From Solwaraspora sp. WMMD406 (GTDB taxonomy: Bacteria; Actinomycetota; Actinomycetes; Mycobacteriales; Micromonosporaceae), in the NCBI RefSeq assembly GCF_029626025.1, contig NZ_JARUBF010000001.1, positions 6,046,001-6,110,000 on the forward strand: a DNA stretch of 64,000 bases, given 5' to 3'. The position numbers and the translations under genes were made by a program. Shown here piece after piece: positions 1 through 64,000 of this stretch (its first letter is position 1; each line of letters opens with the position of its first letter). The notes beneath the pieces are model-generated. The model made no database searches. It was not told the origin of the DNA and saw only the letters and a list, made by a program, of their open reading frames with translations.

Positions 1-221
1 AGCACGATCGACGCGGCGCGGACCGCCGCCGCGATCGGCCTGGTGTCGAAGCCGTCGCCGACAGCGGCCGCACGGTACTCGTCGGCGCGATTGCCGACAA
101 TCACCTGAAGTCCGCTGTCGCGCAGATTGGCAGCGAACGCCTTGCCCTGGATGCCGTAGCCGATCACGGCCACGAGCTCGCCGTCGACGTCGTCGAGGCT
201 CGCGTCTCTGTCGAAGTACAT
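1..221 (-). CDS. Ketol-acid reductoisomerase-like protein, N-terminal part (gene continues off the left edge)
   Basis: The 73 visible residues begin [15 protein letters not shown] and carry a Rossmann GYGIQG motif, which is the KARI N-terminal fold. ATG at 221 follows a GGAGAG box. In biosynthetic IlvC the same motif usually reads GYGSQGHA and is followed by a basic/serine loop that binds the NADPH phosphate. Here it reads GYGIQGKA and the loop after the second strand is GNRADEYR, with Asp and Glu, which suggests NAD(H) use. The gene lies 182 bp downstream of an NRPS-PKS operon on the same strand, so a specialised-metabolism role (BurG-like cyclopropanol formation) is more likely than branched-chain amino acid synthesis. 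The C-terminal domain is not visible, so the catalytic residues cannot be checked. Confidence 0.75.
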
Positions 222-403
222 TCCTGACCACTCTCCGTATTCAGACGTACGTGTGGAGGGCCTGCCACCGTCGCCGCGCGCCATCACGCGTGGTCGTGCG
301 TCATCGCGCCGGTGGGCGGACACGGGTACCGGGAGTCGGAAGGGACAGGTGTCGGGGTCGGCCGGTTGCCCGGGTTCTGGTGGATTGCTCGGATTCTGGT
401 CGG

Positions 404-2326
404 TCAGTCGATCCCGCCGGCCCGGACGCGCTCGGCGGGAACCGGGGACATCTGGTGGACAGGGTGCTCGACCTGCGCGGACAGGGCCGCCGGTCGGTGT
501 TCCCGGATGCGTGCGCCGAGATCCGCGAAGCGCATGTTGCGGGTGTAGACCTCGGCGAGCCGCGCGAACTCGGCTTCGCGCCGCTGCCCCGACCAGGCCA
601 GCAGCTCACCCATCTCGCGCAGCGCCAGATCGAGGACGTCGAGGTCGAGGTCACAGCGACCGGCGTCGTCGAACACCACGGCGTCCCGGATCCCACCGAA
701 GTTCAGCAGGTAGTCCGCGTAGCTGGTGGCCATCAGATGATGGACGTGGTGGGCGACCTTTTTCCGCAGGAACTGTGGATCCCGTCGAGCCGGTGGGGCG
801 CTGTGCGGCGCGTACCGGTCATCCTCCGGTACGGCCAGGAAATCCAGCCGCTGCGTGGTCGACCGTCCGAGCCGCTTGACGCCCTTGCGGCGCAGCTCCC
901 GAGCGATGTGCGCGGCGACTTCCCGGCCCGCCCACCGGAACTCGGTGAGCTTCACGTTGATCATGTCGTAGATGGCACCGCCGCCCTGACGCCGAACCGT
1001 GATCCGGAACATCCGGGAGATGTCCTGTACGGCTATCTCGCCGCCGTCGTTCGACGCCAGTGGCCGGATTCCGCAGAAGACGTTGAAGATGTCCCGTCGA
1101 CCGATCTTCCACTGGTCGCTCACCAAAGCGTTGTAGGAGTGCAGGAGTTCCTCGATCTCGTCTTCCTCGGGAACGACGAGGTCGGGGTCGACGTGCGCCC
1201 GGTCGGTGGTGGTGCACTGGATGTACCAGAGGCCGTGCTGATGGAACGGCCGCAGGTAGTGCTGGCGTACGGCGTTGAGCGGCACCAGCCCGACCTGCAG
1301 CGCCGGATCCGCTGACAGGCTCTCGTGGATGAACCGATTCGTCGCCTCCAGGTGCGAGCCCCGGGAGTAGACCACCGACGTTCGCCCGTCCGGCTGCGCC
1401 GTCCGGCTGCGGGCCTGGTCGATCCACGGGCCGGCGGCGTTGGTGATCGTGTGGGCCTTGACGGTGATTTCCGTCGGCAGTGTGTCGTCGGCGAAACGCC
1501 GGGCCAGCGTCACCAGGAAGTGGCCGCCGGCGGGGTCGTCCGTCCACTCGTAGTGTGCGACCTCGACATGACACAGTGCGCGAATGGGATGCGTCTCGGT
1601 GCCCCGATAGTAGGCGTCGCGGATCGCCTTCACCACCAGGACCTTGTCGTTGTTCGCCTTGCCTTCCCAGTACCTGATGCCCCCGAGCACGTCGTCGGCG
1701 GCCAGGTTGGGCAGGGCCCGGTGCAGCGACTCCTTGTTCCAGTACAGTTTCACCCGGCTGAACCGGGGAACGAAACTCACCCAGGCCCACAGTGCGGCGA
1801 AGGCGTCGTAAAGCGAGATGCCGAAGAACACCGACCACTTCTTTTCGGGGCTGTCCGGCAGGACGAACACGACGTTGGGGATCTCGTCCACCGTCCGGCG
1901 ACTGGTTTCGAGCAGGATCTTGCGCTCCCGGGTGCCGTACCAGACGAGCTGTAGATCCAGCCAGGCTCCCCGCAGGTTCTGCGTGAACGACTGCTTGATC
2001 TTGGGGTCGCGGCGCAGGCGGGCCGCCAGCAGCAGCCGGTGGAACGCCATCCGCAGGTAACGGATGCCAGGATGGATCGCCTTGCCCGTCTTGCTGGACG
2101 TCTCGCCCCCGAACGTGCCGCGCTCGACCAGGATAGCGCTGGCGTTGGACCGGGAGGCGAGGTCACGGAGCACCCCGGCGCCCGCCGCCCCGCCGCCGAT
2201 GACCACCGTGTCGTACACGCGATCGGGTTGGGTCCCCGACTCCTCGGCCAGCTGCCGATACTGGCGCACGACGTCCGACATGGCGAACGAGTGGGCCGCC
2301 GGCCCGGTGTGCCTCGCCTCGATCAC
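404..2326 (-). CDS. FAD-dependent glycerol-3-phosphate dehydrogenase-like oxidoreductase (GlpA/GlpD family)
   Basis: 640 residues. An N-terminal dinucleotide-binding motif ([11 protein letters not shown], about residues 41-51) and the following Glu ([26 protein letters not shown] begins the FAD-contacting stretch) are typical of GlpD-type flavoproteins. 'TNAAGPWID' in mid-protein is the usual late FAD motif of the family. GTG at 2326 is chosen because it overlaps the TGA of the upstream kinase (GTGA) and follows GAGGAGG by 9 nt. As the third gene of a tightly overlapping NRPS-PKS operon it probably oxidises a hydroxyl or phosphorylated hydroxyl of a pathway intermediate rather than central-metabolism glycerol-3-phosphate. 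The substrate is not deducible from sequence. Confidence 0.8.
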
Positions 2327-3423
2327 GATGCTCGACCTCCTCGATGTAGTGCGATCACCCGATGGTCGGTGTCGCGCCGAGCCCGGAAGGTGATCGCCCG
2401 GTCGGGTGGAATCGGCGAGGTCACCTGCCAGTCCCACGCTCTGTCGATCATGTACGCCATGAACGCGCGGATGTGGTCCCGTCCCATGCCACGGGCCCCG
2501 CGCCACCGCTCGACCAGTTGCTCCTGCGCTTCACGTTCCCGCACCATCTGCTCGAACGACGGCCAGTCGAAGCACCAGAGGGCGTCCATCCGGTCGAACA
2601 CCGGTCGCCACGAACGCAGGTGCTCGGCGACCCGCCGACGAAGCCCGTCCGGCACCGCCAGCGGATCCACCGTGGTGTCCGCCCCGGCGAACCAGAGGTC
2701 GAACAGCAGAACGCCGATCGTTCCCCGTACCTCGAACCAGCGGTCCGGCCCGGACGGATGGTCGTCGATCTTCTTGTCGAAGTTGGCCATCCTGATCACG
2801 CTGCCTGGGTGGCTGTGCTCCATCTCCCGCAGATTCCGCAGCAGCCAGGCGAGGTCGTGGGTGCCCGGCAGCGACCGGTTCGACACCCCCGGCACCCCCG
2901 GGTCGTATCCGTCGGCGACGAGCAGTTCGCGTTCGCGCCGCCCGAGGTACCAGTGGTCGCCGCTACGCGCCACCGCCCGTCCCTCCGTGTCCGCGTCGAG
3001 CAGCTCGTCGAGCACGACCGCCAGCGCGTTGGTCAGCACCGTCTTGCCGGCACCCGGGCTGCCGTTGAAGCCGACGACGTAGAGCTCGTTGGAGCGCCGC
3101 CGCCGCTTGCGCGTCACGATCCACTCGGCGAGCGGAAGGTACAGCCGCCACAGCTCGACCAGCGGTACGGGGGTGCCGTCGGTGGAGAAGTACGCTCGCC
3201 ACCACCGAGCGAACGCCGGCCACACCCGCCGCAGGGTGTGCAGCTGGCGCTCGGCTGTCACGGCTGTCCACGGCCCGTCGTTTCCTTCCCCGACGAGCAG
3301 CCCTGAGACCGGATCCTGCCGGATCGTCTCGACCAGGACCGCCAGCTCGCGCCCGCCGATGGCGGCACCGTCGACGACCGACCGCAGGATCGGATCGAGG
3401 CGGGTGTCGACGGCTGCGATCAT
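2323..3423 (-). CDS. P-loop small-molecule kinase, D-glycerate 3-kinase/uridine kinase-like
   Basis: 366 residues. A Walker A motif GSPGAGKT lies at residues 121-128 inside GFNGSPGAGKT, followed by a kinase-like core (SLPGTHDLAWL, then ANFDKKIDDHP) that resembles the plant/fungal glycerate 3-kinase and PRK/uridine kinase branch. The roughly 110-residue N-terminal extension is not recognised. ATG at 3423 overlaps the TGA of the PKS gene (ATGA), and the 3' end overlaps the flavoprotein start (GTGA), so translation of all three is probably coupled. Likely role: ATP-dependent phosphorylation of a hydroxy-acid intermediate in the same pathway, possibly to activate it for the flavoprotein or KARI-like step. 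The substrate assignment is inference. Confidence 0.7.
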   Translation of the reverse strand: MIAAVDTRLDPILRSVVDGAAIGGRELAVLVETIRQDPVSGLLVGEGNDGPWTAVTAERQLHTLRRVWPAFARWWRAYFSTDGTPVPLVELWRLYLPLAEWIVTRKRRRRSNELYVVGFNGSPGAGKTVLTNALAVVLDELLDADTEGRAVARSGDHWYLGRRERELLVADGYDPGVPGVSNRSLPGTHDLAWLLRNLREMEHSHPGSVIRMANFDKKIDDHPSGPDRWFEVRGTIGVLLFDLWFAGADTTVDPLAVPDGLRRRVAEHLRSWRPVFDRMDALWCFDWPSFEQMVREREAQEQLVERWRGARGMGRDHIRAFMAYMIDRAWDWQVTSPIPPDRAITFRARRDTDHRVIALHRGGRAS

Positions 3424-6400
3424 CGGTTGGTCCTGTCTGGCTGGTAGCCGGCGAGCACCCCGTGCAGATCGCCGAGCCGCTGGTCGGGTTTCGCGATCAC
3501 CGCCAGCGGTACTTCCGCGCCGAACGAGCTGGCGAAGTCCCCCCTGATCCGGGCGAAGTCCAGCGAATCAAGCCCAAGCTCGGTCAGCCTCTTCGACTCG
3601 TCCCATCGGTGCACGTACCTGCTCAGGAAGGCTCGGACGTCGTCGGTGCCGTCGACCGGCTCCGGGCCGGCGGCGCTCCGTTCAGCGGTGGTGGTGGTGC
3701 CCTCGGCAGGGAACCGGTCACCCGAGAACCGCCGGCCGGCGATCCGACGGGCGTCGGCGACCGCCGAGATCAGCGGCAGTCGCGCCCACGGCGAACGCGG
3801 CCACTCGATGTCGCAGACGACCAGGTTGCGCCGGGTCGCGCCGCCAGCGAGGGTGGCGGCGAGCACCCCACCGAGCAGGGTCAGCCCGACGCTGGTCCGT
3901 ACCGGGGTTTCCCCGCTGACCCGCGCCGCCTCCACCGCCTTTGCGCTGCGCGCGGCCATCCCGGCCGCCGCCCAGCTTCCCCAGGCGATCGTGACCACGT
4001 GCGGACCACCGGACGGCGTCGACCACATCGCGTAGGTGTCCATCCACGCGTTCGCGGCAGCGTAGTTCGCCTGGCCGGGTACGCCGAGCAGCCCGCTGGT
4101 CGAGGAGAACGCCACGACCCATCCCGCGCCCGCCACCCGACCGACGTCGACCAGCTGGGACAACGCGAGCTTCGGGGCGAGCACCCCGGCGAGCCGCTCC
4201 CCGGTCAGGTTGCGCACGACGCCGTCGTCGAGTGTTCCGGCCAGGTGAAAGACGCCATCGAGCGGACCGGTGACGGCCGCGACCGCCGCCGGGTCGATCG
4301 GTGCGGCCAGGTCCAGCTCGACGAATCGGATACCCGGCCGTAGATCACCCCGGTCGGCCCGGCCGGACACGACGATCCGCTCGGGCGGTACGCCTTGGTG
4401 CTGGATGAGCCAGTCGGTGACCACCCGGCCGAGGCCACCGGTGCCACCGGTGAGCAGATACCGGCCGGTGGTGGCACCGAGCGTCCCCGCCGGCAGCCGC
4501 GGTACGGCGACCGACTGCAGCCGTTGGGCGAACAGGAGACCGCCGCGATAGAGCAGATCGTCTTCCTCCGGGTGCGCCGCCGCGAGTCGTAGGATCCGGC
4601 TGAGCAGGTCTTGGCCCGTTCCGGCAGCGGACCCGTCCGGTACGGCGACGCCGTCCGCCGGCCGGTCCCCCACGCCGTCCGCCGGCCAGGTGTCGACGTG
4701 GATCCGCTGGACGGTGAGCCCCGGTTCCTCCTGTGCCAGCGACCGGGTCAGTCCACTCACGATCCCGCTGGCCGCGTCGGCCGGCACGACCACCACCAGC
4801 CGTCCGCGTACCTCCGCGTCGGCCACCGCGCGGAGCAGGTCGAGCAGCCGGGTGGCGTGCTGGACCAGCGTGCGTCCCGGCGCGCTCCGACACAGCAGCG
4901 CGACCCGCGCGTCGGGGGCGGTCAGGGTGTCCCGCACGAACCGGACCCCGTCCGTGGTCGTGCCGGCCCAGACGTCGAGGCACCGGGTGGCGACGGTCGG
5001 CGCGACGGCGCTCGGCGAGGCGACCGGCACCCAGTTCACCTCGGCGCACAGGTCCACCGCCCGGTCGTCCGCCCCGCCGAGGATCGGGTCGAGTCGCTCG
5101 ATCAGCGAGACGATTCCGTCAAGGATGCCCGCCCGCTCGCGGACCATGAAGTCGTGCGCACCGTCGTGGCATCGCACGTCGGTGATCACATTCGTGGTGA
5201 TCGCTGCCCAGTCCCGCGCCGACCCGGCTGCTAAGGACGGGTCGCGCGTACCGCAGTGCACCTGCACCGGGGCATCGACCAGCGCTGCCCCGTGTGCCGC
5301 CTGACGCCGCCGGATCCGCAGCTCGGCGCGGGCATCGGCGGCCAGATCCGCTCGGAGGACCGGCAGCACCGACCTTGTCCACTGCGGATTGTCGCGGATC
5401 TCTTCCGGTGCCATCAGGTAGCTGTCCACGGGCTCGTCGCCGACGTCGACTCCCGGAACGATCGGGGCTCGGCCGACGAGGCAGAGCAGGCTCACCCGCC
5501 GGGCGTGTGCCCAGTCGGCGAGCGGGCCGCCAAGCAGGTCGAGCACCAGGGAGGCCCCGAAGCTCATGCCGCAGAAGGCGACCGCGCGGTCTCCGGCGTC
5601 CGCCCGGATACCAGCGGCGAGTCGGGCCAGCATCCGCACGTCGGCGTCGTCGGCGGCCGGCAGGTCGGCGTCATCGGCGGCCGGTGACGCGGGGCGTCCT
5701 GGCAAATCCACCGCCACGATGTCCAGCCACGTCGGGGCCGCGTGTGCCCACGACTGGAAAGCGGTCGAGCCGCCACCCGCGTACGGAAAACAATAGAGCG
5801 TCACCGTGGCGGCCGGCCTGGTCACGAACCGGACAATCCGGGCAGCTGCCGCCGTACCGTCGGTGTCGGCCCCTTCGGCGGTGCCAGCAGGCTCGACCAC
5901 GGGGCTGGCGTCGCCGACGGAGCCCGGGCCGGCCGCCACCACCCCACCGACGTATATCGACGCCTCCGGCCTGGTCCAGTACCGGGTCCGTTCGAACTCG
6001 TACGTGGGTAGCCGATGCCGCACGACGGACCGCGCCGGTGACCCGGACCCGGTAGCGCGCAGCGCCCTGAAGTCGACGTCGACGCCGTGGCACCACAACT
6101 GGCCGATCGCCGCCAGCAGGATCTCGCCGTCGTCGCGGTGCGGATCGCGGGGGTCGTGCAGGAGGCTGACCGGCTCGGAGACGGGTCCACGCCCGTCGCC
6201 GGCACCGTCGCGCGGTTCCAGGCACTTCCTGGCCAGGGTGGTGAGCACACCGCCCGGTCCGACCTCCACCAGCACGTCGGGCGTCCACTTGAGCAGCGTT
6301 TCCACGTTGTCGCGCCACCGAACGGTGGAGACCGCGTGGTCACCCCAATACCTGGCCGGTTGGTACGCGGCGTCGAGCCAGGTGCCGGTCAGGTTGCTGG

Positions 6401-9400
6401 CCATCGGTATCGCGGCCGGCCGGGCCGGGATGTCGGCCGCCGCCGTGCGCAGCCGCTCGGCCACCGGGGCCAGCAAGTCACTGTGGAACGGATGCGACAC
6501 CGGGACCGGCCGACATGTGAAGCCCAAGGTCGGCAAGTCTTCCAGGGCCCGCCGCAGCGCGGCCGGCGTACCGGACAACACCACTCGTCCCGGCGCGTTC
6601 ACCACGGCGAGCCAGAGACCGGAACGGGCGACCAGCCAGTCGTGCAGCCGCTGCTCGTCACCGACGACGCTGAGCATCCCGCCGAGCGCGGAGTCGGCCG
6701 CGTCGGCGCCCGGTAGCGCCTCGGTCGCCTGGGCGCGTGCCGCCACCAGTCGCGTCGCCTCATCGAGAGTCAGCACACCGGCCAGCACCGCGGCGGCGTA
6801 CTCGCCGACGCTGTGACCGGCCACCGCCACCGGACGCACGCCGATGTCGACGAGCGTCGCCGCGAGCGCGTACTCCACGGCGAACAGCCCGCACTGGGTG
6901 ATCATGGGACGTCGCACCGTCTGGTCGTCGGCACCGAGAATCGCCTCGGCCGGATCGGCGGGCAGGTTCCGGGCCAAACCTCGGCAGGCGGCGTCGAAGT
7001 GGCGGCGGAACCGGCCGCCGTCGACCCGTCCCCGATAGAGGCCACGCGCCATACCCGCGACCTGGGACCCCTGTCCGGGAAAACAGAAGGCGACCGTACC
7101 CGCCCGGGCCGGCCGGCCGAGACCGGCCAGCAGCCGGGCGTCGAGACGGACCGAATCCGCGCCGGACACCGACTCTGCGGTCACGACGGCGCTGGCCCGT
7201 ACGGCGTGCGCCGGCCGGGTCAGCCGCGCGACGTCGATCGCCGGGCCAACCTCGTCTGCCGGCAGTGTGGTGAGGAACCGGGTGAGCCGCGCCGCGTTGC
7301 GTCGGGCCGCCCGTTCATCGGCCCCCGAAACGGTCAGCAGATGCGGCGTACCCGGCGACGGTCGACGCTCGCCGGTGCCCGGGGAACCCTGCGACGCGGT
7401 CTCGTGCGGTGCCGCTTCTTCGAGGATGACGTGCGCGTTCGTGCCACCGATGCCGAAGCTGGAGACGCCGGCCCGGCGCGGCAGCTGGGTGGCGGGATCG
7501 GACACCGTCCAGTCCCCGTAGCTCTCCTGGACGACGAAAGGTGATCCGTCACAGTCGACCAGGTCGACCAGTTTCGGGTTGAGCGTCGCGTAGTTCACCG
7601 TCGGTACGAGTGCTCGGTGGTGCAGGCACAGCACCGCCTTGATCAGGCCGGTGATCCCGGCGGCGCAGTTGGCATGGCCGATGTTGCCCTTGACACTGCC
7701 GATCGCGCAGCTGCCGGTGGTCGGGCCGGCACCGTCACGATGGCGATCGAACGCCTCGCGTAGTCCGGCGAGCTCGATGGCGTCTCCGACGTGGGTCGCG
7801 GTCGCATGACACTCCACGTAGGAGATCTGCTCGGCGGTCACCCCGGCCATCGACATGGCGTCGGAGATGCACCGGGCCTGAGCACTGGCGCTCGGCGCGG
7901 TGTAGCCGGCCTTCATCCGTCCGTCGTTGGACACGCCGAAGCCGGTGAGGACGGCCCAGACATGATCTCCGTCAGCGATCGCGTCGTCGAGGCGTTTGAG
8001 CACGACCGCGCCGACCGCGTCGCCGAACAGCGTTCCACTCGCGTCGGCGTCGAACGGACGGACCCGTCCGTCGATGCTTCCCACCAGGCCTTCCTCGTAG
8101 CGGTAGCCGAAGTTGGGAAAATTGATCGACGACGCTCCGGCGATCGCCATCTCGCACTGCCCGGTCATGATGGACTGCGCCGCCGACGCGACGGCGACCA
8201 GGCCACTGCTGCACGCCGACGTCACCGTGACCGCCGGACCGCCCAGATCCAGCAGGTACGCCACCCGGGTCGCGATGTAGTCCTTCTCGTTGCCGATCTC
8301 GGTCAGGAACAGCCCGGCCGGGTCCAACGGCTGCGTCAAGCCGCCACCCTGGAGGTGATGGACCAGGTATCCGTCGATGCCGCAGGCGGCGAAGACGCCG
8401 GTGCGGTGGCGGTACGGATTGTCGCGCCGCGCGTACCCGGCCTGTTCGAGCGCCCCCCACGCCACCTCGATGAACACGCGGTGCTGAGGATCCATCAGCA
8501 GGGCTTCCCGTTGGCCGATCCCCCAGAATTCGGCGTCGAACGCGTCGACGTCGTCGATGACCTGCCCGACGCCTACCCACTGTGGATGGTCGAGGGCCCC
8601 GTCCGGGACGTTCTTGTCACGTAGCCGGTCGGTGGGATACACCGTGAGGGAGTCGACGCCCATCGTCAGGTTCGCCCAGAACTCGTCGATGGTCTTCGCA
8701 CCGGGGAACCGCCCGGACATCCCGACGATCGCCACCTTCGTCGTCGGCGCGGCCGGGCCGGATCGCCGAGGTTGGCCGACGGGGGTCGCGACCGGCGCGG
8801 CGGTACCGGAGCATCGGGCCGCCATGGCGCGCAACGTACTGAACTGGAAGACCTCGATCACCGGCAGCGATATTCCGTACCGTTGCGCGAGCAAGCCGGA
8901 CAACCGGGCGGCGCTGAGCGAGTCACCGCCGACGTCGAAGAAGTTGTCGTCCGGCGCGGGCGGTGGGATTCCCAGCACTTCCTGCCAGGCGGCGGCGAGC
9001 CGCTGCCGCATCATGGCGGCCGGCCCGGCCGGCTCTGGCCCGGCGCTGCCGCCCGAACCGGCGACGGCGTCGAACGCGGTGTCGTCGAGTGCGGCGGTGG
9101 TGGTGTCGATCGCGGTTGTCGTGTCGTCCGGCGCGGGCAGCGCGGACAGATCGAGCTTACGCGAACTGCCGCGGCTGATCGGCAGGGCGTCGAGTCCGAT
9201 CACGCGCCGCGGTCTGGCGTACTCGGGAAGGTCGTTCCTGGCCCGCTGTCGCAGCCGCGCGAGAGTGGTCCGCGACGGGGCGCCGTCGTCGCCGACAACG
9301 TATGCCACCAGTCCGTTCGGCTGACCGGTGTGGGTGTCCGTCATCGGCCGCACCACGACCCGCGAAACGCCCGGCTGGCCGCTCAGAACGTGTTCGACGG

Positions 9401-11567
9401 CACGCAGTGACACCTTGAATCCGCGGATCTTGACCACGTCTCCGACGCGGCCCAGGATCTCCAGTGCGCCCTCGGGCAGCAACCGGGCACGGTCACCCGT
9501 TCGGTAGAAGGTCGCGCCGGCGAACGACGATCCGGCGAGAGCGGGCGGGCACGGCACGAATCGTTGCGCGGTCTTCTCCGGGTCGTTCAGATAGCCGACG
9601 GCGACGCCGGGACCGGCGACGTGGAGTTCTCCGACACCCCCGTAGGGAACGGGGCGTCCGTCGTCGCCGAGCAGGACGGCGGCGCTACCGTCCAGGACGC
9701 GGCCCACCGGCGCGTAGGCCGACGGCCGCACCGGGCGTGCGGCGTCGTCGGTCGGGCGCGGCAACAGATCCGCGTACGACACGTCCAGACTTTCCCAGGT
9801 GCTGTAGGCATTCACCAGCCGTACGTGACCGGGCAGCAGCGCGGCGGCCTTGTCGACGACCCGGGTGGGGACGACCTCGCCCATCAGGAACACCAGCTCC
9901 AGGTGGTGCAGTTGGTCGGCCAGCGACGGTCCGGCGGTCTGGTGGTCCAGCACGCTTTCCAGCAGGGACGGCGTGACGACGAGGCGCGTGACACCATGGT
10001 CGGCGACGGTACGCACGAGCCGTACCGGATCAACGATGTGGGCGTCCGGGATCACCACGGCGGGTTTGCCCACCAGCAGGGGCCGCAGACACTCCCAGGC
10101 GAAGAACACGTTGAGCCCTTCGCGAGACGACTCCTGGTACGGGTAGAGCGCGTACCGGGCGTCGAAGCAGTAGAGGCAGCCGAGGTGGGAGTTCACCACC
10201 GCCTTCGGGGTCCCGGACGTCCCGCTCGTCATGGAGATCAGCGCGGTGTCGGCCGGATCGACGTACGGGAAGCTCACCTGCCGGGCCGGGGCCGCCGCAG
10301 GTCCCTGGTCGGCCCGGGTGAACGGGTCCGTCGGTGACGTGCCGCCCAGGAGCACGAGACGTTCGGGGGCCTGGTAGGCGTCCGGGAGGAGGCCGGCGAG
10401 TTCAGCGGTGGTCACGACGGCTCGCACGCCCGCGCTGTCGAGGAACTGCGCGAGTAGTGACGCCGGCCAGTTCTTGTCCAGCAGGCAGGCGGGCGTGCCG
10501 AGGCCGAAGCAGCCGAGCAGGGCGAGACAGTATTCGGCGGAGTGCGGCAGGAGCAGACCGACCACGTCGCCTTTGTCGAGCCCACACGCGACGATGCTCG
10601 CGGCCACCGCCGTGGCGTCCCGGTCGAGCTCGCGGTAGGTCCAGGTCCGGGGCTCGTCGACCAGGGCCAGCGCTTCAGGGGTCGCCGCCACCTGCGCCTG
10701 GAACCGGTCCCACAGGCTACCTGCGGCGTGCGGCTGGTAGCCGCGATCGGCCATCACGATCGACGGACCGACCCGGGTTCGCACCTGGTCGAGGTGTCGG
10801 CTGACGCTGGCCAGCAGTGCGCGCTGGGCACTGACGGTGTAGAAGTGACCGCCGGGAAAGGTTTCGACGGTGTACGGCGCGGTGTCGGCGACATGCTCGC
10901 GCCAGGCGTGCAGGTCGGCCAGGTCGACCGTGCGGTCCTGGGCGCCGCCGTACACGACACAGGCGACTTCGAGCCGCTCGCCGGTGTCCCCGCCGGTCCG
11001 ACACGGATAGGTCTCGTCGAGCTGGAGGTCGGCGCGCAGCGGGGGCAGGACGAGCCGTAGTAGGTCCCGGTCGGCGAGCAGGTCGTCGGGCACGAGTCCC
11101 CATGCGCGTACGAGCTCGACGAAGTCGTCGTCGTCAAGGGTGTGGCGGTTCTCGCCGGCAGGCACGTGTGGCGCCCGGTGCGCGGACAGGAAGAGGATCT
11201 CGGGCTGACGGCGGCCTGCCTGGCGCAACTGACGACAGACCTCGAAGGCGGTCAAGGCACCGAAACTATGGCCGAAGAAGGCGAACGGTGTGCCGTCGTC
11301 GATGCCGTCCAGCATCGCGAGGAGGTCGCTGACCATCGGCTGCCACTGTCGATAGGGGGCGACGTGTCGTCGGGTACCTCTGCCCGGTAGGGAAAACGAG
11401 ACGAGTTCGACATCGTCGGGCAGGTCAGCAGGCCAACCGGAGAAGATGGAATGAGTTCCGCCGGCATGCGGGAACGCGATGAGCCGTAGGGCGACGTCCT
11501 CACGTCGAGAGAGGATCGACGCTTCGACGCCAGAGGTCGGGCCGGGCACTCGTGCGGACCGTAGCAA
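3420..11567 (-). CDS. NRPS-PKS hybrid megasynthase, TE-A-T-KS-AT-TE-KR-T (BurA-like architecture)
   Basis: 2715 residues. Domains in order: type II-like thioesterase 25-265 (GHSFG, Ser101, His241); adenylation 285-815 (TSGTSGTPK at 448-456, Lys804); carrier 850-920 (GGDSL, Ser883); ketosynthase 944-1390 (Cys1119, His1254, His1298); acyltransferase 1490-1790 (GHSVG, Ser1586; HPFH at 1692-1695, malonyl-type); second, embedded thioesterase 1922-2160 (GMSFG, Ser2002, Asp2109, His2138); ketoreductase with structural half 2175-2600 (TGGTGGLG, LDD at 2446-2448 = B-type, Tyr2502); carrier 2643-2710 (LGLDSL, Ser2668). All catalytic residues look intact. TTG at 11567 is chosen because GGGGGAG sits 7 nt upstream. 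Predicted chemistry: activate a carboxylic acid, extend it once with malonate, reduce to a 3-hydroxy acid and release it through the internal TE. Confidence 0.93.
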   Translation of the reverse strand: MLRSARVPGPTSGVEASILSRREDVALRLIAFPHAGGTHSIFSGWPADLPDDVELVSFSLPGRGTRRHVAPYRQWQPMVSDLLAMLDGIDDGTPFAFFGHSFGALTAFEVCRQLRQAGRRQPEILFLSAHRAPHVPAGENRHTLDDDDFVELVRAWGLVPDDLLADRDLLRLVLPPLRADLQLDETYPCRTGGDTGERLEVACVVYGGAQDRTVDLADLHAWREHVADTAPYTVETFPGGHFYTVSAQRALLASVSRHLDQVRTRVGPSIVMADRGYQPHAAGSLWDRFQAQVAATPEALALVDEPRTWTYRELDRDATAVAASIVACGLDKGDVVGLLLPHSAEYCLALLGCFGLGTPACLLDKNWPASLLAQFLDSAGVRAVVTTAELAGLLPDAYQAPERLVLLGGTSPTDPFTRADQGPAAAPARQVSFPYVDPADTALISMTSGTSGTPKAVVNSHLGCLYCFDARYALYPYQESSREGLNVFFAWECLRPLLVGKPAVVIPDAHIVDPVRLVRTVADHGVTRLVVTPSLLESVLDHQTAGPSLADQLHHLELVFLMGEVVPTRVVDKAAALLPGHVRLVNAYSTWESLDVSYADLLPRPTDDAARPVRPSAYAPVGRVLDGSAAVLLGDDGRPVPYGGVGELHVAGPGVAVGYLNDPEKTAQRFVPCPPALAGSSFAGATFYRTGDRARLLPEGALEILGRVGDVVKIRGFKVSLRAVEHVLSGQPGVSRVVVRPMTDTHTGQPNGLVAYVVGDDGAPSRTTLARLRQRARNDLPEYARPRRVIGLDALPISRGSSRKLDLSALPAPDDTTTAIDTTTAALDDTAFDAVAGSGGSAGPEPAGPAAMMRQRLAAAWQEVLGIPPPAPDDNFFDVGGDSLSAARLSGLLAQRYGISLPVIEVFQFSTLRAMAARCSGTAAPVATPVGQPRRSGPAAPTTKVAIVGMSGRFPGAKTIDEFWANLTMGVDSLTVYPTDRLRDKNVPDGALDHPQWVGVGQVIDDVDAFDAEFWGIGQREALLMDPQHRVFIEVAWGALEQAGYARRDNPYRHRTGVFAACGIDGYLVHHLQGGGLTQPLDPAGLFLTEIGNEKDYIATRVAYLLDLGGPAVTVTSACSSGLVAVASAAQSIMTGQCEMAIAGASSINFPNFGYRYEEGLVGSIDGRVRPFDADASGTLFGDAVGAVVLKRLDDAIADGDHVWAVLTGFGVSNDGRMKAGYTAPSASAQARCISDAMSMAGVTAEQISYVECHATATHVGDAIELAGLREAFDRHRDGAGPTTGSCAIGSVKGNIGHANCAAGITGLIKAVLCLHHRALVPTVNYATLNPKLVDLVDCDGSPFVVQESYGDWTVSDPATQLPRRAGVSSFGIGGTNAHVILEEAAPHETASQGSPGTGERRPSPGTPHLLTVSGADERAARRNAARLTRFLTTLPADEVGPAIDVARLTRPAHAVRASAVVTAESVSGADSVRLDARLLAGLGRPARAGTVAFCFPGQGSQVAGMARGLYRGRVDGGRFRRHFDAACRGLARNLPADPAEAILGADDQTVRRPMITQCGLFAVEYALAATLVDIGVRPVAVAGHSVGEYAAAVLAGVLTLDEATRLVAARAQATEALPGADAADSALGGMLSVVGDEQRLHDWLVARSGLWLAVVNAPGRVVLSGTPAALRRALEDLPTLGFTCRPVPVSHPFHSDLLAPVAERLRTAAADIPARPAAIPMASNLTGTWLDAAYQPARYWGDHAVSTVRWRDNVETLLKWTPDVLVEVGPGGVLTTLARKCLEPRDGAGDGRGPVSEPVSLLHDPRDPHRDDGEILLAAIGQLWCHGVDVDFRALRATGSGSPARSVVRHRLPTYEFERTRYWTRPEASIYVGGVVAAGPGSVGDASPVVEPAGTAEGADTDGTAAAARIVRFVTRPAATVTLYCFPYAGGGSTAFQSWAHAAPTWLDIVAVDLPGRPASPAADDADLPAADDADVRMLARLAAGIRADAGDRAVAFCGMSFGASLVLDLLGGPLADWAHARRVSLLCLVGRAPIVPGVDVGDEPVDSYLMAPEEIRDNPQWTRSVLPVLRADLAADARAELRIRRRQAAHGAALVDAPVQVHCGTRDPSLAAGSARDWAAITTNVITDVRCHDGAHDFMVRERAGILDGIVSLIERLDPILGGADDRAVDLCAEVNWVPVASPSAVAPTVATRCLDVWAGTTTDGVRFVRDTLTAPDARVALLCRSAPGRTLVQHATRLLDLLRAVADAEVRGRLVVVVPADAASGIVSGLTRSLAQEEPGLTVQRIHVDTWPADGVGDRPADGVAVPDGSAAGTGQDLLSRILRLAAAHPEEDDLLYRGGLLFAQRLQSVAVPRLPAGTLGATTGRYLLTGGTGGLGRVVTDWLIQHQGVPPERIVVSGRADRGDLRPGIRFVELDLAAPIDPAAVAAVTGPLDGVFHLAGTLDDGVVRNLTGERLAGVLAPKLALSQLVDVGRVAGAGWVVAFSSTSGLLGVPGQANYAAANAWMDTYAMWSTPSGGPHVVTIAWGSWAAAGMAARSAKAVEAARVSGETPVRTSVGLTLLGGVLAATLAGGATRRNLVVCDIEWPRSPWARLPLISAVADARRIAGRRFSGDRFPAEGTTTTAERSAAGPEPVDGTDDVRAFLSRYVHRWDESKRLTELGLDSLDFARIRGDFASSFGAEVPLAVIAKPDQRLGDLHGVLAGYQPDRTNR

Positions 11568-11632
11568 GCCGGCGCTCCCCCACGTGGTCGGCAGAGATGA
11601 TCTTTACGCGCCATCACTGTAGCAACACGCAG

Positions 11633-11657
11633 TGTCAATAGACAGTCGATCATCGAC
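11633..11657. promoter_or_regulatory. Candidate -35 element and palindrome upstream of the NRPS-PKS operon
   Basis: On the minus strand a TTGACA hexamer lies at 11638-11633, about 65 nt upstream of the TTG start of the megasynthase. No convincing -10 box follows at 16-18 nt. Just upstream is an inverted repeat GTCGAT-N-ATCGAC (11645-11657), a possible operator. The 295 bp between the operon and the PRC-barrel gene hold nothing else I can support. Confidence 0.3.
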
Positions 11658-11862
11658 AGTCGTGAATCCTCACATTCTCGACGTTCTCGCTCAGTCCGCC
11701 GCACATCCGCAACCCGGAGGAGCCACTGGGCACCGCACCATCCGGCCGCACGACCAGAGGTAGCCGAGACGTCGGCACCGCACCGGGCTCGCCGGGTTTG
11801 CCGACAGCCCGCGTGCGGTAATCAACAGGGATGAGGTGACCGTGACCCAGACAGGAGGCAGC

Positions 11863-12282
11863 ATGCAGACCGATGGCTTCGCGAAGCTGGTCAGGTTGGG
11901 CGACACCGGTGAGATGGTGGCGGATCCGGCCGAGGACATTCGTGGCCGGAAGGTGCACGACGCGGAGGGCAACGAGATCGGCAAGGTCGACGACCTGCTG
12001 GTCGACGAGGCCGAACACAAGGTCCGGCTACTTCGGTTGGAACACGGCGGGATCCTCGGCTTCGGTGCCACGCCGTCGTTCGTCCCGGTCGACGCGATCA
12101 CCCGGATCACCGATGACGTGGTGCACATCAACGAGTCGCGGGACCGGGTGGCCGGAGCGCCACCGTACGATCCGGAGCTGGTGTCGCAGGACAAGTACTA
12201 CGAGGATCTGTACGGCTACTACGGGATCCCGCCGTTCTGGGGCGTCGGGTATGTCTACCCCGGCTACCCGTACTACCGCTAG
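11863..12282 (+). CDS. PRC-barrel domain protein
   Basis: 139 residues. Residues 20-75 (DIRGRKVHDAEGNEIGKVDD, then the strand pair LLRLEHGGILGFG) form a PRC-barrel, a small beta-barrel found in RimM, photosynthetic reaction-centre subunit H and stress proteins. The C-terminus is rich in Tyr, Pro and Gly (DLYGYYGIPPFWGVGYVYPG), which is common in actinobacterial members and may interact with membranes or RNA. ATG at 11863 follows AGGAGG by 4 nt; an in-frame GTG at 11836 is a weaker alternative. Monocistronic, ending in a perfect hairpin shared with the convergent permease gene. Function unknown beyond the fold. Confidence 0.85.
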   Translation: MQTDGFAKLVRLGDTGEMVADPAEDIRGRKVHDAEGNEIGKVDDLLVDEAEHKVRLLRLEHGGILGFGATPSFVPVDAITRITDDVVHINESRDRVAGAPPYDPELVSQDKYYEDLYGYYGIPPFWGVGYVYPGYPYYR

Positions 12283-12340
12283 CCAGCGCATCGGCGGACC
12301 TGCTCGACGGCCGGTCCACGAATCACCTGACCTGACATCC

Positions 12341-12366
12341 GGGCCGCGGCGACGACGCCGCGGCCC
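12341..12366. terminator. Bidirectional hairpin terminator between convergent genes
   Basis: A perfect 11-bp stem, GGGCCGCGGCG at 12341-12351 and CGCCGCGGCCC at 12356-12366, with a 4-nt loop. It lies between the ends of the PRC-barrel gene (12282) and the permease gene (12405). No T-tract follows, as is usual for GC-rich actinobacterial terminators. Confidence 0.7.
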
Positions 12367-12403
12367 GTAGCCGTCTGGGACGCCGCGGCCCGTAGCCGTC
12401 TGG
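12354..12403. repeat. Perfect 25-bp tandem duplication
   Basis: Two identical 25-nt units, 12354-12378 and 12379-12403, lie head to tail immediately after the permease stop codon (12405-12407 on the minus strand). The first unit includes the right arm of the terminator hairpin. Confidence 0.9.
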
Positions 12404-12404
12404 T

Positions 12405-13769
12405 TCAGCCGACCAGCTGCTGCCACAGGTAGTAGAGCGCGAACCCGGTGAAGAACACCACCGCCGCGACCACCAGTGTGGTCGCGGTCCGGCCGGCGCG
12501 CAGCGCGCGCGGCAGCGCACGCCGGTTGAGCCAGAGGACCAGGGCGGCGACCAGTGGAATGTGCACGGCCTCGATGGAGCCGGCCAGGGTCAGCAGCGCG
12601 ACCGGGTCACCGAAGATCAGGAACACGGCGTACGGCAGGGTCGCCAGCCACACCACGACGGCGGTCCGGCTGATCACCACCGGGCGGGCGAGGGTGTGCT
12701 CGGCGAGTCGTTGCGGCAGCAGACGCCGTACGCCGTCGGTGTAGAGCCGCTGCCACCCGTCGACGTTGGTGAGCGTGGCGGTCCAGAAGGCGGACACCAG
12801 TCCGACGATCATCAGCCAGAAGCCGACGCTGCCGAACACCTCGCTGAACAGGCGGGTCAGGTCGCGGGCGACGTCGGCCTCGGCGGGCACGATTCCTTCC
12901 GGCCGCAGCAGTTCGGCGCCGAGGACCAGGAACGCGACGGTGATCAGTGCGACGCCGACCACCGCGAACGTCGAGTCGAGGGTCATCGTGCGCAGCCAGC
13001 CGCGTACCCGGTCGATCTGCCGAGCGTCGAGATCGCGCGGATCGCGGCGGTCCGTCGCCGGCACCCCGGCGTGGCCGATGCCCTTGGCGGTGACCCAGTA
13101 CGAGTACCACATCAGCCCGGCCGCACCGTTGGACAGGAACCCGAGCCAGGGCAGGATCTCGGCTACCTGGAGATCGTCGGGCGGCACCGGGACGAACCCG
13201 GCGGCGGCCTCGGTCAGGTCCGGCCCGACCTGGATCGCGGCGACGACCGCGCCGAGGGCGAGCGCGACACCGAGGATCCGGGACACCCATTCCACGCCGG
13301 TGTAGCGGCCGAACAGCACCAGTCCGGCGGCGGCGGCGATGACCACGCCGGTCCAGAGCTGGATCGGACCGGGTACGGCGAGAGCGAGCGCGCTGCCGGC
13401 GGCACTGGCGATGCCGGCGATCGCGGCGATCCCGACCACCAGCTGTGGCAGCAGGATCACCCAGATGGCCCAGCCGCGCGGGCCGGGTAGGCCGGCCAGG
13501 CCGGTGAGCAGCCGGCGGCCGGTGACGACGCTGTAGCGGCCGATCTCCCTGGTCACGAAGAGCTTGAGGATCAGTACGGCGACCAGCGCCCACATCAGGC
13601 TGTAGCCGTACTGGGCGCCGACCCTTGGGGTGAACAGCAGTTCGCCGGTGGCGAGGGCGGCGAGCGCCCACAGCACACCGGGGCCGATGTAGCGGAACCG
13701 GCGCCAGCCGGTCGGCGGCTCGGGGATGCCGGTCGACCGCTGTGAGGCGGTCTCGGTCGCCTGGCTCAT
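12405..13769 (-). CDS. Nramp-like (SLC11-related) divalent metal permease
   Basis: 454 residues with about 11 hydrophobic segments spread over the whole length. The first segment begins YIGPGVLWALAALATGELLF, and segment 6 carries a conserved-looking YSYWVTAKGIGHAG turn, both as in Nramp-family relatives. The canonical metal-binding DPGN of segment 1 is not present (APC-type Nramp outgroup members also lack it), so the ion cannot be assumed to be Mn2+ or Fe2+; Mg2+, Al3+ or another solute is possible. ATG at 13769 follows GAAGGAGAC by a good distance; an upstream in-frame GTG at 13835 lacks a binding site. Transcribed divergently from the secreted-protein gene. Confidence 0.75.
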   Translation of the reverse strand: MSQATETASQRSTGIPEPPTGWRRFRYIGPGVLWALAALATGELLFTPRVGAQYGYSLMWALVAVLILKLFVTREIGRYSVVTGRRLLTGLAGLPGPRGWAIWVILLPQLVVGIAAIAGIASAAGSALALAVPGPIQLWTGVVIAAAAGLVLFGRYTGVEWVSRILGVALALGAVVAAIQVGPDLTEAAAGFVPVPPDDLQVAEILPWLGFLSNGAAGLMWYSYWVTAKGIGHAGVPATDRRDPRDLDARQIDRVRGWLRTMTLDSTFAVVGVALITVAFLVLGAELLRPEGIVPAEADVARDLTRLFSEVFGSVGFWLMIVGLVSAFWTATLTNVDGWQRLYTDGVRRLLPQRLAEHTLARPVVISRTAVVVWLATLPYAVFLIFGDPVALLTLAGSIEAVHIPLVAALVLWLNRRALPRALRAGRTATTLVVAAVVFFTGFALYYLWQQLVG

Positions 13770-13887
13770 TCCGGGTCTCCTTCGGGGGGTGGGCTTCCTG
13801 GTCTGCGCCCTTGCCGAGCCCGTACCCAGTGACACCGGCCCGTACGCTAGATCGACTCACAGAAGGCGGATGACATCGCTCTGTAAC

Positions 13888-13903
13888 ATAGGTAGCCTTA
13901 GAT
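13888..13903. promoter_or_regulatory. Possible DtxR/MntR-type box
   Basis: The 16 nt ATAGGTAGCCTTAGAT lie in the divergent region upstream of the Nramp-like gene. They resemble, imperfectly, the TTAGG-TAG-CCTAA layout of iron/manganese-dependent repressor sites. The match was judged by eye only. Confidence 0.2.
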
Positions 13904-14035
13904 GCGATCCCGTCGTGCGGTGACCGTCCTCAAGGGTCGGCGGGGCCACGGCCAGCCCACCGAGATCCACACCGGACCAGATTGGTCACGCGCACCGACC
14001 TCAGGAACCAGCACCAGCCTCAGGAAAGGAAGGAC

Positions 14036-14545
14036 ATGAAGCGTGCACTGCTGCGCGCGGCGACCGTCCTCGCCGCCGCACTCGCCGCCAGCGCCCTCGC
14101 CGCCAGCGGCGCGACCGCGAGCCCGTCGATCCTGCAACGGTTCTCCGTCCCGTCTGCGGACAACTGCACGTACGGCTACACGCAGGGCCACCTCGAATGG
14201 CGCTCCCCCGGGCCCTCCAGCGCGGTACGCCTGGCCGGGGTGATCGCCGACCGGCCGATGCCCAACGATCCGGGCACCGTCTGCCGCGACGACCGCCGGT
14301 ACACCATCGCCAGCTACACCGCCTACGCCGGCAACGTCCCAGTCGACGAGGCCGCCCGCCGGGTCGACAACGGCCTCGTGGAGTTCGACTTCGTCCTCGG
14401 CGCGAACTCCTCCGCCCGGGGTATCGACCGCGTCATCATCCAGGTCTGCCGGCACGCGCTGCCCGGCAGCGTAACCCCGGCTCCGGACTACTGCAGCCGC
14501 CAGTACACCTTCACCCCGTGGACGACCAACCCGACGACGTCCTGA
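14036..14545 (+). CDS. Small secreted protein of unknown function
   Basis: 169 residues. A clear signal peptide (MKRALLRAATVLAAALAASALAASGATA) is followed by a mature domain of about 140 residues with four cysteines (DNCTYGYTQG, TVCRDD, QVCRHA, YCSRQY), likely forming two disulfides. ATG at 14036 follows AAGGAAGGA by 3 nt. The mature sequence resembles other secreted actinobacterial proteins of unknown function; I do not recognise a named family. It ends in a strong bidirectional terminator. Confidence 0.75.
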   Translation: MKRALLRAATVLAAALAASALAASGATASPSILQRFSVPSADNCTYGYTQGHLEWRSPGPSSAVRLAGVIADRPMPNDPGTVCRDDRRYTIASYTAYAGNVPVDEAARRVDNGLVEFDFVLGANSSARGIDRVIIQVCRHALPGSVTPAPDYCSRQYTFTPWTTNPTTS

Positions 14546-14584
14546 GACCTCGCCAGCGCACGACGACGCCCCGTACTCCGGTGT

Positions 14585-14616
14585 GGTGCCCACGGCCCGG
14601 TCGGACCGTGGGCACC
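14585..14616. terminator. Bidirectional hairpin terminator
   Basis: Perfect 11-bp arms GGTGCCCACGG (14585-14595) and CCGTGGGCACC (14606-14616) with a 10-nt loop. The hairpin separates the secreted-protein gene from the convergent MFS gene. Confidence 0.75.
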
Positions 14617-14623
14617 AGTACGG

Positions 14624-15850
14624 CTAGCGGACGGCGACGGCGCGGCGGTGCGCCACCCAGAGAAGGAAGGTCGCCACGCACAGGATGACCATGCCCACTG
14701 CGAACGGCGCTCGGAGACCGGCCTCGGCGGCGACGACACCACCGATCGCGGCACCCGCCGACGCCGACGTGGCGCTGATGAAGCGAAAGATCGACGAGAC
14801 CCGGCCGAGCATCTCCACCGGAGCCACGGACTGTTGCGTCGAGACAACCGGTACGGTGATCAGCGAGGATGCTCCACCGGCGAGCACCATCGCCACGGCG
14901 ACCGCCCCCACGCCCGGCGCCACCAGCACGATCAGCCAGGAAATCGCCTGCAGGAGCAGGGCAGCCAGAACGAGCCGCATCGCGGAGGCCGATCGGAGGA
15001 TACGCGGGGCCACCCAGCTACCGGCCACGCCGCCCAGGGCCCCGACAGCGAAGAGAACGCCGGTCGCTGCTTCGCTCAGCGCGAGCTCCAACGTCAGATA
15101 CAGCACCAACGTCGAGGTGGCCAGCCGGAACGCGAAGTTGTAGGCGCCGCCGCTCAGGTACTGCACCAGCAACGCCCGGGACCGCCACACGAACGTCGCC
15201 GCGCACCGCAACGATTCCATGATCGAGGTGTGCCGGCCCGGTGTCGGGCTATCCACGACCGGCAGAAGTCGTACCATGACGGCCGAGACGGCGAAGGTCA
15301 CCGCGTCGCCAACGAACGGCACGACCCTGCCCACGGCGAACGACAACGACCCCAACGGCGGGCCGATCAGGCCACGGCCCAGCATGTCCAGAGCCCAGTA
15401 TCGGCTGTTGAACCGCTGCAGTGCGGCCTCGTCCCGGCCTACCAGCAGCGGGATCATCGACTGCGACGCGGTGTCGAAGAAGCACTGGGCGATGCCCAGT
15501 ACGACGACGACCGCGATGATCGCGCCGATTCCGACCTGATCAACGACGATAAGGACGGCCAGGACGGCCAGAGCGATCACCCGCACCAGATCGGCCACGA
15601 TCATCGTACGGCGCTTGGGCCAACGGTCGACCAGAGCGCCGGCGGGCATGCCGAAGAGCAGCCACGGGATGGAGAAGGCAGCGGTCACCAGCCCCAGCGC
15701 GACCGGGTCGTCGGTGATCGTCGTGGCCAGCAGCGGCGCGGCCAGAAAAAAGGCACCGTCACCGGTGGTGGAGATCCCGACTGCGGCGAGCATCGGGGTG
15801 GCCCGACGGCGACCGACACCAGGGGTAACGGACGGGGACGTTGTCGACAC
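14624..15850 (-). CDS. MFS transporter (multidrug/enterobactin-exporter type)
   Basis: 408 residues with about 12 hydrophobic segments. The signature loop between segments 2 and 3, GALVDRWPKRRTMIVADL, fits the MFS_3 drug/siderophore exporter family. GTG at 15850 follows AGAGGA. It stands alone between a terminator and the DUF397 gene, so no substrate can be proposed; export of a small molecule by proton antiport is the family expectation. Confidence 0.85.
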   Translation of the reverse strand: MSTTSPSVTPGVGRRRATPMLAAVGISTTGDGAFFLAAPLLATTITDDPVALGLVTAAFSIPWLLFGMPAGALVDRWPKRRTMIVADLVRVIALAVLAVLIVVDQVGIGAIIAVVVVLGIAQCFFDTASQSMIPLLVGRDEAALQRFNSRYWALDMLGRGLIGPPLGSLSFAVGRVVPFVGDAVTFAVSAVMVRLLPVVDSPTPGRHTSIMESLRCAATFVWRSRALLVQYLSGGAYNFAFRLATSTLVLYLTLELALSEAATGVLFAVGALGGVAGSWVAPRILRSASAMRLVLAALLLQAISWLIVLVAPGVGAVAVAMVLAGGASSLITVPVVSTQQSVAPVEMLGRVSSIFRFISATSASAGAAIGGVVAAEAGLRAPFAVGMVILCVATFLLWVAHRRAVAVR

Positions 15851-15962
15851 GTTTCCTCTCCACCGACACGGGCGGCAGTGCGATGGTGCGCGTCACCGCA
15901 GATACAGCCAGCGGTGACGCGCACCATCGCACTTAGCGGTCTCAACTCGTCAGCTGGTCCTC

Positions 15963-16030
15963 GAGGGTTATTCAGGCTAACGTCGAGCATAAGCTTGACC
16001 TGCGGCGATGTACACGCCTGAATAACCCTC
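15963..16030. mobile_element. 68-bp MITE-like element, copy 1
   Basis: Bounded by perfect 15-bp terminal inverted repeats, GAGGGTTATTCAGGC at 15963-15977 and GCCTGAATAACCCTC at 16016-16030, and flanked by a 3-bp direct repeat CTC (15960-15962 and 16031-16033). All 68 bp are identical to the copy at 43332-43399. The 38-bp core contains a second, imperfect palindrome (GTCGAGCAT/AAGCTTGAC) and is too short to code for a protein. The target duplication and identical copies indicate non-autonomous transposition using a transposase from elsewhere in the genome. It forms the last codons and stop of the DUF397 gene. Confidence 0.85.
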
Positions 16031-16231
16031 CTCGTCGAACTCGCCCTGGCGCGCGCCGCCGAGGAAGGCAGCCCACTCGCCCGACGTGAAGGCAAGCACC
16101 GGACCCGCCTCACCTTGCTTGCTGTCCCGAACACCAATCAGACCGCCAGCATACGCAACTTCCACGCATTCACCCGTCATGCTGAGGTTTGACTTCCGCC
16201 AGCGCGCGCCGGCAAATCGGCTGTCCGTCAC
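15977..16231 (-). CDS. DUF397 domain protein with a C-terminus rewritten by a MITE insertion
   Basis: 84 residues. ARWRKSNLS, CVEVAY, VRDSKQGE and FTSGEWAAFLGGAR are the diagnostic blocks of DUF397, small actinobacterial proteins usually encoded next to an XRE (Scr1-type) regulator. GTG at 16231 follows GGGAGAGG by 4 nt. No XRE partner is adjacent, so it is an orphan. The last 17 residues, from EGYSGVY onward, are encoded by the 68-bp element. Removing the element plus one CTC copy restores a frame ending GEFDEDQLTS and stop, a normal DUF397 ending. The core domain is intact, so the protein may still work. Confidence 0.85.
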   Translation of the reverse strand: MTDSRFAGARWRKSNLSMTGECVEVAYAGGLIGVRDSKQGEAGPVLAFTSGEWAAFLGGARQGEFDEEGYSGVYIAAGQAYARR

Positions 16232-16398
16232 AGTACCTCTCCCTACCATCGGTTGGAGCTGCTACTGCTACTGACACTCCAACAAGGACCACCAGCAAGG
16301 CAACCAACCAAAACGGACCAATAGCCCGTGGCGGTCGAGTCGCGCTACTCAATTCCGAACAGCGCGCTACTCGGTTCGCGTCTGACTCCACACAGCAA

Positions 16399-17469
16399 TC
16401 AACGAAGCGACAGTTGACGTGACGAGATTACGACAGCGGGCGCTCGCGGTGGACCATCCGGATGAACGGCCGCCCCGACGCGGCTGGCCACCTCGGTACG
16501 ATGCACCGGCGGTCGCCAGCCGTCGCGGTACCCGATCGGCCCGTCGGCACCGGACCGGCCGTCGACATCAGAATGACCGTCGACACCGGACCGGCGGTCG
16601 GCGTCGCGGCGGAGCCGACGTTCGCCGTACCGGCTGCCGGGCACCGGCTCGGTCCGGATCACCGCCGGCCGTTCGACGAGGACACAGGTCTGCTCCCCCG
16701 GCCACCACCAGCCGGCGGATCGGGCCAGCGCCGCCCATTCGTCGAGCTGCCGTTCGTCGGAGCGCCGATACTGGGCCAGCCCGATCCGACGCGCCACGTC
16801 GTAGTAGGCGATCCAGGGTGCGTCCTGCTGGCCGTACCAGGCGCTCGGCACCGGCCGCCCACGGGCCGCGAGTGTGGCGCGGACCGGCAGGTAGAAGCCG
16901 TCGGCGAGACTGGTCCGCAGCGCGTCCCAGACTCCTTGCCGGAGCACCACCCGCAGTGGGACACCGGCGGCGAGGGCCTCGTCGGGCGGCAGCACCGGCC
17001 ACCGTCGTCCTTCGTTCTCGGTCTTCTTCCTGGGCACCTTGCCGGATTCGCCGCGCCGGGTGGCCGGTGACGGTGGGGTGAGAATCGGATTGTCGAGGCA
17101 TTCGTCGAGCGCGCCGCGCAGCCGGGACACTCCGGCCACGATGTCACTGATCAGCGGTGGTCGACCCGCCGGCTGCCGGGCCATCACCCACTGTTGCAGC
17201 TGGTCGTGGGTCGGCAGTCCGGCCACCAACGGCATCGCTTGGTCTGGTGAGTCGACCCAGCGGAACCGGGGTCGGGGACGGTGGTGGCGGGCGTAGATCC
17301 GGGACAGGATGTACTCGGTGGTCACCCGGTCGGCTGGCGCGGTGTCGAGGCCGTGGTCGAGCCATTCGCGCCGGATGGGTTCGGCCAGTCGCCAGTAGGC
17401 GACGGCCCGATCGACATAGGTTGCGGGAGCGGTGGAGCCGGCGGCGTCACGCCGCGCGGGCGCGGTCAC
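16399..17469 (-). CDS. DUF6745-like protein of unknown function
   Basis: About 356 residues from GTG at 17469. Conserved-looking blocks are AYWRLAEPIRREWLDHGL near the start, WYGQQDAPWIAYYDVARRIGL in the centre and GWWWPGEQTCVLVERP followed much later by GYRDGW. These resemble actinobacterial DUF6745 proteins, assigned from memory. Between the last two blocks is a repetitive Asp/Gly/Arg stretch (RSGVDGHSDVDGRSGADG) that looks like an expansion, and the tail after it is poorly conserved. The start is uncertain: GTG 17469 overlaps a short upstream frame's TGA and lacks a clear ribosome binding site; the open frame extends to 17625. Confidence 0.55.
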   Translation of the reverse strand: MTAPARRDAAGSTAPATYVDRAVAYWRLAEPIRREWLDHGLDTAPADRVTTEYILSRIYARHHRPRPRFRWVDSPDQAMPLVAGLPTHDQLQQWVMARQPAGRPPLISDIVAGVSRLRGALDECLDNPILTPPSPATRRGESGKVPRKKTENEGRRWPVLPPDEALAAGVPLRVVLRQGVWDALRTSLADGFYLPVRATLAARGRPVPSAWYGQQDAPWIAYYDVARRIGLAQYRRSDERQLDEWAALARSAGWWWPGEQTCVLVERPAVIRTEPVPGSRYGERRLRRDADRRSGVDGHSDVDGRSGADGPIGYRDGWRPPVHRTEVASRVGAAVHPDGPPRAPAVVISSRQLSLR

Positions 17470-17703
17470 CGCGTGAGGGCGAATCCGCCCTTCCGGTAGG
17501 AAGCGATCATGGTGACCATGGTGACGGGTCGTCCCGTCGATCGCAACCAAGAGTCCGCCGGATGCCGGGTACCCGCCTCCGACTCGGTCACCCCGTACCC
17601 CTCCGACCCGACCGACGCGAACCACTGACCAGCCGATCCCTGACCGCTCGACGGCCGGGTAGCGTGGCCGGGATCGTCGCCGCCGCAGTCGGACAGAGGA
17701 GCC

Positions 17704-17976
17704 ATGTCAGAAATTCCCGGCACTGCCCGACGCAGGTTGGTGATCGGTGCCGTCGCCGTCGCCCTGGTCCTGGGTGCGCTGAGCGCGTGCCGGTGCGGCA
17801 GCGGCGGCTTCCTGGACTTCGACGTACTCGGCCTCACCGGTCCGGACGAGTTCGGGGTCCTGCACTCGGAGACCGGCCTGGCCGACGGCCAGGTGACTCA
17901 GGACGGTGACCGGCTGGTCGTCGTCAGCGGCTCCGAGGAACGGTCGGTGACGTATTCCGATGGGCAGCTCCGGTGA
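17704..17976 (+). CDS. Small putative lipoprotein
   Basis: 90 residues. A basic start (MSEIPGTARRR), one hydrophobic stretch and a lipobox-like LSAC at about residues 26-29 indicate Sec export and lipidation. The remaining 60 residues (from FLDFDVLG) are not recognised. ATG at 17704 follows GAGGAG. Its TGA overlaps the GTG of the next gene by 4 nt, so the two envelope proteins are probably made together. Confidence 0.7.
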   Translation: MSEIPGTARRRLVIGAVAVALVLGALSACRCGSGGFLDFDVLGLTGPDEFGVLHSETGLADGQVTQDGDRLVVVSGSEERSVTYSDGQLR

Positions 17977-18653
17977 CGGGCGTGACGAACAGCTCCGGTG
18001 CGGAGGACACGCCGACGCGACGGACGCGCGCAGCGGTCGCCGTCGGAGTCGTCGTGCTGCTTCTGCTGGCTGTCGTCGCCGTGACGGTCTGGCAGATGAG
18101 CCGCCGGGATTCCGCCGGACCGGCAGCCGGCGCACCGGCCCCGTCGGCCTCGCCGTCGGATGCCGTGGACGGTGACACCGACACTGCGGGTGCCGCGGTT
18201 CAGGAGTTGCTGATCACCCCGGAAGGGATCGGCGACCTGCGCATCGGCGAGAGCATCGACGAGTTGCGGCAGGCCGGGACGCTCGACGCCGATCCCGGCG
18301 GCTGCCCGGAAATCCTGGCCGGCCGAGACGAACTGACAGGGGTGATCGTCTACACCGCCGCGAGCGACACGGCGGCCGGCGACACCGCCGCGCTGATCTT
18401 CGTGGACGACCCGCCGCTGGCCACCGACGAGGGCATCGCGGTCGGCAGCACGAGTGCCGCGCTACGCGCCGCGTACGGCGACCGGCTCGTCCAGCACACC
18501 GCCGCGAACAATCCGTACGCGGAAAACTACCTGGTCAGCGACGGTACGGCGGCTATCGGGTTCGTCCTGTCGCAGGACGCGGTCAGCAAGGTGCTGGTCG
18601 CGCCGACCGACGTCCTGCGCAACGTCTTCGACGCCGGCGAGTTCCACTGCTGA
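17973..18653 (+). CDS. Membrane-anchored protein of unknown function
   Basis: 226 residues from GTG 17973, overlapping the upstream lipoprotein stop (GTGA). A cytoplasmic N-terminus of about 20 residues, one membrane segment (about 22-40, AVAVGVVVLLLLAVVAVTVW) and a Pro/Ala/Ser-rich linker precede an extracellular domain (from LLITPEGIGDLRIGESIDELR) with two cysteines. The domain resembles small actinobacterial extracytoplasmic proteins without a named function. Together with the preceding lipoprotein it forms a two-gene envelope operon. Confidence 0.7.
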   Translation: MTGVTNSSGAEDTPTRRTRAAVAVGVVVLLLLAVVAVTVWQMSRRDSAGPAAGAPAPSASPSDAVDGDTDTAGAAVQELLITPEGIGDLRIGESIDELRQAGTLDADPGGCPEILAGRDELTGVIVYTAASDTAAGDTAALIFVDDPPLATDEGIAVGSTSAALRAAYGDRLVQHTAANNPYAENYLVSDGTAAIGFVLSQDAVSKVLVAPTDVLRNVFDAGEFHC

Positions 18654-18680
18654 TTCCCCGGGTGACCCTCCGTGACGGCC

Positions 18681-18775
18681 GGTCAGGGCAGTGACAGCAG
18701 GTCAGGGCAGTGACAGCAGGTCAGGGCAGTGACAGCAGGTCAGGGCAGTGACAGCAGGTCAGGGCAGTGACAGCA
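18681..18775. repeat. 19-bp tandem repeat, five units
   Basis: Five perfect head-to-tail copies of GGTCAGGGCAGTGACAGCA. On the minus strand the unit nearest the SDR gene encodes the final residues LLSLP and the TGA stop (18759-18761), so the array arose by repeated duplication of the 3' end of that gene. Copy number is likely to vary between strains. Confidence 0.95.
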
Positions 18776-19673
18776 GGTCGGCGCTGTCGGCCCACAGGGC
18801 GTCCCGAGCGTCGTCACTGCGCGCCAGGCGGGACGGGGCGGTCCAGGTGAGCTCGTTGCGTACGACGCGGGCGTAGTACTGCCCTGGGGGGGCCGTGACG
18901 GTGCCGAGGGTGAGGTCGGTCAGGGCCGCGGCCACCACCTCCCGGCGGTTGAACCGGGGTATCAGGCGGGTCGCCTGGCTGAGCAGCCGCCACGCCAGGC
19001 GCATCGCTGGCGAGGTGTCGCGCAGCAGACCGGTTCCGGGCGTCGGTCCGGGGTCGAACGCCACGACCCGCCAGTGCCCGCTACGGGCCTCGGGCCGGGT
19101 GGCCAGGGCCCGTACGGTCAGCACGTTGCACAGCTTCGACGACGTGTACGCGCGACCGCCGGCCGATCGTGGGTCGGTGTCACGCTCGGGGTCGGTCTCG
19201 GGACGGGCCAGCAGGCGCGCGTTGGCGTGTCGGGGCGGCGTCGGCAGCAGCGTGCCGTGGTCGGGATCGTGGGTACCGCTGGTGGTCACGACGACGGTCG
19301 CCTTCGGCGCGAGGTAGGGCATCAGCAGCCGAATCAGCAGGTAGTGCCCGAGGTGGTTGACCGCGAAGGTGGTTTCGAAGCCGTCGACGGTACGCCGGTC
19401 ACCGGTGCGGAAGCTGAGACCGGCGTTGAGCACGAGCGCGTCGATGGGGGTGCCGTCGAGCCGGTCGGTGACGGCCTGCGCGAAGGCACGGACGCTGTCC
19501 AGCCGCGCGAGGTCCAGGGGCAGGGTGTCGGAGTCGCCCGGCGCGGTGTCTGGGCCGCCCGGCACGACGCTGCGGGTGCCGGACAGAACCTGGGTGCCGG
19601 GCTGCGTGACTAAACGCATCCGGGTTTCCGCGCCGAATCCCGAGGTGCCGCCGGTCATCACGATCGTCTTCAC
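18759..19673 (-). CDS. Short-chain dehydrogenase/reductase
   Basis: 304 residues. The cofactor motif TGGTSGFG is near residue 7, LVLNAGLS follows in the NNAG position, NHLGHYLL in the middle, and YTSSK supplies the catalytic Tyr-x-x-x-Lys; the Ser is in VTTSGT. This is the retinol-dehydrogenase/WW-oxidoreductase-like 'classical' SDR type, probably NADP-dependent. GTG at 19673 is the start. It is transcribed divergently from a TetR regulator whose operator covers both promoters, so the enzyme is probably induced by the regulator's ligand. The substrate is unknown. Confidence 0.85.
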   Translation of the reverse strand: MKTIVMTGGTSGFGAETRMRLVTQPGTQVLSGTRSVVPGGPDTAPGDSDTLPLDLARLDSVRAFAQAVTDRLDGTPIDALVLNAGLSFRTGDRRTVDGFETTFAVNHLGHYLLIRLLMPYLAPKATVVVTTSGTHDPDHGTLLPTPPRHANARLLARPETDPERDTDPRSAGGRAYTSSKLCNVLTVRALATRPEARSGHWRVVAFDPGPTPGTGLLRDTSPAMRLAWRLLSQATRLIPRFNRREVVAAALTDLTLGTVTAPPGQYYARVVRNELTWTAPSRLARSDDARDALWADSADLLSLP

Positions 19674-19682
19674 AGCCAGACA

Positions 19683-19703
19683 ATATGAGTGACTGACTCA
19701 CAT
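19683..19703. promoter_or_regulatory. Palindromic operator between the SDR and TetR genes
   Basis: ATATGAGT (19683-19690), a 5-nt spacer GACTG and ACTCACAT (19696-19703) form an inverted repeat with 7 of 8 positions paired. Its position 10 nt upstream of the SDR start and before the regulator start is typical of TetR autoregulation. Confidence 0.65.
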
Positions 19704-19750
19704 TGTCAACCGGAGTCTTCGACTCACCTTTCCCGCTGGATAATGCCTCC

Positions 19751-20392
19751 GTGACCTCCTCCTCGTCTTCGCCGCAGCCCAGACAGATGCGGGCCGACGC
19801 TCAGCGCAACCGGGTCCGGATCCTCGCCGCAGCCGAACAGGTCTTCGCGGCGGCCGGCCCGTCCGCCTCGACCGAGGACCTCGCCGAGCTCGCCGGCGTG
19901 GCGATCGGCACCGTCTTCCGTCACTTCCCCACGAAGGCCGCCCTCATCGAGGCGGTGTTCGTGTCCCGGCTGCGGGAGATCACCGCGTACGCCCGGGAAA
20001 TGGCCGCCGCCGCCGACGTCGGCACCGGCTTCTTCGCGTTCTTCAGCGAGGCCGTCCGGCAGTCGACGGTCAAGCACGCCTTCACCGACGCCATCGACTC
20101 CGGCGACGAGGCGATGGCTGCGGTACGAGCGGCGATCGCCTCAGCCGGCACCGACCTGCGCGACGCGATGGGCGACCTGCTAACCAGGGCGCAGGAGTCC
20201 GGAGCCGTTCGCCCGGACATCGCCACAGCCGAGTTGATCGGGCTGATGATCGGCACCGCGCGGGCGCTGGAGCAGATCGGCTCCGATCAGGAAGGCCAGC
20301 AACGGATCCTCGCCGTTCTGCGTGACGGCCTCCGGCCCCGCCCCGACCTCGAGTCGTCCACGCGGTCTCGACAGCATCGCCGCGACGCTTGA
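19751..20392 (+). CDS. TetR family transcriptional regulator
   Basis: 213 residues from GTG 19751. The helix-turn-helix is at about residues 25-65 (RILAAAEQVFA, then DLAELAGVAIGTVFRHFPTKAALI), the canonical TetR N-terminus. The helical ligand-binding domain follows, with a SBP/AcrR-like core (AMGDLLTRAQESGAVRPDI). The open frame extends upstream to a TTG at 19703, but that would overlap the palindrome, so the GTG is preferred. It is expected to repress the divergent SDR gene and itself. Confidence 0.85.
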   Translation: MTSSSSSPQPRQMRADAQRNRVRILAAAEQVFAAAGPSASTEDLAELAGVAIGTVFRHFPTKAALIEAVFVSRLREITAYAREMAAAADVGTGFFAFFSEAVRQSTVKHAFTDAIDSGDEAMAAVRAAIASAGTDLRDAMGDLLTRAQESGAVRPDIATAELIGLMIGTARALEQIGSDQEGQQRILAVLRDGLRPRPDLESSTRSRQHRRDA

Positions 20393-20434
20393 CGAACCCG
20401 TGACGGGAGCATCTGCCGAGGGCGACCCAGTCGG

Positions 20435-21775
20435 TTAGAGCGTGTTCAGCGCGTTCGTCAGCTGCTCCTCGGTGCGGGCCGTGTCCGCCCAGTCGCGGCC
20501 GACCACGATGTACTCGACCGTACCGGTGTCGTCGGTGGTGTCGTTGTAAATGATCACGCCACGGTCCGAGCCCCGCGTGAACAGCAGTCCTTGCTCGGTC
20601 AGGAGCTTCACGAGCAGGTCGCACCCGGGAGCGGGCACGTCGATCCGCGAGGCGAGGACGTGATGGTCAAGGTAGTCGTGGCCGAGCAGCCGCCGTCCGA
20701 TCGTGTCGATGCCGGTCGTGCCGCCGACCCGCCCGTTGAACTCGTTGAACAGCAACTCGCCGGACCGGGTGAGGATCGCGTCGATGTTCATCGGTCCGTG
20801 GTAGCCGAGCTGCTGGGCGACGATCGCGACCTGCTGCATGTACGCGCCCAGGTGGGCGTGCAGTCTGGGCGATAGGTTCTGCGGCGGATAGACGCTGCCC
20901 TTCCACGTTTCGGCCATCCGCAGGTCGCTGTAGCTCATCAGCGTCGGCGCACCCGTGCGCGGCACGAACACGTCGGCGGACAGTTCGCGGGCCGACTCGT
21001 GGTAGACCTCGACGACGCACCGCGCGGGGCTCGCACCGGCCGGCAGGTCGGGCACGTCGGTGAGGCTGAACGGCCTGAGCGCCGACCTGACCGTCGCCGG
21101 GTCCGTCGCGGCCAGGTGCACCACGTAGTGGGCACCGGCCTCCTTGCCGCCCCGGACCGTGGTCAGCAGGATGTTGCCGTCTCCGCCGGCGTTCACGTCC
21201 TGCTTGACGATGACGGCACCGGTACGGGCGAGCAGTTCGGACACGCTGTCGACGAGCTCGGGTCCACGATCGACGACACGTCCCTCCGCGACCGGGATTC
21301 CGCAGGCCGTCGCCATCGATCGGAAGACCGCTTTGGAGTTGACGAGTTCGGCGGTCCCCTGTGCGAAACGCACGGACTCGTCGGCGCCGAGACCGAGCAG
21401 GCGCTCCCAGCTGGCGATGTCCCGGTCGTGGATGTAGCACACCAGCCGCCACGGGTCCGCGGCGTCGCCGCTTTCGCCGATGCGGCCGCGCAGGGCGTCG
21501 GCGAGCTCGGAACGCGCGCCGGGGTACCACCCGTCGCCGGGGTAGTCACGCAGGGAGAGCACGGTGGGAACCGACACGAGGCCGAGCAGCTCGGCGACGT
21601 ACGACAGCCACGCCGGGCTGACCCGGCCCGGAAGGACCGCGATGTCCTCCGCGTCCAGCGACCACAGCATCCGGTTGGCGAGTAGACGGTAGGAGTCCTT
21701 CGCGTCGTCCGGGACGTCGTCCGGCCGCGCCACCATCGCACGGCTGGTCGAATTGGCGAACATCAGCTTCGGCAA
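20435..21775 (-). CDS. ATP-grasp peptide ligase, PGM1-related
   Basis: 446 residues. An N-terminal pre-ATP-grasp region (LMFANSTSRAM, then LSYVAELLGL) is followed by an ATP-grasp core: VIVKQDVNAGGDGN (nucleotide-binding loop), VVEVYHESARELS, GPMNIDAILT and LFNEFNGRVGGTT (metal-binding Glu/Asn). This organisation matches pheganomycin PGM1-type ligases, which join an unusual amino acid or peptide through an acyl phosphate. TTG at 21775 is chosen because GGGAGGA lies 6 nt upstream. It is divergent from an operon with an amino-acid hydroxylase, a PLP enzyme and an exporter, pointing to a small modified peptide product. Confidence 0.8.
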   Translation of the reverse strand: MPKLMFANSTSRAMVARPDDVPDDAKDSYRLLANRMLWSLDAEDIAVLPGRVSPAWLSYVAELLGLVSVPTVLSLRDYPGDGWYPGARSELADALRGRIGESGDAADPWRLVCYIHDRDIASWERLLGLGADESVRFAQGTAELVNSKAVFRSMATACGIPVAEGRVVDRGPELVDSVSELLARTGAVIVKQDVNAGGDGNILLTTVRGGKEAGAHYVVHLAATDPATVRSALRPFSLTDVPDLPAGASPARCVVEVYHESARELSADVFVPRTGAPTLMSYSDLRMAETWKGSVYPPQNLSPRLHAHLGAYMQQVAIVAQQLGYHGPMNIDAILTRSGELLFNEFNGRVGGTTGIDTIGRRLLGHDYLDHHVLASRIDVPAPGCDLLVKLLTEQGLLFTRGSDRGVIIYNDTTDDTGTVEYIVVGRDWADTARTEEQLTNALNTL

Positions 21776-21851
21776 GGGTCGTCCTCCCGGTGTGGCGTGG
21801 CGCATTTCCAGATATACCGTTCCGCGCAGTCTGATAGTTGTCTTCTTCTGT

Positions 21852-21868
21852 ATTGCTTGGTTAGCAAT
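21852..21868. promoter_or_regulatory. Palindrome in the divergent promoter region of the ligase/hydroxylase locus
   Basis: ATTGCT (21852-21857), a 5-nt spacer and AGCAAT (21863-21868) form a perfect inverted repeat. A second one, TCTTCTG at 21844-21850 with CAGAAGA at 21884-21890, surrounds it. No regulator gene is adjacent; the site could bind a regulator encoded elsewhere. Confidence 0.35.
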
Positions 21869-21969
21869 CAGGTCAGGGCAATTCAGAAGATGCGCCAACC
21901 CACCAACCCCACCATGATCAATATCCTGCGAACGTGCCGCGAGCGGCATTTACAGGGGGCGATGAAGCC

Positions 21970-22878
21970 GTGAAATACGATTCCGCCATGTCCGACGTCA
22001 TGGATGTGAGATCCGAGTACATCCGCAACCGATGGGCGTTCGTCGACGGGGCGAGAATGGTCTCGCTACTGAGTTCGCTCGGCGCCACGGATGAGGACTT
22101 CGAACAGCTGAAGCTGGTGAGTGAACAGCTGCAATCAGATCCTACGCTCCCTTTCCGGAAGAGCAGGAACGGGCGGATCTGTCTCGACCCGAGGTCGCAG
22201 CGCGTTTACCGACTGGAAGCGCAGCCTTTCGTCCTCTCCCGGGAAGAGGACTTCGTCCGGCACGACTCGGAGACCCTGCGCGTGTTCGACGAAGTGCAGG
22301 ACGACCTGCAACTGAACACGGCGCTGCAGGCGATGCTCGCTTTCAAGTTCCTGATCATTCACGGCGTCGAGGTGGCACGGCGCCCCCGGCTGGACTACCA
22401 ACGCGCCGAGTGGATCTGCACCCTGTTCAACCTGCGGACCGTCACGACCGCAGGCCTGCTGGGCGAGCCCGCGCTCGAGGGGGTGCACTCCGACGGGGTC
22501 GATCACACGATGACCACGTTCCTCTCCGCACGGAACATGACCGCCGACAGCGCGGAGACCTTCCTCCACGACATGGGAGAAGTCAACGGCAGGCGGTGGA
22601 ATGAAACGGATCCCGCGCTGGTCAAAGGCCGGGTGCAGCACCGCGACTTCCTCGACACTCTGATGGTCGTCGATCACGAGTACAAGCACAGCGTCTCCCC
22701 GGTCTACCCGATCGACGACACGGAGCCGGCCCTCCGGGACATGCTCATCTTCTTCACCAGAAAGCCCACTGAGAAGGGCCATGTGTCGTTCCGGTACGAC
22801 TCGGTCGCCCCGCACCGAGGTCTGCCCATGTCGTTCGGCCTGCCCACCGACCTTCCCGCTCTCGCCACCGCGAACTGA
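21970..22878 (+). CDS. 2-oxoglutarate/Fe(II)-dependent dioxygenase, amino-acid hydroxylase type (PF10014-like)
   Basis: 302 residues from GTG 21970 (GGGGG 10 nt upstream; ATG 21988 is the alternative). The iron triad is visible: His173-x-Asp175 in GVHSDGVD and His240 in the HSVSPV block, which parallels the HYVTPI block of L-isoleucine-4-hydroxylase relatives. Family members hydroxylate free aliphatic amino acids using O2 and 2-oxoglutarate. It leads a four-gene operon and would supply a hydroxylated amino acid for the divergent ATP-grasp ligase or for the PLP enzyme two genes downstream. The precise substrate is unknown. Confidence 0.8.
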   Translation: MKYDSAMSDVMDVRSEYIRNRWAFVDGARMVSLLSSLGATDEDFEQLKLVSEQLQSDPTLPFRKSRNGRICLDPRSQRVYRLEAQPFVLSREEDFVRHDSETLRVFDEVQDDLQLNTALQAMLAFKFLIIHGVEVARRPRLDYQRAEWICTLFNLRTVTTAGLLGEPALEGVHSDGVDHTMTTFLSARNMTADSAETFLHDMGEVNGRRWNETDPALVKGRVQHRDFLDTLMVVDHEYKHSVSPVYPIDDTEPALRDMLIFFTRKPTEKGHVSFRYDSVAPHRGLPMSFGLPTDLPALATAN

Positions 22879-22911
22879 CTCTCGCCACCGCAAACCGATC
22901 GGAGTGACACC

Positions 22912-23340
22912 ATGACCGAAGAGGCGCCGGCCACGGTCGAGCCCATCGAGCGAGTATGGTACGACGGTAGCTGTCACTGTGGCGGGGTGGTCTTCTCGGC
23001 GGCGGCCACTCGAAATTTGACCATCACCCTGTGCAATTGCGGAATCTGTCACCGGCACGGCCATCAGGAACTGATGATCCCGGAGGAGCGGTTCACGCTG
23101 CACCAGGGACAGCAGTTCCTCAAGCCGTACCGGTTCGGTAACTGCATCGCGGACCACACGTTCTGCTCGGTCTGCGGTGTGCTGCCGTTCTACCGCCCTC
23201 GGTCGCATCCCACCGGCTTCTTCAGCGTCAACGCACGGTGCCTCGATCTCAGCCCCGCCGAGCACATCGAGTTCGTGGAGTTCGACGGCCAGAACTGGGA
23301 CGCGAGCATCGCCGCCGGAAAACACGTGCTGACGGAGTAG
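22912..23340 (+). CDS. GFA-fold (CENP-V/GFA) zinc protein
   Basis: 142 residues. Cysteine pairs CHC (about 23-25), CNCGIC (about 40-45) and CSVC (about 85-88) are the zinc ligands of the GFA/CENP-V fold. ATG at 22912 follows GGAGTGACACC. Family members include glutathione-dependent formaldehyde-activating enzyme, but most bind other substrates or have no known reaction, so the catalytic claim should stop at 'zinc-binding GFA fold'. It is placed between the hydroxylase and PLP-enzyme genes, and its stop codon directly abuts the next GTG, so a role in the same pathway is likely. Confidence 0.8.
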   Translation: MTEEAPATVEPIERVWYDGSCHCGGVVFSAAATRNLTITLCNCGICHRHGHQELMIPEERFTLHQGQQFLKPYRFGNCIADHTFCSVCGVLPFYRPRSHPTGFFSVNARCLDLSPAEHIEFVEFDGQNWDASIAAGKHVLTE

Positions 23341-24543
23341 GTGACAGCGCAGGTGGGGACAGGTTCCGACGCCATCACAGTCGACGCGTTGCGCGAACAC
23401 GGTGGGCTCAAGTGGGCCACCGCCGGCCCGGGAAAGCTAGCGGCGTGTGTGGCCGAGATGGACTTCGGGACCGCACCCGAGATCGCGCAGGCGTTGCGTG
23501 ACGCGGTGCACCGCAGTCAGTTCGGGTATCTGACGCCTGCCCAGACGGCGCGACTGGCCGAAGCGTGCGCCGCCTGGCAGCACGACAGGTACGGATGGGA
23601 TCTGTCGCCAGCGGACGTGCGGCCGTTACCGGACGTCATCCGGGCCCTGCACCTCGCCATCGAATGCTTCTCCCGACCCGGTTCCGCCGTCATCGTGCCG
23701 GTGCCCGCGTACCCGCCCTTTCTGGCCGTCCCCCGCCTGCTTGGTCGACGGGTCATCCAGTTCGAGATGGTCGAGTCCGGCGGCCGCTACGGCTACGACC
23801 TGGACGCGCTGGACCGTGCCTTCGCGGCGGGCGGTAACCTGCTCCTCGTCTGCAACCCGCACAATCCCCTCGGCGTGGTCATGGAGCCGGGCGAGCTACT
23901 GGCCGTCGCGGAGGTCGTCGAACGTCATCGTGGTCGGGTGTTCAGCGACGAGGTGCACGCGCCGCTCGTTTATCCCGGGCACCGGCACGTCCCGTACGCG
24001 ACCATCTGCGACGCCGCCGCGGGGCACGCGGTGACGGCCACGTCGACGTCGAAGGCGTGGAACGTGGCGGGTCTGAAATGCGCCCAGATGTTGACCAGCA
24101 ACGACTCCGATCGGAAGCGGTGGAGTCAGCTCGGGCGGCTGCACACCGACGGCACCGCCACCTTGGGCGTCCTGGCCGCCACGACCGCGTACCGGGCGGG
24201 TGGGCCGTGGCTCGACACGGTGCTCGGTCGACTCGACGGGAATCGGCGTCTGCTGGCCGACCTGCTCGACTCGCACCTGCCGTCGGCCCGCTACACCCCA
24301 CCCGAAGGCACCTACCTGGGCTGGCTCGACCTGCGCGCATACCCGGCGGCTGGGGACATCGCCGAACGCGCGCTGGTGACCGTGATGGACGGTGCCGAGT
24401 TCGGCCCGCCCGGGTCAGGTTTCGTCAGGCTCAACTTCGCCACCACCCCGGCGATTCTCGCCGAGATCGTGCGACGGCTGGCGCGGGCCGCCGAAGCGCC
24501 GGGCCCGGTCCGGTCGATGACGTCCCGGAGGTTGGCCCCTTGA
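23341..24543 (+). CDS. PLP-dependent aminotransferase / C-S lyase, MalY-PatB family
   Basis: 400 residues, fold type I. The PLP Lys is Lys238 in STSKAWNVAGLK, with CNPHNPLG (Asn/Pro substrate loop) and FSDEVHAPLVYPG (Asp binding the pyridine N) as in MalY/PatB cystathionine beta-lyases. The N-terminal AACVAEMDF is also typical. GTG at 23341 abuts the preceding TAG. The family can cleave C-S bonds or transaminate; within this operon it may process the hydroxylated or sulfur-containing amino acid. The 3' end overlaps the MFS start by 4 nt (TTGA). Confidence 0.85.
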   Translation: MTAQVGTGSDAITVDALREHGGLKWATAGPGKLAACVAEMDFGTAPEIAQALRDAVHRSQFGYLTPAQTARLAEACAAWQHDRYGWDLSPADVRPLPDVIRALHLAIECFSRPGSAVIVPVPAYPPFLAVPRLLGRRVIQFEMVESGGRYGYDLDALDRAFAAGGNLLLVCNPHNPLGVVMEPGELLAVAEVVERHRGRVFSDEVHAPLVYPGHRHVPYATICDAAAGHAVTATSTSKAWNVAGLKCAQMLTSNDSDRKRWSQLGRLHTDGTATLGVLAATTAYRAGGPWLDTVLGRLDGNRRLLADLLDSHLPSARYTPPEGTYLGWLDLRAYPAAGDIAERALVTVMDGAEFGPPGSGFVRLNFATTPAILAEIVRRLARAAEAPGPVRSMTSRRLAP

Positions 24544-25814
24544 CGACAGTGGACACGCCGCAGCGGGTACGGCCGGCCGACCACCTGCTGCGCTCCCATC
24601 GCGGGTTCCGGCTGCTGCTCGCCTCCGACGTGGTCAGCCGTACCGGCGGCCACGTCGCGCTCGTCGCCCTGCCGCTGCTCGCGGTGCTCGTGCTGGACGC
24701 CTCCGCCCAGCAGGTGGGGCTCCTGGTGGCGGCGAGCACGCTCGCTTTTCTCGTCGTCGCGCTCCCGGCCGGGGTCTGGGTGGACCGGCTACGGCAGCGG
24801 TCGGTGCTGGTCGCGGCCGACCTGGTCCGCGCGCTGGTGCTGCTGTCGGTGCCGGTGACAGCGGCGTTCGGAGCGCTCAGCCTCGGGCAGCTGTACGTGG
24901 TCGCCCTGGTGATCGGGGTCGGCAACGTCTTCTTCGACGTGGCGCAGCAGGGTTACGTCACGTACCTGGTGGGCAAGGACCGGCTGCTGGCCGGCTTCAG
25001 CAAGCTGGAGGTGGCCGGAAACGGCAGTCAGCTGGCCGGACCACCGCTAGGAGGGGCGCTGGTCCAGGTCATCACCGCCTCGGGCGCACTGGCGGTCAAC
25101 GCGGTCGGCCACCTGGCCTCTGCCTGGCTGCTCAGCCGGATCCGACCCCGCGAGCCGCGGGTCCACCGGCCCGACCAGCGGCCACGGCTGGGCCGGGAGC
25201 TCACCATCGGGGTGCGGTACGTCGCCGGTCAGCCGATTCTCCGGCTGGTCGTGCTGCACGGCATGATCGCCCTGTTGTTCGAGTACGCGCTGCTCACCGT
25301 CCAGCCGTTGCTGCTGGTGAACACGCTCGGCCTGTCGCCGGCGGCGTACGGTCTGGTGACCGGGGCCGTCGCGGTCGGCGGGGTGGTCGGCAGCGTGTTC
25401 GCCAACCGCTTCGTCGCGACGTTCGGCATCGCCCGTACGCTGTGGCTGCCGTTCGCCGTGACGTTCCCGCTGCTGCTGCTCATGCCGCTGGTGGGTCAGG
25501 GCTGGCTGGTGGCCCTCTACCCGATCGGCTACGCCGCCTACATCGGCGGCAGTGCCATCCAGAACGTCGCCCAGATCACCTACCGTCAGGCCATCTGCCC
25601 GCCGGCACTGCACGGCCGGATGAACTCCGCGATGCGGTTCCTGATGTGGGGCATGATGCCGGTGGGCGGGGTGTTCGGCGGCTTTCTGGTCCAGGCCGTC
25701 GGGGAACGGACCGCGCTGTGGGTGTGCGCCGTCGGGATGCTGGCCAGCCTGCTGCCGATGCTCGGCCGGCCGGTCCTTCGGCTACCCCGGGATGGCGGCA
25801 TCGACCAGGGCTGA
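24540..25814 (+). CDS. MFS exporter, last gene of the hydroxylase operon
   Basis: 424 residues with about 12 membrane segments; the loop WVDRLRQRSVLVAADLVRAL between segments 2 and 3 marks the MFS_3 (drug/siderophore export) type. TTG at 24540 is the start: GGAGG lies 8 nt upstream (24527-24531) and the codon overlaps the TGA of the PLP enzyme gene. Its position suggests export of, or self-resistance to, the product of the adjacent peptide-ligase locus. Confidence 0.85.
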   Translation: MTTVDTPQRVRPADHLLRSHRGFRLLLASDVVSRTGGHVALVALPLLAVLVLDASAQQVGLLVAASTLAFLVVALPAGVWVDRLRQRSVLVAADLVRALVLLSVPVTAAFGALSLGQLYVVALVIGVGNVFFDVAQQGYVTYLVGKDRLLAGFSKLEVAGNGSQLAGPPLGGALVQVITASGALAVNAVGHLASAWLLSRIRPREPRVHRPDQRPRLGRELTIGVRYVAGQPILRLVVLHGMIALLFEYALLTVQPLLLVNTLGLSPAAYGLVTGAVAVGGVVGSVFANRFVATFGIARTLWLPFAVTFPLLLLMPLVGQGWLVALYPIGYAAYIGGSAIQNVAQITYRQAICPPALHGRMNSAMRFLMWGMMPVGGVFGGFLVQAVGERTALWVCAVGMLASLLPMLGRPVLRLPRDGGIDQG

Positions 25815-26065
25815 TCGGGCCCGGTCGGATCCGGTCGCTCGGGCGTCTTGCGTCATACGTGCCCGGCACGATGCTTTGCCGTCACGGGTTGTCAGTCTGC
25901 CGCGCACGCCCACTCTGAGCTGGGACCGTACGGTGCATCGATCCACTGTCCAGCCGGGGTCAGCAGTGACGGCGTGGGCTTCAGCGCGCGGGCGTCACGC
26001 CTGATAGCACGGTATGTAGCGGTCTCGTAGCGCGCGGCTGTGGGTGCCTAGATCATCGACAAGCA

Positions 26066-26095
26066 TTGACAGTCGGGTTGGCGTGACCAGATAAT
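26066..26095 (+). promoter_or_regulatory. Sigma-70-type promoter upstream of the first alginate lyase gene
   Basis: TTGACA (26066-26071) and GATAAT (26090-26095) are separated by 18 nt. If used, the transcript would carry a leader of about 370 nt before GTG 26471. The rest of the 655-bp gap between the MFS gene and the lyase gene holds only low-complexity GC-rich repeats (including GACCGGCCCC-type repeats around 26225-26275). Confidence 0.55.
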
Positions 26096-26399
26096 GATGA
26101 ATCTCAGTAAAACGATACACTGGATTCGGGTGACGATGCGACTACTTTGCGCCAGGATTCGCGGACCTCCACGATGCCGCCACCACTCGCCCCGGACCGG
26201 ACCCACGTCGTCGACCACCCCGGTCAGACCCCGACCGGCCCCGACCGGCCCCGACCGGGCCCCGGCCGACCCCAGGAGCGCGCAGGGCCCGATCGATCTC
26301 CGCGTCCCCGGGCGAACAAGCCCGATCGATCTCGACATCCCGGGCGATCGAGGCAGACAGCCAACCGGCTTCTCGACGCACCGACCTCGCCGTAACAAC

Positions 26400-26453
26400 C
26401 GTCCCGAACCGCGACACCGTCCCGAACCGCGACACCGTCCCGAACTGCGACCC
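26400..26453 (+). repeat. 18-bp direct repeats just upstream of the alginate lyase ribosome binding site
   Basis: Three consecutive units of CGTCCCGAACCGCGACAC at 26400-26417, 26418-26435 and 26436-26453, the third with changes. They end a few nt before GGAAGGA and the GTG start. Confidence 0.85.
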
Positions 26454-26470
26454 GGAAGGATAACCGCACC

Positions 26471-27784
26471 GTGAAAACTGTCCGAACACGGGCCACGTCA
26501 CTCGCACGGATAGCACTAGTAGGCCTCGTCGCCGCCGTGGCGTCCGGCACGATGGCCACCACCGCGAGCGCCGACACCGTGACCTTGGCCAATCCAGGCT
26601 TCGAAAGTGGCTACTTCGACGGCTGGGACATCGTCAACTCCCGCAAGGTGGCTCTCTCCGACGTCGGTAACAACGGTCGCCATTCGGCCAAAATCCAAGG
26701 TAAGGGCGGCGAAGTCCGGCAACACGTCACCGTGTCACCCGACACCGAATACACCTTGACGGCGTACGTCCGAGGAAAGGGCGTCATCGGCGCCACGGTG
26801 GACGGCGACACCGTCACCGCTTCCGGCGGTGGCCGCGACTTCGAGCCGGTCAGCGTCGAATTCAACACCGGTAGCGCCAGCACCGTCGAGATCTTCGCGG
26901 CCTACGGCGGTAAGACCGGCCGGTTCGACGATTTCACCCTGTCGACCGAGCCAGCACCGATCGCCGGTTTCGACCCGACCGTCTGGGACAGTTCGGAGGC
27001 GGGCGACTACATCAAGTCCAGCGACCCATACGTCTTGAGCTTCGACGGTTTGGAGAAGTTCACCGTCACCGGCAGCGGCGGCGGTCCGCGCGACGAACTG
27101 AAGACACCGGTGGCCGCCAGGAAGGCCTCGGACGAGATCTACGAGTCCTTCTCGGCCGACATCACGTTCGATCTCGACGACGGGGTCAAGCTCATCGCCC
27201 ACCAGGTCCACGCCGGAACCGGTGCCGGCTTCTCCACCCAGGTCAAGCTCTACGTCCAGGATTCCAGCCCACTCGGGATCTTCAAGGGCGAGGGCGAACA
27301 GGACTTCACCATCGACGACTACCCGCTGCTCGAGGGCGTACCCAGCAACGGCGTCTTCGACGTGTACGTTCGTGTTCAAATCCCGGGCTTCGTGAGCGGT
27401 GACGGCGAGATCAACGAAGAGATCTTCGACCTCGGCACCATCCGGAGCGGAAAGACCATGAAGTACGAGTTAATCAACGACTACGGCGTGGTCACGGTCA
27501 ACTCGAAAATCGGCCGTACGTCGACCAGCTTCACGTACGACATGCAGGACTCCCAGGCGTCGTACATGAAGTTCGGGAGTTACGTCCAAGCCCAGGACGC
27601 CGAGAGCGGCTGCAACGTCACCAACGATCTCGACTGTGAGTACCCCGGGTGGGTCCCGTACGGCGAGGCCCGCAGCCCGGCAGAGGCGGAGGTGCTCTGG
27701 CGGCAGTACTTCGCCGACTCCGACATCAGCAAGGCCAAGGTCACCTTCAGCAACGTCGTGCACGCCGGAGGACCGCTCCAGTAA
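26471..27784 (+). CDS. Secreted polysaccharide lyase, alginate lyase (PL7-like) with N-terminal carbohydrate-binding domain
   Basis: 437 residues. A signal peptide (about 1-35, ending ATTASA) precedes a beta-sandwich carbohydrate-binding-like domain (about 37-155; LANPGFESGYFDGWDIV is the CBM4/9-type opening). The C-terminal domain (about 165-437) shows three short blocks in the order expected for the alginate lyase jelly roll: RDEL, AHQVH and MKFGSYVQ, equivalent to RxEL, Q(I/V)H and YFKxGxYxQ. Likely beta-elimination of alginate or a related uronate polymer outside the cell. The blocks are divergent, so another uronate polymer is possible. GTG at 26471 follows GGAAGGA by 11 nt. Confidence 0.65.
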   Translation: MKTVRTRATSLARIALVGLVAAVASGTMATTASADTVTLANPGFESGYFDGWDIVNSRKVALSDVGNNGRHSAKIQGKGGEVRQHVTVSPDTEYTLTAYVRGKGVIGATVDGDTVTASGGGRDFEPVSVEFNTGSASTVEIFAAYGGKTGRFDDFTLSTEPAPIAGFDPTVWDSSEAGDYIKSSDPYVLSFDGLEKFTVTGSGGGPRDELKTPVAARKASDEIYESFSADITFDLDDGVKLIAHQVHAGTGAGFSTQVKLYVQDSSPLGIFKGEGEQDFTIDDYPLLEGVPSNGVFDVYVRVQIPGFVSGDGEINEEIFDLGTIRSGKTMKYELINDYGVVTVNSKIGRTSTSFTYDMQDSQASYMKFGSYVQAQDAESGCNVTNDLDCEYPGWVPYGEARSPAEAEVLWRQYFADSDISKAKVTFSNVVHAGGPLQ

Positions 27785-27821
27785 CGGAGTCGAGGAGACA
27801 GGTACCCAACCAAGGGCACAA

Positions 27822-27877
27822 CCAGGACCAGACACAGCGTGGTCGCCGGATGACCGCCGTACTGTGTCTGGTCCTGG
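27822..27877. terminator. Long hairpin after the first alginate lyase gene
   Basis: A perfect 16-bp inverted repeat, CCAGGACCAGACACAG (27822-27837) and CTGTGTCTGGTCCTGG (27862-27877), with a 24-nt loop that itself can pair GGTC with GACC. It begins 38 nt after the stop codon. Probably a transcription terminator or mRNA-stabilising hairpin. Confidence 0.7.
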
Positions 27878-27900
27878 CCGCCTGATCGTCGCCAGCTCCC

Positions 27901-27928
27901 TCGGCGCGACCGACACCGGTCGCGCCGA
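27901..27928. terminator. Second hairpin terminator
   Basis: Perfect 12-bp arms TCGGCGCGACCG (27901-27912) and CGGTCGCGCCGA (27917-27928) with a 4-nt loop. With the preceding hairpin it isolates the two alginate lyase genes transcriptionally. Confidence 0.75.
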
Positions 27929-28096
27929 CGGTCGAGCGGCGCGAGGGCATACGCGTGACGGTGCTTCGCGGCTCGCGTGGAATCGGTGCGCGCAATCCCG
28001 CGTGCCGACTGACGCCGGCAGACCGCGCTACCTGAGCGCCCTCCCGGCGGTCGGCACCCCGCCCGGATGGCTGTCGACCCGGCACGAAACATCTTA

Positions 28097-28125
28097 TTGA
28101 CGTATCTGATTGCGTCTCCTATTCT
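28097..28125 (+). promoter_or_regulatory. Promoter of the second alginate lyase gene
   Basis: TTGACG (28097-28102), a 17-nt spacer and TATTCT (28120-28125): a near-consensus housekeeping-sigma promoter, predicting a start near 28132 and a leader of about 140 nt. Confidence 0.7.
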
Positions 28126-28147
28126 CACCTGGCACTAGTGCTCGACA

Positions 28148-28163
28148 GTTCACAACTGTGAAC
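28148..28163 (+). promoter_or_regulatory. Operator palindrome downstream of the alginate lyase promoter
   Basis: GTTCACA-AC-TGTGAAC is a perfect 7-bp inverted repeat about 16 nt downstream of the predicted transcription start. A repressor bound here would block transcription, as LacI- or GntR-type sugar regulators do. No matching site was seen before the other lyase gene. Confidence 0.6.
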
Positions 28164-28269
28164 AGAATGTGCACTCCTGGCGCGATGAATCGGCGCGCGA
28201 CGAATCATCCGCCATGCGTGTCGATCGGCATCCAATCACCATCACCATCACCCGAAAGGCCACAACCGC

Positions 28270-29043
28270 ATGACAACGCTCCGCACACAGCGACTCGTGA
28301 CCACATTGCTGGCGACCACGGCTGTCCTGGCAGCATCTCTGCTCACCCCGGGAAGCGTCGCCACCGCCGCCGCCCCGTGCGACTACCCGGCCCAACAGCT
28401 CAACCTGACGAACTGGAAGGTCACGTTGCCGACCGGTTCATCCGGGTCGCCGACCGAGATCAAGCAACCCCAGCTCAAGACCTACTCGGCGAATCCGTGG
28501 TTCACAGTCAACTCCACCTGCACCGGAGTTCAGTTCCGATCCCCGGTCAACGGAGTAACCACGCCCAACTCGAGCTACGCGCGTTCCGAACTGCGCGAGA
28601 TGGCCAGCAACGGCACCCAGAACGCCTCTTGGTCGGCGACCTCGGGCACGCACACCATGACCTTCCGGCTGGCGTTCAACAAGCTCCCGAACACCAAGTC
28701 CCACGTCGTCGGAGCCCAGATCCACGACGGCGACGACGACGTCACCGTCTTCCGCCTGGAAGGCACCAACCTGTACGTCACCAAAGGAAACACCACCAAT
28801 CACAAGCTGATCACTAGCAACTACAAGCTGCACACAGTCTTCGAAGGCAAGTTCGTGGTCAGTGGCGGCCAGATCAAGGTGTACTACAACGGTGTCCTGC
28901 AGACGACCATCGCGCACACCGCGTCCGGCAACTATTTCAAGGCCGGGGCCTACACCCAGGCCAATTGCGGGAACTCCTCCCCGTGCAGCAGCTCGAACTA
29001 CGGTCAGGTGAGCATCTACAAGTTGCTCGTCACGCACTCCTGA
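28270..29043 (+). CDS. Secreted alginate lyase, polysaccharide lyase family 7
   Basis: 257 residues. A signal peptide (about 1-36, ending ATAAA) is followed by a single PL7 beta-jelly-roll. The three diagnostic blocks are present: RSELREM (catalytic Arg), GAQIHD (Gln-Ile-His) and YFKAGAYTQ (catalytic Tyr). QIH, rather than QVH, is often associated with guluronate- or MG-preferring enzymes. The size equals a catalytic domain alone. Cysteines CDYPAQ and CTGV, and CGNSSPC, likely form disulfides. ATG at 28270 follows CCGAAAGG. It has its own promoter and operator and ends in a terminator hairpin. Confidence 0.92.
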   Translation: MTTLRTQRLVTTLLATTAVLAASLLTPGSVATAAAPCDYPAQQLNLTNWKVTLPTGSSGSPTEIKQPQLKTYSANPWFTVNSTCTGVQFRSPVNGVTTPNSSYARSELREMASNGTQNASWSATSGTHTMTFRLAFNKLPNTKSHVVGAQIHDGDDDVTVFRLEGTNLYVTKGNTTNHKLITSNYKLHTVFEGKFVVSGGQIKVYYNGVLQTTIAHTASGNYFKAGAYTQANCGNSSPCSSSNYGQVSIYKLLVTHS

Positions 29044-29054
29044 CGACCGGTGAC

Positions 29055-29088
29055 CTGTCGGGGTCCCCGGTTCCGGGGATCCCGACAG
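29055..29088. terminator. Terminator of the PL7 gene
   Basis: A 15-bp stem with one mismatch, CTGTCGGGGTCCCCG (29055-29069) and CGGGGATCCCGACAG (29074-29088), around GTTC. It starts 11 nt after the PL7 stop codon. Confidence 0.8.
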
Positions 29089-29575
29089 TCATCGACGTGC
29101 CGCGCGTCGGTGACCTCCGGTCGGTCGGGACGCAGCGGCCAATAGGCGCCGAGGGTGCAGACCGCCACCAGCAACACGATGACCGGCTGGTAGCCGGCCA
29201 CCAACGCCGTACCGATGAGCGCGTGCGGGCAGGCGACCGCCAGCACGGCAGCCGGCTACTTGGTGCAGTGCGGGCCGCACAAGCAGAAGAAGACGTCGCC
29301 TACGGGCCGTCGCCCCGCGGGTGGGCCCAGCCCAACATCTGTCGCGGACCGTACGACTGGTGGGCCAGCAACACCGGTGGCCAGCTGTAGCGGCACCCGT
29401 CCGCCGCGATCGACGTCGACATGCCATGCCATGCCACTCGGTGTCATGTACGCCCGCGCCACTCGCTGTACGTCAATGCTCTCGCCAGCTTGATACCACT
29501 TTGATATAGACAGTGCACTGAGGATCGCACGGAAGCCCCGGGAACCACCAACGCTAGGATCATTCGTACCTGGGC
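29089..29575. other. Gap without a supported gene
   Basis: About 490 bp between the PL7 terminator and the helicase gene. A short minus-strand frame (29016-29246) encodes a hydrophobic stretch (ALIGTALVAGYQPVIVLLVAV) but has no ribosome binding site and runs through the terminator, so it is at most a gene remnant. A TATAGA near 29505 could be part of the helicase promoter, but no matching -35 box is visible. Confidence 0.4.
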
Positions 29576-32500
29576 ATGAACCGAGCGACGATCGGAGTGG
29601 TGTTGGGACCGAACACGCAGACCACACGTGCGCAGATCATCCGGTTCTGGCGGACGGTGGAAATGTTCAGTCCGCAGGGTGTCGAGAAGACCGACCCTGA
29701 TCGACTGGTGTTCCCGGTCAGCCCTGGGCAGCCGCTACCGTGGGAAAAGAGCCACCAGCTCGCCCGGCGGAAGCTACACCGCATGCAGGCCTGGCAACAC
29801 GTCGTTTACCTGGGCATTTACCGACTCGATCGCCTGTTCGAGGAGCTGGCGACGGTCTTCAAGCCAGACCAGGACAGCTATGACGAGCGGCCGGCAGGAG
29901 AGAGCGCCCTCGCCGCCTTCGTGGTCGACGAGAACGGCTCGGCCCTTCCCGAGTCGGTAGTGCTGTCGAGTTGCGCCTGGGCCACCGGCAAGGTGGTACG
30001 GGACAAACACCTCGACAGCGGCCTGCGGTCCGAGTTCCAGGACGTGACATCCACATTCCGTACGACGGTGAAGGCGACGATCGGCTCGAACGACTTCTTC
30101 GAGGACCGCGTGCCGAGCCTGCAGTGGATTCCACATCTGATGGATCACGAGCTACTCGCCTCGTGTCTGGAGACGGCGGCGGAGGTTACAGGAATCGACA
30201 CGTTGCTGTCGTGCACCGAGATCAGGATCAAGAGCCAGATCGTGGCCCGCAGCGCCGCGCAGGCCGCCGGCAGCGAGTTCCTCAACAGCTTCATCATGAG
30301 CGATCTCGATCTGGTCGCGGACGAGACAGCCAACGGCAGCATCGGCGTCGCGCTGCGGGACTACCTGCGTCCCGAGGCCGACATCACGACCAGGGACCGA
30401 GTGAACGTACGGGATCGGACCGACGCGGTGTTGACGGCGACGGCACCGGACACCGTTCCGGCGGGACGCTGGCCCAGCCAACCGGAGCACGCGCTCGCGC
30501 TCAATCAGCAACTCGCGGTCAACGAAGCCCTGAGCATGACCGACGGCGGTGTACGCGGCGTCAACGGCCCACCCGGCACAGGCAAGACCACGATGCTGCG
30601 CGACCTCGTCGCCGCGCTCGTCGTGGAACGCGCCCGCCAGCTGGCGGCGCTGACCGACCCGCGCCAGGCGTTCACCGGCCGGACACTGCGCTGGCGGACC
30701 GCGACACGGACCCGCACCGTGAACGTGTGGCGTCCGGCCCTCACCGGCTTCGAGATGGTCGTCGCTTCGGCGAACAACGGCGCCGTACAGAACGTCACCG
30801 ACGAAATCCCCGCCGCTGGGGCGATCGGCGAGTCGTGGCGGGAACAGGCCGCCGCCGTGGACTATTTCCCCGATGTCGCCACGGCGCTGCTCGCCAAAGG
30901 CCCGGACGCCACGGCCACACCGGTCACGGAACACGCGTGGGCGCTGGTCGCGGCGCGGCTGGGCAACAAGAGCAACCGCAGTCGGTTCGTCGACAGGTTC
31001 TGGTACCACACCCCGGACAAACCGACGGACAGGCCAGCCGACAAACGCACGGGTGAGAGCGACGACGGTCACCGCTGGTCGGGACTGCTGTCGGTACTCA
31101 AGGAGTACGAGCAGACCGGCCCGGACGTCCCCTGGCCGCAGGCGGTGGCACAGTTTCGGGCTGCGGAAACGCGTGTGGCGCGGCTCCGTAGGCAACGGTC
31201 CGAGGTCTACCGGAACGTCCAGCGCCGGGCGCAGCTCGGCGAGAAGCTCGCTGACCTGCGTCATGCGGTGAAGTCGACGACGGACGCGGTCGAGGCAGCG
31301 CGACTACGGCACACGGCGGCCGTCGACGACGAACGCGCGCGGGCGGCGGAGGCCGACCGGTTCGCACTGACCCGCCAGGCCGAAGCCGAACAGGACGCCC
31401 GCCAGCGCCTCGTGGCCGCCGAACAGAGCATCGCGGACGGTCAACGCCACGCCGAACGCCTGATCGCGGGCCGTAAAGCGACCGCGGAGCGGGCTGTCCG
31501 GTCGTGGGAGGCCGAGCTGAGCCGGCGGTGGCAGACCCGTGCCGCGCACCAACAGTCGCGGCCGAGCCTGTGGGAGTGGTTGCGCACCCTCGGCGAGGCC
31601 TACCGGAGCTGGTCACACTACGACCGTTGGCTCCTCAACGAGGTCCACCGGGCACAAGCGTCACTCGACGCCGCGCACGCGGAGTCAAGCGCCGCCCAGC
31701 GGGAGATCGACGCCGTACATCAGGGTGTGGACGACGCACGGCGCGAAGCGGACGCGATCAAGCGCAAGCTGGACGCGGGCATTCCCAAGCCAAAGGTCGA
31801 CCACCCGCCGCTGGCCGCCGCCCGGCGGTCGGTCGAGTCGGCCGCCCGCGAGGTCTCGGCCGCCAGCCGGGTCCTCCGCGAGACCGAGGACGCGGTACGG
31901 GCAGCCGACAGCGAGCTGGCCGCGCTGGACGTCACACTCGCCCGGGCGGCCGACGCCCTCGGCCGGCACTACCCCGACGCAGGCTGGCACACCGATCGTC
32001 CGCGCCGGGAAATGGTGGCGCCCTGGACCGACAAGGACTGGAACACGGCCCGCAGCGAGCTGTTTCTCGCCGCGTTGGCGCTGCACAAGGCGTTTCTTCG
32101 GCACAGCGCCGCCCCGCTGCGACGCAACCTGCAGGCCGCGATGGACCTGGTCAGCGGGGACGCCCCCGACGACGTGCCCGCCGACGCGGCGTTGGCGGCC
32201 TGGCAGAGCCTGTTCTTCGTCGTACCAGTGGTGTCCACCACCTTCGCCTCGTACGCCCGGCTGTTCGGTCACCTCGGCAAGGAGGCACTCGGGTGGCTGT
32301 TGATCGACGAAGCCGGCCAGGCGACGCCGCAGAACGCCGTCGGCGCGCTCTGGCGGACCAGACGCGCCGTGGTCGTCGGCGACCCGCTGCAGCTGGAGCC
32401 GATCACCACCCTGCCGTTCCCCACCGAACAGGCGATCCGGGACGATGCGGACGTCGACGAGCAGTGGTCGCCCAGCCGTACCTCGGTGCAGCGTCTCGCT

Positions 32501-33142
32501 GACCGGCTCACGCCGCTGGGCACCTGGCTGACGGACGCCGACGACAGCGACCCGACCTGGGTCGGTGTGCCGTTGACCGTGCACCGACGCTGCGACCAAC
32601 CGATGTTCGACATCGTCAACCAGGTCGCCTACGACGGGCTGATGATCGACGGCACCGGTACGGCGGCCCGGGAGAGCTTTCGCGCCGACTACCCGACGCT
32701 GCCCCCGTCGAAGTGGATCGACGTCCCGGGCTCCGCGGCGCAGGGCCACTGGATTCCCGACCAGGGCCGACAACTCGACCGCGTCCTCGGAACGCTCGCC
32801 GATTTGGGCTTCGACATGTCGGAGGTGATGGTGATCGGCCCGTTCCGTGACGTCGCCCGGGAGATCAGGCGGCGTACCAGGCGCTATCCCGACCTGGTCG
32901 CCGGCACCGTACACACCGCCCAGGGCAAGCAGGCCGATGTCGTGGTGTTCGTCCTGGGCGGTGCGCCCGACCGCCTCGGCGCGCTCCGGTGGGCATCGAA
33001 CAAGCCGAACCTGCTCAACGTCGCGGTCAGCCGCGCCAAACGCAGGTTGTACGTCATCGGGGACCGAAAGGTGTGGTCGACGATGCGCTACTTCGATGTC
33101 CTCGCGGCGAAGCTGCCACACCAGTCCCCTATCGAACCGTAG
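29576..33142 (+). CDS. Large SF1 (UPF1/DNA2-like) helicase with central coiled coil
   Basis: 1188 residues. Walker A GPPGTGKT is at residues 331-338 and Walker B LLIDEAGQ at about 908-915, followed by VGDPLQLEPI (motif III) and, near the C-terminus, TVHTAQGKQADVV and NVAVSRAKRRLYVIGD (motifs V and VI). The order and spelling fit the SF1B UPF1/DNA2 group. The roughly 570 residues between motifs I and II hold an Arg/Glu/Ala-rich probable coiled coil (about 525-790), much longer than in housekeeping helicases. The N-terminal 300 residues are not recognised. It opens an accessory block with toxin-antitoxin, immunity and restriction genes, so a defence role is possible but unproven. Confidence 0.8.
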   Translation: MNRATIGVVLGPNTQTTRAQIIRFWRTVEMFSPQGVEKTDPDRLVFPVSPGQPLPWEKSHQLARRKLHRMQAWQHVVYLGIYRLDRLFEELATVFKPDQDSYDERPAGESALAAFVVDENGSALPESVVLSSCAWATGKVVRDKHLDSGLRSEFQDVTSTFRTTVKATIGSNDFFEDRVPSLQWIPHLMDHELLASCLETAAEVTGIDTLLSCTEIRIKSQIVARSAAQAAGSEFLNSFIMSDLDLVADETANGSIGVALRDYLRPEADITTRDRVNVRDRTDAVLTATAPDTVPAGRWPSQPEHALALNQQLAVNEALSMTDGGVRGVNGPPGTGKTTMLRDLVAALVVERARQLAALTDPRQAFTGRTLRWRTATRTRTVNVWRPALTGFEMVVASANNGAVQNVTDEIPAAGAIGESWREQAAAVDYFPDVATALLAKGPDATATPVTEHAWALVAARLGNKSNRSRFVDRFWYHTPDKPTDRPADKRTGESDDGHRWSGLLSVLKEYEQTGPDVPWPQAVAQFRAAETRVARLRRQRSEVYRNVQRRAQLGEKLADLRHAVKSTTDAVEAARLRHTAAVDDERARAAEADRFALTRQAEAEQDARQRLVAAEQSIADGQRHAERLIAGRKATAERAVRSWEAELSRRWQTRAAHQQSRPSLWEWLRTLGEAYRSWSHYDRWLLNEVHRAQASLDAAHAESSAAQREIDAVHQGVDDARREADAIKRKLDAGIPKPKVDHPPLAAARRSVESAAREVSAASRVLRETEDAVRAADSELAALDVTLARAADALGRHYPDAGWHTDRPRREMVAPWTDKDWNTARSELFLAALALHKAFLRHSAAPLRRNLQAAMDLVSGDAPDDVPADAALAAWQSLFFVVPVVSTTFASYARLFGHLGKEALGWLLIDEAGQATPQNAVGALWRTRRAVVVGDPLQLEPITTLPFPTEQAIRDDADVDEQWSPSRTSVQRLADRLTPLGTWLTDADDSDPTWVGVPLTVHRRCDQPMFDIVNQVAYDGLMIDGTGTAARESFRADYPTLPPSKWIDVPGSAAQGHWIPDQGRQLDRVLGTLADLGFDMSEVMVIGPFRDVAREIRRRTRRYPDLVAGTVHTAQGKQADVVVFVLGGAPDRLGALRWASNKPNLLNVAVSRAKRRLYVIGDRKVWSTMRYFDVLAAKLPHQSPIEP

Positions 33143-33378
33143 CGCCGCCCGGCAGGTCAGGCGGTCGTCCGGCCGAGTTCCACATCGATACGCGGCTGCT
33201 CGGCGTCACGGTATGCGGGAGCAACCAATGGGACCAGGATCAGGATTGGTCGTGCGACAGGATCTTGCCGGCCATCCTTCCCGCCGGCTCCGAGCTCACG
33301 ATCTACGCGACGCGACACCAGGGAAAAACGTGGCGAAGCCGGACTTACGTGGGCACAGGCGAGAGGATAATCAAATGA
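33143..33378 (+). pseudogene. C-terminal remnant of an SCP1.201/DddA-like deaminase toxin
   Basis: The frame reads from just after the helicase stop to TGA at 33376-33378. Its last 60 residues (CGSNQWDQ, SCDRILPAILPAGSELTIY, TYVGTGE) resemble the end of SCP1.201-type cytidine deaminase toxins, where a zinc Cys precedes an 'LP..LP.GS.LTV' strand. The upstream part with the catalytic HxE motif, delivery domains and a start codon are missing. The stop overlaps the ATG of the immunity gene (ATGA), the usual toxin-immunity spacing. The assignment rests on pattern memory plus the adjacent Imm1 gene. Confidence 0.55.
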
Positions 33379-33779
33379 CGTTCGTCATGACCGACTATCA
33401 CGGACATCGGGAGCTGCTGGCCGGCCCGGATGACGCCGGTGAGTGGTTCGACGAGCAGGCGTCATCCATCATGTCCCACGGCGGGTGCGGCCAGACGATC
33501 TGGTTCGGACCGGCCGACGCGCCGCCGGAGCTACGAATCGACGTGGACATCGACGTCGGACGAGCCGCCCTACGCTGGTCAGACGGCTCCTACGGCGTAC
33601 AGCTCGATCCGACCGTGCCGATCGCCGTGCTGGAGTCACCCGACAGCGGGACCATCGACGTGCCCGCCTGGCTGGCCCGGGTCGGCGTCGACACCGCCCG
33701 ACAGGCCGTTGTCGAATACGTGTCGACCGGCCAACGACCGACCTGCCTCACCTGGTCATCGGCACCGCGATCAGGCTGA
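33375..33779 (+). CDS. Imm1 family immunity protein
   Basis: 134 residues. The block PELRIDVDIDVGRAALRW and the C-terminal ARQAVVEYVSTGQRPTCLTW are characteristic of Imm1, cytoplasmic inhibitors of nucleic-acid deaminase toxins in polymorphic toxin systems. ATG at 33375 overlaps the stop of the deaminase fragment. With the toxin truncated, this looks like an orphan immunity gene retained against toxins of kin. The 3' end overlaps the convergent CYTH gene by 9 bp. Confidence 0.75.
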   Translation: MTFVMTDYHGHRELLAGPDDAGEWFDEQASSIMSHGGCGQTIWFGPADAPPELRIDVDIDVGRAALRWSDGSYGVQLDPTVPIAVLESPDSGTIDVPAWLARVGVDTARQAVVEYVSTGQRPTCLTWSSAPRSG

Positions 33780-34313
33780 GGCGAGGGCCGCGCGGACCAG
33801 CGAGTCGTACGTCTCGTCGGTGCGGGACGCCGCGACACCGAGTGCGGCGACGAACGCCGCCAGCTCGGCCTGCACCGCCACGCCGGACACGCCGTCACCG
33901 ACGATGCGTTCCAACTCAAGGAAGGTGCCGAGGCCGGCGACGTCGTCGACGCACAGCACACCGTCGGGCAAATCGGCGGTACGGCGTACTTTGGCGATCC
34001 GTACGGTCGGGCGGAAGCCCATCGCCAGGATGGCGGCGTGCATCTGTTCGCGTTCGGCCACGATCGTCTCGTACTCGTCACAGGCCAGCGCGTTGTCGGC
34101 GGGACGCTTGAGGGTGAAGGTGTGTCGGCCGCCGACGGTCCGCAACCGTACGAAGGGGACGCCGAGCTTGCTGTCACCGTACGACCAGCTTTGCGGCGCG
34201 TACGCCTGGTCGTCCTGCACGACCGGCGGACCCGGCTCGATGCCGCGCGCGGTGAGCGCGACGAGCAACGCTTCCCGGTCCTGGACGCGGTACTTGACCT
34301 CGACCTCGCGCAC
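33771..34313 (-). CDS. CYTH domain protein (class IV adenylate cyclase / triphosphatase fold)
   Basis: 180 residues from GTG 34313 (GGAGG 4 nt upstream). The N-terminus REVEVKYRV is the ExExK signature that binds the triphosphate and metal in the CYTH tunnel. Further conserved pieces are VRLRTVGGRHTFTLKRP, CDEYET and FLELERIV. Members act on ATP (cAMP synthesis), thiamine triphosphate or inorganic triphosphate; the reaction cannot be assigned here. Single gene, convergent with Imm1. Confidence 0.85.
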   Translation of the reverse strand: MREVEVKYRVQDREALLVALTARGIEPGPPVVQDDQAYAPQSWSYGDSKLGVPFVRLRTVGGRHTFTLKRPADNALACDEYETIVAEREQMHAAILAMGFRPTVRIAKVRRTADLPDGVLCVDDVAGLGTFLELERIVGDGVSGVAVQAELAAFVAALGVAASRTDETYDSLVRAALASA

Positions 34314-34445
34314 CGCGCCTCCACCTGCCCGTCGCCACACTGACTGCGCAGCGTCGCACAAGCGTCACCGAGTCGCCAACGCGGCACGCCAGCGGCTACC
34401 CGCGTCGACGCAGGAGAAAAAGCGGTACAAGCCTCCGACAGCAGG

Positions 34446-34466
34446 TATAGTCTAGTCAGACTAGAC
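34446..34466 (+). promoter_or_regulatory. Promoter -10 box and autoregulatory palindrome of the first toxin-antitoxin operon
   Basis: TATAGT (34446-34451) overlaps a perfect inverted repeat GTCTAGTC-A-GACTAGAC (34450-34466). GGAGG (34467-34471) follows and leads to ATG 34482. Overlap of the -10 box by the palindrome is the expected layout for repression by a Phd/YefM-type antitoxin complex. Confidence 0.75.
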
Positions 34467-34481
34467 GGAGGTACAGCTGAG

Positions 34482-34733
34482 ATGCACTGGCAGGTCCAAG
34501 AGGCGAAGCAGAGGTTCAGCGAGGTGCTTCGCGCAGCCGAGCGGGGTGAGCCGCAGATCGTGACGAAGCACGGCGAGGAGGTGGCCGTGGTCATCGACAT
34601 CTCGGAGTACCGCCGTCTCCGCGGCGAACAGACCAGCTTCATGGAGTACCTTCGTAGCAATCCCGACATGGACGACGACTTCGAGATCGAACGCCAGCAG
34701 GATCTCCCCCGCGACATCGACCTGGCTGGCTGA
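34482..34733 (+). CDS. Phd/YefM family antitoxin
   Basis: 83 residues. WQVQEAKQRFSEVLRAAERGEPQIVTKHGEEVAVVIDISEYRRL is the standard Phd/YefM DNA-binding domain, and the acidic tail (from FMEYLRSNPDMDDDFEIE) would wrap the toxin. ATG at 34482, GGAGG 10 nt upstream. It is followed after 3 nt by the PIN-domain toxin and preceded by its own palindrome. Confidence 0.9.
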   Translation: MHWQVQEAKQRFSEVLRAAERGEPQIVTKHGEEVAVVIDISEYRRLRGEQTSFMEYLRSNPDMDDDFEIERQQDLPRDIDLAG

Positions 34734-34736
34734 CCG

Positions 34737-35153
34737 TTGGCATTTCTGCTGGACACCAACGTGGTGTCGGAACTGCGTAAGTCAAACCCGAACCAGAACG
34801 TCATCGCGTGGAACAAGACACATTCGGCCGCCGAGGCCTACCTGAGTGTGCTCGTGGTAGGTGAGATCCGGCAGGGAATCGAGCGGCTCCGCCCGCGTGA
34901 CCCGCAGCGCGCTGAGTCACTTCAGCGCTGGCTGACCGGTCTGATCGCGAGCTTCCGAGATCGGGTGCTGCCCGTGACGACCGAGATAGCGATCGAGTGG
35001 GGCCGGATGAACATCCCGCCTGCGCCACCACCGGTCGTCGACGGACTGATCGCGGCGACCGCGAAGGTCCACCGCCTCACCCTGGTCACCCGCAACATCG
35101 CCGACATCTCTCGGACCGGGGTCAGCACCATCAACCCCTTCGATCATCACTGA
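34737..35153 (+). CDS. VapC/FitB-like PIN-domain ribonuclease toxin
   Basis: 138 residues. The acidic PIN residues are visible: Asp6 in LLDTN, Glu43 in VVGEIRQG, Asp102 in VVDGLIAATA, with Asn120 in LVTRN. TTG at 34737 lies 3 nt after the antitoxin stop without its own binding site, so it is probably translated by coupling. Family members cleave tRNA or rRNA and are neutralised by the cognate antitoxin, here of the Phd type as in FitAB-like pairs. Confidence 0.9.
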   Translation: MAFLLDTNVVSELRKSNPNQNVIAWNKTHSAAEAYLSVLVVGEIRQGIERLRPRDPQRAESLQRWLTGLIASFRDRVLPVTTEIAIEWGRMNIPPAPPPVVDGLIAATAKVHRLTLVTRNIADISRTGVSTINPFDHH

Positions 35154-35247
35154 CAGGCGAGACCCCCTCACACGCCGACGTTAGACCAGCGACGGCCCGC
35201 TCGGGGTGCCGTGCCTGCCTCACCTCGATGCAGTGTTGGCGAACGAT

Positions 35248-35266
35248 GTCGTACGACTTGTACAAG
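35248..35266 (+). promoter_or_regulatory. Adjacent palindromes upstream of the second toxin-antitoxin pair
   Basis: GTCGTACGAC (35248-35257) and CTTGTACAAG (35257-35266) are two perfect 10-bp palindromes sharing one base, 14 nt before the preferred GTG start. TACGAT at 35270-35275 could serve as a -10 box giving a near-leaderless transcript. Likely operator of the antitoxin-toxin complex. Confidence 0.5.
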
Positions 35267-35280
35267 GCGTACGATCCGTA

Positions 35281-35563
35281 CGTGACCGCAGAACCGATCA
35301 GACCCGAGCAGGAGCTGAGCATCTCGGCCGCCCGGGATAAGCTCGCCGACATCGTGTCCCGCGCCCACTACAGCGGCCGGATCACCTACGTCACTCGACG
35401 GGGTCAACGACTCGCCGCGATCGTCCCTGCCGACCTGGCCGAGGCGATCGAGCGTGCCGAGGACGCCGCCGACGTCGCGGCCGCCCGCGAGGCGCTGGCC
35501 CGCATCGACGCGGGCGAGAAGCCCGTCTCGCTGTCAGAGCTTCGCGCCGAGCTCGGGTTGTGA
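35281..35563 (+). CDS. Phd/YefM-type antitoxin of a RelBE-like pair
   Basis: About 93 residues from GTG 35281. ELSISAARDKLADIVSRAHYSGRITYVTRRGQRLAAIVP is the conserved DNA-binding fold, followed by a helical, acidic C-terminus (DAGEKPVSLSELRAELGL). An in-frame ATG at 35246 would add 12 residues but lies inside the palindromes and lacks a binding site; both starts remain possible. The TGA overlaps the toxin GTG (GTGA). Confidence 0.85.
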
Positions 35564-35844
35564 CCGGACCGACTCGGCAGCCGCCGTACGAGATCCAGCT
35601 CGATACGAAAGCCGTCAAGCTGCTACGCAAGCTGGACCGACCCGTCCAGTCCCGACTTGTCGCGGCCATCGCCGCCCTCAGCATCGATCCACGACCACAC
35701 GGGGTCAAAACCCTGACAGGACACCCTGGGCTCCTGCGAATCCGCGTCGGTGACTTTCGAATGGTCTACCAGATCGACGACGGCAAGCTCATCGTTCTCG
35801 TAGTGCACCTCGGCCATCGCAGCGACGTCTACGACCTGTTGTAG
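35560..35844 (+). CDS. RelE/ParE family toxin
   Basis: 94 residues. LLRKLDRPVQSRLVAAIAAL and the strand block LRIRVGDFRMVYQIDDGKLIVLVVHLGHRSDVY are the standard RelE fold, with the Arg and Tyr positions of ribosome-dependent mRNA interferases. GTG at 35560 overlaps the antitoxin stop by 4 nt. Predicted to cleave mRNA in the ribosomal A site when the antitoxin is degraded. Confidence 0.92.
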   Translation: MTGPTRQPPYEIQLDTKAVKLLRKLDRPVQSRLVAAIAALSIDPRPHGVKTLTGHPGLLRIRVGDFRMVYQIDDGKLIVLVVHLGHRSDVYDLL

Positions 35845-36011
35845 CCCGACGGCATCGGCAGCGAGGCAACGGCAGCCCAGTCCGTCGAGGCAGGTACCGG
35901 CGCTAGCGCACGGATTTCAGGATTTGTCGGTCATTGCGTTGGCGGAGCCGCTCGTTCAGGCGTTGCTCGTGCTGATGACGCTGTCAGAGGTTCAGCAAGG
36001 TGACTCGCGGG

Positions 36012-36656
36012 TCATTTCTTTTCGGGGTCGGCCGTCGTGTCCGCGTACTCGAACTCGACGTCCTTGACGCCTTGCCCCATGAACAGGGTCAGCCCCTCGT
36101 CGTCACATAGCCTGCGAATGACGGGGATGAGCTCCTCCCGGGTGCCGAAGGCGACGCTCTTGATTGCCTTGACGCCGTTGGGGTGCACGTATCCCCCGGA
36201 GGGGCGCACGTTCACGTTGAAGGCGCTGCCCAACACCAGGAGCTGCATGTCGTCCGGAAAGATGCCACGGAACCGGATCTTTCGACCCTTCGGGTCAGTT
36301 CTGCCCGACCTGCCCTTGAGGTAGGTCACCTTCGCCTCATCGAGGATCTTCTGTTCCTGGTCGACTTCCAGCCGGTCATTCTCGAGGCCCAGTCCGATGA
36401 AGCCTTCCTCTGCCCGGTCCCAGGCATCCAGCCGGTCGACGAAGGCGTGCTTTCCGAAGAGCCTCAACAGCCGCTTGGCGAACCCAGGCATGCCGGTAGA
36501 CCCGAGCAGCTCGAAGTAGGGTCCCTCGGCGAAGTAGATCAGCGCGTTGTAGGGGTTCTTCGCCTTGCCGTACTCGACCGTGAAGCCCTTTGCGGTGTAC
36601 TCCTCGACCGCCCGATCGAGGTCGTTCACCTTGTAGATGACATGACCCAGCTTCAT
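36012..36656 (-). CDS. VOC/glyoxalase-like domain protein
   Basis: 214 residues. The opening LGHVIYKVNDLDRAVEEYTAKGFTVEYG is a beta-alpha-beta module of the vicinal-oxygen-chelate fold, with FELLG as the next strand. It resembles the Glyoxalase_3-type single long domain proteins rather than glyoxalase I. ATG at 36656 follows GGAG by 7 nt. A Lys-rich end (PEKK) is present. Substrate unknown; gene stands alone between the RelE toxin and asparaginase genes. Confidence 0.7.
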   Translation of the reverse strand: MKLGHVIYKVNDLDRAVEEYTAKGFTVEYGKAKNPYNALIYFAEGPYFELLGSTGMPGFAKRLLRLFGKHAFVDRLDAWDRAEEGFIGLGLENDRLEVDQEQKILDEAKVTYLKGRSGRTDPKGRKIRFRGIFPDDMQLLVLGSAFNVNVRPSGGYVHPNGVKAIKSVAFGTREELIPVIRRLCDDEGLTLFMGQGVKDVEFEYADTTADPEKK

Positions 36657-36825
36657 CTCTTCACTCCAGGCAGCCGTACCGGGCGTCGATCAGCCGCAGC
36701 GCCTCGGTTGCCGTACATCGAGCGGTCGCGCGGAATCGGTAGTACTGCAGCTTCCACCCTCCGGCACGGGCACGATAGCCCATCGAGGCGCCCGTCAACC
36801 ACTTCGACCAAGTCTGGCCGCCGCT

Positions 36826-37914
36826 CTACCCATCCGTCGGGCTCGTTCCCGGCCGGCCGTCGCTGGTGGCGGTGGTGGTCCAAGGCCAGGCGGTGAGTTC
36901 GATGATTCCACCGGCTGCGGCGACCGCGGCCACGATGTCGTGCGGGCTCGCGTCGGCGGCGAGGAGGGCACGAAGCAGGATGCGGGCCTTGTAGGGGTGG
37001 AGCCAGCCGACAGGGATGAGACCGCGACCGATGAGGTCCTGCTCCGAGCCAGGGAAGCCGTAGGTGTGGGTGAGGGTGGGTCCGGCGGGGGTGCGGGAGG
37101 CGAGGACGACGGGGATTCGTCCGGCGAGGGCGGTGAGGGTGTCGAGGAGGGGTTCCGGGACGTGGCCGACGCCGAATCCGGCGACGACGAGTCCGTCGCA
37201 GTGCCGTCCGATGGCGTCGAGGATCGTGGGGTCGTCGTCGAGGGTGACGGTGTACAGGGCGACGGTCGCGGTGTCTGCCCGGCGTGGGGTGGGGACGGTC
37301 AGCCGGTGGGGCACCCGGTTCAGCATTCGTACGGTGCCTTCGAGGACGTAGCCGAGAGGTCCGGTGTCCAGGGAGCGGAAGGTGGCACCGCTGGTGGAGT
37401 GGGTCTTGGTCACCCATCGTGCGGCGTGGATCTCGTCGGCGAAGGCGACGAGGCAGCCCTGGTCCCGCGCCGCCGGGGAGGCGGCGGTGTGGATGGCGGC
37501 GAGGATGTTCGCGGGGCCGTCGGCTCCGGCGAGGGTGGGGTTACGCATCGCGCCGGTGACGACGATCGGTTCGGGGCGGTGGTGGAGCAGGTCGAGCAGG
37601 TAGGCGGTTTCCTCGATGGTGTCGGTGCCCTGGGTGACGACGACACCGGTCGCACCGTCGGCCAGGGCGTGCGTCGCGGCGGTGTGCAGGTCGGTGAGGT
37701 CGGCGATGGTGAGGCTCGCGCCGGGGCGGCGGCGGAAGTCGACGACGTCGACCGCGATTGGGGCGTCGGCGAGTCCGGGTACGGCGTCGACGAGTTGCCG
37801 GGCGGTCAGGGTGGGGCTGACCGCGCCGCCGCCGGTGCCGCTGGTCATGGCGATGGTGCCGCCGAGGCCGAACACCACCACCCGTGGCGTGGGCGTTGCC
37901 GGAGTTGAGGACAC
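36826..37914 (-). CDS. L-asparaginase-type amidohydrolase (type II fold)
   Basis: 362 residues. Both catalytic threonine motifs are present: GLGGTIAMTSG near the N-terminus and VVVTQGTDTIEETAYLLDL around residue 100. The third conserved stretch DGPANILAA follows. GTG at 37914 follows GGAAGGA by 5 nt; the longer frame upstream has no binding site. No signal peptide, so cytoplasmic hydrolysis of Asn (or Gln/related amide) is expected. Divergent from the XRE regulator at 38007. Confidence 0.9.
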   Translation of the reverse strand: MSSTPATPTPRVVVFGLGGTIAMTSGTGGGAVSPTLTARQLVDAVPGLADAPIAVDVVDFRRRPGASLTIADLTDLHTAATHALADGATGVVVTQGTDTIEETAYLLDLLHHRPEPIVVTGAMRNPTLAGADGPANILAAIHTAASPAARDQGCLVAFADEIHAARWVTKTHSTSGATFRSLDTGPLGYVLEGTVRMLNRVPHRLTVPTPRRADTATVALYTVTLDDDPTILDAIGRHCDGLVVAGFGVGHVPEPLLDTLTALAGRIPVVLASRTPAGPTLTHTYGFPGSEQDLIGRGLIPVGWLHPYKARILLRALLAADASPHDIVAAVAAAGGIIELTAWPWTTTATSDGRPGTSPTDG

Positions 37915-38006
37915 CGGGTTCCTTCCGTACGGGCGGGAGTTGTTCGTGGTGGTGTCGGGAGCAGCGTCAGCCAGCGACGCATTCCTACGATCGGGAGGAT
38001 GAGGCC

Positions 38007-38312
38007 ATGAAGGGATACCACACCAGGTGGACTGTTCCGGACGAGCACCGGGCAAGCCCTGAGTACGTCGAGGCCGGTGCCCGCATCGCCCTTGGTCAGG
38101 CCGTTTACGACCGTCGGGTGGCTCTCGGCCTGAGCCAGGCCGAGCTCGCCGCTCGGGCTGGCACCACGCAGACCGTGATCTCGCGGCTCGAAGGTGGCGC
38201 GGTCACGCCGACACTCCCGCTGCTGCATCGCCTGGCCGGAGCACTGGAAGGCGAGCTGGACATCAAGATCACCGGCACCAGCACTCGTGCGGAGTTCCCG
38301 CTCGCTTCGTGA
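38007..38312 (+). CDS. XRE family HTH regulator / HigA-like antitoxin
   Basis: 101 residues. The helix-turn-helix is in VALGLSQAELAARAGTTQTVISRLEGGAVTPTLPLLHRLAGAL, followed by a strand DIKIT. ATG at 38007 follows GGGAGGA. The architecture matches HigA-type antitoxins or solitary XRE regulators, but no RelE/HigB toxin gene is immediately upstream or downstream, so it is probably a solitary regulator, perhaps of the divergent asparaginase gene. Confidence 0.8.
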   Translation: MKGYHTRWTVPDEHRASPEYVEAGARIALGQAVYDRRVALGLSQAELAARAGTTQTVISRLEGGAVTPTLPLLHRLAGALEGELDIKITGTSTRAEFPLAS

Positions 38313-38354
38313 CCCGCTGGCCTGCGGCAACGTGGCTGCAGGCCAGCGTCCGGT

Positions 38355-38978
38355 TCAGCCGACGCGGAGTGCTGCGGCCGTGGGTGGTTGGTCGGGTGGT
38401 GGGCCGCCTCGGCGCATCGACCACAGCGGCGGCCCGCCGGCCGGCAGGTTGGCCTTGCGTACGAGGTGGTAGCCGTGGCGGGTGTAGAACGCCTGGAACC
38501 GTGGGCTGCTCGCCTCGACCACCGCCGGCATGCTGATCCGATCGAGCCGGATGTGGTGGGCGGCGAGCAGCGCCGCCCCGATCCCCCGACCCCGAAACCA
38601 GGGTGCCGCCGCCAGGAACGCCAGATGATGATGCCGGCCGACCGGCTCCAGCTGCGCCGCCGTGGAGGCGTAATGCGTGTACGGGCCGTGCCGGTCACCA
38701 CACGCCCGCAACCTGCGCCGCAGGTGTTCCGCGCCGAGGAGCCGGTCGGCCGGGTGCGGACACCAGATCGCCACCCCGTCCCGGTCGCCGACGACGTCGA
38801 CGATCCCGTGCCGTACCGCGAACTCCAGCTCGGCGGTGAAGAACTGGTGCATCGTCAGATAGCGGATCGCGTAGTCCCGCATCGACCAGGCCACCACCGG
38901 GTCCAGCACGCACGACTGCGCCAACAACTCGGCCAGGGGTTCGACGTCGGCGGCGGTCGCCGCCCGTACGGTCAGCAT
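38355..38978 (-). CDS. GNAT family N-acetyltransferase
   Basis: 207 residues. LTVRAATAADVEPLAELLA opens the GNAT fold, HHHLAFLAAAPWFRGRGIGAALL contains the acetyl-CoA-binding R/Q-x-x-G-x-G/A loop (RGRGIG), and FYTRHGYHLV is the C-terminal strand. ATG at 38978 overlaps the 3' end of the preceding gene by 7 nt. Acceptor unknown. Third gene of a compact minus-strand operon with two small proteins of unknown function. Confidence 0.85.
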   Translation of the reverse strand: MLTVRAATAADVEPLAELLAQSCVLDPVVAWSMRDYAIRYLTMHQFFTAELEFAVRHGIVDVVGDRDGVAIWCPHPADRLLGAEHLRRRLRACGDRHGPYTHYASTAAQLEPVGRHHHLAFLAAAPWFRGRGIGAALLAAHHIRLDRISMPAVVEASSPRFQAFYTRHGYHLVRKANLPAGGPPLWSMRRGGPPPDQPPTAAALRVG

Positions 38979-39337
38979 GGCCGCCACGTCCACACCAGGA
39001 ACCGGTCGAACAGCTCCGCCGCCGTCACGTCGGGCAGGTCGAACGCCGCTTCGGTCATCCGCTCCACCGCGTACGTCGCCAACCCGGCCGGCCCCAACAC
39101 GGCCGCCAACTCCGACCTCGCCACCGGACACGGCCACAACCCGCCGCAGCCGGCGCACGACCAGGACGGCCGCACGGCCACATGACCACCACCGCCGCCG
39201 CCGTCGGCCGCCGGCTCCGCGCCGGTCACATCGCGGTACGCCGAGCAGCCGACCGGGTCGGTCCGAGGCTGCCCGTCATGGCGTACGACCAGCACCCCGC
39301 CACCGGACGCGGCCAGCTCCCGCAACAGCTCCCTCAC
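38972..39337 (-). CDS. Small cysteine-containing protein of unknown function
   Basis: 121 residues from GTG 39337, which overlaps the stop of the upstream gene (GTGA). The central part has CAGCGGLWPCP, a possible metal-binding or redox cluster, and the end is FDRFLVWTWRPC. Its C-terminal codons overlap the acetyltransferase start. Similar small proteins beside XRE/TPR regulators occur in Micromonosporaceae and Streptomyces, by recollection; no function is known to me. Confidence 0.65.
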   Translation of the reverse strand: MRELLRELAASGGGVLVVRHDGQPRTDPVGCSAYRDVTGAEPAADGGGGGGHVAVRPSWSCAGCGGLWPCPVARSELAAVLGPAGLATYAVERMTEAAFDLPDVTAAELFDRFLVWTWRPC

Positions 39338-39570
39338 CGGGCCGACCCGCCCCGGTAGACGCCGTCACCGGCGGCCGACGGGCCGGATCTGCCCGCGACA
39401 CCGGGCCGGCCGGTCGGACTGAACCGCATCGAATGCCGAGGCGCGCACTCCGGACACCGCAACGTCGCCCCACACCCCGGACACCAGCGGCGGCGTGCAA
39501 CGTTGAGAAGGAAACCCGCCGCGAAGCCAATGACGACTCCCACAAGTAAGCAGAGGACAAGCTCAGGCAT
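39334..39570 (-). CDS. Small membrane protein with zinc-ribbon-like cysteines
   Basis: 78 residues. An N-terminal membrane segment (MPELVLCLLVGVVIGFAAGFLL) is followed by CPGCGATLRCPECAP, two CxxC pairs likely to bind zinc on the cytoplasmic side, and a Gly/Ser/Arg-rich tail. ATG at 39570 follows GGAAGGG by 6 nt. First gene of the three-gene minus-strand operon, divergent from the XRE/TPR regulator. Confidence 0.65.
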   Translation of the reverse strand: MPELVLCLLVGVVIGFAAGFLLNVARRRWCPGCGATLRCPECAPRHSMRFSPTGRPGVAGRSGPSAAGDGVYRGGSAR

Positions 39571-39804
39571 CGGACGCCCTTCCGTCAGGTCGTGAAGATG
39601 GTGCGTCTGCGCCCTCGTTTCATGATCACCTTTTGGCAGGGCGATTCGACGCCCACTCAGCAAAGCGTCCGGGCTGCGCGCCAATCCACCCGTCACCTGT
39701 TGTCTTGGTGTTGTCTCCACACCCGACTGAACATGAATAGTCCTTTTGGTACACCTCGATCGACGCGCTCTCGGGTAGGTTGATCCGAGACGATAGGGGG
39801 ACCC

Positions 39805-41151
39805 GTGAGAGGCGATCCTTCCCCGAGCGAGTCTCGGATCCTTGTGCACCCGCTGGCATACGTTCGGCAAGATCGAAATTGGAGTCAGCAGGATCTGGTC
39901 GACAAGATCGCCCGGCGGCTCAACACTGCCGCCCGACGTGAGAAGGCGTGGCGCTGGGAGCGTTGGGGCGTCGTGCCCGACCTCGCAACGCAGTGCGCGC
40001 TCGCCGACGAGCTTGGCGTACCTCGTCAGGCAGTCCGTGACCTGGGCTGGCCGCACTGGCTGCCGGCCGGTCAGCGCATCGACACGGAGACCCCTTGGAC
40101 GATCGACGGCGGATTGGCGCTGTTGAGAGAGACGGCGGGAGCAGCAGTGATGGATCGTCGCGGGTTCATGATCCTCGGCGTAGGCGCAGCAGCGACACTC
40201 GCACAGCAGTGGCTCACGCTGGATCCGCCACCTTTGCGATCGGCCCTGGACGGCGGGCCGCTCGACAGCTCGCTCGTCGACTGCTTCGAGCAGCGACTCC
40301 CCACTCTCCGGCAGATCGACGCGTTCCTCGGCGGTGGGAGCGTCCGTGACGTCGTGGACGCCGAGCTGCAACTTGTCACCGACCTGTTGAACAACAGCTC
40401 CTACTCCGAGACCATCGGCCGGCGGATGTTCGCGGTGGCGACTGAACTCGGTCGGATCGCCGGCTGGGCCAGCTTCGACGCTGGTCACCAGGCCGCAGCC
40501 GAGCGCTACTGGGTTGCCGCACTCCACACCGCGCACCTCGCCGACGATCGGACCGCCGGCGCGAACATCCTCAAGTGCATGAGCCTGCAGCGAGTCGACA
40601 GCGACCGGGCAGACGAAGCACTCGCGCTGGCGACGGCAGCTGTCGACGGTGCCGGGGATGCTCCCGCCCGGGTGCTGGCGATGTTCGCCACGCGCCAGGC
40701 CCGCGCCCACGCCGCCCTCAACGATGCTGTCGCGGCTGAGCGCTGTCTCACCAGCGCCGAAACGCACATGGCCCGAGCAGATGACGAGCCCAGCCCTGCC
40801 TGGGCCGGCTACTTCGACCAGGCCGAATACTGCGCTCAGGTCGCAGCCTGCTACCTGATGCTCGGCCAGCACCAGCACGCCGACCGCTGGCTCGCCCAAG
40901 CCTTGGACCTGCAACCCACGACCCGCAGCCGGGACCGTGCCACCTACCTGATCTGGCGAGCGGATGTCACGGCCAGCCTCGGCGATGTCGAACAGGCCTG
41001 CGCGTACGTGCACCGCGCAGCACCCGAGGTCGTGAAGACCCGCTCGCTACGGAACCACCACCGGCTGATGGGCATCCACAGCCGCCTCGCCAAGTACGAC
41101 ACCCCTGCCACTCGCGAGTTGGACGAGCGCGTACGGAGTCTGGTCGCATAA
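39805..41151 (+). CDS. XRE-type regulator with C-terminal TPR-like repeats
   Basis: 448 residues from GTG 39805. The helix-turn-helix region is YVRQDRNWSQQDLVDKIARRL to DLATQCALADELGVP, followed by an alpha-helical repeat region (about 150-448) with TPR-like pairs such as ADRWLAQALDL and VEQACAYVHRAAP. A hydrophobic VMDRRGFMILGVGAAATLAQQ segment (about 113-133) joins the two parts. Such proteins are common one-component or signalling regulators in filamentous actinobacteria. The downstream SDR gene starts 4 nt after its stop. Confidence 0.8.
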   Translation: MRGDPSPSESRILVHPLAYVRQDRNWSQQDLVDKIARRLNTAARREKAWRWERWGVVPDLATQCALADELGVPRQAVRDLGWPHWLPAGQRIDTETPWTIDGGLALLRETAGAAVMDRRGFMILGVGAAATLAQQWLTLDPPPLRSALDGGPLDSSLVDCFEQRLPTLRQIDAFLGGGSVRDVVDAELQLVTDLLNNSSYSETIGRRMFAVATELGRIAGWASFDAGHQAAAERYWVAALHTAHLADDRTAGANILKCMSLQRVDSDRADEALALATAAVDGAGDAPARVLAMFATRQARAHAALNDAVAAERCLTSAETHMARADDEPSPAWAGYFDQAEYCAQVAACYLMLGQHQHADRWLAQALDLQPTTRSRDRATYLIWRADVTASLGDVEQACAYVHRAAPEVVKTRSLRNHHRLMGIHSRLAKYDTPATRELDERVRSLVA

Positions 41152-41155
41152 CACC

Positions 41156-41866
41156 ATGACATCGGACGTCCAGCGGGTAGCCGTGGTCACCGGAGCCAAT
41201 CGAGGGCTCGGCCGAGCAATCGCCCAGCAGCTCGCGCAGGCCGACCTCCGGGTCGTGGTGACCGCCAGGAGCGAGGAAGCCGCAGAACGGACAGCGGCCG
41301 AACTAACCGGACTCGGCCTGTCGGCCTCGGGTCACCAACTCGACATCACCGACCCGGCCAGCGTCGCCCGCGCCATGGCCGACGTCGGCTACCAGTACGG
41401 CCGGATCGACGTCCTGGTCAACAACGCTGCCATCGCCATCGACCGAGGACAAGCGGCCAGCGCGGCCGACATGGAGAAGGTAGCCGCGACCCTCGACGCC
41501 AACCTTATGGGCACTTGGCGCTGTTGCACGGCCGCCATCCCGGAGATGAAGCGAAACGAGTACGGCCGGATCGTCAACGTCACCAGCCACATGGGCACCT
41601 CAGCCGAGATGAGCACCGGCAGCGTCTCCTACCGCGTCTCCAAAGCGGGCGTCAACGCGCTCACCCAGATCCTCGCGGCAGAGCTACACGAGCACAACAT
41701 CCTCGTGAACGCCGCCTCGCCGGGGAAGGTCGACACCCGCCTCGCCTACGGCAAAGCCAACCACACCCCCGACGAAGCAGCCGCCACCATCACTTGGCTC
41801 GCCACAGTCGACAACGACGGACCAACCGGCCAGCTCTTCTACAACCGCGAACCACTCCCGTGGTAG
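41156..41866 (+). CDS. Short-chain dehydrogenase/reductase
   Basis: 236 residues. TGANRGLG (cofactor), LVNNAAIA, and the Ser-Tyr-Lys set in NVTSHMG and YRVSKAGVNAL are complete. This is a compact classical SDR, near carbonyl reductase/FabG in appearance. ATG at 41156 lies 4 nt after the XRE/TPR regulator stop, so it is cotranscribed with it. Substrate unknown. Confidence 0.9.
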   Translation: MTSDVQRVAVVTGANRGLGRAIAQQLAQADLRVVVTARSEEAAERTAAELTGLGLSASGHQLDITDPASVARAMADVGYQYGRIDVLVNNAAIAIDRGQAASAADMEKVAATLDANLMGTWRCCTAAIPEMKRNEYGRIVNVTSHMGTSAEMSTGSVSYRVSKAGVNALTQILAAELHEHNILVNAASPGKVDTRLAYGKANHTPDEAAATITWLATVDNDGPTGQLFYNREPLPW

Positions 41867-41916
41867 CAGGGACACGGGGTCATCAAATCGTGCATTGATA
41901 ATCAACTCCAGGACAA

Positions 41917-42318
41917 CTAACCAGGCTCGCGGATCGCATTTGATCGCAACCGAAATCCAATTGTGGCTTCAATTAGGTTACCCATCAAATCCTCTATCTT
42001 ATCCGATTTCCGCACCGGCAAATCCATGGCCTCGCTTAGCGCCTGAAGCGCATTTCGCGACAACTTCAGCTGCCGCAGATACAAGAGACCATCGTCTCGA
42101 GAGTCCATTGCCACCAAAGTACTACGAATGCCATCGATATCGATAGATGAAGCGAAATTTCGGTTGCTACTCGGCTTAACTGATCGCGAGACAACAGCCA
42201 GCTTAGCTTCACCTTTCAGCAAACGCTCGACATCGTCAACCGAGAGGCTGCGCACGAGCTCAACGACTTCCGCCAACAGCTTGGCTGCACCCTCTGCACT
42301 ACGCGGCATGTCGGTCAC
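41917..42318 (-). CDS. Small helical partner of the ParA-like ATPase (SAP-like C-terminus)
   Basis: 133 residues. The C-terminal half reads LKLSRNALQALSEAMDLPV, DKIEDLMGNLIEATIGFRLRS, which looks like a SAP-type helix-extension-helix motif; the N-terminus is helical and acidic (LVRSLSVDDVERLLKGEAKLAV). GTG at 42318 shares one base with the ParA stop codon (TAGTG), so the pair is translationally coupled. DNA is noticeably AT-richer than the surroundings. Possibly the DNA- or partner-binding component working with the ATPase; function not established. Confidence 0.6.
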   Translation of the reverse strand: MTDMPRSAEGAAKLLAEVVELVRSLSVDDVERLLKGEAKLAVVSRSVKPSSNRNFASSIDIDGIRSTLVAMDSRDDGLLYLRQLKLSRNALQALSEAMDLPVRKSDKIEDLMGNLIEATIGFRLRSNAIREPG

Positions 42319-43247
42319 TAGATACCTGCCTTTATCTCAAACTCGTCGACCAGCAGCTCAAGCTCTTCGACGATATGATCAAAACCTTCATCGGACCGGA
42401 GCACCACCGGAATTCCGCTCCTCGGCGCATCCGTGAAAAATGATTTATTTTCACGCATGAACGCATCAAAGACTGGCACGCCAAGCGCCTTCGTCTGATT
42501 TATATAAGGACGCAGAGCAGATATTGGACGACCCCCATATATTTGAATCATCGTAAAGACAACACCTATAATCGAAGGTGCGATTGTTTCACCCTTCTCC
42601 CCAGACTCCAGCTTCACATACTCGTTATAATCGCCAACAAGTTCGTTAAGCCCGCGGCGCAAGTAGTCGATTCCCAAGGTCGATAGATAGTCAGCCTTCG
42701 CAGGTATGAGGATGCCGTCGCTCGCGATGATAGCATTCTTGGTGACGATATTGAAGTTTGGCGGACAGTCGATTAAAACAATATCGTACCGTTGGACTCC
42801 CTTGGCACTCAACCCTTCGGCAAGTCGCCGATGCGTCCGAAGATACTTGAGCTTTGACTGTTTCAAGGTCGCGCCGCCCAGTTCAGCCGCAAGCTCGAGA
42901 TCAACATTAATAAGACCGAGGTGAGATGGGATCAAGTGAAGACAACCATCATTAGACTCGACACCAGCCGACTGCACACGGTTGGGCACCACGATTAGCC
43001 CATCCAGGGTAAGCGGCGAGGCTTCTGCGTTGAGAGAATCAAACCACCGCTTGATCGTTCTCTCATCAGCTAGATGCTGCGCCCAAACTTCGGGCGCAAA
43101 TAGCGAGAATGTCAGACTCGCCTGTGGATCAAGGTCAATTAGCAGTACACGCTTACCGCGCCAAGCTAGCTCAGCACCCAGGTTTGCGGTTAGTGTCGTC
43201 TTACCGACACCGCCCTTATAGTTAATCACGGAAACGATACTTGCCAC
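42318..43247 (-). CDS. ParA/Soj-like P-loop ATPase
   Basis: 309 residues. The deviant Walker A KGGVGKTT is at residues 11-18, Walker A' DLDPQASLTF around 40 and Walker B IVLIDCPPNF around 160. These define ParA/MinD-type dimeric ATPases. The start at 43247 follows GGAG at 43255-43258 (minus strand). It lies downstream of the type I restriction genes on the same strand, separated by the second MITE, and its codon use and base composition are much less GC-rich than the neighbours, indicating horizontal transfer. Not the chromosomal parA, since no parB or oriC is near. Confidence 0.85.
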   Translation of the reverse strand: MASIVSVINYKGGVGKTTLTANLGAELAWRGKRVLLIDLDPQASLTFSLFAPEVWAQHLADERTIKRWFDSLNAEASPLTLDGLIVVPNRVQSAGVESNDGCLHLIPSHLGLINVDLELAAELGGATLKQSKLKYLRTHRRLAEGLSAKGVQRYDIVLIDCPPNFNIVTKNAIIASDGILIPAKADYLSTLGIDYLRRGLNELVGDYNEYVKLESGEKGETIAPSIIGVVFTMIQIYGGRPISALRPYINQTKALGVPVFDAFMRENKSFFTDAPRSGIPVVLRSDEGFDHIVEELELLVDEFEIKAGI

Positions 43248-43331
43248 TTAGCCCTCCATGTAAATCGAATAGTCGAAGAGATAGCTGAGAGAAAACAAGC
43301 TGTCGAGTCAACTCCGACTCGAATAGAAATT

Positions 43332-43399
43332 GAGGGTTATTCAGGCTAACGTCGAGCATAAGCTTGACCTGCGGCGATGTACACGCCTGAATAACCCTC
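43332..43399. mobile_element. 68-bp MITE-like element, copy 2
   Basis: Identical over all 68 bp to the copy at 15963-16030: 15-bp inverted ends GAGGGTTATTCAGGC and GCCTGAATAACCCTC, flanked by the 3-bp direct repeat ATT (43329-43331 and 43400-43402). It lies between hsdM and the parA-like gene, in the leader of the latter, and could affect its expression. No transposase gene is in the window. Confidence 0.85.
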
Positions 43400-43432
43400 A
43401 TTGTTGCAATGAGACATAGACACTGCCTACTT

Positions 43433-44941
43433 TCAATTAACTCCCGATGTGTCACTCTTGCCGGGCCTAACGGTCAGGGCTTCGGCGATGGCGGCGAACT
43501 CGCGTAGGGCGGCTTGCAGGTCTTCGACGATCTCCTGGGCGATGACCTCGGGCGGCAGGAGAGCGTCGGCGTCCTCCAGTGAGGCGTCCTTGAGCCAGGT
43601 GATGTCCAGGTTGACCTTGTCCCGGCTCAGCAGCTCGTCGTAGTCGTACGCCCGGAACCGCTCGCTCTCCACCCGCTCGCCCCGGTCCTTGCCCGGCAGG
43701 TAGCAGTCGACGAACTCCTGCAGATGCTGCCGGCGCAGCGGGTTCTGCTTGAGCGTGAAGTGCTGGTTGGTGCGGAAGTCGTACACCCAGAGCTTGCTGG
43801 TCCACGGCTCCTCGCGGGCGCGCTTGCGCTCGAAGAACAGCACGTTGGCCTTGACCCCGCCGGCGTAGAAGATGCCGGTCGGCAGCCGCAGCATAGTGTG
43901 CAGGTCGTACTGCTTGAGCAGCCGCCGCCGGATCGTCTCCCCTGCCCCGCCTTCGAAGAGCACGTTGTCGGGCAGCACCACCGCGGCCCGCCCGTCGATC
44001 TCCAGCATCGACGCGATGTGCTGCACGAAGTTGAGCTGCTTGTTCGACGTCGTCGCCCAGAAGTCGGCGCGCTCGATCTCCCGCTCCTCGCGGCTGGCCC
44101 GCCCGTCCTCACCGATCATGCGGATCGACGAGCTACGCCCGAACGGCGGGTTGGCCAGCACCAGGCTGACCTTGCCGTCCGGCTCCCGCCCCAGCGAGTC
44201 GCGGACGTCGATCAGCGACGGGCCGCTCGGCGTACCGATGCCGTGCAGCAGCATGTTCATTGCCGCGAGCCGCGCGGTGCCGTCGACCAGCTCGGTGCCG
44301 GTGATCCCGCCGTTGGCGAGGTGCCGGGCCTGGTCGCGGGTCAGGCTGTCGCCGTGGTGCCGCTGAATATGGTCGTACGCCGACAGCAGGAACCCTCCGG
44401 TGCCGCACGCCGGGTCGGCGATCGTGTCGCCCGGGGTCGGCTGCACGCAGTCGACGATCGCCTCGATCAGCGCACGCGGCGTGAAGTACTGCCCAGCACC
44501 CGACTTGGCGTCCTCCGCCCCCTTGGCCAGCAACTCCTCGTAGGCGTCGCCCTTGACGTCGACGCCGGCCTGCGACCACTGCTCCTTGTCGATCAGGTCG
44601 ACGATAAGCTTCTTGAGCTTCGCCGGGTCCTGGATCTTGTTCTGCGCCTTGCGGAAGATCGTGCCGAGCGTGCCGGACTCCTGCCCGAGCCCGCTCAGGA
44701 TGTTGCGGTACTGCACTTCCAGCCGGACACCGTCGCTGTCGAGCAGCGTCTGCCAGCTCAGGTCCGCCGGCACAATCTGCTCCGGCTTGAGCGGCCGGCG
44801 CGCCCGCTCGTCGGCCATCTTCAGAAACAGCAGGTACGTCAGCTGCTCCACGTAGTCGATCGTGGAAACCCCGTCGTCGCGCAGCACGTCGCAGTAGTTC
44901 CACAGCTTCTGCACCAGCCGGCGCGAATCCACGTTGCTCAC
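43433..44941 (-). CDS. hsdM: Type I restriction-modification system, N6-adenine methyltransferase subunit
   Basis: 502 residues. The N-terminal helical HsdM domain (KLWNYCDVLRDDGVSTIDYVEQLTYLLFLKMAD) is followed by the methylase domain with SAM motif DPACGTGGF (about 175-183) and catalytic NPPF (about 264-267), as in class gamma adenine methylases. GTG at 44941 overlaps the hsdS stop (GTGA). Last gene of the hsdR-hsdS-hsdM operon, an order less common than R-M-S. Two HsdM with one HsdS form the methylase. Confidence 0.95.
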   Translation of the reverse strand: MSNVDSRRLVQKLWNYCDVLRDDGVSTIDYVEQLTYLLFLKMADERARRPLKPEQIVPADLSWQTLLDSDGVRLEVQYRNILSGLGQESGTLGTIFRKAQNKIQDPAKLKKLIVDLIDKEQWSQAGVDVKGDAYEELLAKGAEDAKSGAGQYFTPRALIEAIVDCVQPTPGDTIADPACGTGGFLLSAYDHIQRHHGDSLTRDQARHLANGGITGTELVDGTARLAAMNMLLHGIGTPSGPSLIDVRDSLGREPDGKVSLVLANPPFGRSSSIRMIGEDGRASREEREIERADFWATTSNKQLNFVQHIASMLEIDGRAAVVLPDNVLFEGGAGETIRRRLLKQYDLHTMLRLPTGIFYAGGVKANVLFFERKRAREEPWTSKLWVYDFRTNQHFTLKQNPLRRQHLQEFVDCYLPGKDRGERVESERFRAYDYDELLSRDKVNLDITWLKDASLEDADALLPPEVIAQEIVEDLQAALREFAAIAEALTVRPGKSDTSGVN

Positions 44942-46407
44942 AGCGGCAACTCTCCCTGCTGAAAATCGGTCCCAATCGCCCTGGTCGCGGGCGCTGCCAG
45001 CTCCTTGGCCGTACGCCGACCCCGCTGCTTCGGCACCACCACCCGTTGCGCTCGGATGCGCGCCAGCAACTCCGACGCCGGCTCATCCGCCGGATCCTGC
45101 TCCACCAACTGCCCCGCAAACGCCTCCGCCAACAGCGATGACCTCAAGGCCTTCAGACGCACCTTCAAGGTCGATAGCTCGGCCCTGACATGCTCGGCCC
45201 CAGCAGCAATACGGTCGATCTCGGCAACAATGACTCTCTGGATACCCAAGGGAGGTACCGGGATTCTAATGTCTCGAACCTTGGCTCGATTGAGCGCAGG
45301 CTGATTTCCGCCAGCAGAGCTCCGCCTACTCTCTGAGTAGCGGGCCAACAAAAAATAGTAGACATACTCCGGAACGATCGGAGTGTCAGACACGCGAATC
45401 GACGCACAATTCTGGTTGTGAGCTGCATGGATGTCGAGAACGGCCGCTTGACCGCGAGTCTTTCCCTCACCGATCATCGCCAGCAGCACCGTACCAGGAG
45501 GATGAATCTTCGGCACCCGAGCAGAACCTGAGCCCCCGATCGTCTCCCTGGTCTTCCTAATCCGACAAAACGCAACCTCGCCGCTCGATACCCAGGGAAT
45601 TCCACCTCCCCACAAGTCTTTGTCCGAGCGACTCGGCGTCGATCCCACGTTGACCTCAAACAGATCTCCGATCGTCGACCATGCCCAGGTTTCCGGGACT
45701 TCCCAATCCCCGATAGATTCGCCATTTGAGTCGGCAAGCGAATTCACAAGCTCCAGTCCGGTTGACGATTCGGCATGCCCGTTCGAGACCAAGCTCCCAC
45801 GCACTGCGTGGCGACAGGCAGAACCCACAAGGACGGCCGCTCGGCTCGCCGCAGACTTCACATGATCACCCACGATGCCTAGCGCTGCCAGGTGCCCGTC
45901 GAGGGCGGCGACGATGCTGCGCTGCTCGACGAGCGGCGGGACCGGGATCGCGAGATCTTCCAGGTAGCCGCGCGGAACTCGCCTGAGCCCTACGGCACCG
46001 GTCATCGCACGTGCAGCGTCCCGCCGGACCGAGTCCTGCAGCAGGTAGTAGGCAAGGTAGTCAGGGTCGATCGCGCCGTGAGATCGCAGCGAGAACAGCT
46101 CGGTGCTCCCCATCCCCCGACCGGACGACAGACCACGGGCGACCGCGATCTTGCCGTTCTCCATGCATGGTGTCACTTTGGCGAATAGGACGTCGCCATC
46201 CTGAAATCGCGTCAGGGATCGCTGCTTCAACTCTCCGTAGGGTGCCGTCTGCGAAGCATCCAACTGCCCAGACTCAGCCTCGACCGACGCCATCGGAACG
46301 AATGAGATCTGCTCATCGTCGTCTGGCTCGGCATCGAAGCGCCGTTGGTTGATGGCAACGAGTTCCGAGAGAGGTGCCAACTCCCAGCCTGGGGGGATGT
46401 CGCTCAT
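44938..46407 (-). CDS. hsdS: Type I restriction-modification system, specificity subunit
   Basis: 489 residues. Two target-recognition halves are visible, each ending in the typical IPVPPL block (VPPLVEQRSIVAAL near 170 and IRIPVPPLGIQRVIVAEI near 410), separated by helical spacers. The second half opens EVPETWAWSTIGDLFEVNVGSTPSR. The second recognition domain is distinctly less GC-rich than the rest, the usual sign of specificity-domain exchange. ATG at 46407 overlaps the hsdR stop (ATGA). The DNA target cannot be predicted by eye. Confidence 0.93.
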   Translation of the reverse strand: MSDIPPGWELAPLSELVAINQRRFDAEPDDDEQISFVPMASVEAESGQLDASQTAPYGELKQRSLTRFQDGDVLFAKVTPCMENGKIAVARGLSSGRGMGSTELFSLRSHGAIDPDYLAYYLLQDSVRRDAARAMTGAVGLRRVPRGYLEDLAIPVPPLVEQRSIVAALDGHLAALGIVGDHVKSAASRAAVLVGSACRHAVRGSLVSNGHAESSTGLELVNSLADSNGESIGDWEVPETWAWSTIGDLFEVNVGSTPSRSDKDLWGGGIPWVSSGEVAFCRIRKTRETIGGSGSARVPKIHPPGTVLLAMIGEGKTRGQAAVLDIHAAHNQNCASIRVSDTPIVPEYVYYFLLARYSESRRSSAGGNQPALNRAKVRDIRIPVPPLGIQRVIVAEIDRIAAGAEHVRAELSTLKVRLKALRSSLLAEAFAGQLVEQDPADEPASELLARIRAQRVVVPKQRGRRTAKELAAPATRAIGTDFQQGELPL

Positions 46408-49400
46408 GCGGTGAGTTCCTGGTTGAGTTCGGTGATGAGGGGCTCGGCCTGGGCGCCGAAGGCTCGGAGGTAGCCGTCGATGCCGCCGCGTTCGGTGAAC
46501 GGGGCGCCGTCCAGGTCGTCGGGGGTGACGGCAACGCTTGCCGCTATCACGTTCTTGATCCTTTCCAGCCACCAGACTTGCTCGGGGGTGAAGGCGGTGC
46601 CGGCCTGCTTCTGGCGCAGCAGCCAACCTTGGAAGCGTTCTTCGACGACCGACCGGTACGGGCGCAGCTCCTGATCGAGGCCCAGCTCGTAGCGGACCAG
46701 GGTGATCAGGTCGGTGACACCTCGGTCGCCGGGTGCTTCGGCGGTGCGGCCGAGCAGCACGTACGCCTCCCAGAGCCGGTCCGGGGTCCACGCCTGCGGC
46801 GGTCGGGAGATCCGCGCGGCCAGCTCTTTGAGCTGGTCGAAGTCGACCCGGCCTTTGCCGTCGAAGAAGACCTGCAGCGCGGTGATCTCGTCGCGGTGTT
46901 CCTCCAGGTAGGCATGCCAGCTGCGGACGACCTTCTGTGCCCGTTCGGCGGCCGGCACGCCGGCGGCGGATAGCAGCGTGTCCGGGTTGACCTCGTCGAT
47001 GGTGATGTCGTGGGCGCGGCGGATCTCCAAGATGCGCTGCCGCAGCTGCGGTGCGGCGGCCAGCGGCCGGAGGGCTTCGGCGAGCAGATCCCGTACCGCG
47101 TCGGGGCCGGCCTCGTGGGCGGGGATCAGCGATTCGGGGGCGACGGCGTCGGTAAGCCGGCGGGCGATCGCGGCGAGGGGTTGGCCGTCGGCGAGGTCGG
47201 TCAGCTCGGCGCGTTCCTCCGGGGTGAGTTGCCGGTCGAGTCGGGCCAGCCGGGCGGCCAGGGTCGCCACCTCATCCTGGTCGGCGGTGAGGGTGCCGGC
47301 CTTACCGAGCAGCTCCTCCAGCGAGATCTGCGCTTCGGTGCGCCGGTGCAGCGGCACCGCCTCGTCCAACTCCTGTTCGGTGACGCCGACCGCGTCGACG
47401 ATGACGAACCGGTCCTTGACCTGGGCGTCCGGGGTGACAGCCTGGAACGATGCGGGGTCGATGGTGCGGGCACCCCGGCCTTTCATCTGCTCGAAGTAGG
47501 TCGCCGTGCGCACCGGGCGCAGGAACAGCAGGCATTCCAGCGGCCGGACGTCGGTGCCGGTGGCGATCATGTCGACGGTGACGGCGATCCGCAGCTCCGG
47601 GCTGTTGCGCAGCGCCTGGATCAGCTCGTCGGGGTTGTCGCCGGTGCGCTTCGACGCGTAGGTGATCTTGGTGGCGAAGTCGTTGCCGCGCTCGAAGATG
47701 TCACGGACCATGGTGACGATCTCTTCGGCGTGGTTGTCGTCCCGAGCGAAGATCAACGTCTTGGGTACGGTCGTGCGGCCGGGGAAGATCTCGGTGAACA
47801 GCCGCTCCTTGAACGCCGTCAGCACCTCCCGGAGCTGCCCGCGCGAGATCACCGACCGGCCGACATCGGAACCGGAGTAGCTGAAGTCCTCCTCCAACTC
47901 CTGGTAGCGCTCGGCACGGGTGCGCCGGTCGCGCAGCGGCACCACCGTCTTGGCCTCGATGACGTCGCCCGACTCGGTGATCTTGGTGCGGATCCGGTAG
48001 ACGTCGAAGTCGACGTTGACCCCGTCGGCGACGGCCTGCTCGTAGGTGTACTCCGAGACCAGATTTTGCCGAAAGAAGCCCAGGGTCTGCTTCACCGGCG
48101 TGGCGGTCAGCCCGACCATGAACGCGTCGAAGTACTCCAGCACCGCCCGCCACTTGCCGTAGATCGACCGGTGACACTCGTCCACGATGATCAGATCAAA
48201 AGCTTCCGGCGGGATCTCCGGGTTGTAGGCGACCTGCGCCGGATCGTCCAGCTCATAGCTGTCGTACGCCTGGTCGTCGACGTCGACGTCCGGCAGGTCC
48301 CGTCCGCACAGCGCGCCGTACAGCCGCTGGATCGTGGAGATCACCACCGCCGACGAGTCGAGCATGCCCGCCCCGGCCAGCCGGTCCACGTTGAACAGCT
48401 CGGTGAACTTGCGCCCGTCCCCCGGCGTGGCATAGCCGGCGTACTCGCGCAGCGTCTGCCGGCCCAGGTTGTTGCGGTCGACCAGGAACAACACTCGGGT
48501 CGCCTTGGCGTAGTGCAGCAGCCGGTAACTGCTGGTCACCGCCATGAACGTCTTACCCGCGCCGGTCGCCATCTGGATCAGCGACCGGGGCTTGTCTGCG
48601 GCCAGCGCACCTTCGAGGCCACGTACCGCGTCGATCTGGGCCTGCCGCAGCCCCTCCTCCGCGAGTGGCGGCAGTTGCCGCAGCCGGGCCCGCAGCGTCG
48701 GGGCCGCCGGGTCGTCGTCGGCCTCGCGCATCCAGCGGGCCAGGGTCTCCGGCCGGTGAAAAGCGAAAACCTCCCGGGTACGCGGCTGCGGGTCCAGCCC
48801 GTTGACGAACGCCGTCTCGGTGCCGGTGGCGACGTAGCCGAACGGCAGCGGCGCGTCCCGCCGCCAAGCCCGCATCCGCTGCTCGCGGGTCAGCCCGCGC
48901 AGGTAACGGTCCAGCTGCGCCTCCACCCCACGCGGCGCGGTGCCTTCCCGCTTGGCCTCGACCACCCCGACCAGTTTCTGCTGTACGTAGAGCAGGTAGT
49001 CGGCGCGGCCGGTGGCCAGGGTCACCTCCCGGACGGCGACGCCCATCCCGGCGTACAGATTGAGCTGCCCCTCGTCCTGGACCTGCCAGCCGGCGGCGGT
49101 GAGTTGCCGGTCGATCTCGACCCGGGTCTGCACCTCGTTGAGCGGCTCGGCCGAGGCGCGCCGGGCGCGGCTGATGAAGTCCTCGCGTTTCGCCGCCGAC
49201 ACCTTCGCCGGCTTGCGGGCGGCGAACTCGGCGCTGGCCGCCGTCATCTGCGGCGCCAGGTCGGCGACCAGTTCGGCGGCGACGGTACGGCGGGCCGCCG
49301 ACTCGGTGACCGCCCGGTCAGCCTCGGCTTCCGCCGCCGCCTGCGCCGCCGCCACCGACGGCTGCCCGTCGAGCAGCAGTTTCGCCTCAGCCAGCTCGCG

Positions 49401-49898
49401 GCGGTAGCGGTCCAGCTCGGCCCGCAGGCCGTCGACGATCTGCTGCGGCACCTGCTGCGGTGATGGGCTGGGCGGCACGAACCCGATCGGGCGGCGGTCG
49501 TCGGTCAACGCCCGGTGGAACCACACACCCAGCTCGAAGCAGTCGCGTAGCAGCTCCAGCGCGGTGCGTACCTGGTCGAGGTGGTCGTGGACGGCCTGGT
49601 TGCCGACCGTGCGCAGCCGGTGGAACGCCTCGTTGATCTTCGGCGTGAGTACGCCGTTGGCGTTGAGTGCCTGCACCTGGTCGACGAACCTGTCACTGCC
49701 GGCCTTGGTGCCGGTGCGATTCACCAGCTCACGGGCGAGGGTGTCGCCGAACGCCCGCGCCTTGAACATCGACGACTGGGCGTCCACATAGATCAGCGAT
49801 TCGGCACCAACGCCGTACCAGACCAGCAACGGGTGCTCCACAAGGAACCCGAAGTTGGCGGACTGGTTGGCCAGTCGACGAATCCGCTGATGATCCAC
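46404..49898 (-). CDS. hsdR: Type I restriction-modification system, restriction/translocase subunit
   Basis: 1164 residues from GTG 49898 (GGAG 4 nt upstream; the frame is open to 50165). N-terminal region (about 1-110) is DUF4145-like (LRTVGNQAVHDH), then a coiled stretch, a PD-(D/E)xK nuclease with GRADYLL and VVEAKREG (about 295-315), SF2 motor with MATGAGKT (about 443-450) and VDECHRSIYGKW (Walker B, DECH), and QMKGRGART (motif VI). A C-terminal EcoEI-type region follows. It translocates DNA and cuts unmodified molecules with the M2S1 complex. Confidence 0.95.
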   Translation of the reverse strand: MDHQRIRRLANQSANFGFLVEHPLLVWYGVGAESLIYVDAQSSMFKARAFGDTLARELVNRTGTKAGSDRFVDQVQALNANGVLTPKINEAFHRLRTVGNQAVHDHLDQVRTALELLRDCFELGVWFHRALTDDRRPIGFVPPSPSPQQVPQQIVDGLRAELDRYRRELAEAKLLLDGQPSVAAAQAAAEAEADRAVTESAARRTVAAELVADLAPQMTAASAEFAARKPAKVSAAKREDFISRARRASAEPLNEVQTRVEIDRQLTAAGWQVQDEGQLNLYAGMGVAVREVTLATGRADYLLYVQQKLVGVVEAKREGTAPRGVEAQLDRYLRGLTREQRMRAWRRDAPLPFGYVATGTETAFVNGLDPQPRTREVFAFHRPETLARWMREADDDPAAPTLRARLRQLPPLAEEGLRQAQIDAVRGLEGALAADKPRSLIQMATGAGKTFMAVTSSYRLLHYAKATRVLFLVDRNNLGRQTLREYAGYATPGDGRKFTELFNVDRLAGAGMLDSSAVVISTIQRLYGALCGRDLPDVDVDDQAYDSYELDDPAQVAYNPEIPPEAFDLIIVDECHRSIYGKWRAVLEYFDAFMVGLTATPVKQTLGFFRQNLVSEYTYEQAVADGVNVDFDVYRIRTKITESGDVIEAKTVVPLRDRRTRAERYQELEEDFSYSGSDVGRSVISRGQLREVLTAFKERLFTEIFPGRTTVPKTLIFARDDNHAEEIVTMVRDIFERGNDFATKITYASKRTGDNPDELIQALRNSPELRIAVTVDMIATGTDVRPLECLLFLRPVRTATYFEQMKGRGARTIDPASFQAVTPDAQVKDRFVIVDAVGVTEQELDEAVPLHRRTEAQISLEELLGKAGTLTADQDEVATLAARLARLDRQLTPEERAELTDLADGQPLAAIARRLTDAVAPESLIPAHEAGPDAVRDLLAEALRPLAAAPQLRQRILEIRRAHDITIDEVNPDTLLSAAGVPAAERAQKVVRSWHAYLEEHRDEITALQVFFDGKGRVDFDQLKELAARISRPPQAWTPDRLWEAYVLLGRTAEAPGDRGVTDLITLVRYELGLDQELRPYRSVVEERFQGWLLRQKQAGTAFTPEQVWWLERIKNVIAASVAVTPDDLDGAPFTERGGIDGYLRAFGAQAEPLITELNQELTA

Positions 49899-50119
49899 AA
49901 CTCTCCACAGGGTACCTAACCGATGTAGAACGCCAGAGCATATCCGCGTGTGGATCGAGACGACATCGGCCGGAAAGCATCTGTTCGATACCGATCGGGC
50001 CGACTCCGCCAGCCGTGCGCTACACCTGTCTGACGGACCGGTCTGAGCGCTGACACAGCGGCCGGAACCGGCACTGACCCCGGGCGGGAGCCGACAGCGG
50101 TCCGGTGAATGATGGCTGG

Positions 50120-50977
50120 GTGAGCGAGTACCAGTACTACGACTTCCGGGCCATCGACCGGCCACTCGACCAGCAGCAGATGGCTGAGCTCCGTACGCTG
50201 TCCACCCGCGCGGAGATCACCCGTACCAGCTTCAGCAACGTGTACCACTTCGGCAGCTTTCGCGGTGATCCGCTCGCCATGGTCGAGGAGTACTTCGACG
50301 CGCACCTCTACATCGCCAACTGGGGCACCCGGCAACTGGTGCTGCGGCTACCGCTGCGGCTGCTCGACCTGGACACCGCGCGGCAGTACTGCTGGGCCGA
50401 GCCGGCCGAGGCGTACCAGTCCGGCGACAACCTCATCCTGAACTTCTTCAGTGAGGACCCCGACGGCGTCGAAGACTTCGACCGCGACGGCGACGGCTGG
50501 CTCGCCAGCATCGTCGGCGTCCGCGACCAACTCGCCGCCGGTGATCACCGCGCCCTCTACCTGGCCTGGCTGTTCCTCATCCAGGACGGCGAGTTCGGCG
50601 ACGAGGCGACCGAACCGCCGGTACCGTCCGGGCTCGGCGACCTGACCGGCGCGCTGCACGAGTTCGCCGAGTTCCTGCGGATCGACCCCGACCTGATCGC
50701 CGCCGCGGCACAACGCGCCCCGGACGCCGCCGGTGCCGGCGCTGACCCAATCCGGCTGGCCGACTGGATCGCCCGGCTGCCCGCCGCTGACAAGGACACC
50801 GCGCTGATCGGCCTGCTGCGGGGCGACGGGCTGGCCGTCACCGCCGAGCTGCGGCAGCGGTTCCGGGCCGACATCGCGACGGCGGCCGGAAGCGGGACGG
50901 CGGCGGACGACGCGGCGGACGGCAAGCCCCGCACCATCGGCGAACTACTCGACGTCGCCGAGTCGCTGCGGCGTTGA
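50120..50977 (+). CDS. Protein of unknown function, tandem paralogue 1 (SEYQYY family)
   Basis: 285 residues from GTG 50120; the frame also opens at GTG 50105. The start SEYQYYDFRAIDRPLDQQQMAELRTLSTRAEIT is followed by FSNVYHFGSFRGDP, EYFDAHLYIANWGTRQLVLRLP and a C-terminal helical region with RTIGELLDVAE. About half of the residues are shared with the gene immediately downstream. No known domain is recognised; the family occurs in several actinobacteria by recollection. No Shine-Dalgarno box is visible, so the message may be leaderless. Confidence 0.75.
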   Translation: MSEYQYYDFRAIDRPLDQQQMAELRTLSTRAEITRTSFSNVYHFGSFRGDPLAMVEEYFDAHLYIANWGTRQLVLRLPLRLLDLDTARQYCWAEPAEAYQSGDNLILNFFSEDPDGVEDFDRDGDGWLASIVGVRDQLAAGDHRALYLAWLFLIQDGEFGDEATEPPVPSGLGDLTGALHEFAEFLRIDPDLIAAAAQRAPDAAGAGADPIRLADWIARLPAADKDTALIGLLRGDGLAVTAELRQRFRADIATAAGSGTAADDAADGKPRTIGELLDVAESLRR

Positions 50978-51061
50978 CCAGCGCGAGACCCGCACCTCAC
51001 GGGTGGCGATCCGGCGCCACCCCGCGCCCGGGCTGTCGGGGGCCCGGTGAATGATGGCCGG

Positions 51062-51895
51062 GTGAGCGAGTACCAGTTCTACGAGTTCCTGGCCGTCGAC
51101 CGACCTCTGGGCCACGAGCAGCTGGCCGAGCTACGGAAGCTCTCCGACACCGCCCGGATCACCCCGACGAGCTTCACCGACAGCTGCCACGGAGACACCT
51201 TCGCCGGTGACGTCACCGCCATGGTCGAGGCCTACTTCGACGGATTCCTCCAGCTGACCAGCTCCGGCAGCCGCCAGCTGGCCCTGCGGCTGCCCGCCCG
51301 GCTGCTGGACCTGGCCACCGCGCAACGGTACTGCTGGGCCGACCCGGCCGATGCCTACCAGGCCGGCGAGCACGTCGTGCTCACCTTCGGCAGCGACGAC
51401 CCCGACGAGGAGAAGACCCTCGACGGCGACGGCTGGCTCGCTTCGATCGTCGGCGTACGCCAGCAGCTCGCCGCCGGCGACCACCGCGCCCTCTACCTGG
51501 CCTGGCTGGCCGCCATCCAGTCCGGCGAGTTCGGCGACGACGCCACCGAGCCACCCGTACCGGCCGGGTTGGCCGACCTCACCGCCGACCTGCGGAACCT
51601 GGCCGACTTCCTCCGCCTCGACCCGCTGCTGCTCGATGTCGCCGCCGAGCACAGCGCCAGCGTCGATGCGGCCGGGCCCGACCCGGACGAGGTCCGCGAC
51701 TGGGTGACGCGGTTGCCGGACGGGGACACCGCCGACGCCGTGATCCGGCTGCTCGGCGTCGACGGGCACCTGGTCCGGGCCGAGCTGCTACGCCGCTTCC
51801 GGTCCGAGCGCGGCCAGCCACAACCCACGACCAGCGGTACGCGTACCGTCGGGGACCTGCTGGACGCGGCCGAGACGGCCCGATCGGCGATCTGA
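51062..51895 (+). CDS. Protein of unknown function, tandem paralogue 2 (SEYQYY family)
   Basis: 277 residues from GTG 51062. Same layout as the preceding gene: SEYQFYEFLAVDRPLGHEQLAELRKL, FTDSCHGDTFAGD, DGFLQLTSSGSRQLALRLP, and a C-terminal RTVGDLLDAAETA. The key HLYIANWGTR block of copy 1 is replaced by LQLTSSGSRQ, so the two copies have diverged in the middle. The 26 nt around each start are nearly identical in both genes, the remainder of the intergenic DNA is not. Function unknown. Confidence 0.75.
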   Translation: MSEYQFYEFLAVDRPLGHEQLAELRKLSDTARITPTSFTDSCHGDTFAGDVTAMVEAYFDGFLQLTSSGSRQLALRLPARLLDLATAQRYCWADPADAYQAGEHVVLTFGSDDPDEEKTLDGDGWLASIVGVRQQLAAGDHRALYLAWLAAIQSGEFGDDATEPPVPAGLADLTADLRNLADFLRLDPLLLDVAAEHSASVDAAGPDPDEVRDWVTRLPDGDTADAVIRLLGVDGHLVRAELLRRFRSERGQPQPTTSGTRTVGDLLDAAETARSAI

Positions 51896-51973
51896 GACCG
51901 GTCGCCGGCGTGGCTGACATCTGACGGTGTGGGGGGTGCCCGGCGGCGTGGCGGCACCGGGCCCGACACCGCT

Positions 51974-53989
51974 ATGGTGCTGCGGGTGAACCTGCCTTCC
52001 GCAGCTGCCTTCCGGCAGCGTGTCGTGCTGCCCGTGGTCGGGGTGTCGATCCTGCTGGGCGCCAACGTCCCACCGATCTACGACTTCACCAGCGGCTGGC
52101 TGCACGAACGCACCCTCAACAGCATCGAATACCAGCGGGAACACGGCTACTGGCAGGTGCTGGAGCTACCCGAGGACCAGCGGGTCAACGCCATCCACGC
52201 CGCGCTGCTGCCCACTGGCAAGGTGCTGCTGATCGCCGGCTCCGGCAACGACCGCGAACAGTTCGACGCCGGCACCTTCAAGACGCTGTTGTTCGACCCG
52301 GCCAGCGGCGACACCGAACTCGTCCCTACCCCGGCGGACGTGTTCTGCGCCGGGCATTCGTTCCTGCCCGACGGCAAACTGCTCGTCGCCGGCGGGACGC
52401 TGCGCTACGAAGTCCTCGAAGAAGACGTCGAGCGGGCCGGCGGCACCATGGTGGTCAAGAACGAATCCCCCGAAGGCGCGCCCCGGGCCTTCGTCGCCGG
52501 CACCGAATTCGTCGCCCCGGACGGCCGGCGCTACACCGCCGCCAACGATTTCGTCGTACCACCGGCCACCAAGACCGTCGAACTGATCGAACCCGGCGAC
52601 CCGGACTACGACCCGGAGTACGCCGAGCACGCCGACGCCGACCATCCGGCCGAGCGGGTCACCGTCACCGCCAGCGAAACCGCCGTCTGGGTCGACGCCG
52701 CCGGTTTCGGCGACGACTACCTCATCGGCGAGCAGACCCAGTACCGGCTGCAGGGCCTGGCCGGCAGCGACGCGCAGAACATCTACGGCCTCGCCGAGTC
52801 GATCACCATGGAGAAGCAGGACTACCAGGGCCTGGCCGACGCGTACGAGTTCGACCCGTGGACCGAACGCTACGAACGGGTCGACGACATGCACGAGAAG
52901 CGGTGGTATCCGACGTTGACCGGCTTGCCCGACGGCCAGGTGCTGACCGTCTCCGGGCTCGACGGCGGCGGCAAGGTCCTCGACGGGTCACAGAACGAGA
53001 TGTACGACCCGGCGACCAAGAGCTGGACGCTGCGCCCCGATCTGGAGCGCTACTTCCCCACTTATCCGAGCCTGTTCCAGACCGCCGAACCGGATCTGCT
53101 GTTCTACTCCGGTTCCAACGCCGGCTACGGCCCCGACGACCAGGGCCGCGACCCCGGCTTCTGGGACCTGTCCGACAACAGCTTCACCGAGGTCGACGGG
53201 CTACGCGACACCGACCAGCTGGAAACCAGCATGAGCGCCTGGGTCGGGCCGGTGCAGGAGCAGCGGATCATGGTCGTCGGCGGTGGCGGCATCGGCGAAT
53301 CCGAACTGTCCACCGACCGGATCGACCTGATCGACCTGGACGCCGCCGCACCCCGTTTCACCCCCGGACCGGACCTGCCCGAAGGCACCCGCTACCCCAA
53401 CCTGGTGCAGCTGCCCGACGACACCGTGCTGATCACCAACGGTTCCCGCGACTACCGAGGACGCGGCGACACCGACAACCACACCGCCCGGATCTACCAC
53501 CCGGACACCGACACCCTGGCGGTCGCCGCCGACCCCCGGATCGGCCGCAACTATCACGCGGCGGCGCTGCTGCTGCCCGACGGCCGGGTGCTGACCGTCG
53601 GCTCCGATCCGCTGTTCCGCGACGCCAAGAACAGCATCAGCGGCGAATTCGAACAACGGCTGGAGCTGTACTCGCCGCCGTACCTGTTCCGGGGTGAGCG
53701 GCCGCTGATCGGCGGCGTACCGGAGCAGGTCACCCACGGCGAGCGGATCACCGTCAGCAGTCCCGACGCGGACCGGATCGAGACGGTACGGCTGATCCGC
53801 CCCGGCGCCGCCACCCACATGCTCAACAACGAGCAGCGGTCGGTGGCGGTCGACTTCACCGTCACGGCGGGCGGCCTGGAGCTGACCGTGCCGACCGAGG
53901 CGACGATCCTGCTGCCCGGGCCGTACCTGCTGTTCGCCGTCGACGCCGACGGAGTGCCGTCGGTCGGCGTACCGGTGCTGGTGAACTGA
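51974..53989 (+). CDS. glxA: GlxA-like radical copper oxidase (galactose/glyoxal oxidase family)
   Basis: 671 residues from ATG 51974; GTG 51986 is an alternative and no clear binding site is seen. A membrane anchor near residues 15-32 is followed by a kelch-type beta-propeller and a C-terminal DUF1929 domain. Expected copper-radical residues are visible: Cys125 in FCAGHSFLPDG, Tyr145 in GGTLRYE, the Tyr-His pair in GRNYHAAALLLPDG and the late His in GAATHML. In Streptomyces GlxA works with CslA in making the hyphal-tip glucan. The GH6 and cslA-like genes lie directly downstream. Confidence 0.9.
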   Translation: MVLRVNLPSAAAFRQRVVLPVVGVSILLGANVPPIYDFTSGWLHERTLNSIEYQREHGYWQVLELPEDQRVNAIHAALLPTGKVLLIAGSGNDREQFDAGTFKTLLFDPASGDTELVPTPADVFCAGHSFLPDGKLLVAGGTLRYEVLEEDVERAGGTMVVKNESPEGAPRAFVAGTEFVAPDGRRYTAANDFVVPPATKTVELIEPGDPDYDPEYAEHADADHPAERVTVTASETAVWVDAAGFGDDYLIGEQTQYRLQGLAGSDAQNIYGLAESITMEKQDYQGLADAYEFDPWTERYERVDDMHEKRWYPTLTGLPDGQVLTVSGLDGGGKVLDGSQNEMYDPATKSWTLRPDLERYFPTYPSLFQTAEPDLLFYSGSNAGYGPDDQGRDPGFWDLSDNSFTEVDGLRDTDQLETSMSAWVGPVQEQRIMVVGGGGIGESELSTDRIDLIDLDAAAPRFTPGPDLPEGTRYPNLVQLPDDTVLITNGSRDYRGRGDTDNHTARIYHPDTDTLAVAADPRIGRNYHAAALLLPDGRVLTVGSDPLFRDAKNSISGEFEQRLELYSPPYLFRGERPLIGGVPEQVTHGERITVSSPDADRIETVRLIRPGAATHMLNNEQRSVAVDFTVTAGGLELTVPTEATILLPGPYLLFAVDADGVPSVGVPVLVN

Positions 53990-53997
53990 GGCTGGCC

Positions 53998-54041
53998 GGC
54001 GGTGGCCGGGTCGGCGCTCCTCAGCCGGCCCGGCCACCGCC
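53998..54041. terminator. Hairpin terminator between glxA and the GH6 gene
   Basis: Perfect 13-bp arms GGCGGTGGCCGGG (53998-54010) and CCCGGCCACCGCC (54029-54041) with an 18-nt loop, between convergent genes ending at 53989 and 54054. Confidence 0.75.
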
Positions 54042-54053
54042 GCGTCCGGACAC

Positions 54054-55145
54054 TCAGCCGGCCTGGGCGGCCAGTTGCAGGGCGTACTCCGGCCACCACT
54101 GGCCGGCCGGCGGTTCACCCGGGCGGCAGTCGCCGTCCGACTCACCCGGCCGTTTGATCCACAGCAGCGCGTCCACCCGGTCCAGGCCCGGCGTGGTCGT
54201 CGGGGTCTCGCCGAGCCGGCGGCCCGGCGGATTGCACCAGGCCGGCCCGCCGGCCACGCTGGCGCCGTCGGCCGGTCCCGCGCCGTTGCGGCTGGTGTCG
54301 ATCACGAACCGGGTACGCCCACCGAGCGCGTCGGAGAGACGGTGACCGTACTCGACGTTCTCCGCCGTACCGATGAAGTTGGAGACGTTGAGCGCGAAGC
54401 CGTCGGCCTGGTCGATCCCGGCCTGCCGCAACGCGTCGGCCAACCGCCCCAGGTCGCTGATCCAGCGCGGATGCCCGGCGTCGAGATACACCTGCGCGGT
54501 GCCGGTCTGCTTCAGGACGGCGACCGCCTCGGCCAGCAGCTCCAGCCGGGCACCCCCGGCACCGGCGGCACCGCAACTGTCCAAACTGTGCGCCACCGCG
54601 TCCGGTTCGACGATCACCGTGACCGGGCGACCGGCGATCCCGGCCGCGAACTGACGAATCCAGGCCTGGTAGTCGCCGCCGTCGACCGCGCCACCGCCGC
54701 TGAAGCTGCCGCAGTCGCGGTCCGGGATGTGGTACGCCACCAGCACCGGCATCCCGCCGGAGGTGGCCGCCCGGGTCAGCGCCGCGTCGACGTCCGCCGC
54801 CACCTGGGCGGTACTACTGGTGATCCAGACCGCCATCGGCTGCTCGCTGATCCGCCGCAGCTGGTCGGCCTGCTCCGCCTGCCCGGCCGCCTGCCAGAGC
54901 CTGACCTGGTCGGCAGCGGCTCCGGTCGGGTCCACGAACAGCGGCGCGCCGGCCAGGGCCACCGGGACCGACGTATCCGCCTGCCCCGGCGGGGTGGCGG
55001 TGGAAGCGACGCCGCCGGGCGCGCCCAGCGGCGGTTGCCGGTCGCCCGGCGCCGGGTCGGTGCCGCAGCCCGCCGCCAGCAGCGCCGCCGCGACGGACAC
55101 CGACAGGGACAGTACGGTGACAGCCGACCGGGGTAGTGCGGGCAC
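54054..55145 (-). CDS. cslZ: GH6 family endoglucanase lipoprotein (CslZ-like)
   Basis: 363 residues. The signal sequence VPALPRSAVTVLSLSVSVAAALLAAGC ends in a lipobox (LAAGC), so the protein is a probable lipoprotein. The GH6 blocks are VAYHIPDRDC, VIVEPDAVAHSL (Asp proton donor in EPDA), YLDAGHPRW and WIKRPGESDG. GH6 enzymes cleave beta-1,4-glucan with inversion. GTG at 55145 is chosen because AAGGAG lies 8 nt upstream. In Streptomyces a GH6 gene follows cslA and glxA; here it is inverted between them. Confidence 0.88.
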   Translation of the reverse strand: MPALPRSAVTVLSLSVSVAAALLAAGCGTDPAPGDRQPPLGAPGGVASTATPPGQADTSVPVALAGAPLFVDPTGAAADQVRLWQAAGQAEQADQLRRISEQPMAVWITSSTAQVAADVDAALTRAATSGGMPVLVAYHIPDRDCGSFSGGGAVDGGDYQAWIRQFAAGIAGRPVTVIVEPDAVAHSLDSCGAAGAGGARLELLAEAVAVLKQTGTAQVYLDAGHPRWISDLGRLADALRQAGIDQADGFALNVSNFIGTAENVEYGHRLSDALGGRTRFVIDTSRNGAGPADGASVAGGPAWCNPPGRRLGETPTTTPGLDRVDALLWIKRPGESDGDCRPGEPPAGQWWPEYALQLAAQAG

Positions 55146-55309
55146 CAGCACCGCTCCTTCTCCGTCGTCGCAGGTCTCGGGCACGGCTGAGATTAGCTCA
55201 ACCGGCCGATCCTGAGCGGGATTCGTGGTGCCGTACGATCGCGCGGTACTGCCGGTAGCCGACTGTGCGGCCGGCGTGATCGGGTGACGCGACGACGGGG
55301 CTGTGTCAG

Positions 55310-57379
55310 GTGGCCGAACCATTCGACATTCCGGTGTACGGGCGTTCCTGGGCCCGGCTGGAATCGTTCAGCCGGATCGCCGGGCCGCTCACCGCGCCAC
55401 CGGCCGACCAGCCGTACCGGGTGCGCTACCGCAGCATGCACCGGGTGTACGGCAACCGGCAGATCGTCGGAGCGGTGGCCATCGCGCTGCTCAACGTCTG
55501 CTTCGAGATCTTCTTCTTCGTCTGGCTGCTGCAGCCGGGCCACTTCGCCGACACCAATCCGGGGCCCGTCGCCGAGATCGCCCGGTTCGCCAACATCTTC
55601 GTCATCTGCTCGATCGCCATCGTCGAGGCGTTGCGCCTGGTCAACGTACTGTCGCTGTCGTTGGCCTCGGTGATCGCCCGGGACCCGATCCCGGTCACCC
55701 CGCAGCCCGGCCTGCGGGTCGCGTTCCTGACCACGATCGTGCCGAGCAAGGAACCGATCGCCGTGGTACGGGACACGCTGCGAGCCGCCAAACGGATCCG
55801 GCACCGGGGCGTCTTCGACATCTGGCTGCTGGACGAAGGCGACGACGACGAGGTCAAGGCGGTCTGTGACGAACTCGGCATCCGACATTTCACCCGCAAT
55901 GGGGTGGAACGCTATAACCAGCGACGCGGGCCGTTCAAGGCGCGGACCAAACACGGCAACTACAACGCCTGGGTCGACGCGCACGGCGACGACTACGACG
56001 TGTTCCTCTCCGTCGACCCCGATCACGTGCCGCTGGCCAACTTCGCCGAACGGATCCTCGGCTACTTCCGCGACCCCGACGTGGCGTACGTCGTCGGGCC
56101 GCAGTGCTACAAGAACGGTGAGGCGTTCGTCACCCGGGCGGCGGAGTCGCAGCAGTTCCCGTTCCACAGCGTCATCCAGCGGGCGGCCAACTCGTACGGC
56201 ACCGCGATGCTGGTCGGCACCAACAACGCGGTACGGATCAGCGCGCTGCGCGGCGTCGGCGGGCTCAGCGACTCGATCACCGAGGACATGGCGACCGGTC
56301 TGGCCCTGCACACCGCCCGCAACCCGCGTACCGGTCGGCGGTGGAAGTCGGTCTACACCCCGGACGTGTTGTCCGCCGGAGACGGGCCGTCGAGCTGGAG
56401 CGACTACTTCTCGCAGCAGCGGCGCTGGTCACGGGGCACCTTCGAGCTGTTGTCCGGCCGCTACTGGCTGCGCTTTCCGCGTCTGTCGGCCGGCGGGATG
56501 CTGCACTACACGCTGATCACCACGTTCTATCCGTCGATGGCGGTCGCCTGGCTGCTCGGCATCGTCAACGCGCTGCTGTTCCTGGCGCTCGGGGTCAGTG
56601 GGATGAACATCTCGCCGCAGATCTGGTTCGCCCTCTACACCGACGCGACCGCCTTCTCGCTCTGGCTCTACCTGCACAACCGGCGGTACAACGTCAGCCC
56701 GTACGAGCCGCCGGGGTCGCGAGGGCTCAAGGGCATGCTGATGTCGATCATCTCCGCGCCGATCTACGCCGGGCAGCTGGTCAGTACGGTGTTGCGCCGC
56801 CCGGCCCGCTTCGTGGTCACCCCGAAAGGGGCGCGGAGCAGCAGCGACGGCTTCTACACGTTCCGGGCACACCTGGGCTGGATGGCGGTGTTGACGGTGG
56901 CGGTCGTCGTGTCGTTCGTACGGGACTACGCGAGCCTGCCGTCGCTGCTCTGGCCGGTGGTGGCGCTGCTGATCTGCCTGGCGCCGGTCGTGCTGTGGCG
57001 TCGCGACCGGCACCCGCAGCGGCTCGCGGCGGCGGAGACATCGACGGCGGGGTCGGGGTCGGCGGGGTCGCCGGGTACCGAGCCCGGTGGCGGCGGCGTC
57101 GCGGGCGCTGGGGTCGGCGACCGGGCGCGACGGCCGCTGGCCGTACCGCCCTGGGAAGCCCGTACGCCCGATCACGCCGGCGACATCACCATGGAGATCC
57201 CCCGCGAGCTACTCGACGCGCACCTGGCGAGCCGGGCGGCCGGGCAACAGCACGACGACGTGTCGGCGACCTTGATCCTGCCCAGAATCGAGGTACCCCG
57301 ACAGGCCGGGCCGCCGGCCGTCGAACAGGACGGCGGACGGGACCGCGGACAGGACGGCGGCCAAATCAGCCCCGCATGA
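55310..57379 (+). CDS. cslA: Cellulose synthase-like glycosyltransferase family 2 (CslA)
   Basis: 689 residues. N-terminal membrane segments flank a GT2 domain: LDEGDDDE, SVDPDH (DxD, UDP-sugar/metal), SITEDMATG (TED, general base) and SQQRRWSRG (QxxRW, glucan binding). Five or more C-terminal membrane segments follow, then a Pro/Gly-rich cytoplasmic tail of about 130 residues. GTG at 55310. Predicted to make a beta-glucan at hyphal tips with GlxA, as known for Streptomyces CslA. Divergent from the GH6 gene. Confidence 0.9.
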   Translation: MAEPFDIPVYGRSWARLESFSRIAGPLTAPPADQPYRVRYRSMHRVYGNRQIVGAVAIALLNVCFEIFFFVWLLQPGHFADTNPGPVAEIARFANIFVICSIAIVEALRLVNVLSLSLASVIARDPIPVTPQPGLRVAFLTTIVPSKEPIAVVRDTLRAAKRIRHRGVFDIWLLDEGDDDEVKAVCDELGIRHFTRNGVERYNQRRGPFKARTKHGNYNAWVDAHGDDYDVFLSVDPDHVPLANFAERILGYFRDPDVAYVVGPQCYKNGEAFVTRAAESQQFPFHSVIQRAANSYGTAMLVGTNNAVRISALRGVGGLSDSITEDMATGLALHTARNPRTGRRWKSVYTPDVLSAGDGPSSWSDYFSQQRRWSRGTFELLSGRYWLRFPRLSAGGMLHYTLITTFYPSMAVAWLLGIVNALLFLALGVSGMNISPQIWFALYTDATAFSLWLYLHNRRYNVSPYEPPGSRGLKGMLMSIISAPIYAGQLVSTVLRRPARFVVTPKGARSSSDGFYTFRAHLGWMAVLTVAVVVSFVRDYASLPSLLWPVVALLICLAPVVLWRRDRHPQRLAAAETSTAGSGSAGSPGTEPGGGGVAGAGVGDRARRPLAVPPWEARTPDHAGDITMEIPRELLDAHLASRAAGQQHDDVSATLILPRIEVPRQAGPPAVEQDGGRDRGQDGGQISPA

Positions 57380-57474
57380 GGCACGGAAACGGCGCGCGCG
57401 TGCCACGACGTGAGCACGGCCTGGCGGTGCGCCCGAAGGCGGTGCCGCCCCCGAAGGGATAGTGCGATCTGGCC

Positions 57475-57512
57475 TGATCCCCTGAGGGGATCATGATCCC
57501 GCTGCGGGATCA
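57475..57512. terminator. Two adjacent hairpins after cslA
   Basis: TGATCCCC-TGA-GGGGATCA (57475-57493) and TGATCCCG-CTG-CGGGATCA (57494-57512), each a perfect 8-bp stem with a 3-nt loop. They lie about 95 nt after the cslA stop. Confidence 0.65.
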
Positions 57513-57577
57513 GCGAGAAAACGACTATGGGTCCCCGGCTTCCAGGCGGCGTCGCGTGTTCCCCGTTGCAGACGCGA

Positions 57578-57610
57578 AACGGCCCGCCAGGGAATCCCTG
57601 GCGGGCCGTT
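57578..57610. terminator. Strong hairpin terminator of the tRNA gene
   Basis: A perfect 16-bp inverted repeat, AACGGCCCGCCAGGGA (57578-57593) and TCCCTGGCGGGCCGTT (57595-57610), directly downstream of the tRNA on the minus strand. Confidence 0.9.
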
Positions 57611-57615
57611 CACCG

Positions 57616-57692
57616 TGGTAGCGGGGACAGGATTTGAACCTGCGACCTCTGGGTTATGAGCCCAGCGAGCTACCGAGCTGCTCCACCCCGCG
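57616..57692 (-). tRNA. Initiator tRNA-fMet (CAT anticodon)
   Basis: 77 nt including an encoded CCA. Acceptor CGCGGGG pairs with CCCCGC, leaving an unpaired C1 opposite T72, the initiator signature. The anticodon arm CTGGG-CTCATAA-CCCAG has the three consecutive G:C pairs of initiator tRNAs; the T arm contains GGTTCAAATCC. A terminator hairpin follows at once. Confidence 0.97.
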
Positions 57693-57755
57693 GCGATGCG
57701 TTAACACTAGCGCATTGCGTCAGCCCGCCGCAAAACGACCCCCGAACTGCCTGGA

Positions 57756-60755
57756 TCAGCCGCCCGGAGACGGACTGGGGTCGACCGCCGGTGGCGCCGC
57801 GCCACCGACCCCGGCCGCCTGCTGGGCCTGTTGGAAGGCCGTCATCGCGGCGTCGAGCCGGGCCAGTGCATCGCCGTACCGCTGGAAGTCACCCGCGGCC
57901 TGCGCGGCGCGGGCCTCGTCGATCGCGGCGCTGACCTCGGCGGCGGCCGCCGCCAGTTCGGGCGTGACCAGGCCCGGATCGGTCGGCGTCGTCGGCGGCG
58001 GGGTCGTCGGGCTCGGCGTACCACCCGGATCCTCGCCCTCACCTTCGCCCTCGCCCTCCGGTGGGGTCGTCGGCGCACCGCCCTGCTGGCCCTGCTCGAT
58101 CAGCTGCCGGATGCCGTCCTGCACGCTGTTGGCCAGCACCACGTACGAGCCGCCGTCGCCGTAGGAGAGCAGCACCCGCTGCAGCAGCGGGTACGCGTTG
58201 GTCTGGTTGCTCTTCACGTACACCGGCTCGACGTAGAGCATGCCGTTGCCGAACGGCAGCGACAGCAGGTTGCCGTACTGCACCTGGGCCTGGTTGGAGG
58301 ACAGCAGGTTGAGCTGCTGACGGATCGCGGCGTTGTTGGTCATCCGCTGGTGGACCTGAACCGGGCCGGAGATCGCCGTCTGGTCCGGCAACTCCAGGAC
58401 CTGCAGCTGCGGCTCACCGTCGACGTACGAACCGGAGATCAACGCGGCCAGGTTCTGTCGGCCGGCCGGGGTCACCGCCGAGGTCAGCTGGAAACGTGGC
58501 TCGTCCTGCTCCGGCAACTGGGTCAGCAGGTAGTACGGCGGCTGCTTGACCCCGGTGTCCGGTGCGTCCGGGACGTTCGGCACCTCCCAGAAGTCCTGTC
58601 CGGAGAAGAACTCGGCCGGGTTGGTGACGTGGTAGCGGGCCAGCAGGTTGCGCTGCACCTTGAACAGGTCGGCCGGGTAGCGCAGGTGCTCCAGCAGGGC
58701 CGGCGGGATCTCCGCCTTCGGAGTCACCAGGTCGCCGCCGAAGGCCGCGTTCCACGCCTTGAGGACGGGGTCGTTCTCGTCGAACTCGTAGAGCCGTACC
58801 GTGCCGTCGTAGGCGTCCACGGTGGCCTTGACCGAGTTGCGGATGTAGTTGACGTTCTCCCGGGCCAGCACGAAGGTGCCCTGGCCGGTCAGCTCGTCGG
58901 CGGTCTCCACCTGCAGGTTGACCCGCTCCGAGTACGGATAGGTGGCCGAGGTGGTGTAGCCGTCCACGATCCACTGGATGCGCCCGTCGACCACCGCCGG
59001 GTACGGGTCGCCGTCCAGGGTGAGGAACGGCGCGACCTTCTCCACCCGGTCGCGCGGGTTACGGATGTAGAGCAGCTTGGAGTTCTCGTTGACCGCCTCG
59101 GAGAGCAGGAAGTTGGTCTCCTGTTCCTTGATCGCGTACAGCAGCTTGCGGCCGAACGAACCGACCTCGACACCGCCTTCACCGGTGTAGGTGTAGTACT
59201 GCTCGCCACCGCTGGAGGTCGGCCGGTCGAACTCGACGTTGGTGTCGCCCGGCGAGCCGACGATCGCGTAGTCGGTGCCGTCCATCTGCTCGCCGAAGTA
59301 GATCCGCGGCTGCTCGACCGGGATCTCCTCGGTGGCCGACGAACACTGCTCCTGGGCCTGGTCGCCGAGGAAGCCGGAGACGAAGTACGGCTGCCCGCCG
59401 CAGACCACCCGGTTGGCCGGGGCGCCGACCATCCCGTACCCGTGGGTGAAGACCGTGTGACGGTTGATCCAGTTGCTCTGCTGTTCGGTCAGCTCACCGT
59501 AGTTGATCTCCCGCATGCCGACGACGTAGTCCTGGGTCTGGTCGTCGATCGTGTAGCGGTCGATGTCGAGCTTGGTGCCGAAGTCGTAGAAGCCCCGGAC
59601 CTGCTGCAGCTGGGTGTAGGTCTCGGAGACCAACTGTGGATCCAGCAGCCGGATGTTGGGCACCACGGCGGTGTCGGTGGCCAGGCTGTCCGGCGGGGTC
59701 AGGTTCGTCGCCGGGTACGGCGTCATCTGGCTGATGTCCAGCCCGAACGCCTCCCGGGTGGCGACGATGCCGCGTTCGATGAATGCCGACTCCTTGTCCC
59801 GCAGGCTCGGGTTGACCTCGAAGGTCTGCACCGCCCACGGGTAGATGCCACCGATCGCCACCGCCGAGATGCCGAGCAGCGCCAGCGAGATGCCTGGCCA
59901 GACCAGGTTCCGCATGACGGCGTTGGAGAAGACGATGATCGCGATCGCCACCACGATCGAGATGTACGCGAGGATCTCCTTGGCCGGCAGCAGCGCGTTG
60001 ATGTCGGCGTAGCCGGCACCGTAGATGCGCGCCTGCTCGTTGTACTCCAGCAGCATGCCGCGCCGGTCCAGCACGTAGGCGACCGCCTTGAACAGCACGA
60101 AGACGGCGACCAGGGTGGTGAGGTGGGCGCGGGCGGCGGTGGTCATCCGGTCGCCGATGCCCTGCAGCCGTACGCCGCCGTAGATGTAGTGCACGGCCAG
60201 CGCCCCGATGACCGACAGCACCACGGCGGTGAACGCCAGTCCGAGTACGTAGCGCAGGAACGGGTACTGGAAGACGTAGAACCCGATGTCGACGCCGAAC
60301 TCCGGGTCGGTGACGCCGAACTCCTGCGAGTTGCGGAACAGTAGCCACTGACTCCAGCGGCTCTGCGCCGACAGCCCGGCGAAGACACCGACGACGGCTG
60401 CCGCCAAGGCGATCCACATGCCGATTCGCGGGGTCAGCAGCATCCGGTAGCGCTCCAGGCTGACCTGTTCCGGGGAGTGCGGCCGCAGGTTGGGCCGCAG
60501 CCGGTAGGCGAGCCACAGGTTGCCGCCGATGACCAGCGCCATCGCCAGGCCGACCGCGGCGAACAGCAGCCCCCGCGTGACCAGCACGCCGGTGAAGACC
60601 TGCGTGTAATCGACCTCCTCGAACCACAACCAGTCGGTCCAGGCGTTCACCCCCCAGCCGAGCAGAGTGAACACGAGAAAGATCCCGACGAGTACGCCGA
60701 CCGTGACGCGGCCCCGTCGACTCATTCCGGGCATTGGACTACTACGCATGACCAC
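57756..60755 (-). CDS. UPF0182 family membrane protein
   Basis: 999 residues. Seven or so membrane segments occupy the first 330 residues (VTVGVLVGIFLVFTLLGWGV to ISLALLGISAVAIGGIYPW). A large extracytoplasmic domain of about 570 residues contains the conserved INRHTVFTHGYGMV and PRIYFGEQMDG. The end is an acidic/Pro-Thr linker (EGEGEGED, PTTPPPTTPTD) and an alanine-rich helix. The length and order match actinobacterial UPF0182 proteins. GTG at 60755 has GGAG 6 nt upstream. Molecular function is unknown; the family is widely conserved and the next gene upstream, a PDZ/Lon protease, is its usual neighbour. Confidence 0.95.
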   Translation of the reverse strand: MVMRSSPMPGMSRRGRVTVGVLVGIFLVFTLLGWGVNAWTDWLWFEEVDYTQVFTGVLVTRGLLFAAVGLAMALVIGGNLWLAYRLRPNLRPHSPEQVSLERYRMLLTPRIGMWIALAAAVVGVFAGLSAQSRWSQWLLFRNSQEFGVTDPEFGVDIGFYVFQYPFLRYVLGLAFTAVVLSVIGALAVHYIYGGVRLQGIGDRMTTAARAHLTTLVAVFVLFKAVAYVLDRRGMLLEYNEQARIYGAGYADINALLPAKEILAYISIVVAIAIIVFSNAVMRNLVWPGISLALLGISAVAIGGIYPWAVQTFEVNPSLRDKESAFIERGIVATREAFGLDISQMTPYPATNLTPPDSLATDTAVVPNIRLLDPQLVSETYTQLQQVRGFYDFGTKLDIDRYTIDDQTQDYVVGMREINYGELTEQQSNWINRHTVFTHGYGMVGAPANRVVCGGQPYFVSGFLGDQAQEQCSSATEEIPVEQPRIYFGEQMDGTDYAIVGSPGDTNVEFDRPTSSGGEQYYTYTGEGGVEVGSFGRKLLYAIKEQETNFLLSEAVNENSKLLYIRNPRDRVEKVAPFLTLDGDPYPAVVDGRIQWIVDGYTTSATYPYSERVNLQVETADELTGQGTFVLARENVNYIRNSVKATVDAYDGTVRLYEFDENDPVLKAWNAAFGGDLVTPKAEIPPALLEHLRYPADLFKVQRNLLARYHVTNPAEFFSGQDFWEVPNVPDAPDTGVKQPPYYLLTQLPEQDEPRFQLTSAVTPAGRQNLAALISGSYVDGEPQLQVLELPDQTAISGPVQVHQRMTNNAAIRQQLNLLSSNQAQVQYGNLLSLPFGNGMLYVEPVYVKSNQTNAYPLLQRVLLSYGDGGSYVVLANSVQDGIRQLIEQGQQGGAPTTPPEGEGEGEGEDPGGTPSPTTPPPTTPTDPGLVTPELAAAAAEVSAAIDEARAAQAAGDFQRYGDALARLDAAMTAFQQAQQAAGVGGAAPPAVDPSPSPGG

Positions 60756-60891
60756 TATCGGCTCCGCACGTTCGGTGTGATCCCCTGGCGATCAGGCACC
60801 AAGACTACGGGGTGTGTCCACCAACACCACGGTTGAGGTCGAAACGCACCAGGGTCGGAGTCGACGCCGGCCCTGGTCCGTGTCGCCTCCG

Positions 60892-60951
60892 GCGGTGCTC
60901 GGCCGCTGCCGCACAGCGCCAGCGGTGCTCAGTCGCTGCCGCACAGCGCCG
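60892..60951. repeat. 30-bp imperfect tandem duplication at the 3' end of the PDZ/Lon gene
   Basis: Units 60892-60921 and 60922-60951 share 27 of 30 positions (GCGGTGCTC and GCTGCCGCACAGCGCC are common). The right unit contains the last codons (PALCGSD) and stop of the protease gene on the minus strand; the left unit is an untranslated duplicate. Confidence 0.85.
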
Positions 60952-61954
60952 GTTCGCCACCGGTGCGCAACGTCTCCAACGCGTCGAGCGCCTCGTCGAG
61001 TGTGGCGACCCGCAGCAGCGGCAGGTCCTCCACGGCGTTCGCGGTGGCCTCGGCGCAGTTGGCCGCCGGGACGAGGAACGCCACCGCGCCGGCCGACTTG
61101 GCGCCGACCAGCTTCTGCGGGATCCCGCCGATCGCGCCGACGTTGCCGTCGTTGTCGATGGTCCCCGTCCCCGCGATGATCTTGCCGCCGGTCAGATCTT
61201 CCGGTTCGAGCTTGTCGATGATGCCGAGGGCGAACATCAGACCCGCGCTCGGGCCGCCGATCTCGTCCAGGTCGATGGTGAGTTCGAACGGGCGCGGCTG
61301 CGCCTCGGTGATCTCGATCCCGATCCGGGGCGGACCGCCGTCGGTCGCCTCGGTCGTGATCGGCGTGCTGCCCGGCTGATCCTGCCGCAGGTATTCGACG
61401 GTGAGCGTGGTGCCCGGCGGCCGGGCCCGGATCAGTTCGGTCAGCTCGGTGGCCGAGCCGATCGGCGTACCGTCGACGGAGGTGATCACGTCGTCGGCCC
61501 GCAGCAGCCCGACCGAAGGGCCGTCCGGGGTGACCGCCCGCACCACCACCTGTACGGGATAGCCGAGCTGCCGGAGCGCGGCTGTCTCGGCGGTGGTCTG
61601 CGAGGCGGCGAAATCCTCGGCGTTGCGCTCCTCGACCTCCTCCTGGGTCTGCCCCGGCGGGTAGATCACGTCGTAGGGCACGACCGCCTCGGAGTCGCTG
61701 AGCCAGCCGGCGACCGCCTCCCGCAGCCCGACGTTCGGCCGTACGCCGACGGTGGTCAACCGCAACTGGCCGGCGGAAGCCGAGGTTTCGGTGCCGGAGA
61801 TCTGGATGACCTCGGATCCGTCGGCGCTGCCGAGTGTGTCGACCGTCGGGCCGGGGCCGAGCACCACGTACGGCACCGGGGCGGCGAAGACACCGTAGGC
61901 GAGCAGAGCGGTGAGCAGCGCGCCGAGGATGACCGTGACACCGCGACGTCTCAT
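60929..61954 (-). CDS. Membrane-anchored PDZ and Lon-type (S16) protease
   Basis: 341 residues. One N-terminal membrane segment (VTVILGALLTALLAYGVF, about 7-25), a PDZ domain (about 130-200, PSVGLLRADDVITSVDGTPI) and a Lon proteolytic domain with the Ser-Lys dyad: Ser236 in GGPSAGLMFAL and Lys281 in IGGIPQKLVGAK. This is the YlbL/SdrC-like 'PDZ domain-containing protein' found upstream of UPF0182 in actinobacteria. ATG at 61954. Expected to cleave membrane or exported regulators such as cell-division inhibitors. Confidence 0.93.
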   Translation of the reverse strand: MRRRGVTVILGALLTALLAYGVFAAPVPYVVLGPGPTVDTLGSADGSEVIQISGTETSASAGQLRLTTVGVRPNVGLREAVAGWLSDSEAVVPYDVIYPPGQTQEEVEERNAEDFAASQTTAETAALRQLGYPVQVVVRAVTPDGPSVGLLRADDVITSVDGTPIGSATELTELIRARPPGTTLTVEYLRQDQPGSTPITTEATDGGPPRIGIEITEAQPRPFELTIDLDEIGGPSAGLMFALGIIDKLEPEDLTGGKIIAGTGTIDNDGNVGAIGGIPQKLVGAKSAGAVAFLVPAANCAEATANAVEDLPLLRVATLDEALDALETLRTGGEPALCGSD

Positions 61955-62117
61955 GAGCCGAGCGTACCGATCCGCGCCGTCGGGGTGACGTCGTCCCGGT
62001 CGGGTCCATCCGTGGACCGGCCGTCCACCCATGGACCGGCCGGGACGACCACTGACTTCGCGCTGAGCGGAACGCGCCCACCAGCGACAGGGCCACAGGT
62101 CCGCGTACCGTTGGGGC

Positions 62118-63365
62118 GTGCCTGATATCCCGTTCGGCTTCCAGATCCCCGGTGGCCAGCCGCCGGACCCCAACGACCCGAATCAGATGCAGCAGTTCAT
62201 GGTGCAGCTGCAGCAGATGCTCGCCGCCCCGGGTAGCGGGCCGGTCAACTGGGACCTGGCCCGGCAGGTCGCCGCCAGTCAACTCGCCGCCGAGGGTGAC
62301 CCAGCGGTCAACCCGCACGAGTGGCACACCGTCGAAGAGGCGCTGCGGGTGGCCGACCTGTGGCTGGAGTCGTCCTCATCGTTGCCGTCGGGGATCCGTA
62401 CCTCGGTGGCGTGGAACCGCAACGAGTGGATCTATCGGACGTTGGACGTCTGGCGCAAGCTGTGCGACCCGGTGGCGGGGCGGATGGTGGGTGCCATGGG
62501 TGACCTGGTCCCACCGGAGGCGCGCAGCCAGCTGGGTCCGATGCACGCGATGATGACCACCCTCGGTGGTGCGTTGTTCGGCGGGCAGCTCGGCCAGGCG
62601 CTCGGCTCGTTGGCCACCGAGGTTCTCTCGGCCGGCGACATCGGGCTACCGCTGGGACCGGCGGGCACGGCCGCGCTGGTGCCGGCGAACATCCGGGCGT
62701 ACGGCTCGGGCCTGGAACTGCCCGAGGAGGAGGTCCGCCTCTACGTGGCGCTTCGGGAGGCCGCCCACCAGCGGCTCTTCGAGCACGTGCCGTGGCTGCG
62801 GGGACATGTGTTAACAGCGGTGGAGACCTACGCCGCCGGGATCACCGTCAACCGCGAGGCGATCGAGGAGGCGTTGGGTCGGGTCGACCCGATGAACCCG
62901 GAGTCAATGCAGGAGATCGCCCTGGAGGGGATCTTCACGCCGGAGGACACCCCGGCGCAGAAGTCGTCGCTGGCCCGGTTGGAGACCGCGTTGGCGCTGA
63001 TCGAGGGCTGGGTGTGCCACGTGGTGGACAGCGCCTCGGCTGACCGGCTGCCGAACGGGCTCAAACTCGCCGAGGCGTTCCGGCGGCGGCGGGCGGCCGG
63101 CGGGCCGGCGGAGCAGACCTTCGCCGCGTTGGTCGGGCTGGAGCTGCGACCCCGGCGGCTGCGGGAGGCGGCGGCGCTGTGGACCGCGCTCACCACACAC
63201 CGGGGGGTGGAGGGCCGGGACGCGCTCTGGAGTCACCCGGATCTACTTCCCTCGGACGAAGACTTCGCCGATCCGGACGCGTTCGCCCGCGCGCGGGACG
63301 ACTTCGACCTCGGCGACATCGACTTCGACGACCCGCCGACCACGCCCGACCCGCCGACCAGCTGA
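62118..63365 (+). CDS. DUF2342 / zincin-like metalloprotease homologue
   Basis: 415 residues from GTG 62118. LREAAHQRLFEHVPWL (about 213-228) is the family's altered zinc-binding helix, with His but REAAH in place of HExxH. The C-terminal half (EGWVCHVVDSAS, LPNGLKLAEAFRRRRAAGGPAEQTFAALVGLELRPRRLREAAALW) is strongly conserved in actinobacterial 'zinc-dependent metalloprotease' proteins. Cytoplasmic, no signal peptide. Divergent from the PDZ/Lon gene. Proteolytic activity is assumed from the family rather than shown. Confidence 0.88.
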   Translation: MPDIPFGFQIPGGQPPDPNDPNQMQQFMVQLQQMLAAPGSGPVNWDLARQVAASQLAAEGDPAVNPHEWHTVEEALRVADLWLESSSSLPSGIRTSVAWNRNEWIYRTLDVWRKLCDPVAGRMVGAMGDLVPPEARSQLGPMHAMMTTLGGALFGGQLGQALGSLATEVLSAGDIGLPLGPAGTAALVPANIRAYGSGLELPEEEVRLYVALREAAHQRLFEHVPWLRGHVLTAVETYAAGITVNREAIEEALGRVDPMNPESMQEIALEGIFTPEDTPAQKSSLARLETALALIEGWVCHVVDSASADRLPNGLKLAEAFRRRRAAGGPAEQTFAALVGLELRPRRLREAAALWTALTTHRGVEGRDALWSHPDLLPSDEDFADPDAFARARDDFDLGDIDFDDPPTTPDPPTS

Positions 63366-63453
63366 GTCCGGCGCCGCCTGGTCCGGTGCGCTGGTGCGCC
63401 CTGGTTCGGCACGGGCTGGTCCCTTCGACGCCGCGACCGGCGGGCTGGTCCCG

Positions 63454-64000
63454 TCAGACGCCGCTCAGCAGGGCACGGGTGGTGTCCCAGCCTTCGACCG
63501 CCGGGTCGAGGGTCGACAGGTCGGCCGGTCCGCGGATCCGCCGCCAGGCGGGGGTGAGTGCGACCGCGCCCCGGCGGGGGGCCGCCGACTGGACCGTGTG
63601 CGCGTCGGCCTCCAGGTCCAGCGCCGGGAGCCATTCGGGTGCCGGCAGCCGGGCGGCGACGCCCAACAGGCCCGTACCGGGTGGGCCGGCCGGTGCCACC
63701 GCCAGCGGCCGGGTGGTCAACGGCCGCAGCAGTTTGCCCACCAGCAGTCCGGGCAGGTCCGGGGCGTCGGCGGCCAGCACAGCGGCCTGGTCGAAGCCCT
63801 CGGCGTGGGCGGCGTCGAGCGCGGCGTTGACCGAGAGCTCCGGCAGCTGGTAGATCGGCATGCCCGGCCAGGCGACCGACCGGCCCAGCGGCAGGTCCGG
63901 TGCGATCCCGGCGAGCGCCGGTTCGATCTGGTTGAGGGTGGCCAGCAGGTCGACCAGGTCCTCGGCGAGCGCGGCCCGCCAGGTCGGCAGCGGGGTGCCG
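63454..64000 (-). CDS. Nucleotidyltransferase-like protein (DUF2064/CofC-type), 3' part, gene runs off the right edge
   Basis: 182 residues visible, open to the window edge. VLAADAPDLPGLLVGKLLRPLTTRPLAVAPAGPPGTGLLGVAA is the core: a DAPDLP motif and Gly-rich strand like the metal-binding aspartate loop of DUF2064 or CofC-type GT-A nucleotidyl/glycosyltransferases. Upstream residues (VDLLATLNQIEPALAGI) are helical. Convergent with the DUF2342 gene. The N-terminus, including the nucleotide-binding loop, is outside the window. Confidence 0.6.
   Translation of the reverse strand, partial: GTPLPTWRAALAEDLVDLLATLNQIEPALAGIAPDLPLGRSVAWPGMPIYQLPELSVNAALDAAHAEGFDQAAVLAADAPDLPGLLVGKLLRPLTTRPLAVAPAGPPGTGLLGVAARLPAPEWLPALDLEADAHTVQSAAPRRGAVALTPAWRRIRGPADLSTLDPAVEGWDTTRALLSGV

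Follow-up and report, generated by a model that had tools for sequence, protein, structure and literature searches.

Which product does a BurA- and BurG-like gene set make in an actinobacterium? The window is a stretch of 64,000 nucleotides from Solwaraspora sp. WMMD406, and its edge splits the cluster. Position n corresponds to contig position 6046000+n, and negative numbers lie left of the window. The cluster resides in a 23.2-kb insert at -11305..11853, with the portion 1..11853 inside the window. The insert occupies the place of about 0.76-0.79 kb between both flanks in three of six other congeneric genomes. This block of 13 genes called here was apparently acquired horizontally. As judged from sequence comparison, it is likely to make cleonine, 2-amino-2-(1-hydroxycyclopropyl)acetic acid, either free or as a small peptide.

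Ten genes form a minus-strand run sequentially encoding the synthase, kinase, GlpD-like protein, KARI, aminotransferase, decarboxylase, methyltransferase, oxygenase, SerC, and phosphatase. The run extends past position 1 by six further genes, to -7681. Three plus-strand genes, for an amino-acid ligase, an exporter, and YbaK, are convergent to the operon at -10839 to -7696. The genes and the basis of their assignment are as follows.

3420..11567, minus strand: BurA-like hybrid synthase, 2715 aa (Pfam and alignment)
Pfam domains of the synthase, in residues: TE 28-254, A 289-660 (C-terminal part to 799), T 855-918, KS 944-1326, AT 1494-1784, KR 2368-2533
2323..3423, minus strand: P-loop kinase, remote D-glycerate 3-kinase relative, proposed trigonic acid 3-O-kinase (PDB matches, rhizobial relatives)
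404..2326, minus strand: GlpD-like FAD protein, proposed to oxidise the phosphate-adjacent C2 hydroxyl (PDB matches, rhizobial relatives)
-759..221 (window part 1..221), minus strand: BurG-like KARI, proposed cyclopropanol synthase (PDB matches, tree)
-2198..-786, minus strand: class III aminotransferase (gene call, family match)
-3708..-2212, minus strand: PLP decarboxylase (gene call, family match)
-4651..-3710, minus strand: MmtN-like methyltransferase (gene call, family and PDB matches)
-5709..-4648, minus strand: TauD-type oxygenase (gene call, family match)
about -6911..-5718, minus strand: SerC (gene call, family match)
-7681..-6908, minus strand: IMPase-family phosphatase (gene call, family match)
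-10839..-9595, plus strand: ATP-grasp ligase (gene call, family match)
-9448..-8207, plus strand: MFS exporter (gene call, family match)
-8184..-7696, plus strand: YbaK (gene call, family match)

An earlier note described the first four proteins as one strand-continuous, overlapping unit. All four are indeed encoded on the minus strand, and 4-nt overlaps join the synthase to the kinase and the kinase to GlpD, but GlpD and KARI are separated by 182 bp with no overlap. A further 4-nt overlap joins SerC to IMPase. The KARI start was set at ATG 221, where the alignment with the A. vitis relative begins, rather than at GTG 323. SerC probably starts near -5718, rather than at the -5880 of the gene caller.

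The synthase has the domain order TE-A-T-KS-AT-TE-KR-T. Pfam detects two thioesterase stretches and a single carrier domain. Alignment places Ser 2002 in the second TE and Ser 2668 in the second T, whose site, LGLDSLDFA, is visible only in this way. The BurA-type architecture was judged against the bur-type enzyme of E. terrae as comparator. The two synthases align over their full length with 51.1% identity (2590 columns) and share the same architecture and starter-domain loops, in agreement with the BurA-like assignment of the earlier note. Identity to the A. vitis synthase is 49.5%. A domains of the BurA type are marked by absence of the amino-acid Asp235, a short hydrophobic loop, and an acidic pocket residue. 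Compared with LgrA, the loop NVFFAWECLRP is shorter by at least 4 residues. D595, a possible counterpart of D606 in BurA, is kept in all three synthases aligned, but a Glu falls in the presumed Asp235 column. The best solved matches of the A domain are peptide-synthetase domains, which counts against our preferred explanation.

The best PDB matches of the KARI are BurG, with 292 bits, and the next non-BurG KARI scores 204. In a 12-row tree, the KARI belongs to a BurG group of four rows with support 100/100, apart from eight IlvC-type rows. The genome encodes a separate IlvC, which falls among the latter. These results support the BurG-like identity suggested earlier. Besides BurG, the IlvC of the genome itself, and the E. 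terrae and A. vitis sequences, the tree included 6 of 18 listed plasmid IlvC-type matches and 1 of 4 phage matches. R. lusitanum was omitted, since its KARI is read as two fragments. N44, D47, and E228 are in register with N48, D51, and E232 of BurG, where Asn48 and Asp51 exclude NADP and Glu232 is catalytic. The Asn48/Asp51 pair is not a mark of BurG only, as it also occurs in two haloarchaeal rows among the eight of IlvC type, and the catalytic Glu is present in all eight. We propose that the KARI is a BurG-type, putative enzyme converting gonydiol to trigonic acid and dimethyl sulfide.

The genes left of position 1 had been suggested as a place to look for a SET-domain or other DMSP methyltransferase and an oxygenase. 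Both a methyltransferase and an oxygenase are found there, but the methyltransferase is MmtN-like, not of the SET-domain type. It is 56% identical to 7vvv, which exceeds the 50% identity with members that delimits Group I MmtN, and 48% identical to the A. vitis member. Three of the five Group I residues Asp69, Ser101, Leu102, Cys121, and Arg132 are kept. Ser101 is replaced by Asn and Arg132 by Leu; both are kept in all 13 other aligned sequences, and an excerpt of PMC9135737 reports Ser101 and the methionine-binding Arg132 in all MmtN enzymes. Because these two conserved residues are replaced, we class the enzyme as MmtN-like rather than proven MmtN. The cluster genes include no aldehyde dehydrogenase. 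Since a burE mutant still produces malleicyprols (an excerpt of PMC7496086), this absence need not halt the route.

Judging from published reactions of homologous enzymes, S-methylmethionine would be formed from methionine by the MmtN-like enzyme, and DMSP would then arise through the PLP decarboxylase and class III aminotransferase along with a housekeeping aldehyde dehydrogenase. The BurA-like synthase would load DMSP, extend it with malonate, reduce it, and release gonyol, which the TauD-type oxygenase would convert to gonydiol. The BurG-like KARI would close the ring and release dimethyl sulfide, giving (R)-trigonic acid. The reactions of BurA, BurC, and BurG are published (PMC7496086, in excerpt; PMC9359912), as is the R configuration of trigonic acid (PMC9359912). 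This configuration is that of D-glycerate.

Four further genes resemble those of serine synthesis. The only PDB matches of the kinase are two D-glycerate 3-kinases, 7xpc and 6ckg, both remote (47 and 35 bits). D-glycerate 3-kinases are marked by a P-loop and by D-x-x-Y-L, G-[ST]-H-D, and D-K motifs; motifs are located at 121, 156, 187, and 216 here, and the protein is a possible, remote member of that family. It is 46-47% identical to proteins in two rhizobial clusters. All four PDB matches of the GlpD-like protein at E <= 0.001 are glycerol-3-phosphate dehydrogenases or oxidases. Its profile score is weak, at 112 bits against a cut-off of 360, and its identity to proteins in the two rhizobial clusters is 53-55%. 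The C2 configuration of sn-glycerol 3-phosphate is opposite to that of 3-phospho-D-glycerate, so the facial preference of the GlpD-like enzyme must differ. SerC scores above the phosphoserine transaminase cut-offs, and a further SerC homologue lies elsewhere in the genome. The phosphatase is closest to HisN, yet falls under the HisN cut-off.

The ten operon genes, along with YbaK, have homologues grouped together in Agrobacterium vitis (CG78) and in Rhizobium lusitanum, although in R. lusitanum several of them read in pieces. This recurrence in two rhizobia indicates that the grouping is not due to chance. The kinase, GlpD, SerC, IMPase, and YbaK are present in both other loci found with KARI and MmtN, those of A. 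vitis and R. lusitanum. All five are unmatched in ten of ten MmtN loci without KARI and in one bur-type locus (tblastn E <= 1e-10). As the two rhizobial clusters are alike, their agreement counts more nearly as a single independent confirmation than as a pair. The R. lusitanum and E. terrae loci came from a plasmid search with 55 matching records, 20 of them listed; among these 20, two showed at least 49% identity and the others at most 40.7%. Further clusters were probably missed, because the MmtN scan used two patterns only. The GlpD-like protein matched only itself among 7 congeners (E <= 1e-60) and 396 genomes of the phylum (E <= 1e-80), as did the KARI among 298 genomes of the order (E <= 1e-75). 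A single-protein scan of genome contigs for the GlpD-like protein gave 22 pattern-matching stretches, none confirmed; it is no evidence of rarity, since the 53% identical A. vitis protein was also missed.

The A. vitis YbaK forms a fusion protein with the KARI, and the operon there is adjoined by genes with LysE-translocator and Lrp/AsnC domains. PADLOC returned nothing for YbaK or the kinase. The ATP-grasp ligase was dropped as an essential member, having no match in either rhizobial locus.

Trigonic acid is a glycerate with C3 inside a cyclopropane. For this reason, the glycerate-kinase-like enzyme is proposed to phosphorylate the cyclopropanol oxygen, which would also mask the reactive group. 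The GlpD-like flavoprotein would then oxidise the hydroxyl at C2, adjacent to the phosphate, SerC would transaminate the 2-keto-3-phospho acid, and the IMPase would strip the phosphate to leave cleonine. These steps would reproduce the phosphorylated serine pathway, SerA-SerC-SerB, with a GlpD-like oxidase in the place of SerA. The ATP-grasp ligase might couple the amino acid into a dipeptide, and the MFS protein might export the product. YbaK might hydrolyse tRNA mischarged with the threonine-like residue, and may protect the producer from its own amino acid. No description of the gene-by-gene steps from trigonic acid to cleonine was found in the literature searched, and the complete route proposed here is testable.

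Cleonine could also be made here and, as in valgamicin, serve as a building block for an NRPS encoded at another locus, with the ligase and exporter serving other ends. The larger peptides valgamicin C and cleomycin contain cleonine, and with 29 condensation-domain matches at other loci of the genome, an NRPS could use the product. However, no condensation-domain match falls within the insert, while the ligase, exporter, and YbaK do. In addition, neither the gene calls for the A. vitis stretch examined nor the annotation of the R. lusitanum stretches examined include a second synthase. We regard this use as unlikely.

The gonyol-type product put forward in the earlier note is probably not the endpoint. 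The presence of BurA-, BurC-, and BurG-like proteins would suit a pathway ending at gonyol, gonydiol, or trigonic acid with the other genes incidental, and DMSP and gonyol are termed known osmolytes in an excerpt of PMC7496086. Such an endpoint leaves the kinase, GlpD, SerC, and phosphatase unexplained, and these point to an amino acid. The 4-nt overlaps tie the kinase and GlpD to the synthase, and SerC to the IMPase, in one gene run. The four serine-like genes lie within a single insert and recur in both rhizobial clusters, but are unmatched in the bur-type locus. Their recurrence with KARI and MmtN makes an osmolyte-only function highly improbable. A role of the four genes in supplying ordinary serine as a precursor, with glycerate or some other small phospho-acid as the starting compound, would fit the D-glycerate 3-kinase matches and an aminotransferase scoring as a true phosphoserine transaminase, but is very doubtful given the other SerC homologue in the genome, the lack of any serine-requiring enzyme seen in the cluster, the absence of matches to the four genes in all ten MmtN loci without KARI, and the D-glycerate configuration of R-trigonic acid.

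The cleonine assignment suggests that cyclopropanol chemistry may serve a threonine-like antimetabolite, besides polyketides and larger peptides. A broader reading, finely balanced but leaning to doubt, is that the genes constitute a cross-phylum mobile cassette for a free or dipeptide cyclopropanol amino acid. A copy of the phosphorylated serine pathway would be grafted on the BurG route, the phosphate would mask the ring, and the tRNA-editing domain would protect the host. In A. vitis this domain is fused to the putative cyclopropanol synthase, which would place the warhead-making enzyme and its antidote on a single polypeptide. If true, the fusion would offer self-resistance in compact form and would serve as a tag when searching for more clusters.

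Several known systems can be compared with the locus. The phosphorylated serine pathway, taken with D-glycerate 3-kinase, has in common a kinase, 2-hydroxy oxidation, SerC transamination, and dephosphorylation. The differences are that a GlpD-like flavoprotein replaces SerA and an IMPase-family phosphatase replaces SerB.

The bur/mal (malleicyprol) cluster, with the E. terrae locus as comparator, has a synthase of the same domain layout and with the same starter-domain loops. BurC-, BurD-, BurG-, and BurI-type enzymes are in common, and the same route to trigonic acid is expected. In contrast, bur/mal has the SET-domain BurB where the MmtN-like enzyme stands here. The insert lacks an aldehyde dehydrogenase and a second assembly line, and adds the kinase, GlpD, SerC, IMPase, and YbaK.

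In excerpts of PMC9135737, the mmtN genes of S. mobaraensis and A. vitis are linked to an NRPS gene of BurA-like type, and such operons are predicted to yield DMSP-derived metabolites, perhaps involving gonyol. The A. vitis strain CG78 carries counterparts of the ten operon genes as well as of YbaK. An excerpt of PMC7496086 aligns the DMSP assembly line of Streptomyces mobaraensis with bur. The main texts of PMC9135737 and PMC7496086 make no mention of a kinase, glycerol-3-phosphate, phosphoserine, a phosphatase, or YbaK.

The statement that no actinobacterial pathway with such genes had been described is outdated, given the S. mobaraensis assembly line and the cyclopropanol work on valgamicin. 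Little et al. 2024 (ACS Chem Biol 19:660) reportedly deals with cyclopropanol formation in the valgamicin pathway. The predicted amino acid is alike in valgamicin C and cleomycin, which were compared by product and by the title of Little et al. Both are larger peptides, whereas the insert lacks a condensation domain and encodes an ATP-grasp ligase, an exporter, and a tRNA-editing protein. Cleonine is a natural residue of valgamicin C from Amycolatopsis sp. ML1-hF4, according to an excerpt of PMC13194151.

FthB of Streptomyces cattleya, described in an excerpt of PMC11295145 as a ProXp-ST1-related deacylase for fluorothreonyl-tRNA, is likewise an INS-family-related editing protein in a producer of a threonine analogue. 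Unlike FthB, YbaK is encoded convergent to the biosynthetic operon here, and in A. vitis it is joined to the putative cyclopropanol synthase.

Flanking DNA was searched across seven genomes of the genus, including the 7.16-Mb host genome (window at G000:C1:6046001-6110000), and aligned in detail with three congeners. Homology on the left stops at -11305 (position n is G000:C1:(6046000+n); negative positions lie left of the window) and on the right restarts at 11853, 11854 or 11868, depending on the congener. Here 23.2 kb separates the flanks, whereas in the three congeners the gap is 0.76-0.79 kb and holds other sequence. The comparison counts three of the six congeners because the remaining three did not show both flanks together. 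The gene caller places exactly 13 genes within the insert. Base composition gives no sign of it, with a G+C content of 69.7% for the operon versus 70.2% and 68.0% for the flanks. The right flank (window 11853-17550) is also rearranged: in the three congeners, a counterpart of window 16.6-17.5 kb stands between the PRC-barrel and Nramp genes.

The minus-strand gene run extends past the left edge of the window, as gene calling with a codon-usage script over a further 16 kb reveals. The hybrid synthase, P-loop kinase, GlpD-like flavoprotein and KARI named in the earlier note are all confirmed at the locus. The note had also pointed to a methyltransferase and an oxygenase as genes to seek left of position 1, and both are found there, as an MmtN-like methyltransferase and a TauD-type oxygenase. 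The extension contains the following genes, located by gene calling and assigned by family search.

-759..221, minus strand, KARI
-2198..-786, minus strand, class III aminotransferase
-3708..-2212, minus strand, PLP decarboxylase
-4651..-3710, minus strand, methyltransferase
-5709..-4648, minus strand, TauD-type oxygenase
about -6911..-5718 (revised start), minus strand, SerC
-7681..-6908, minus strand, IMPase
-8184..-7696, plus strand, convergent, YbaK
-9448..-8207, plus strand, convergent, MFS
-10839..-9595, plus strand, convergent, ATP-grasp

With the revised SerC start, spacing between minus-strand neighbours ranges from 4-nt overlaps to 26 bp, except for a 182-bp gap between the GlpD-like and KARI genes.

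The KARI groups with BurG and apart from primary IlvC. Among solved structures, BurG chains come first at 292 bits, ahead of the next other KARI at 204 bits. Identity to BurG is 49.4%; to eight IlvC-type proteins, one of them encoded in this genome, it is 34-39%. In a 12-row tree, the KARIs of Solwaraspora, Agrobacterium vitis and Eleftheria terrae split with BurG from the IlvC rows at 100/100; within this group the Solwaraspora protein pairs with that of A. vitis at 94/94, and the genome's own IlvC groups with Rhodococcus and Streptomyces, which together with the genome's composition marks the organism as an actinobacterium. BurG residues Asn48, Asp51 and Glu232 are in register with N44, D47 and E228. 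According to PMC9359912, Asn48 and Asp51 exclude NADP; the Asn/Asp pair also occurs in two haloarchaeal IlvC-type rows and is hence not confined to the BurG group.

Full-length alignment of the synthase with the A. vitis and E. terrae enzymes gives 49.5% and 51.1% identity. It has the active-site motifs inspected, among them the malonyl-type motif HPFH of the acyltransferase. All three synthases keep NVFFAWECLRP and NAYSTWESLD in the A domain. The BurA A domain is described in PMC7496086 as having a short loop lacking the amino-acid Asp, plus the acidic residue D606; we take D595 as its putative counterpart. In the match to LgrA, however, a Glu occupies the A-domain position assigned here to the Asp235 column. 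MmtN and the methyltransferase share 56% identity; Ser101 and Arg132 of MmtN are replaced in the latter and kept in all 13 other sequences of the alignment. In five of the 14 aligned rows (L012, L013, L014, L016 and L028), position 127, a Glu in MmtN, holds Cys (four) or Thr (one); PMC9135737 describes only Asp as the alternative there. The predicted route is very probably correct as far as trigonic acid.

Beyond this point, four further enzymes would mirror the phosphorylated serine pathway. Among solved structures, a three-row kinase profile finds D-glycerate 3-kinases only (two, at E <= 0.1), and a three-row GlpD-like profile finds only glycerol-3-phosphate dehydrogenases or oxidases (four, at E <= 0.001). 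The SerC homologue scores above two NCBIfam cut-offs for phosphoserine transaminase; HisN is the closest family to the IMPase, which stays under the HisN cut-off. Acting in sequence as glycerate kinase, phosphoglycerate oxidase, phosphoserine aminotransferase and phosphatase, these enzymes could process a 2,3-dihydroxy acid. The substrate would be the BurG product trigonic acid, a 2,3-dihydroxy acid with C3 inside the cyclopropane ring, and the product would therefore be cleonine. Conversion of trigonic acid to cleonine is probable. Cleonine is a residue of cleomycin. It also occurs in valgamicin C, according to PMC13194151 and PMC8037709. Trigonic acid is reported as R in PMC9359912, which by our own comparison corresponds to D-glycerate.

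A scan of genome contigs with an MmtN profile gave 50 pattern matches, from which 11 loci were obtained; one of these, in A. vitis CG78, carries the full operon set. Searching plasmids brought in the same set on Rhizobium lusitanum plasmid p_4 and a bur-type set in E. terrae. By tblastn (E <= 1e-10), this locus and both other KARI-plus-MmtN loci, A. vitis and R. lusitanum, carry the kinase, GlpD, SerC, IMPase and YbaK. None of the five is matched in the one bur-type locus or in the remaining 10 of the 11 MmtN loci, for which about 10 kb was covered on each side. Five of those 10 have decarboxylase and aminotransferase, and five have MmtN alone. Among the loci compared, the ATP-grasp and MFS genes are matched in that of Solwaraspora only. 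The rhizobial clusters resemble each other closely, so the recurrence of the five genes is closer to a single independent confirmation than to two.

In R. lusitanum p_4 (L028, NZ_CP050306.1), decay or sequencing error may explain why the reading frames of the aminotransferase, KARI and synthase are broken into pieces. Short genes judged by eye to resemble parts of resolvases, transposases and integrases flank the A. vitis operon (L020/L021; G684:C1 about 1875366 and 1899264-1905375), which suggests a mobile island. The E. terrae cluster (L029, L038; NZ_CP106953.1) has a SET methyltransferase, an aldehyde dehydrogenase and a thioester-reductase synthase, and its plasmid is typed as mobilizable. 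The N-terminal ~72 residues of the Solwaraspora decarboxylase weakly match TusA (Pfam E = 0.034). This segment is fused here but stands alone as an 84-aa gene in both rhizobia (L020:11362-11616; L028:11208-11462), neither of which gives the TusA Pfam match; the E. terrae decarboxylase alignment starts past it, at query residue 71.

A single 513-aa A. vitis reading frame contains KARI and YbaK, and the annotated R. lusitanum CDS 72073-73233 spans the second KARI piece and YbaK. PMC11295145 assigns YbaK to the INS superfamily and reports that Ser- and Thr-tRNAs are hydrolysed by ProXp-ST1/ST2, and fluorothreonyl-tRNA by FthB, a related protein. A three-protein YbaK profile matches an uncharacterised protein, YbaK, ProXp-x (2cx5) and ProXp-ala (5vxb), with some ribosomal proteins next at E about 0.015, and clearly favours no single subfamily. 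We infer that YbaK edits cleonyl-tRNA. Release of the product free or as a dipeptide, with protection by tRNA editing, is a tentative proposal. Near the A. vitis operon, at a distance of about 0.9-2 kb, are a LysE-translocator gene, called without the first 31 profile positions, and Lrp/AsnC-domain genes; these would suit an amino-acid product.

The steps from trigonic acid to cleonine were not found described in the malleicyprol, cleonine and cyclopropanol literature searched, a search that did not include Little et al. 2024. That study reportedly traces the ring of cleonine back to DMSP, through chemistry like that of malleicyprol formation, and may already propose these steps. Nine other organisms have burG orthologues together with all genes for gonydiol, according to PMC9359912. 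The core of the cluster belongs to an already published pathway type; subject to what Little et al. 2024 contains, the new elements are the serine-pathway graft, the editing-domain fusion of A. vitis and the ligase/exporter pair.
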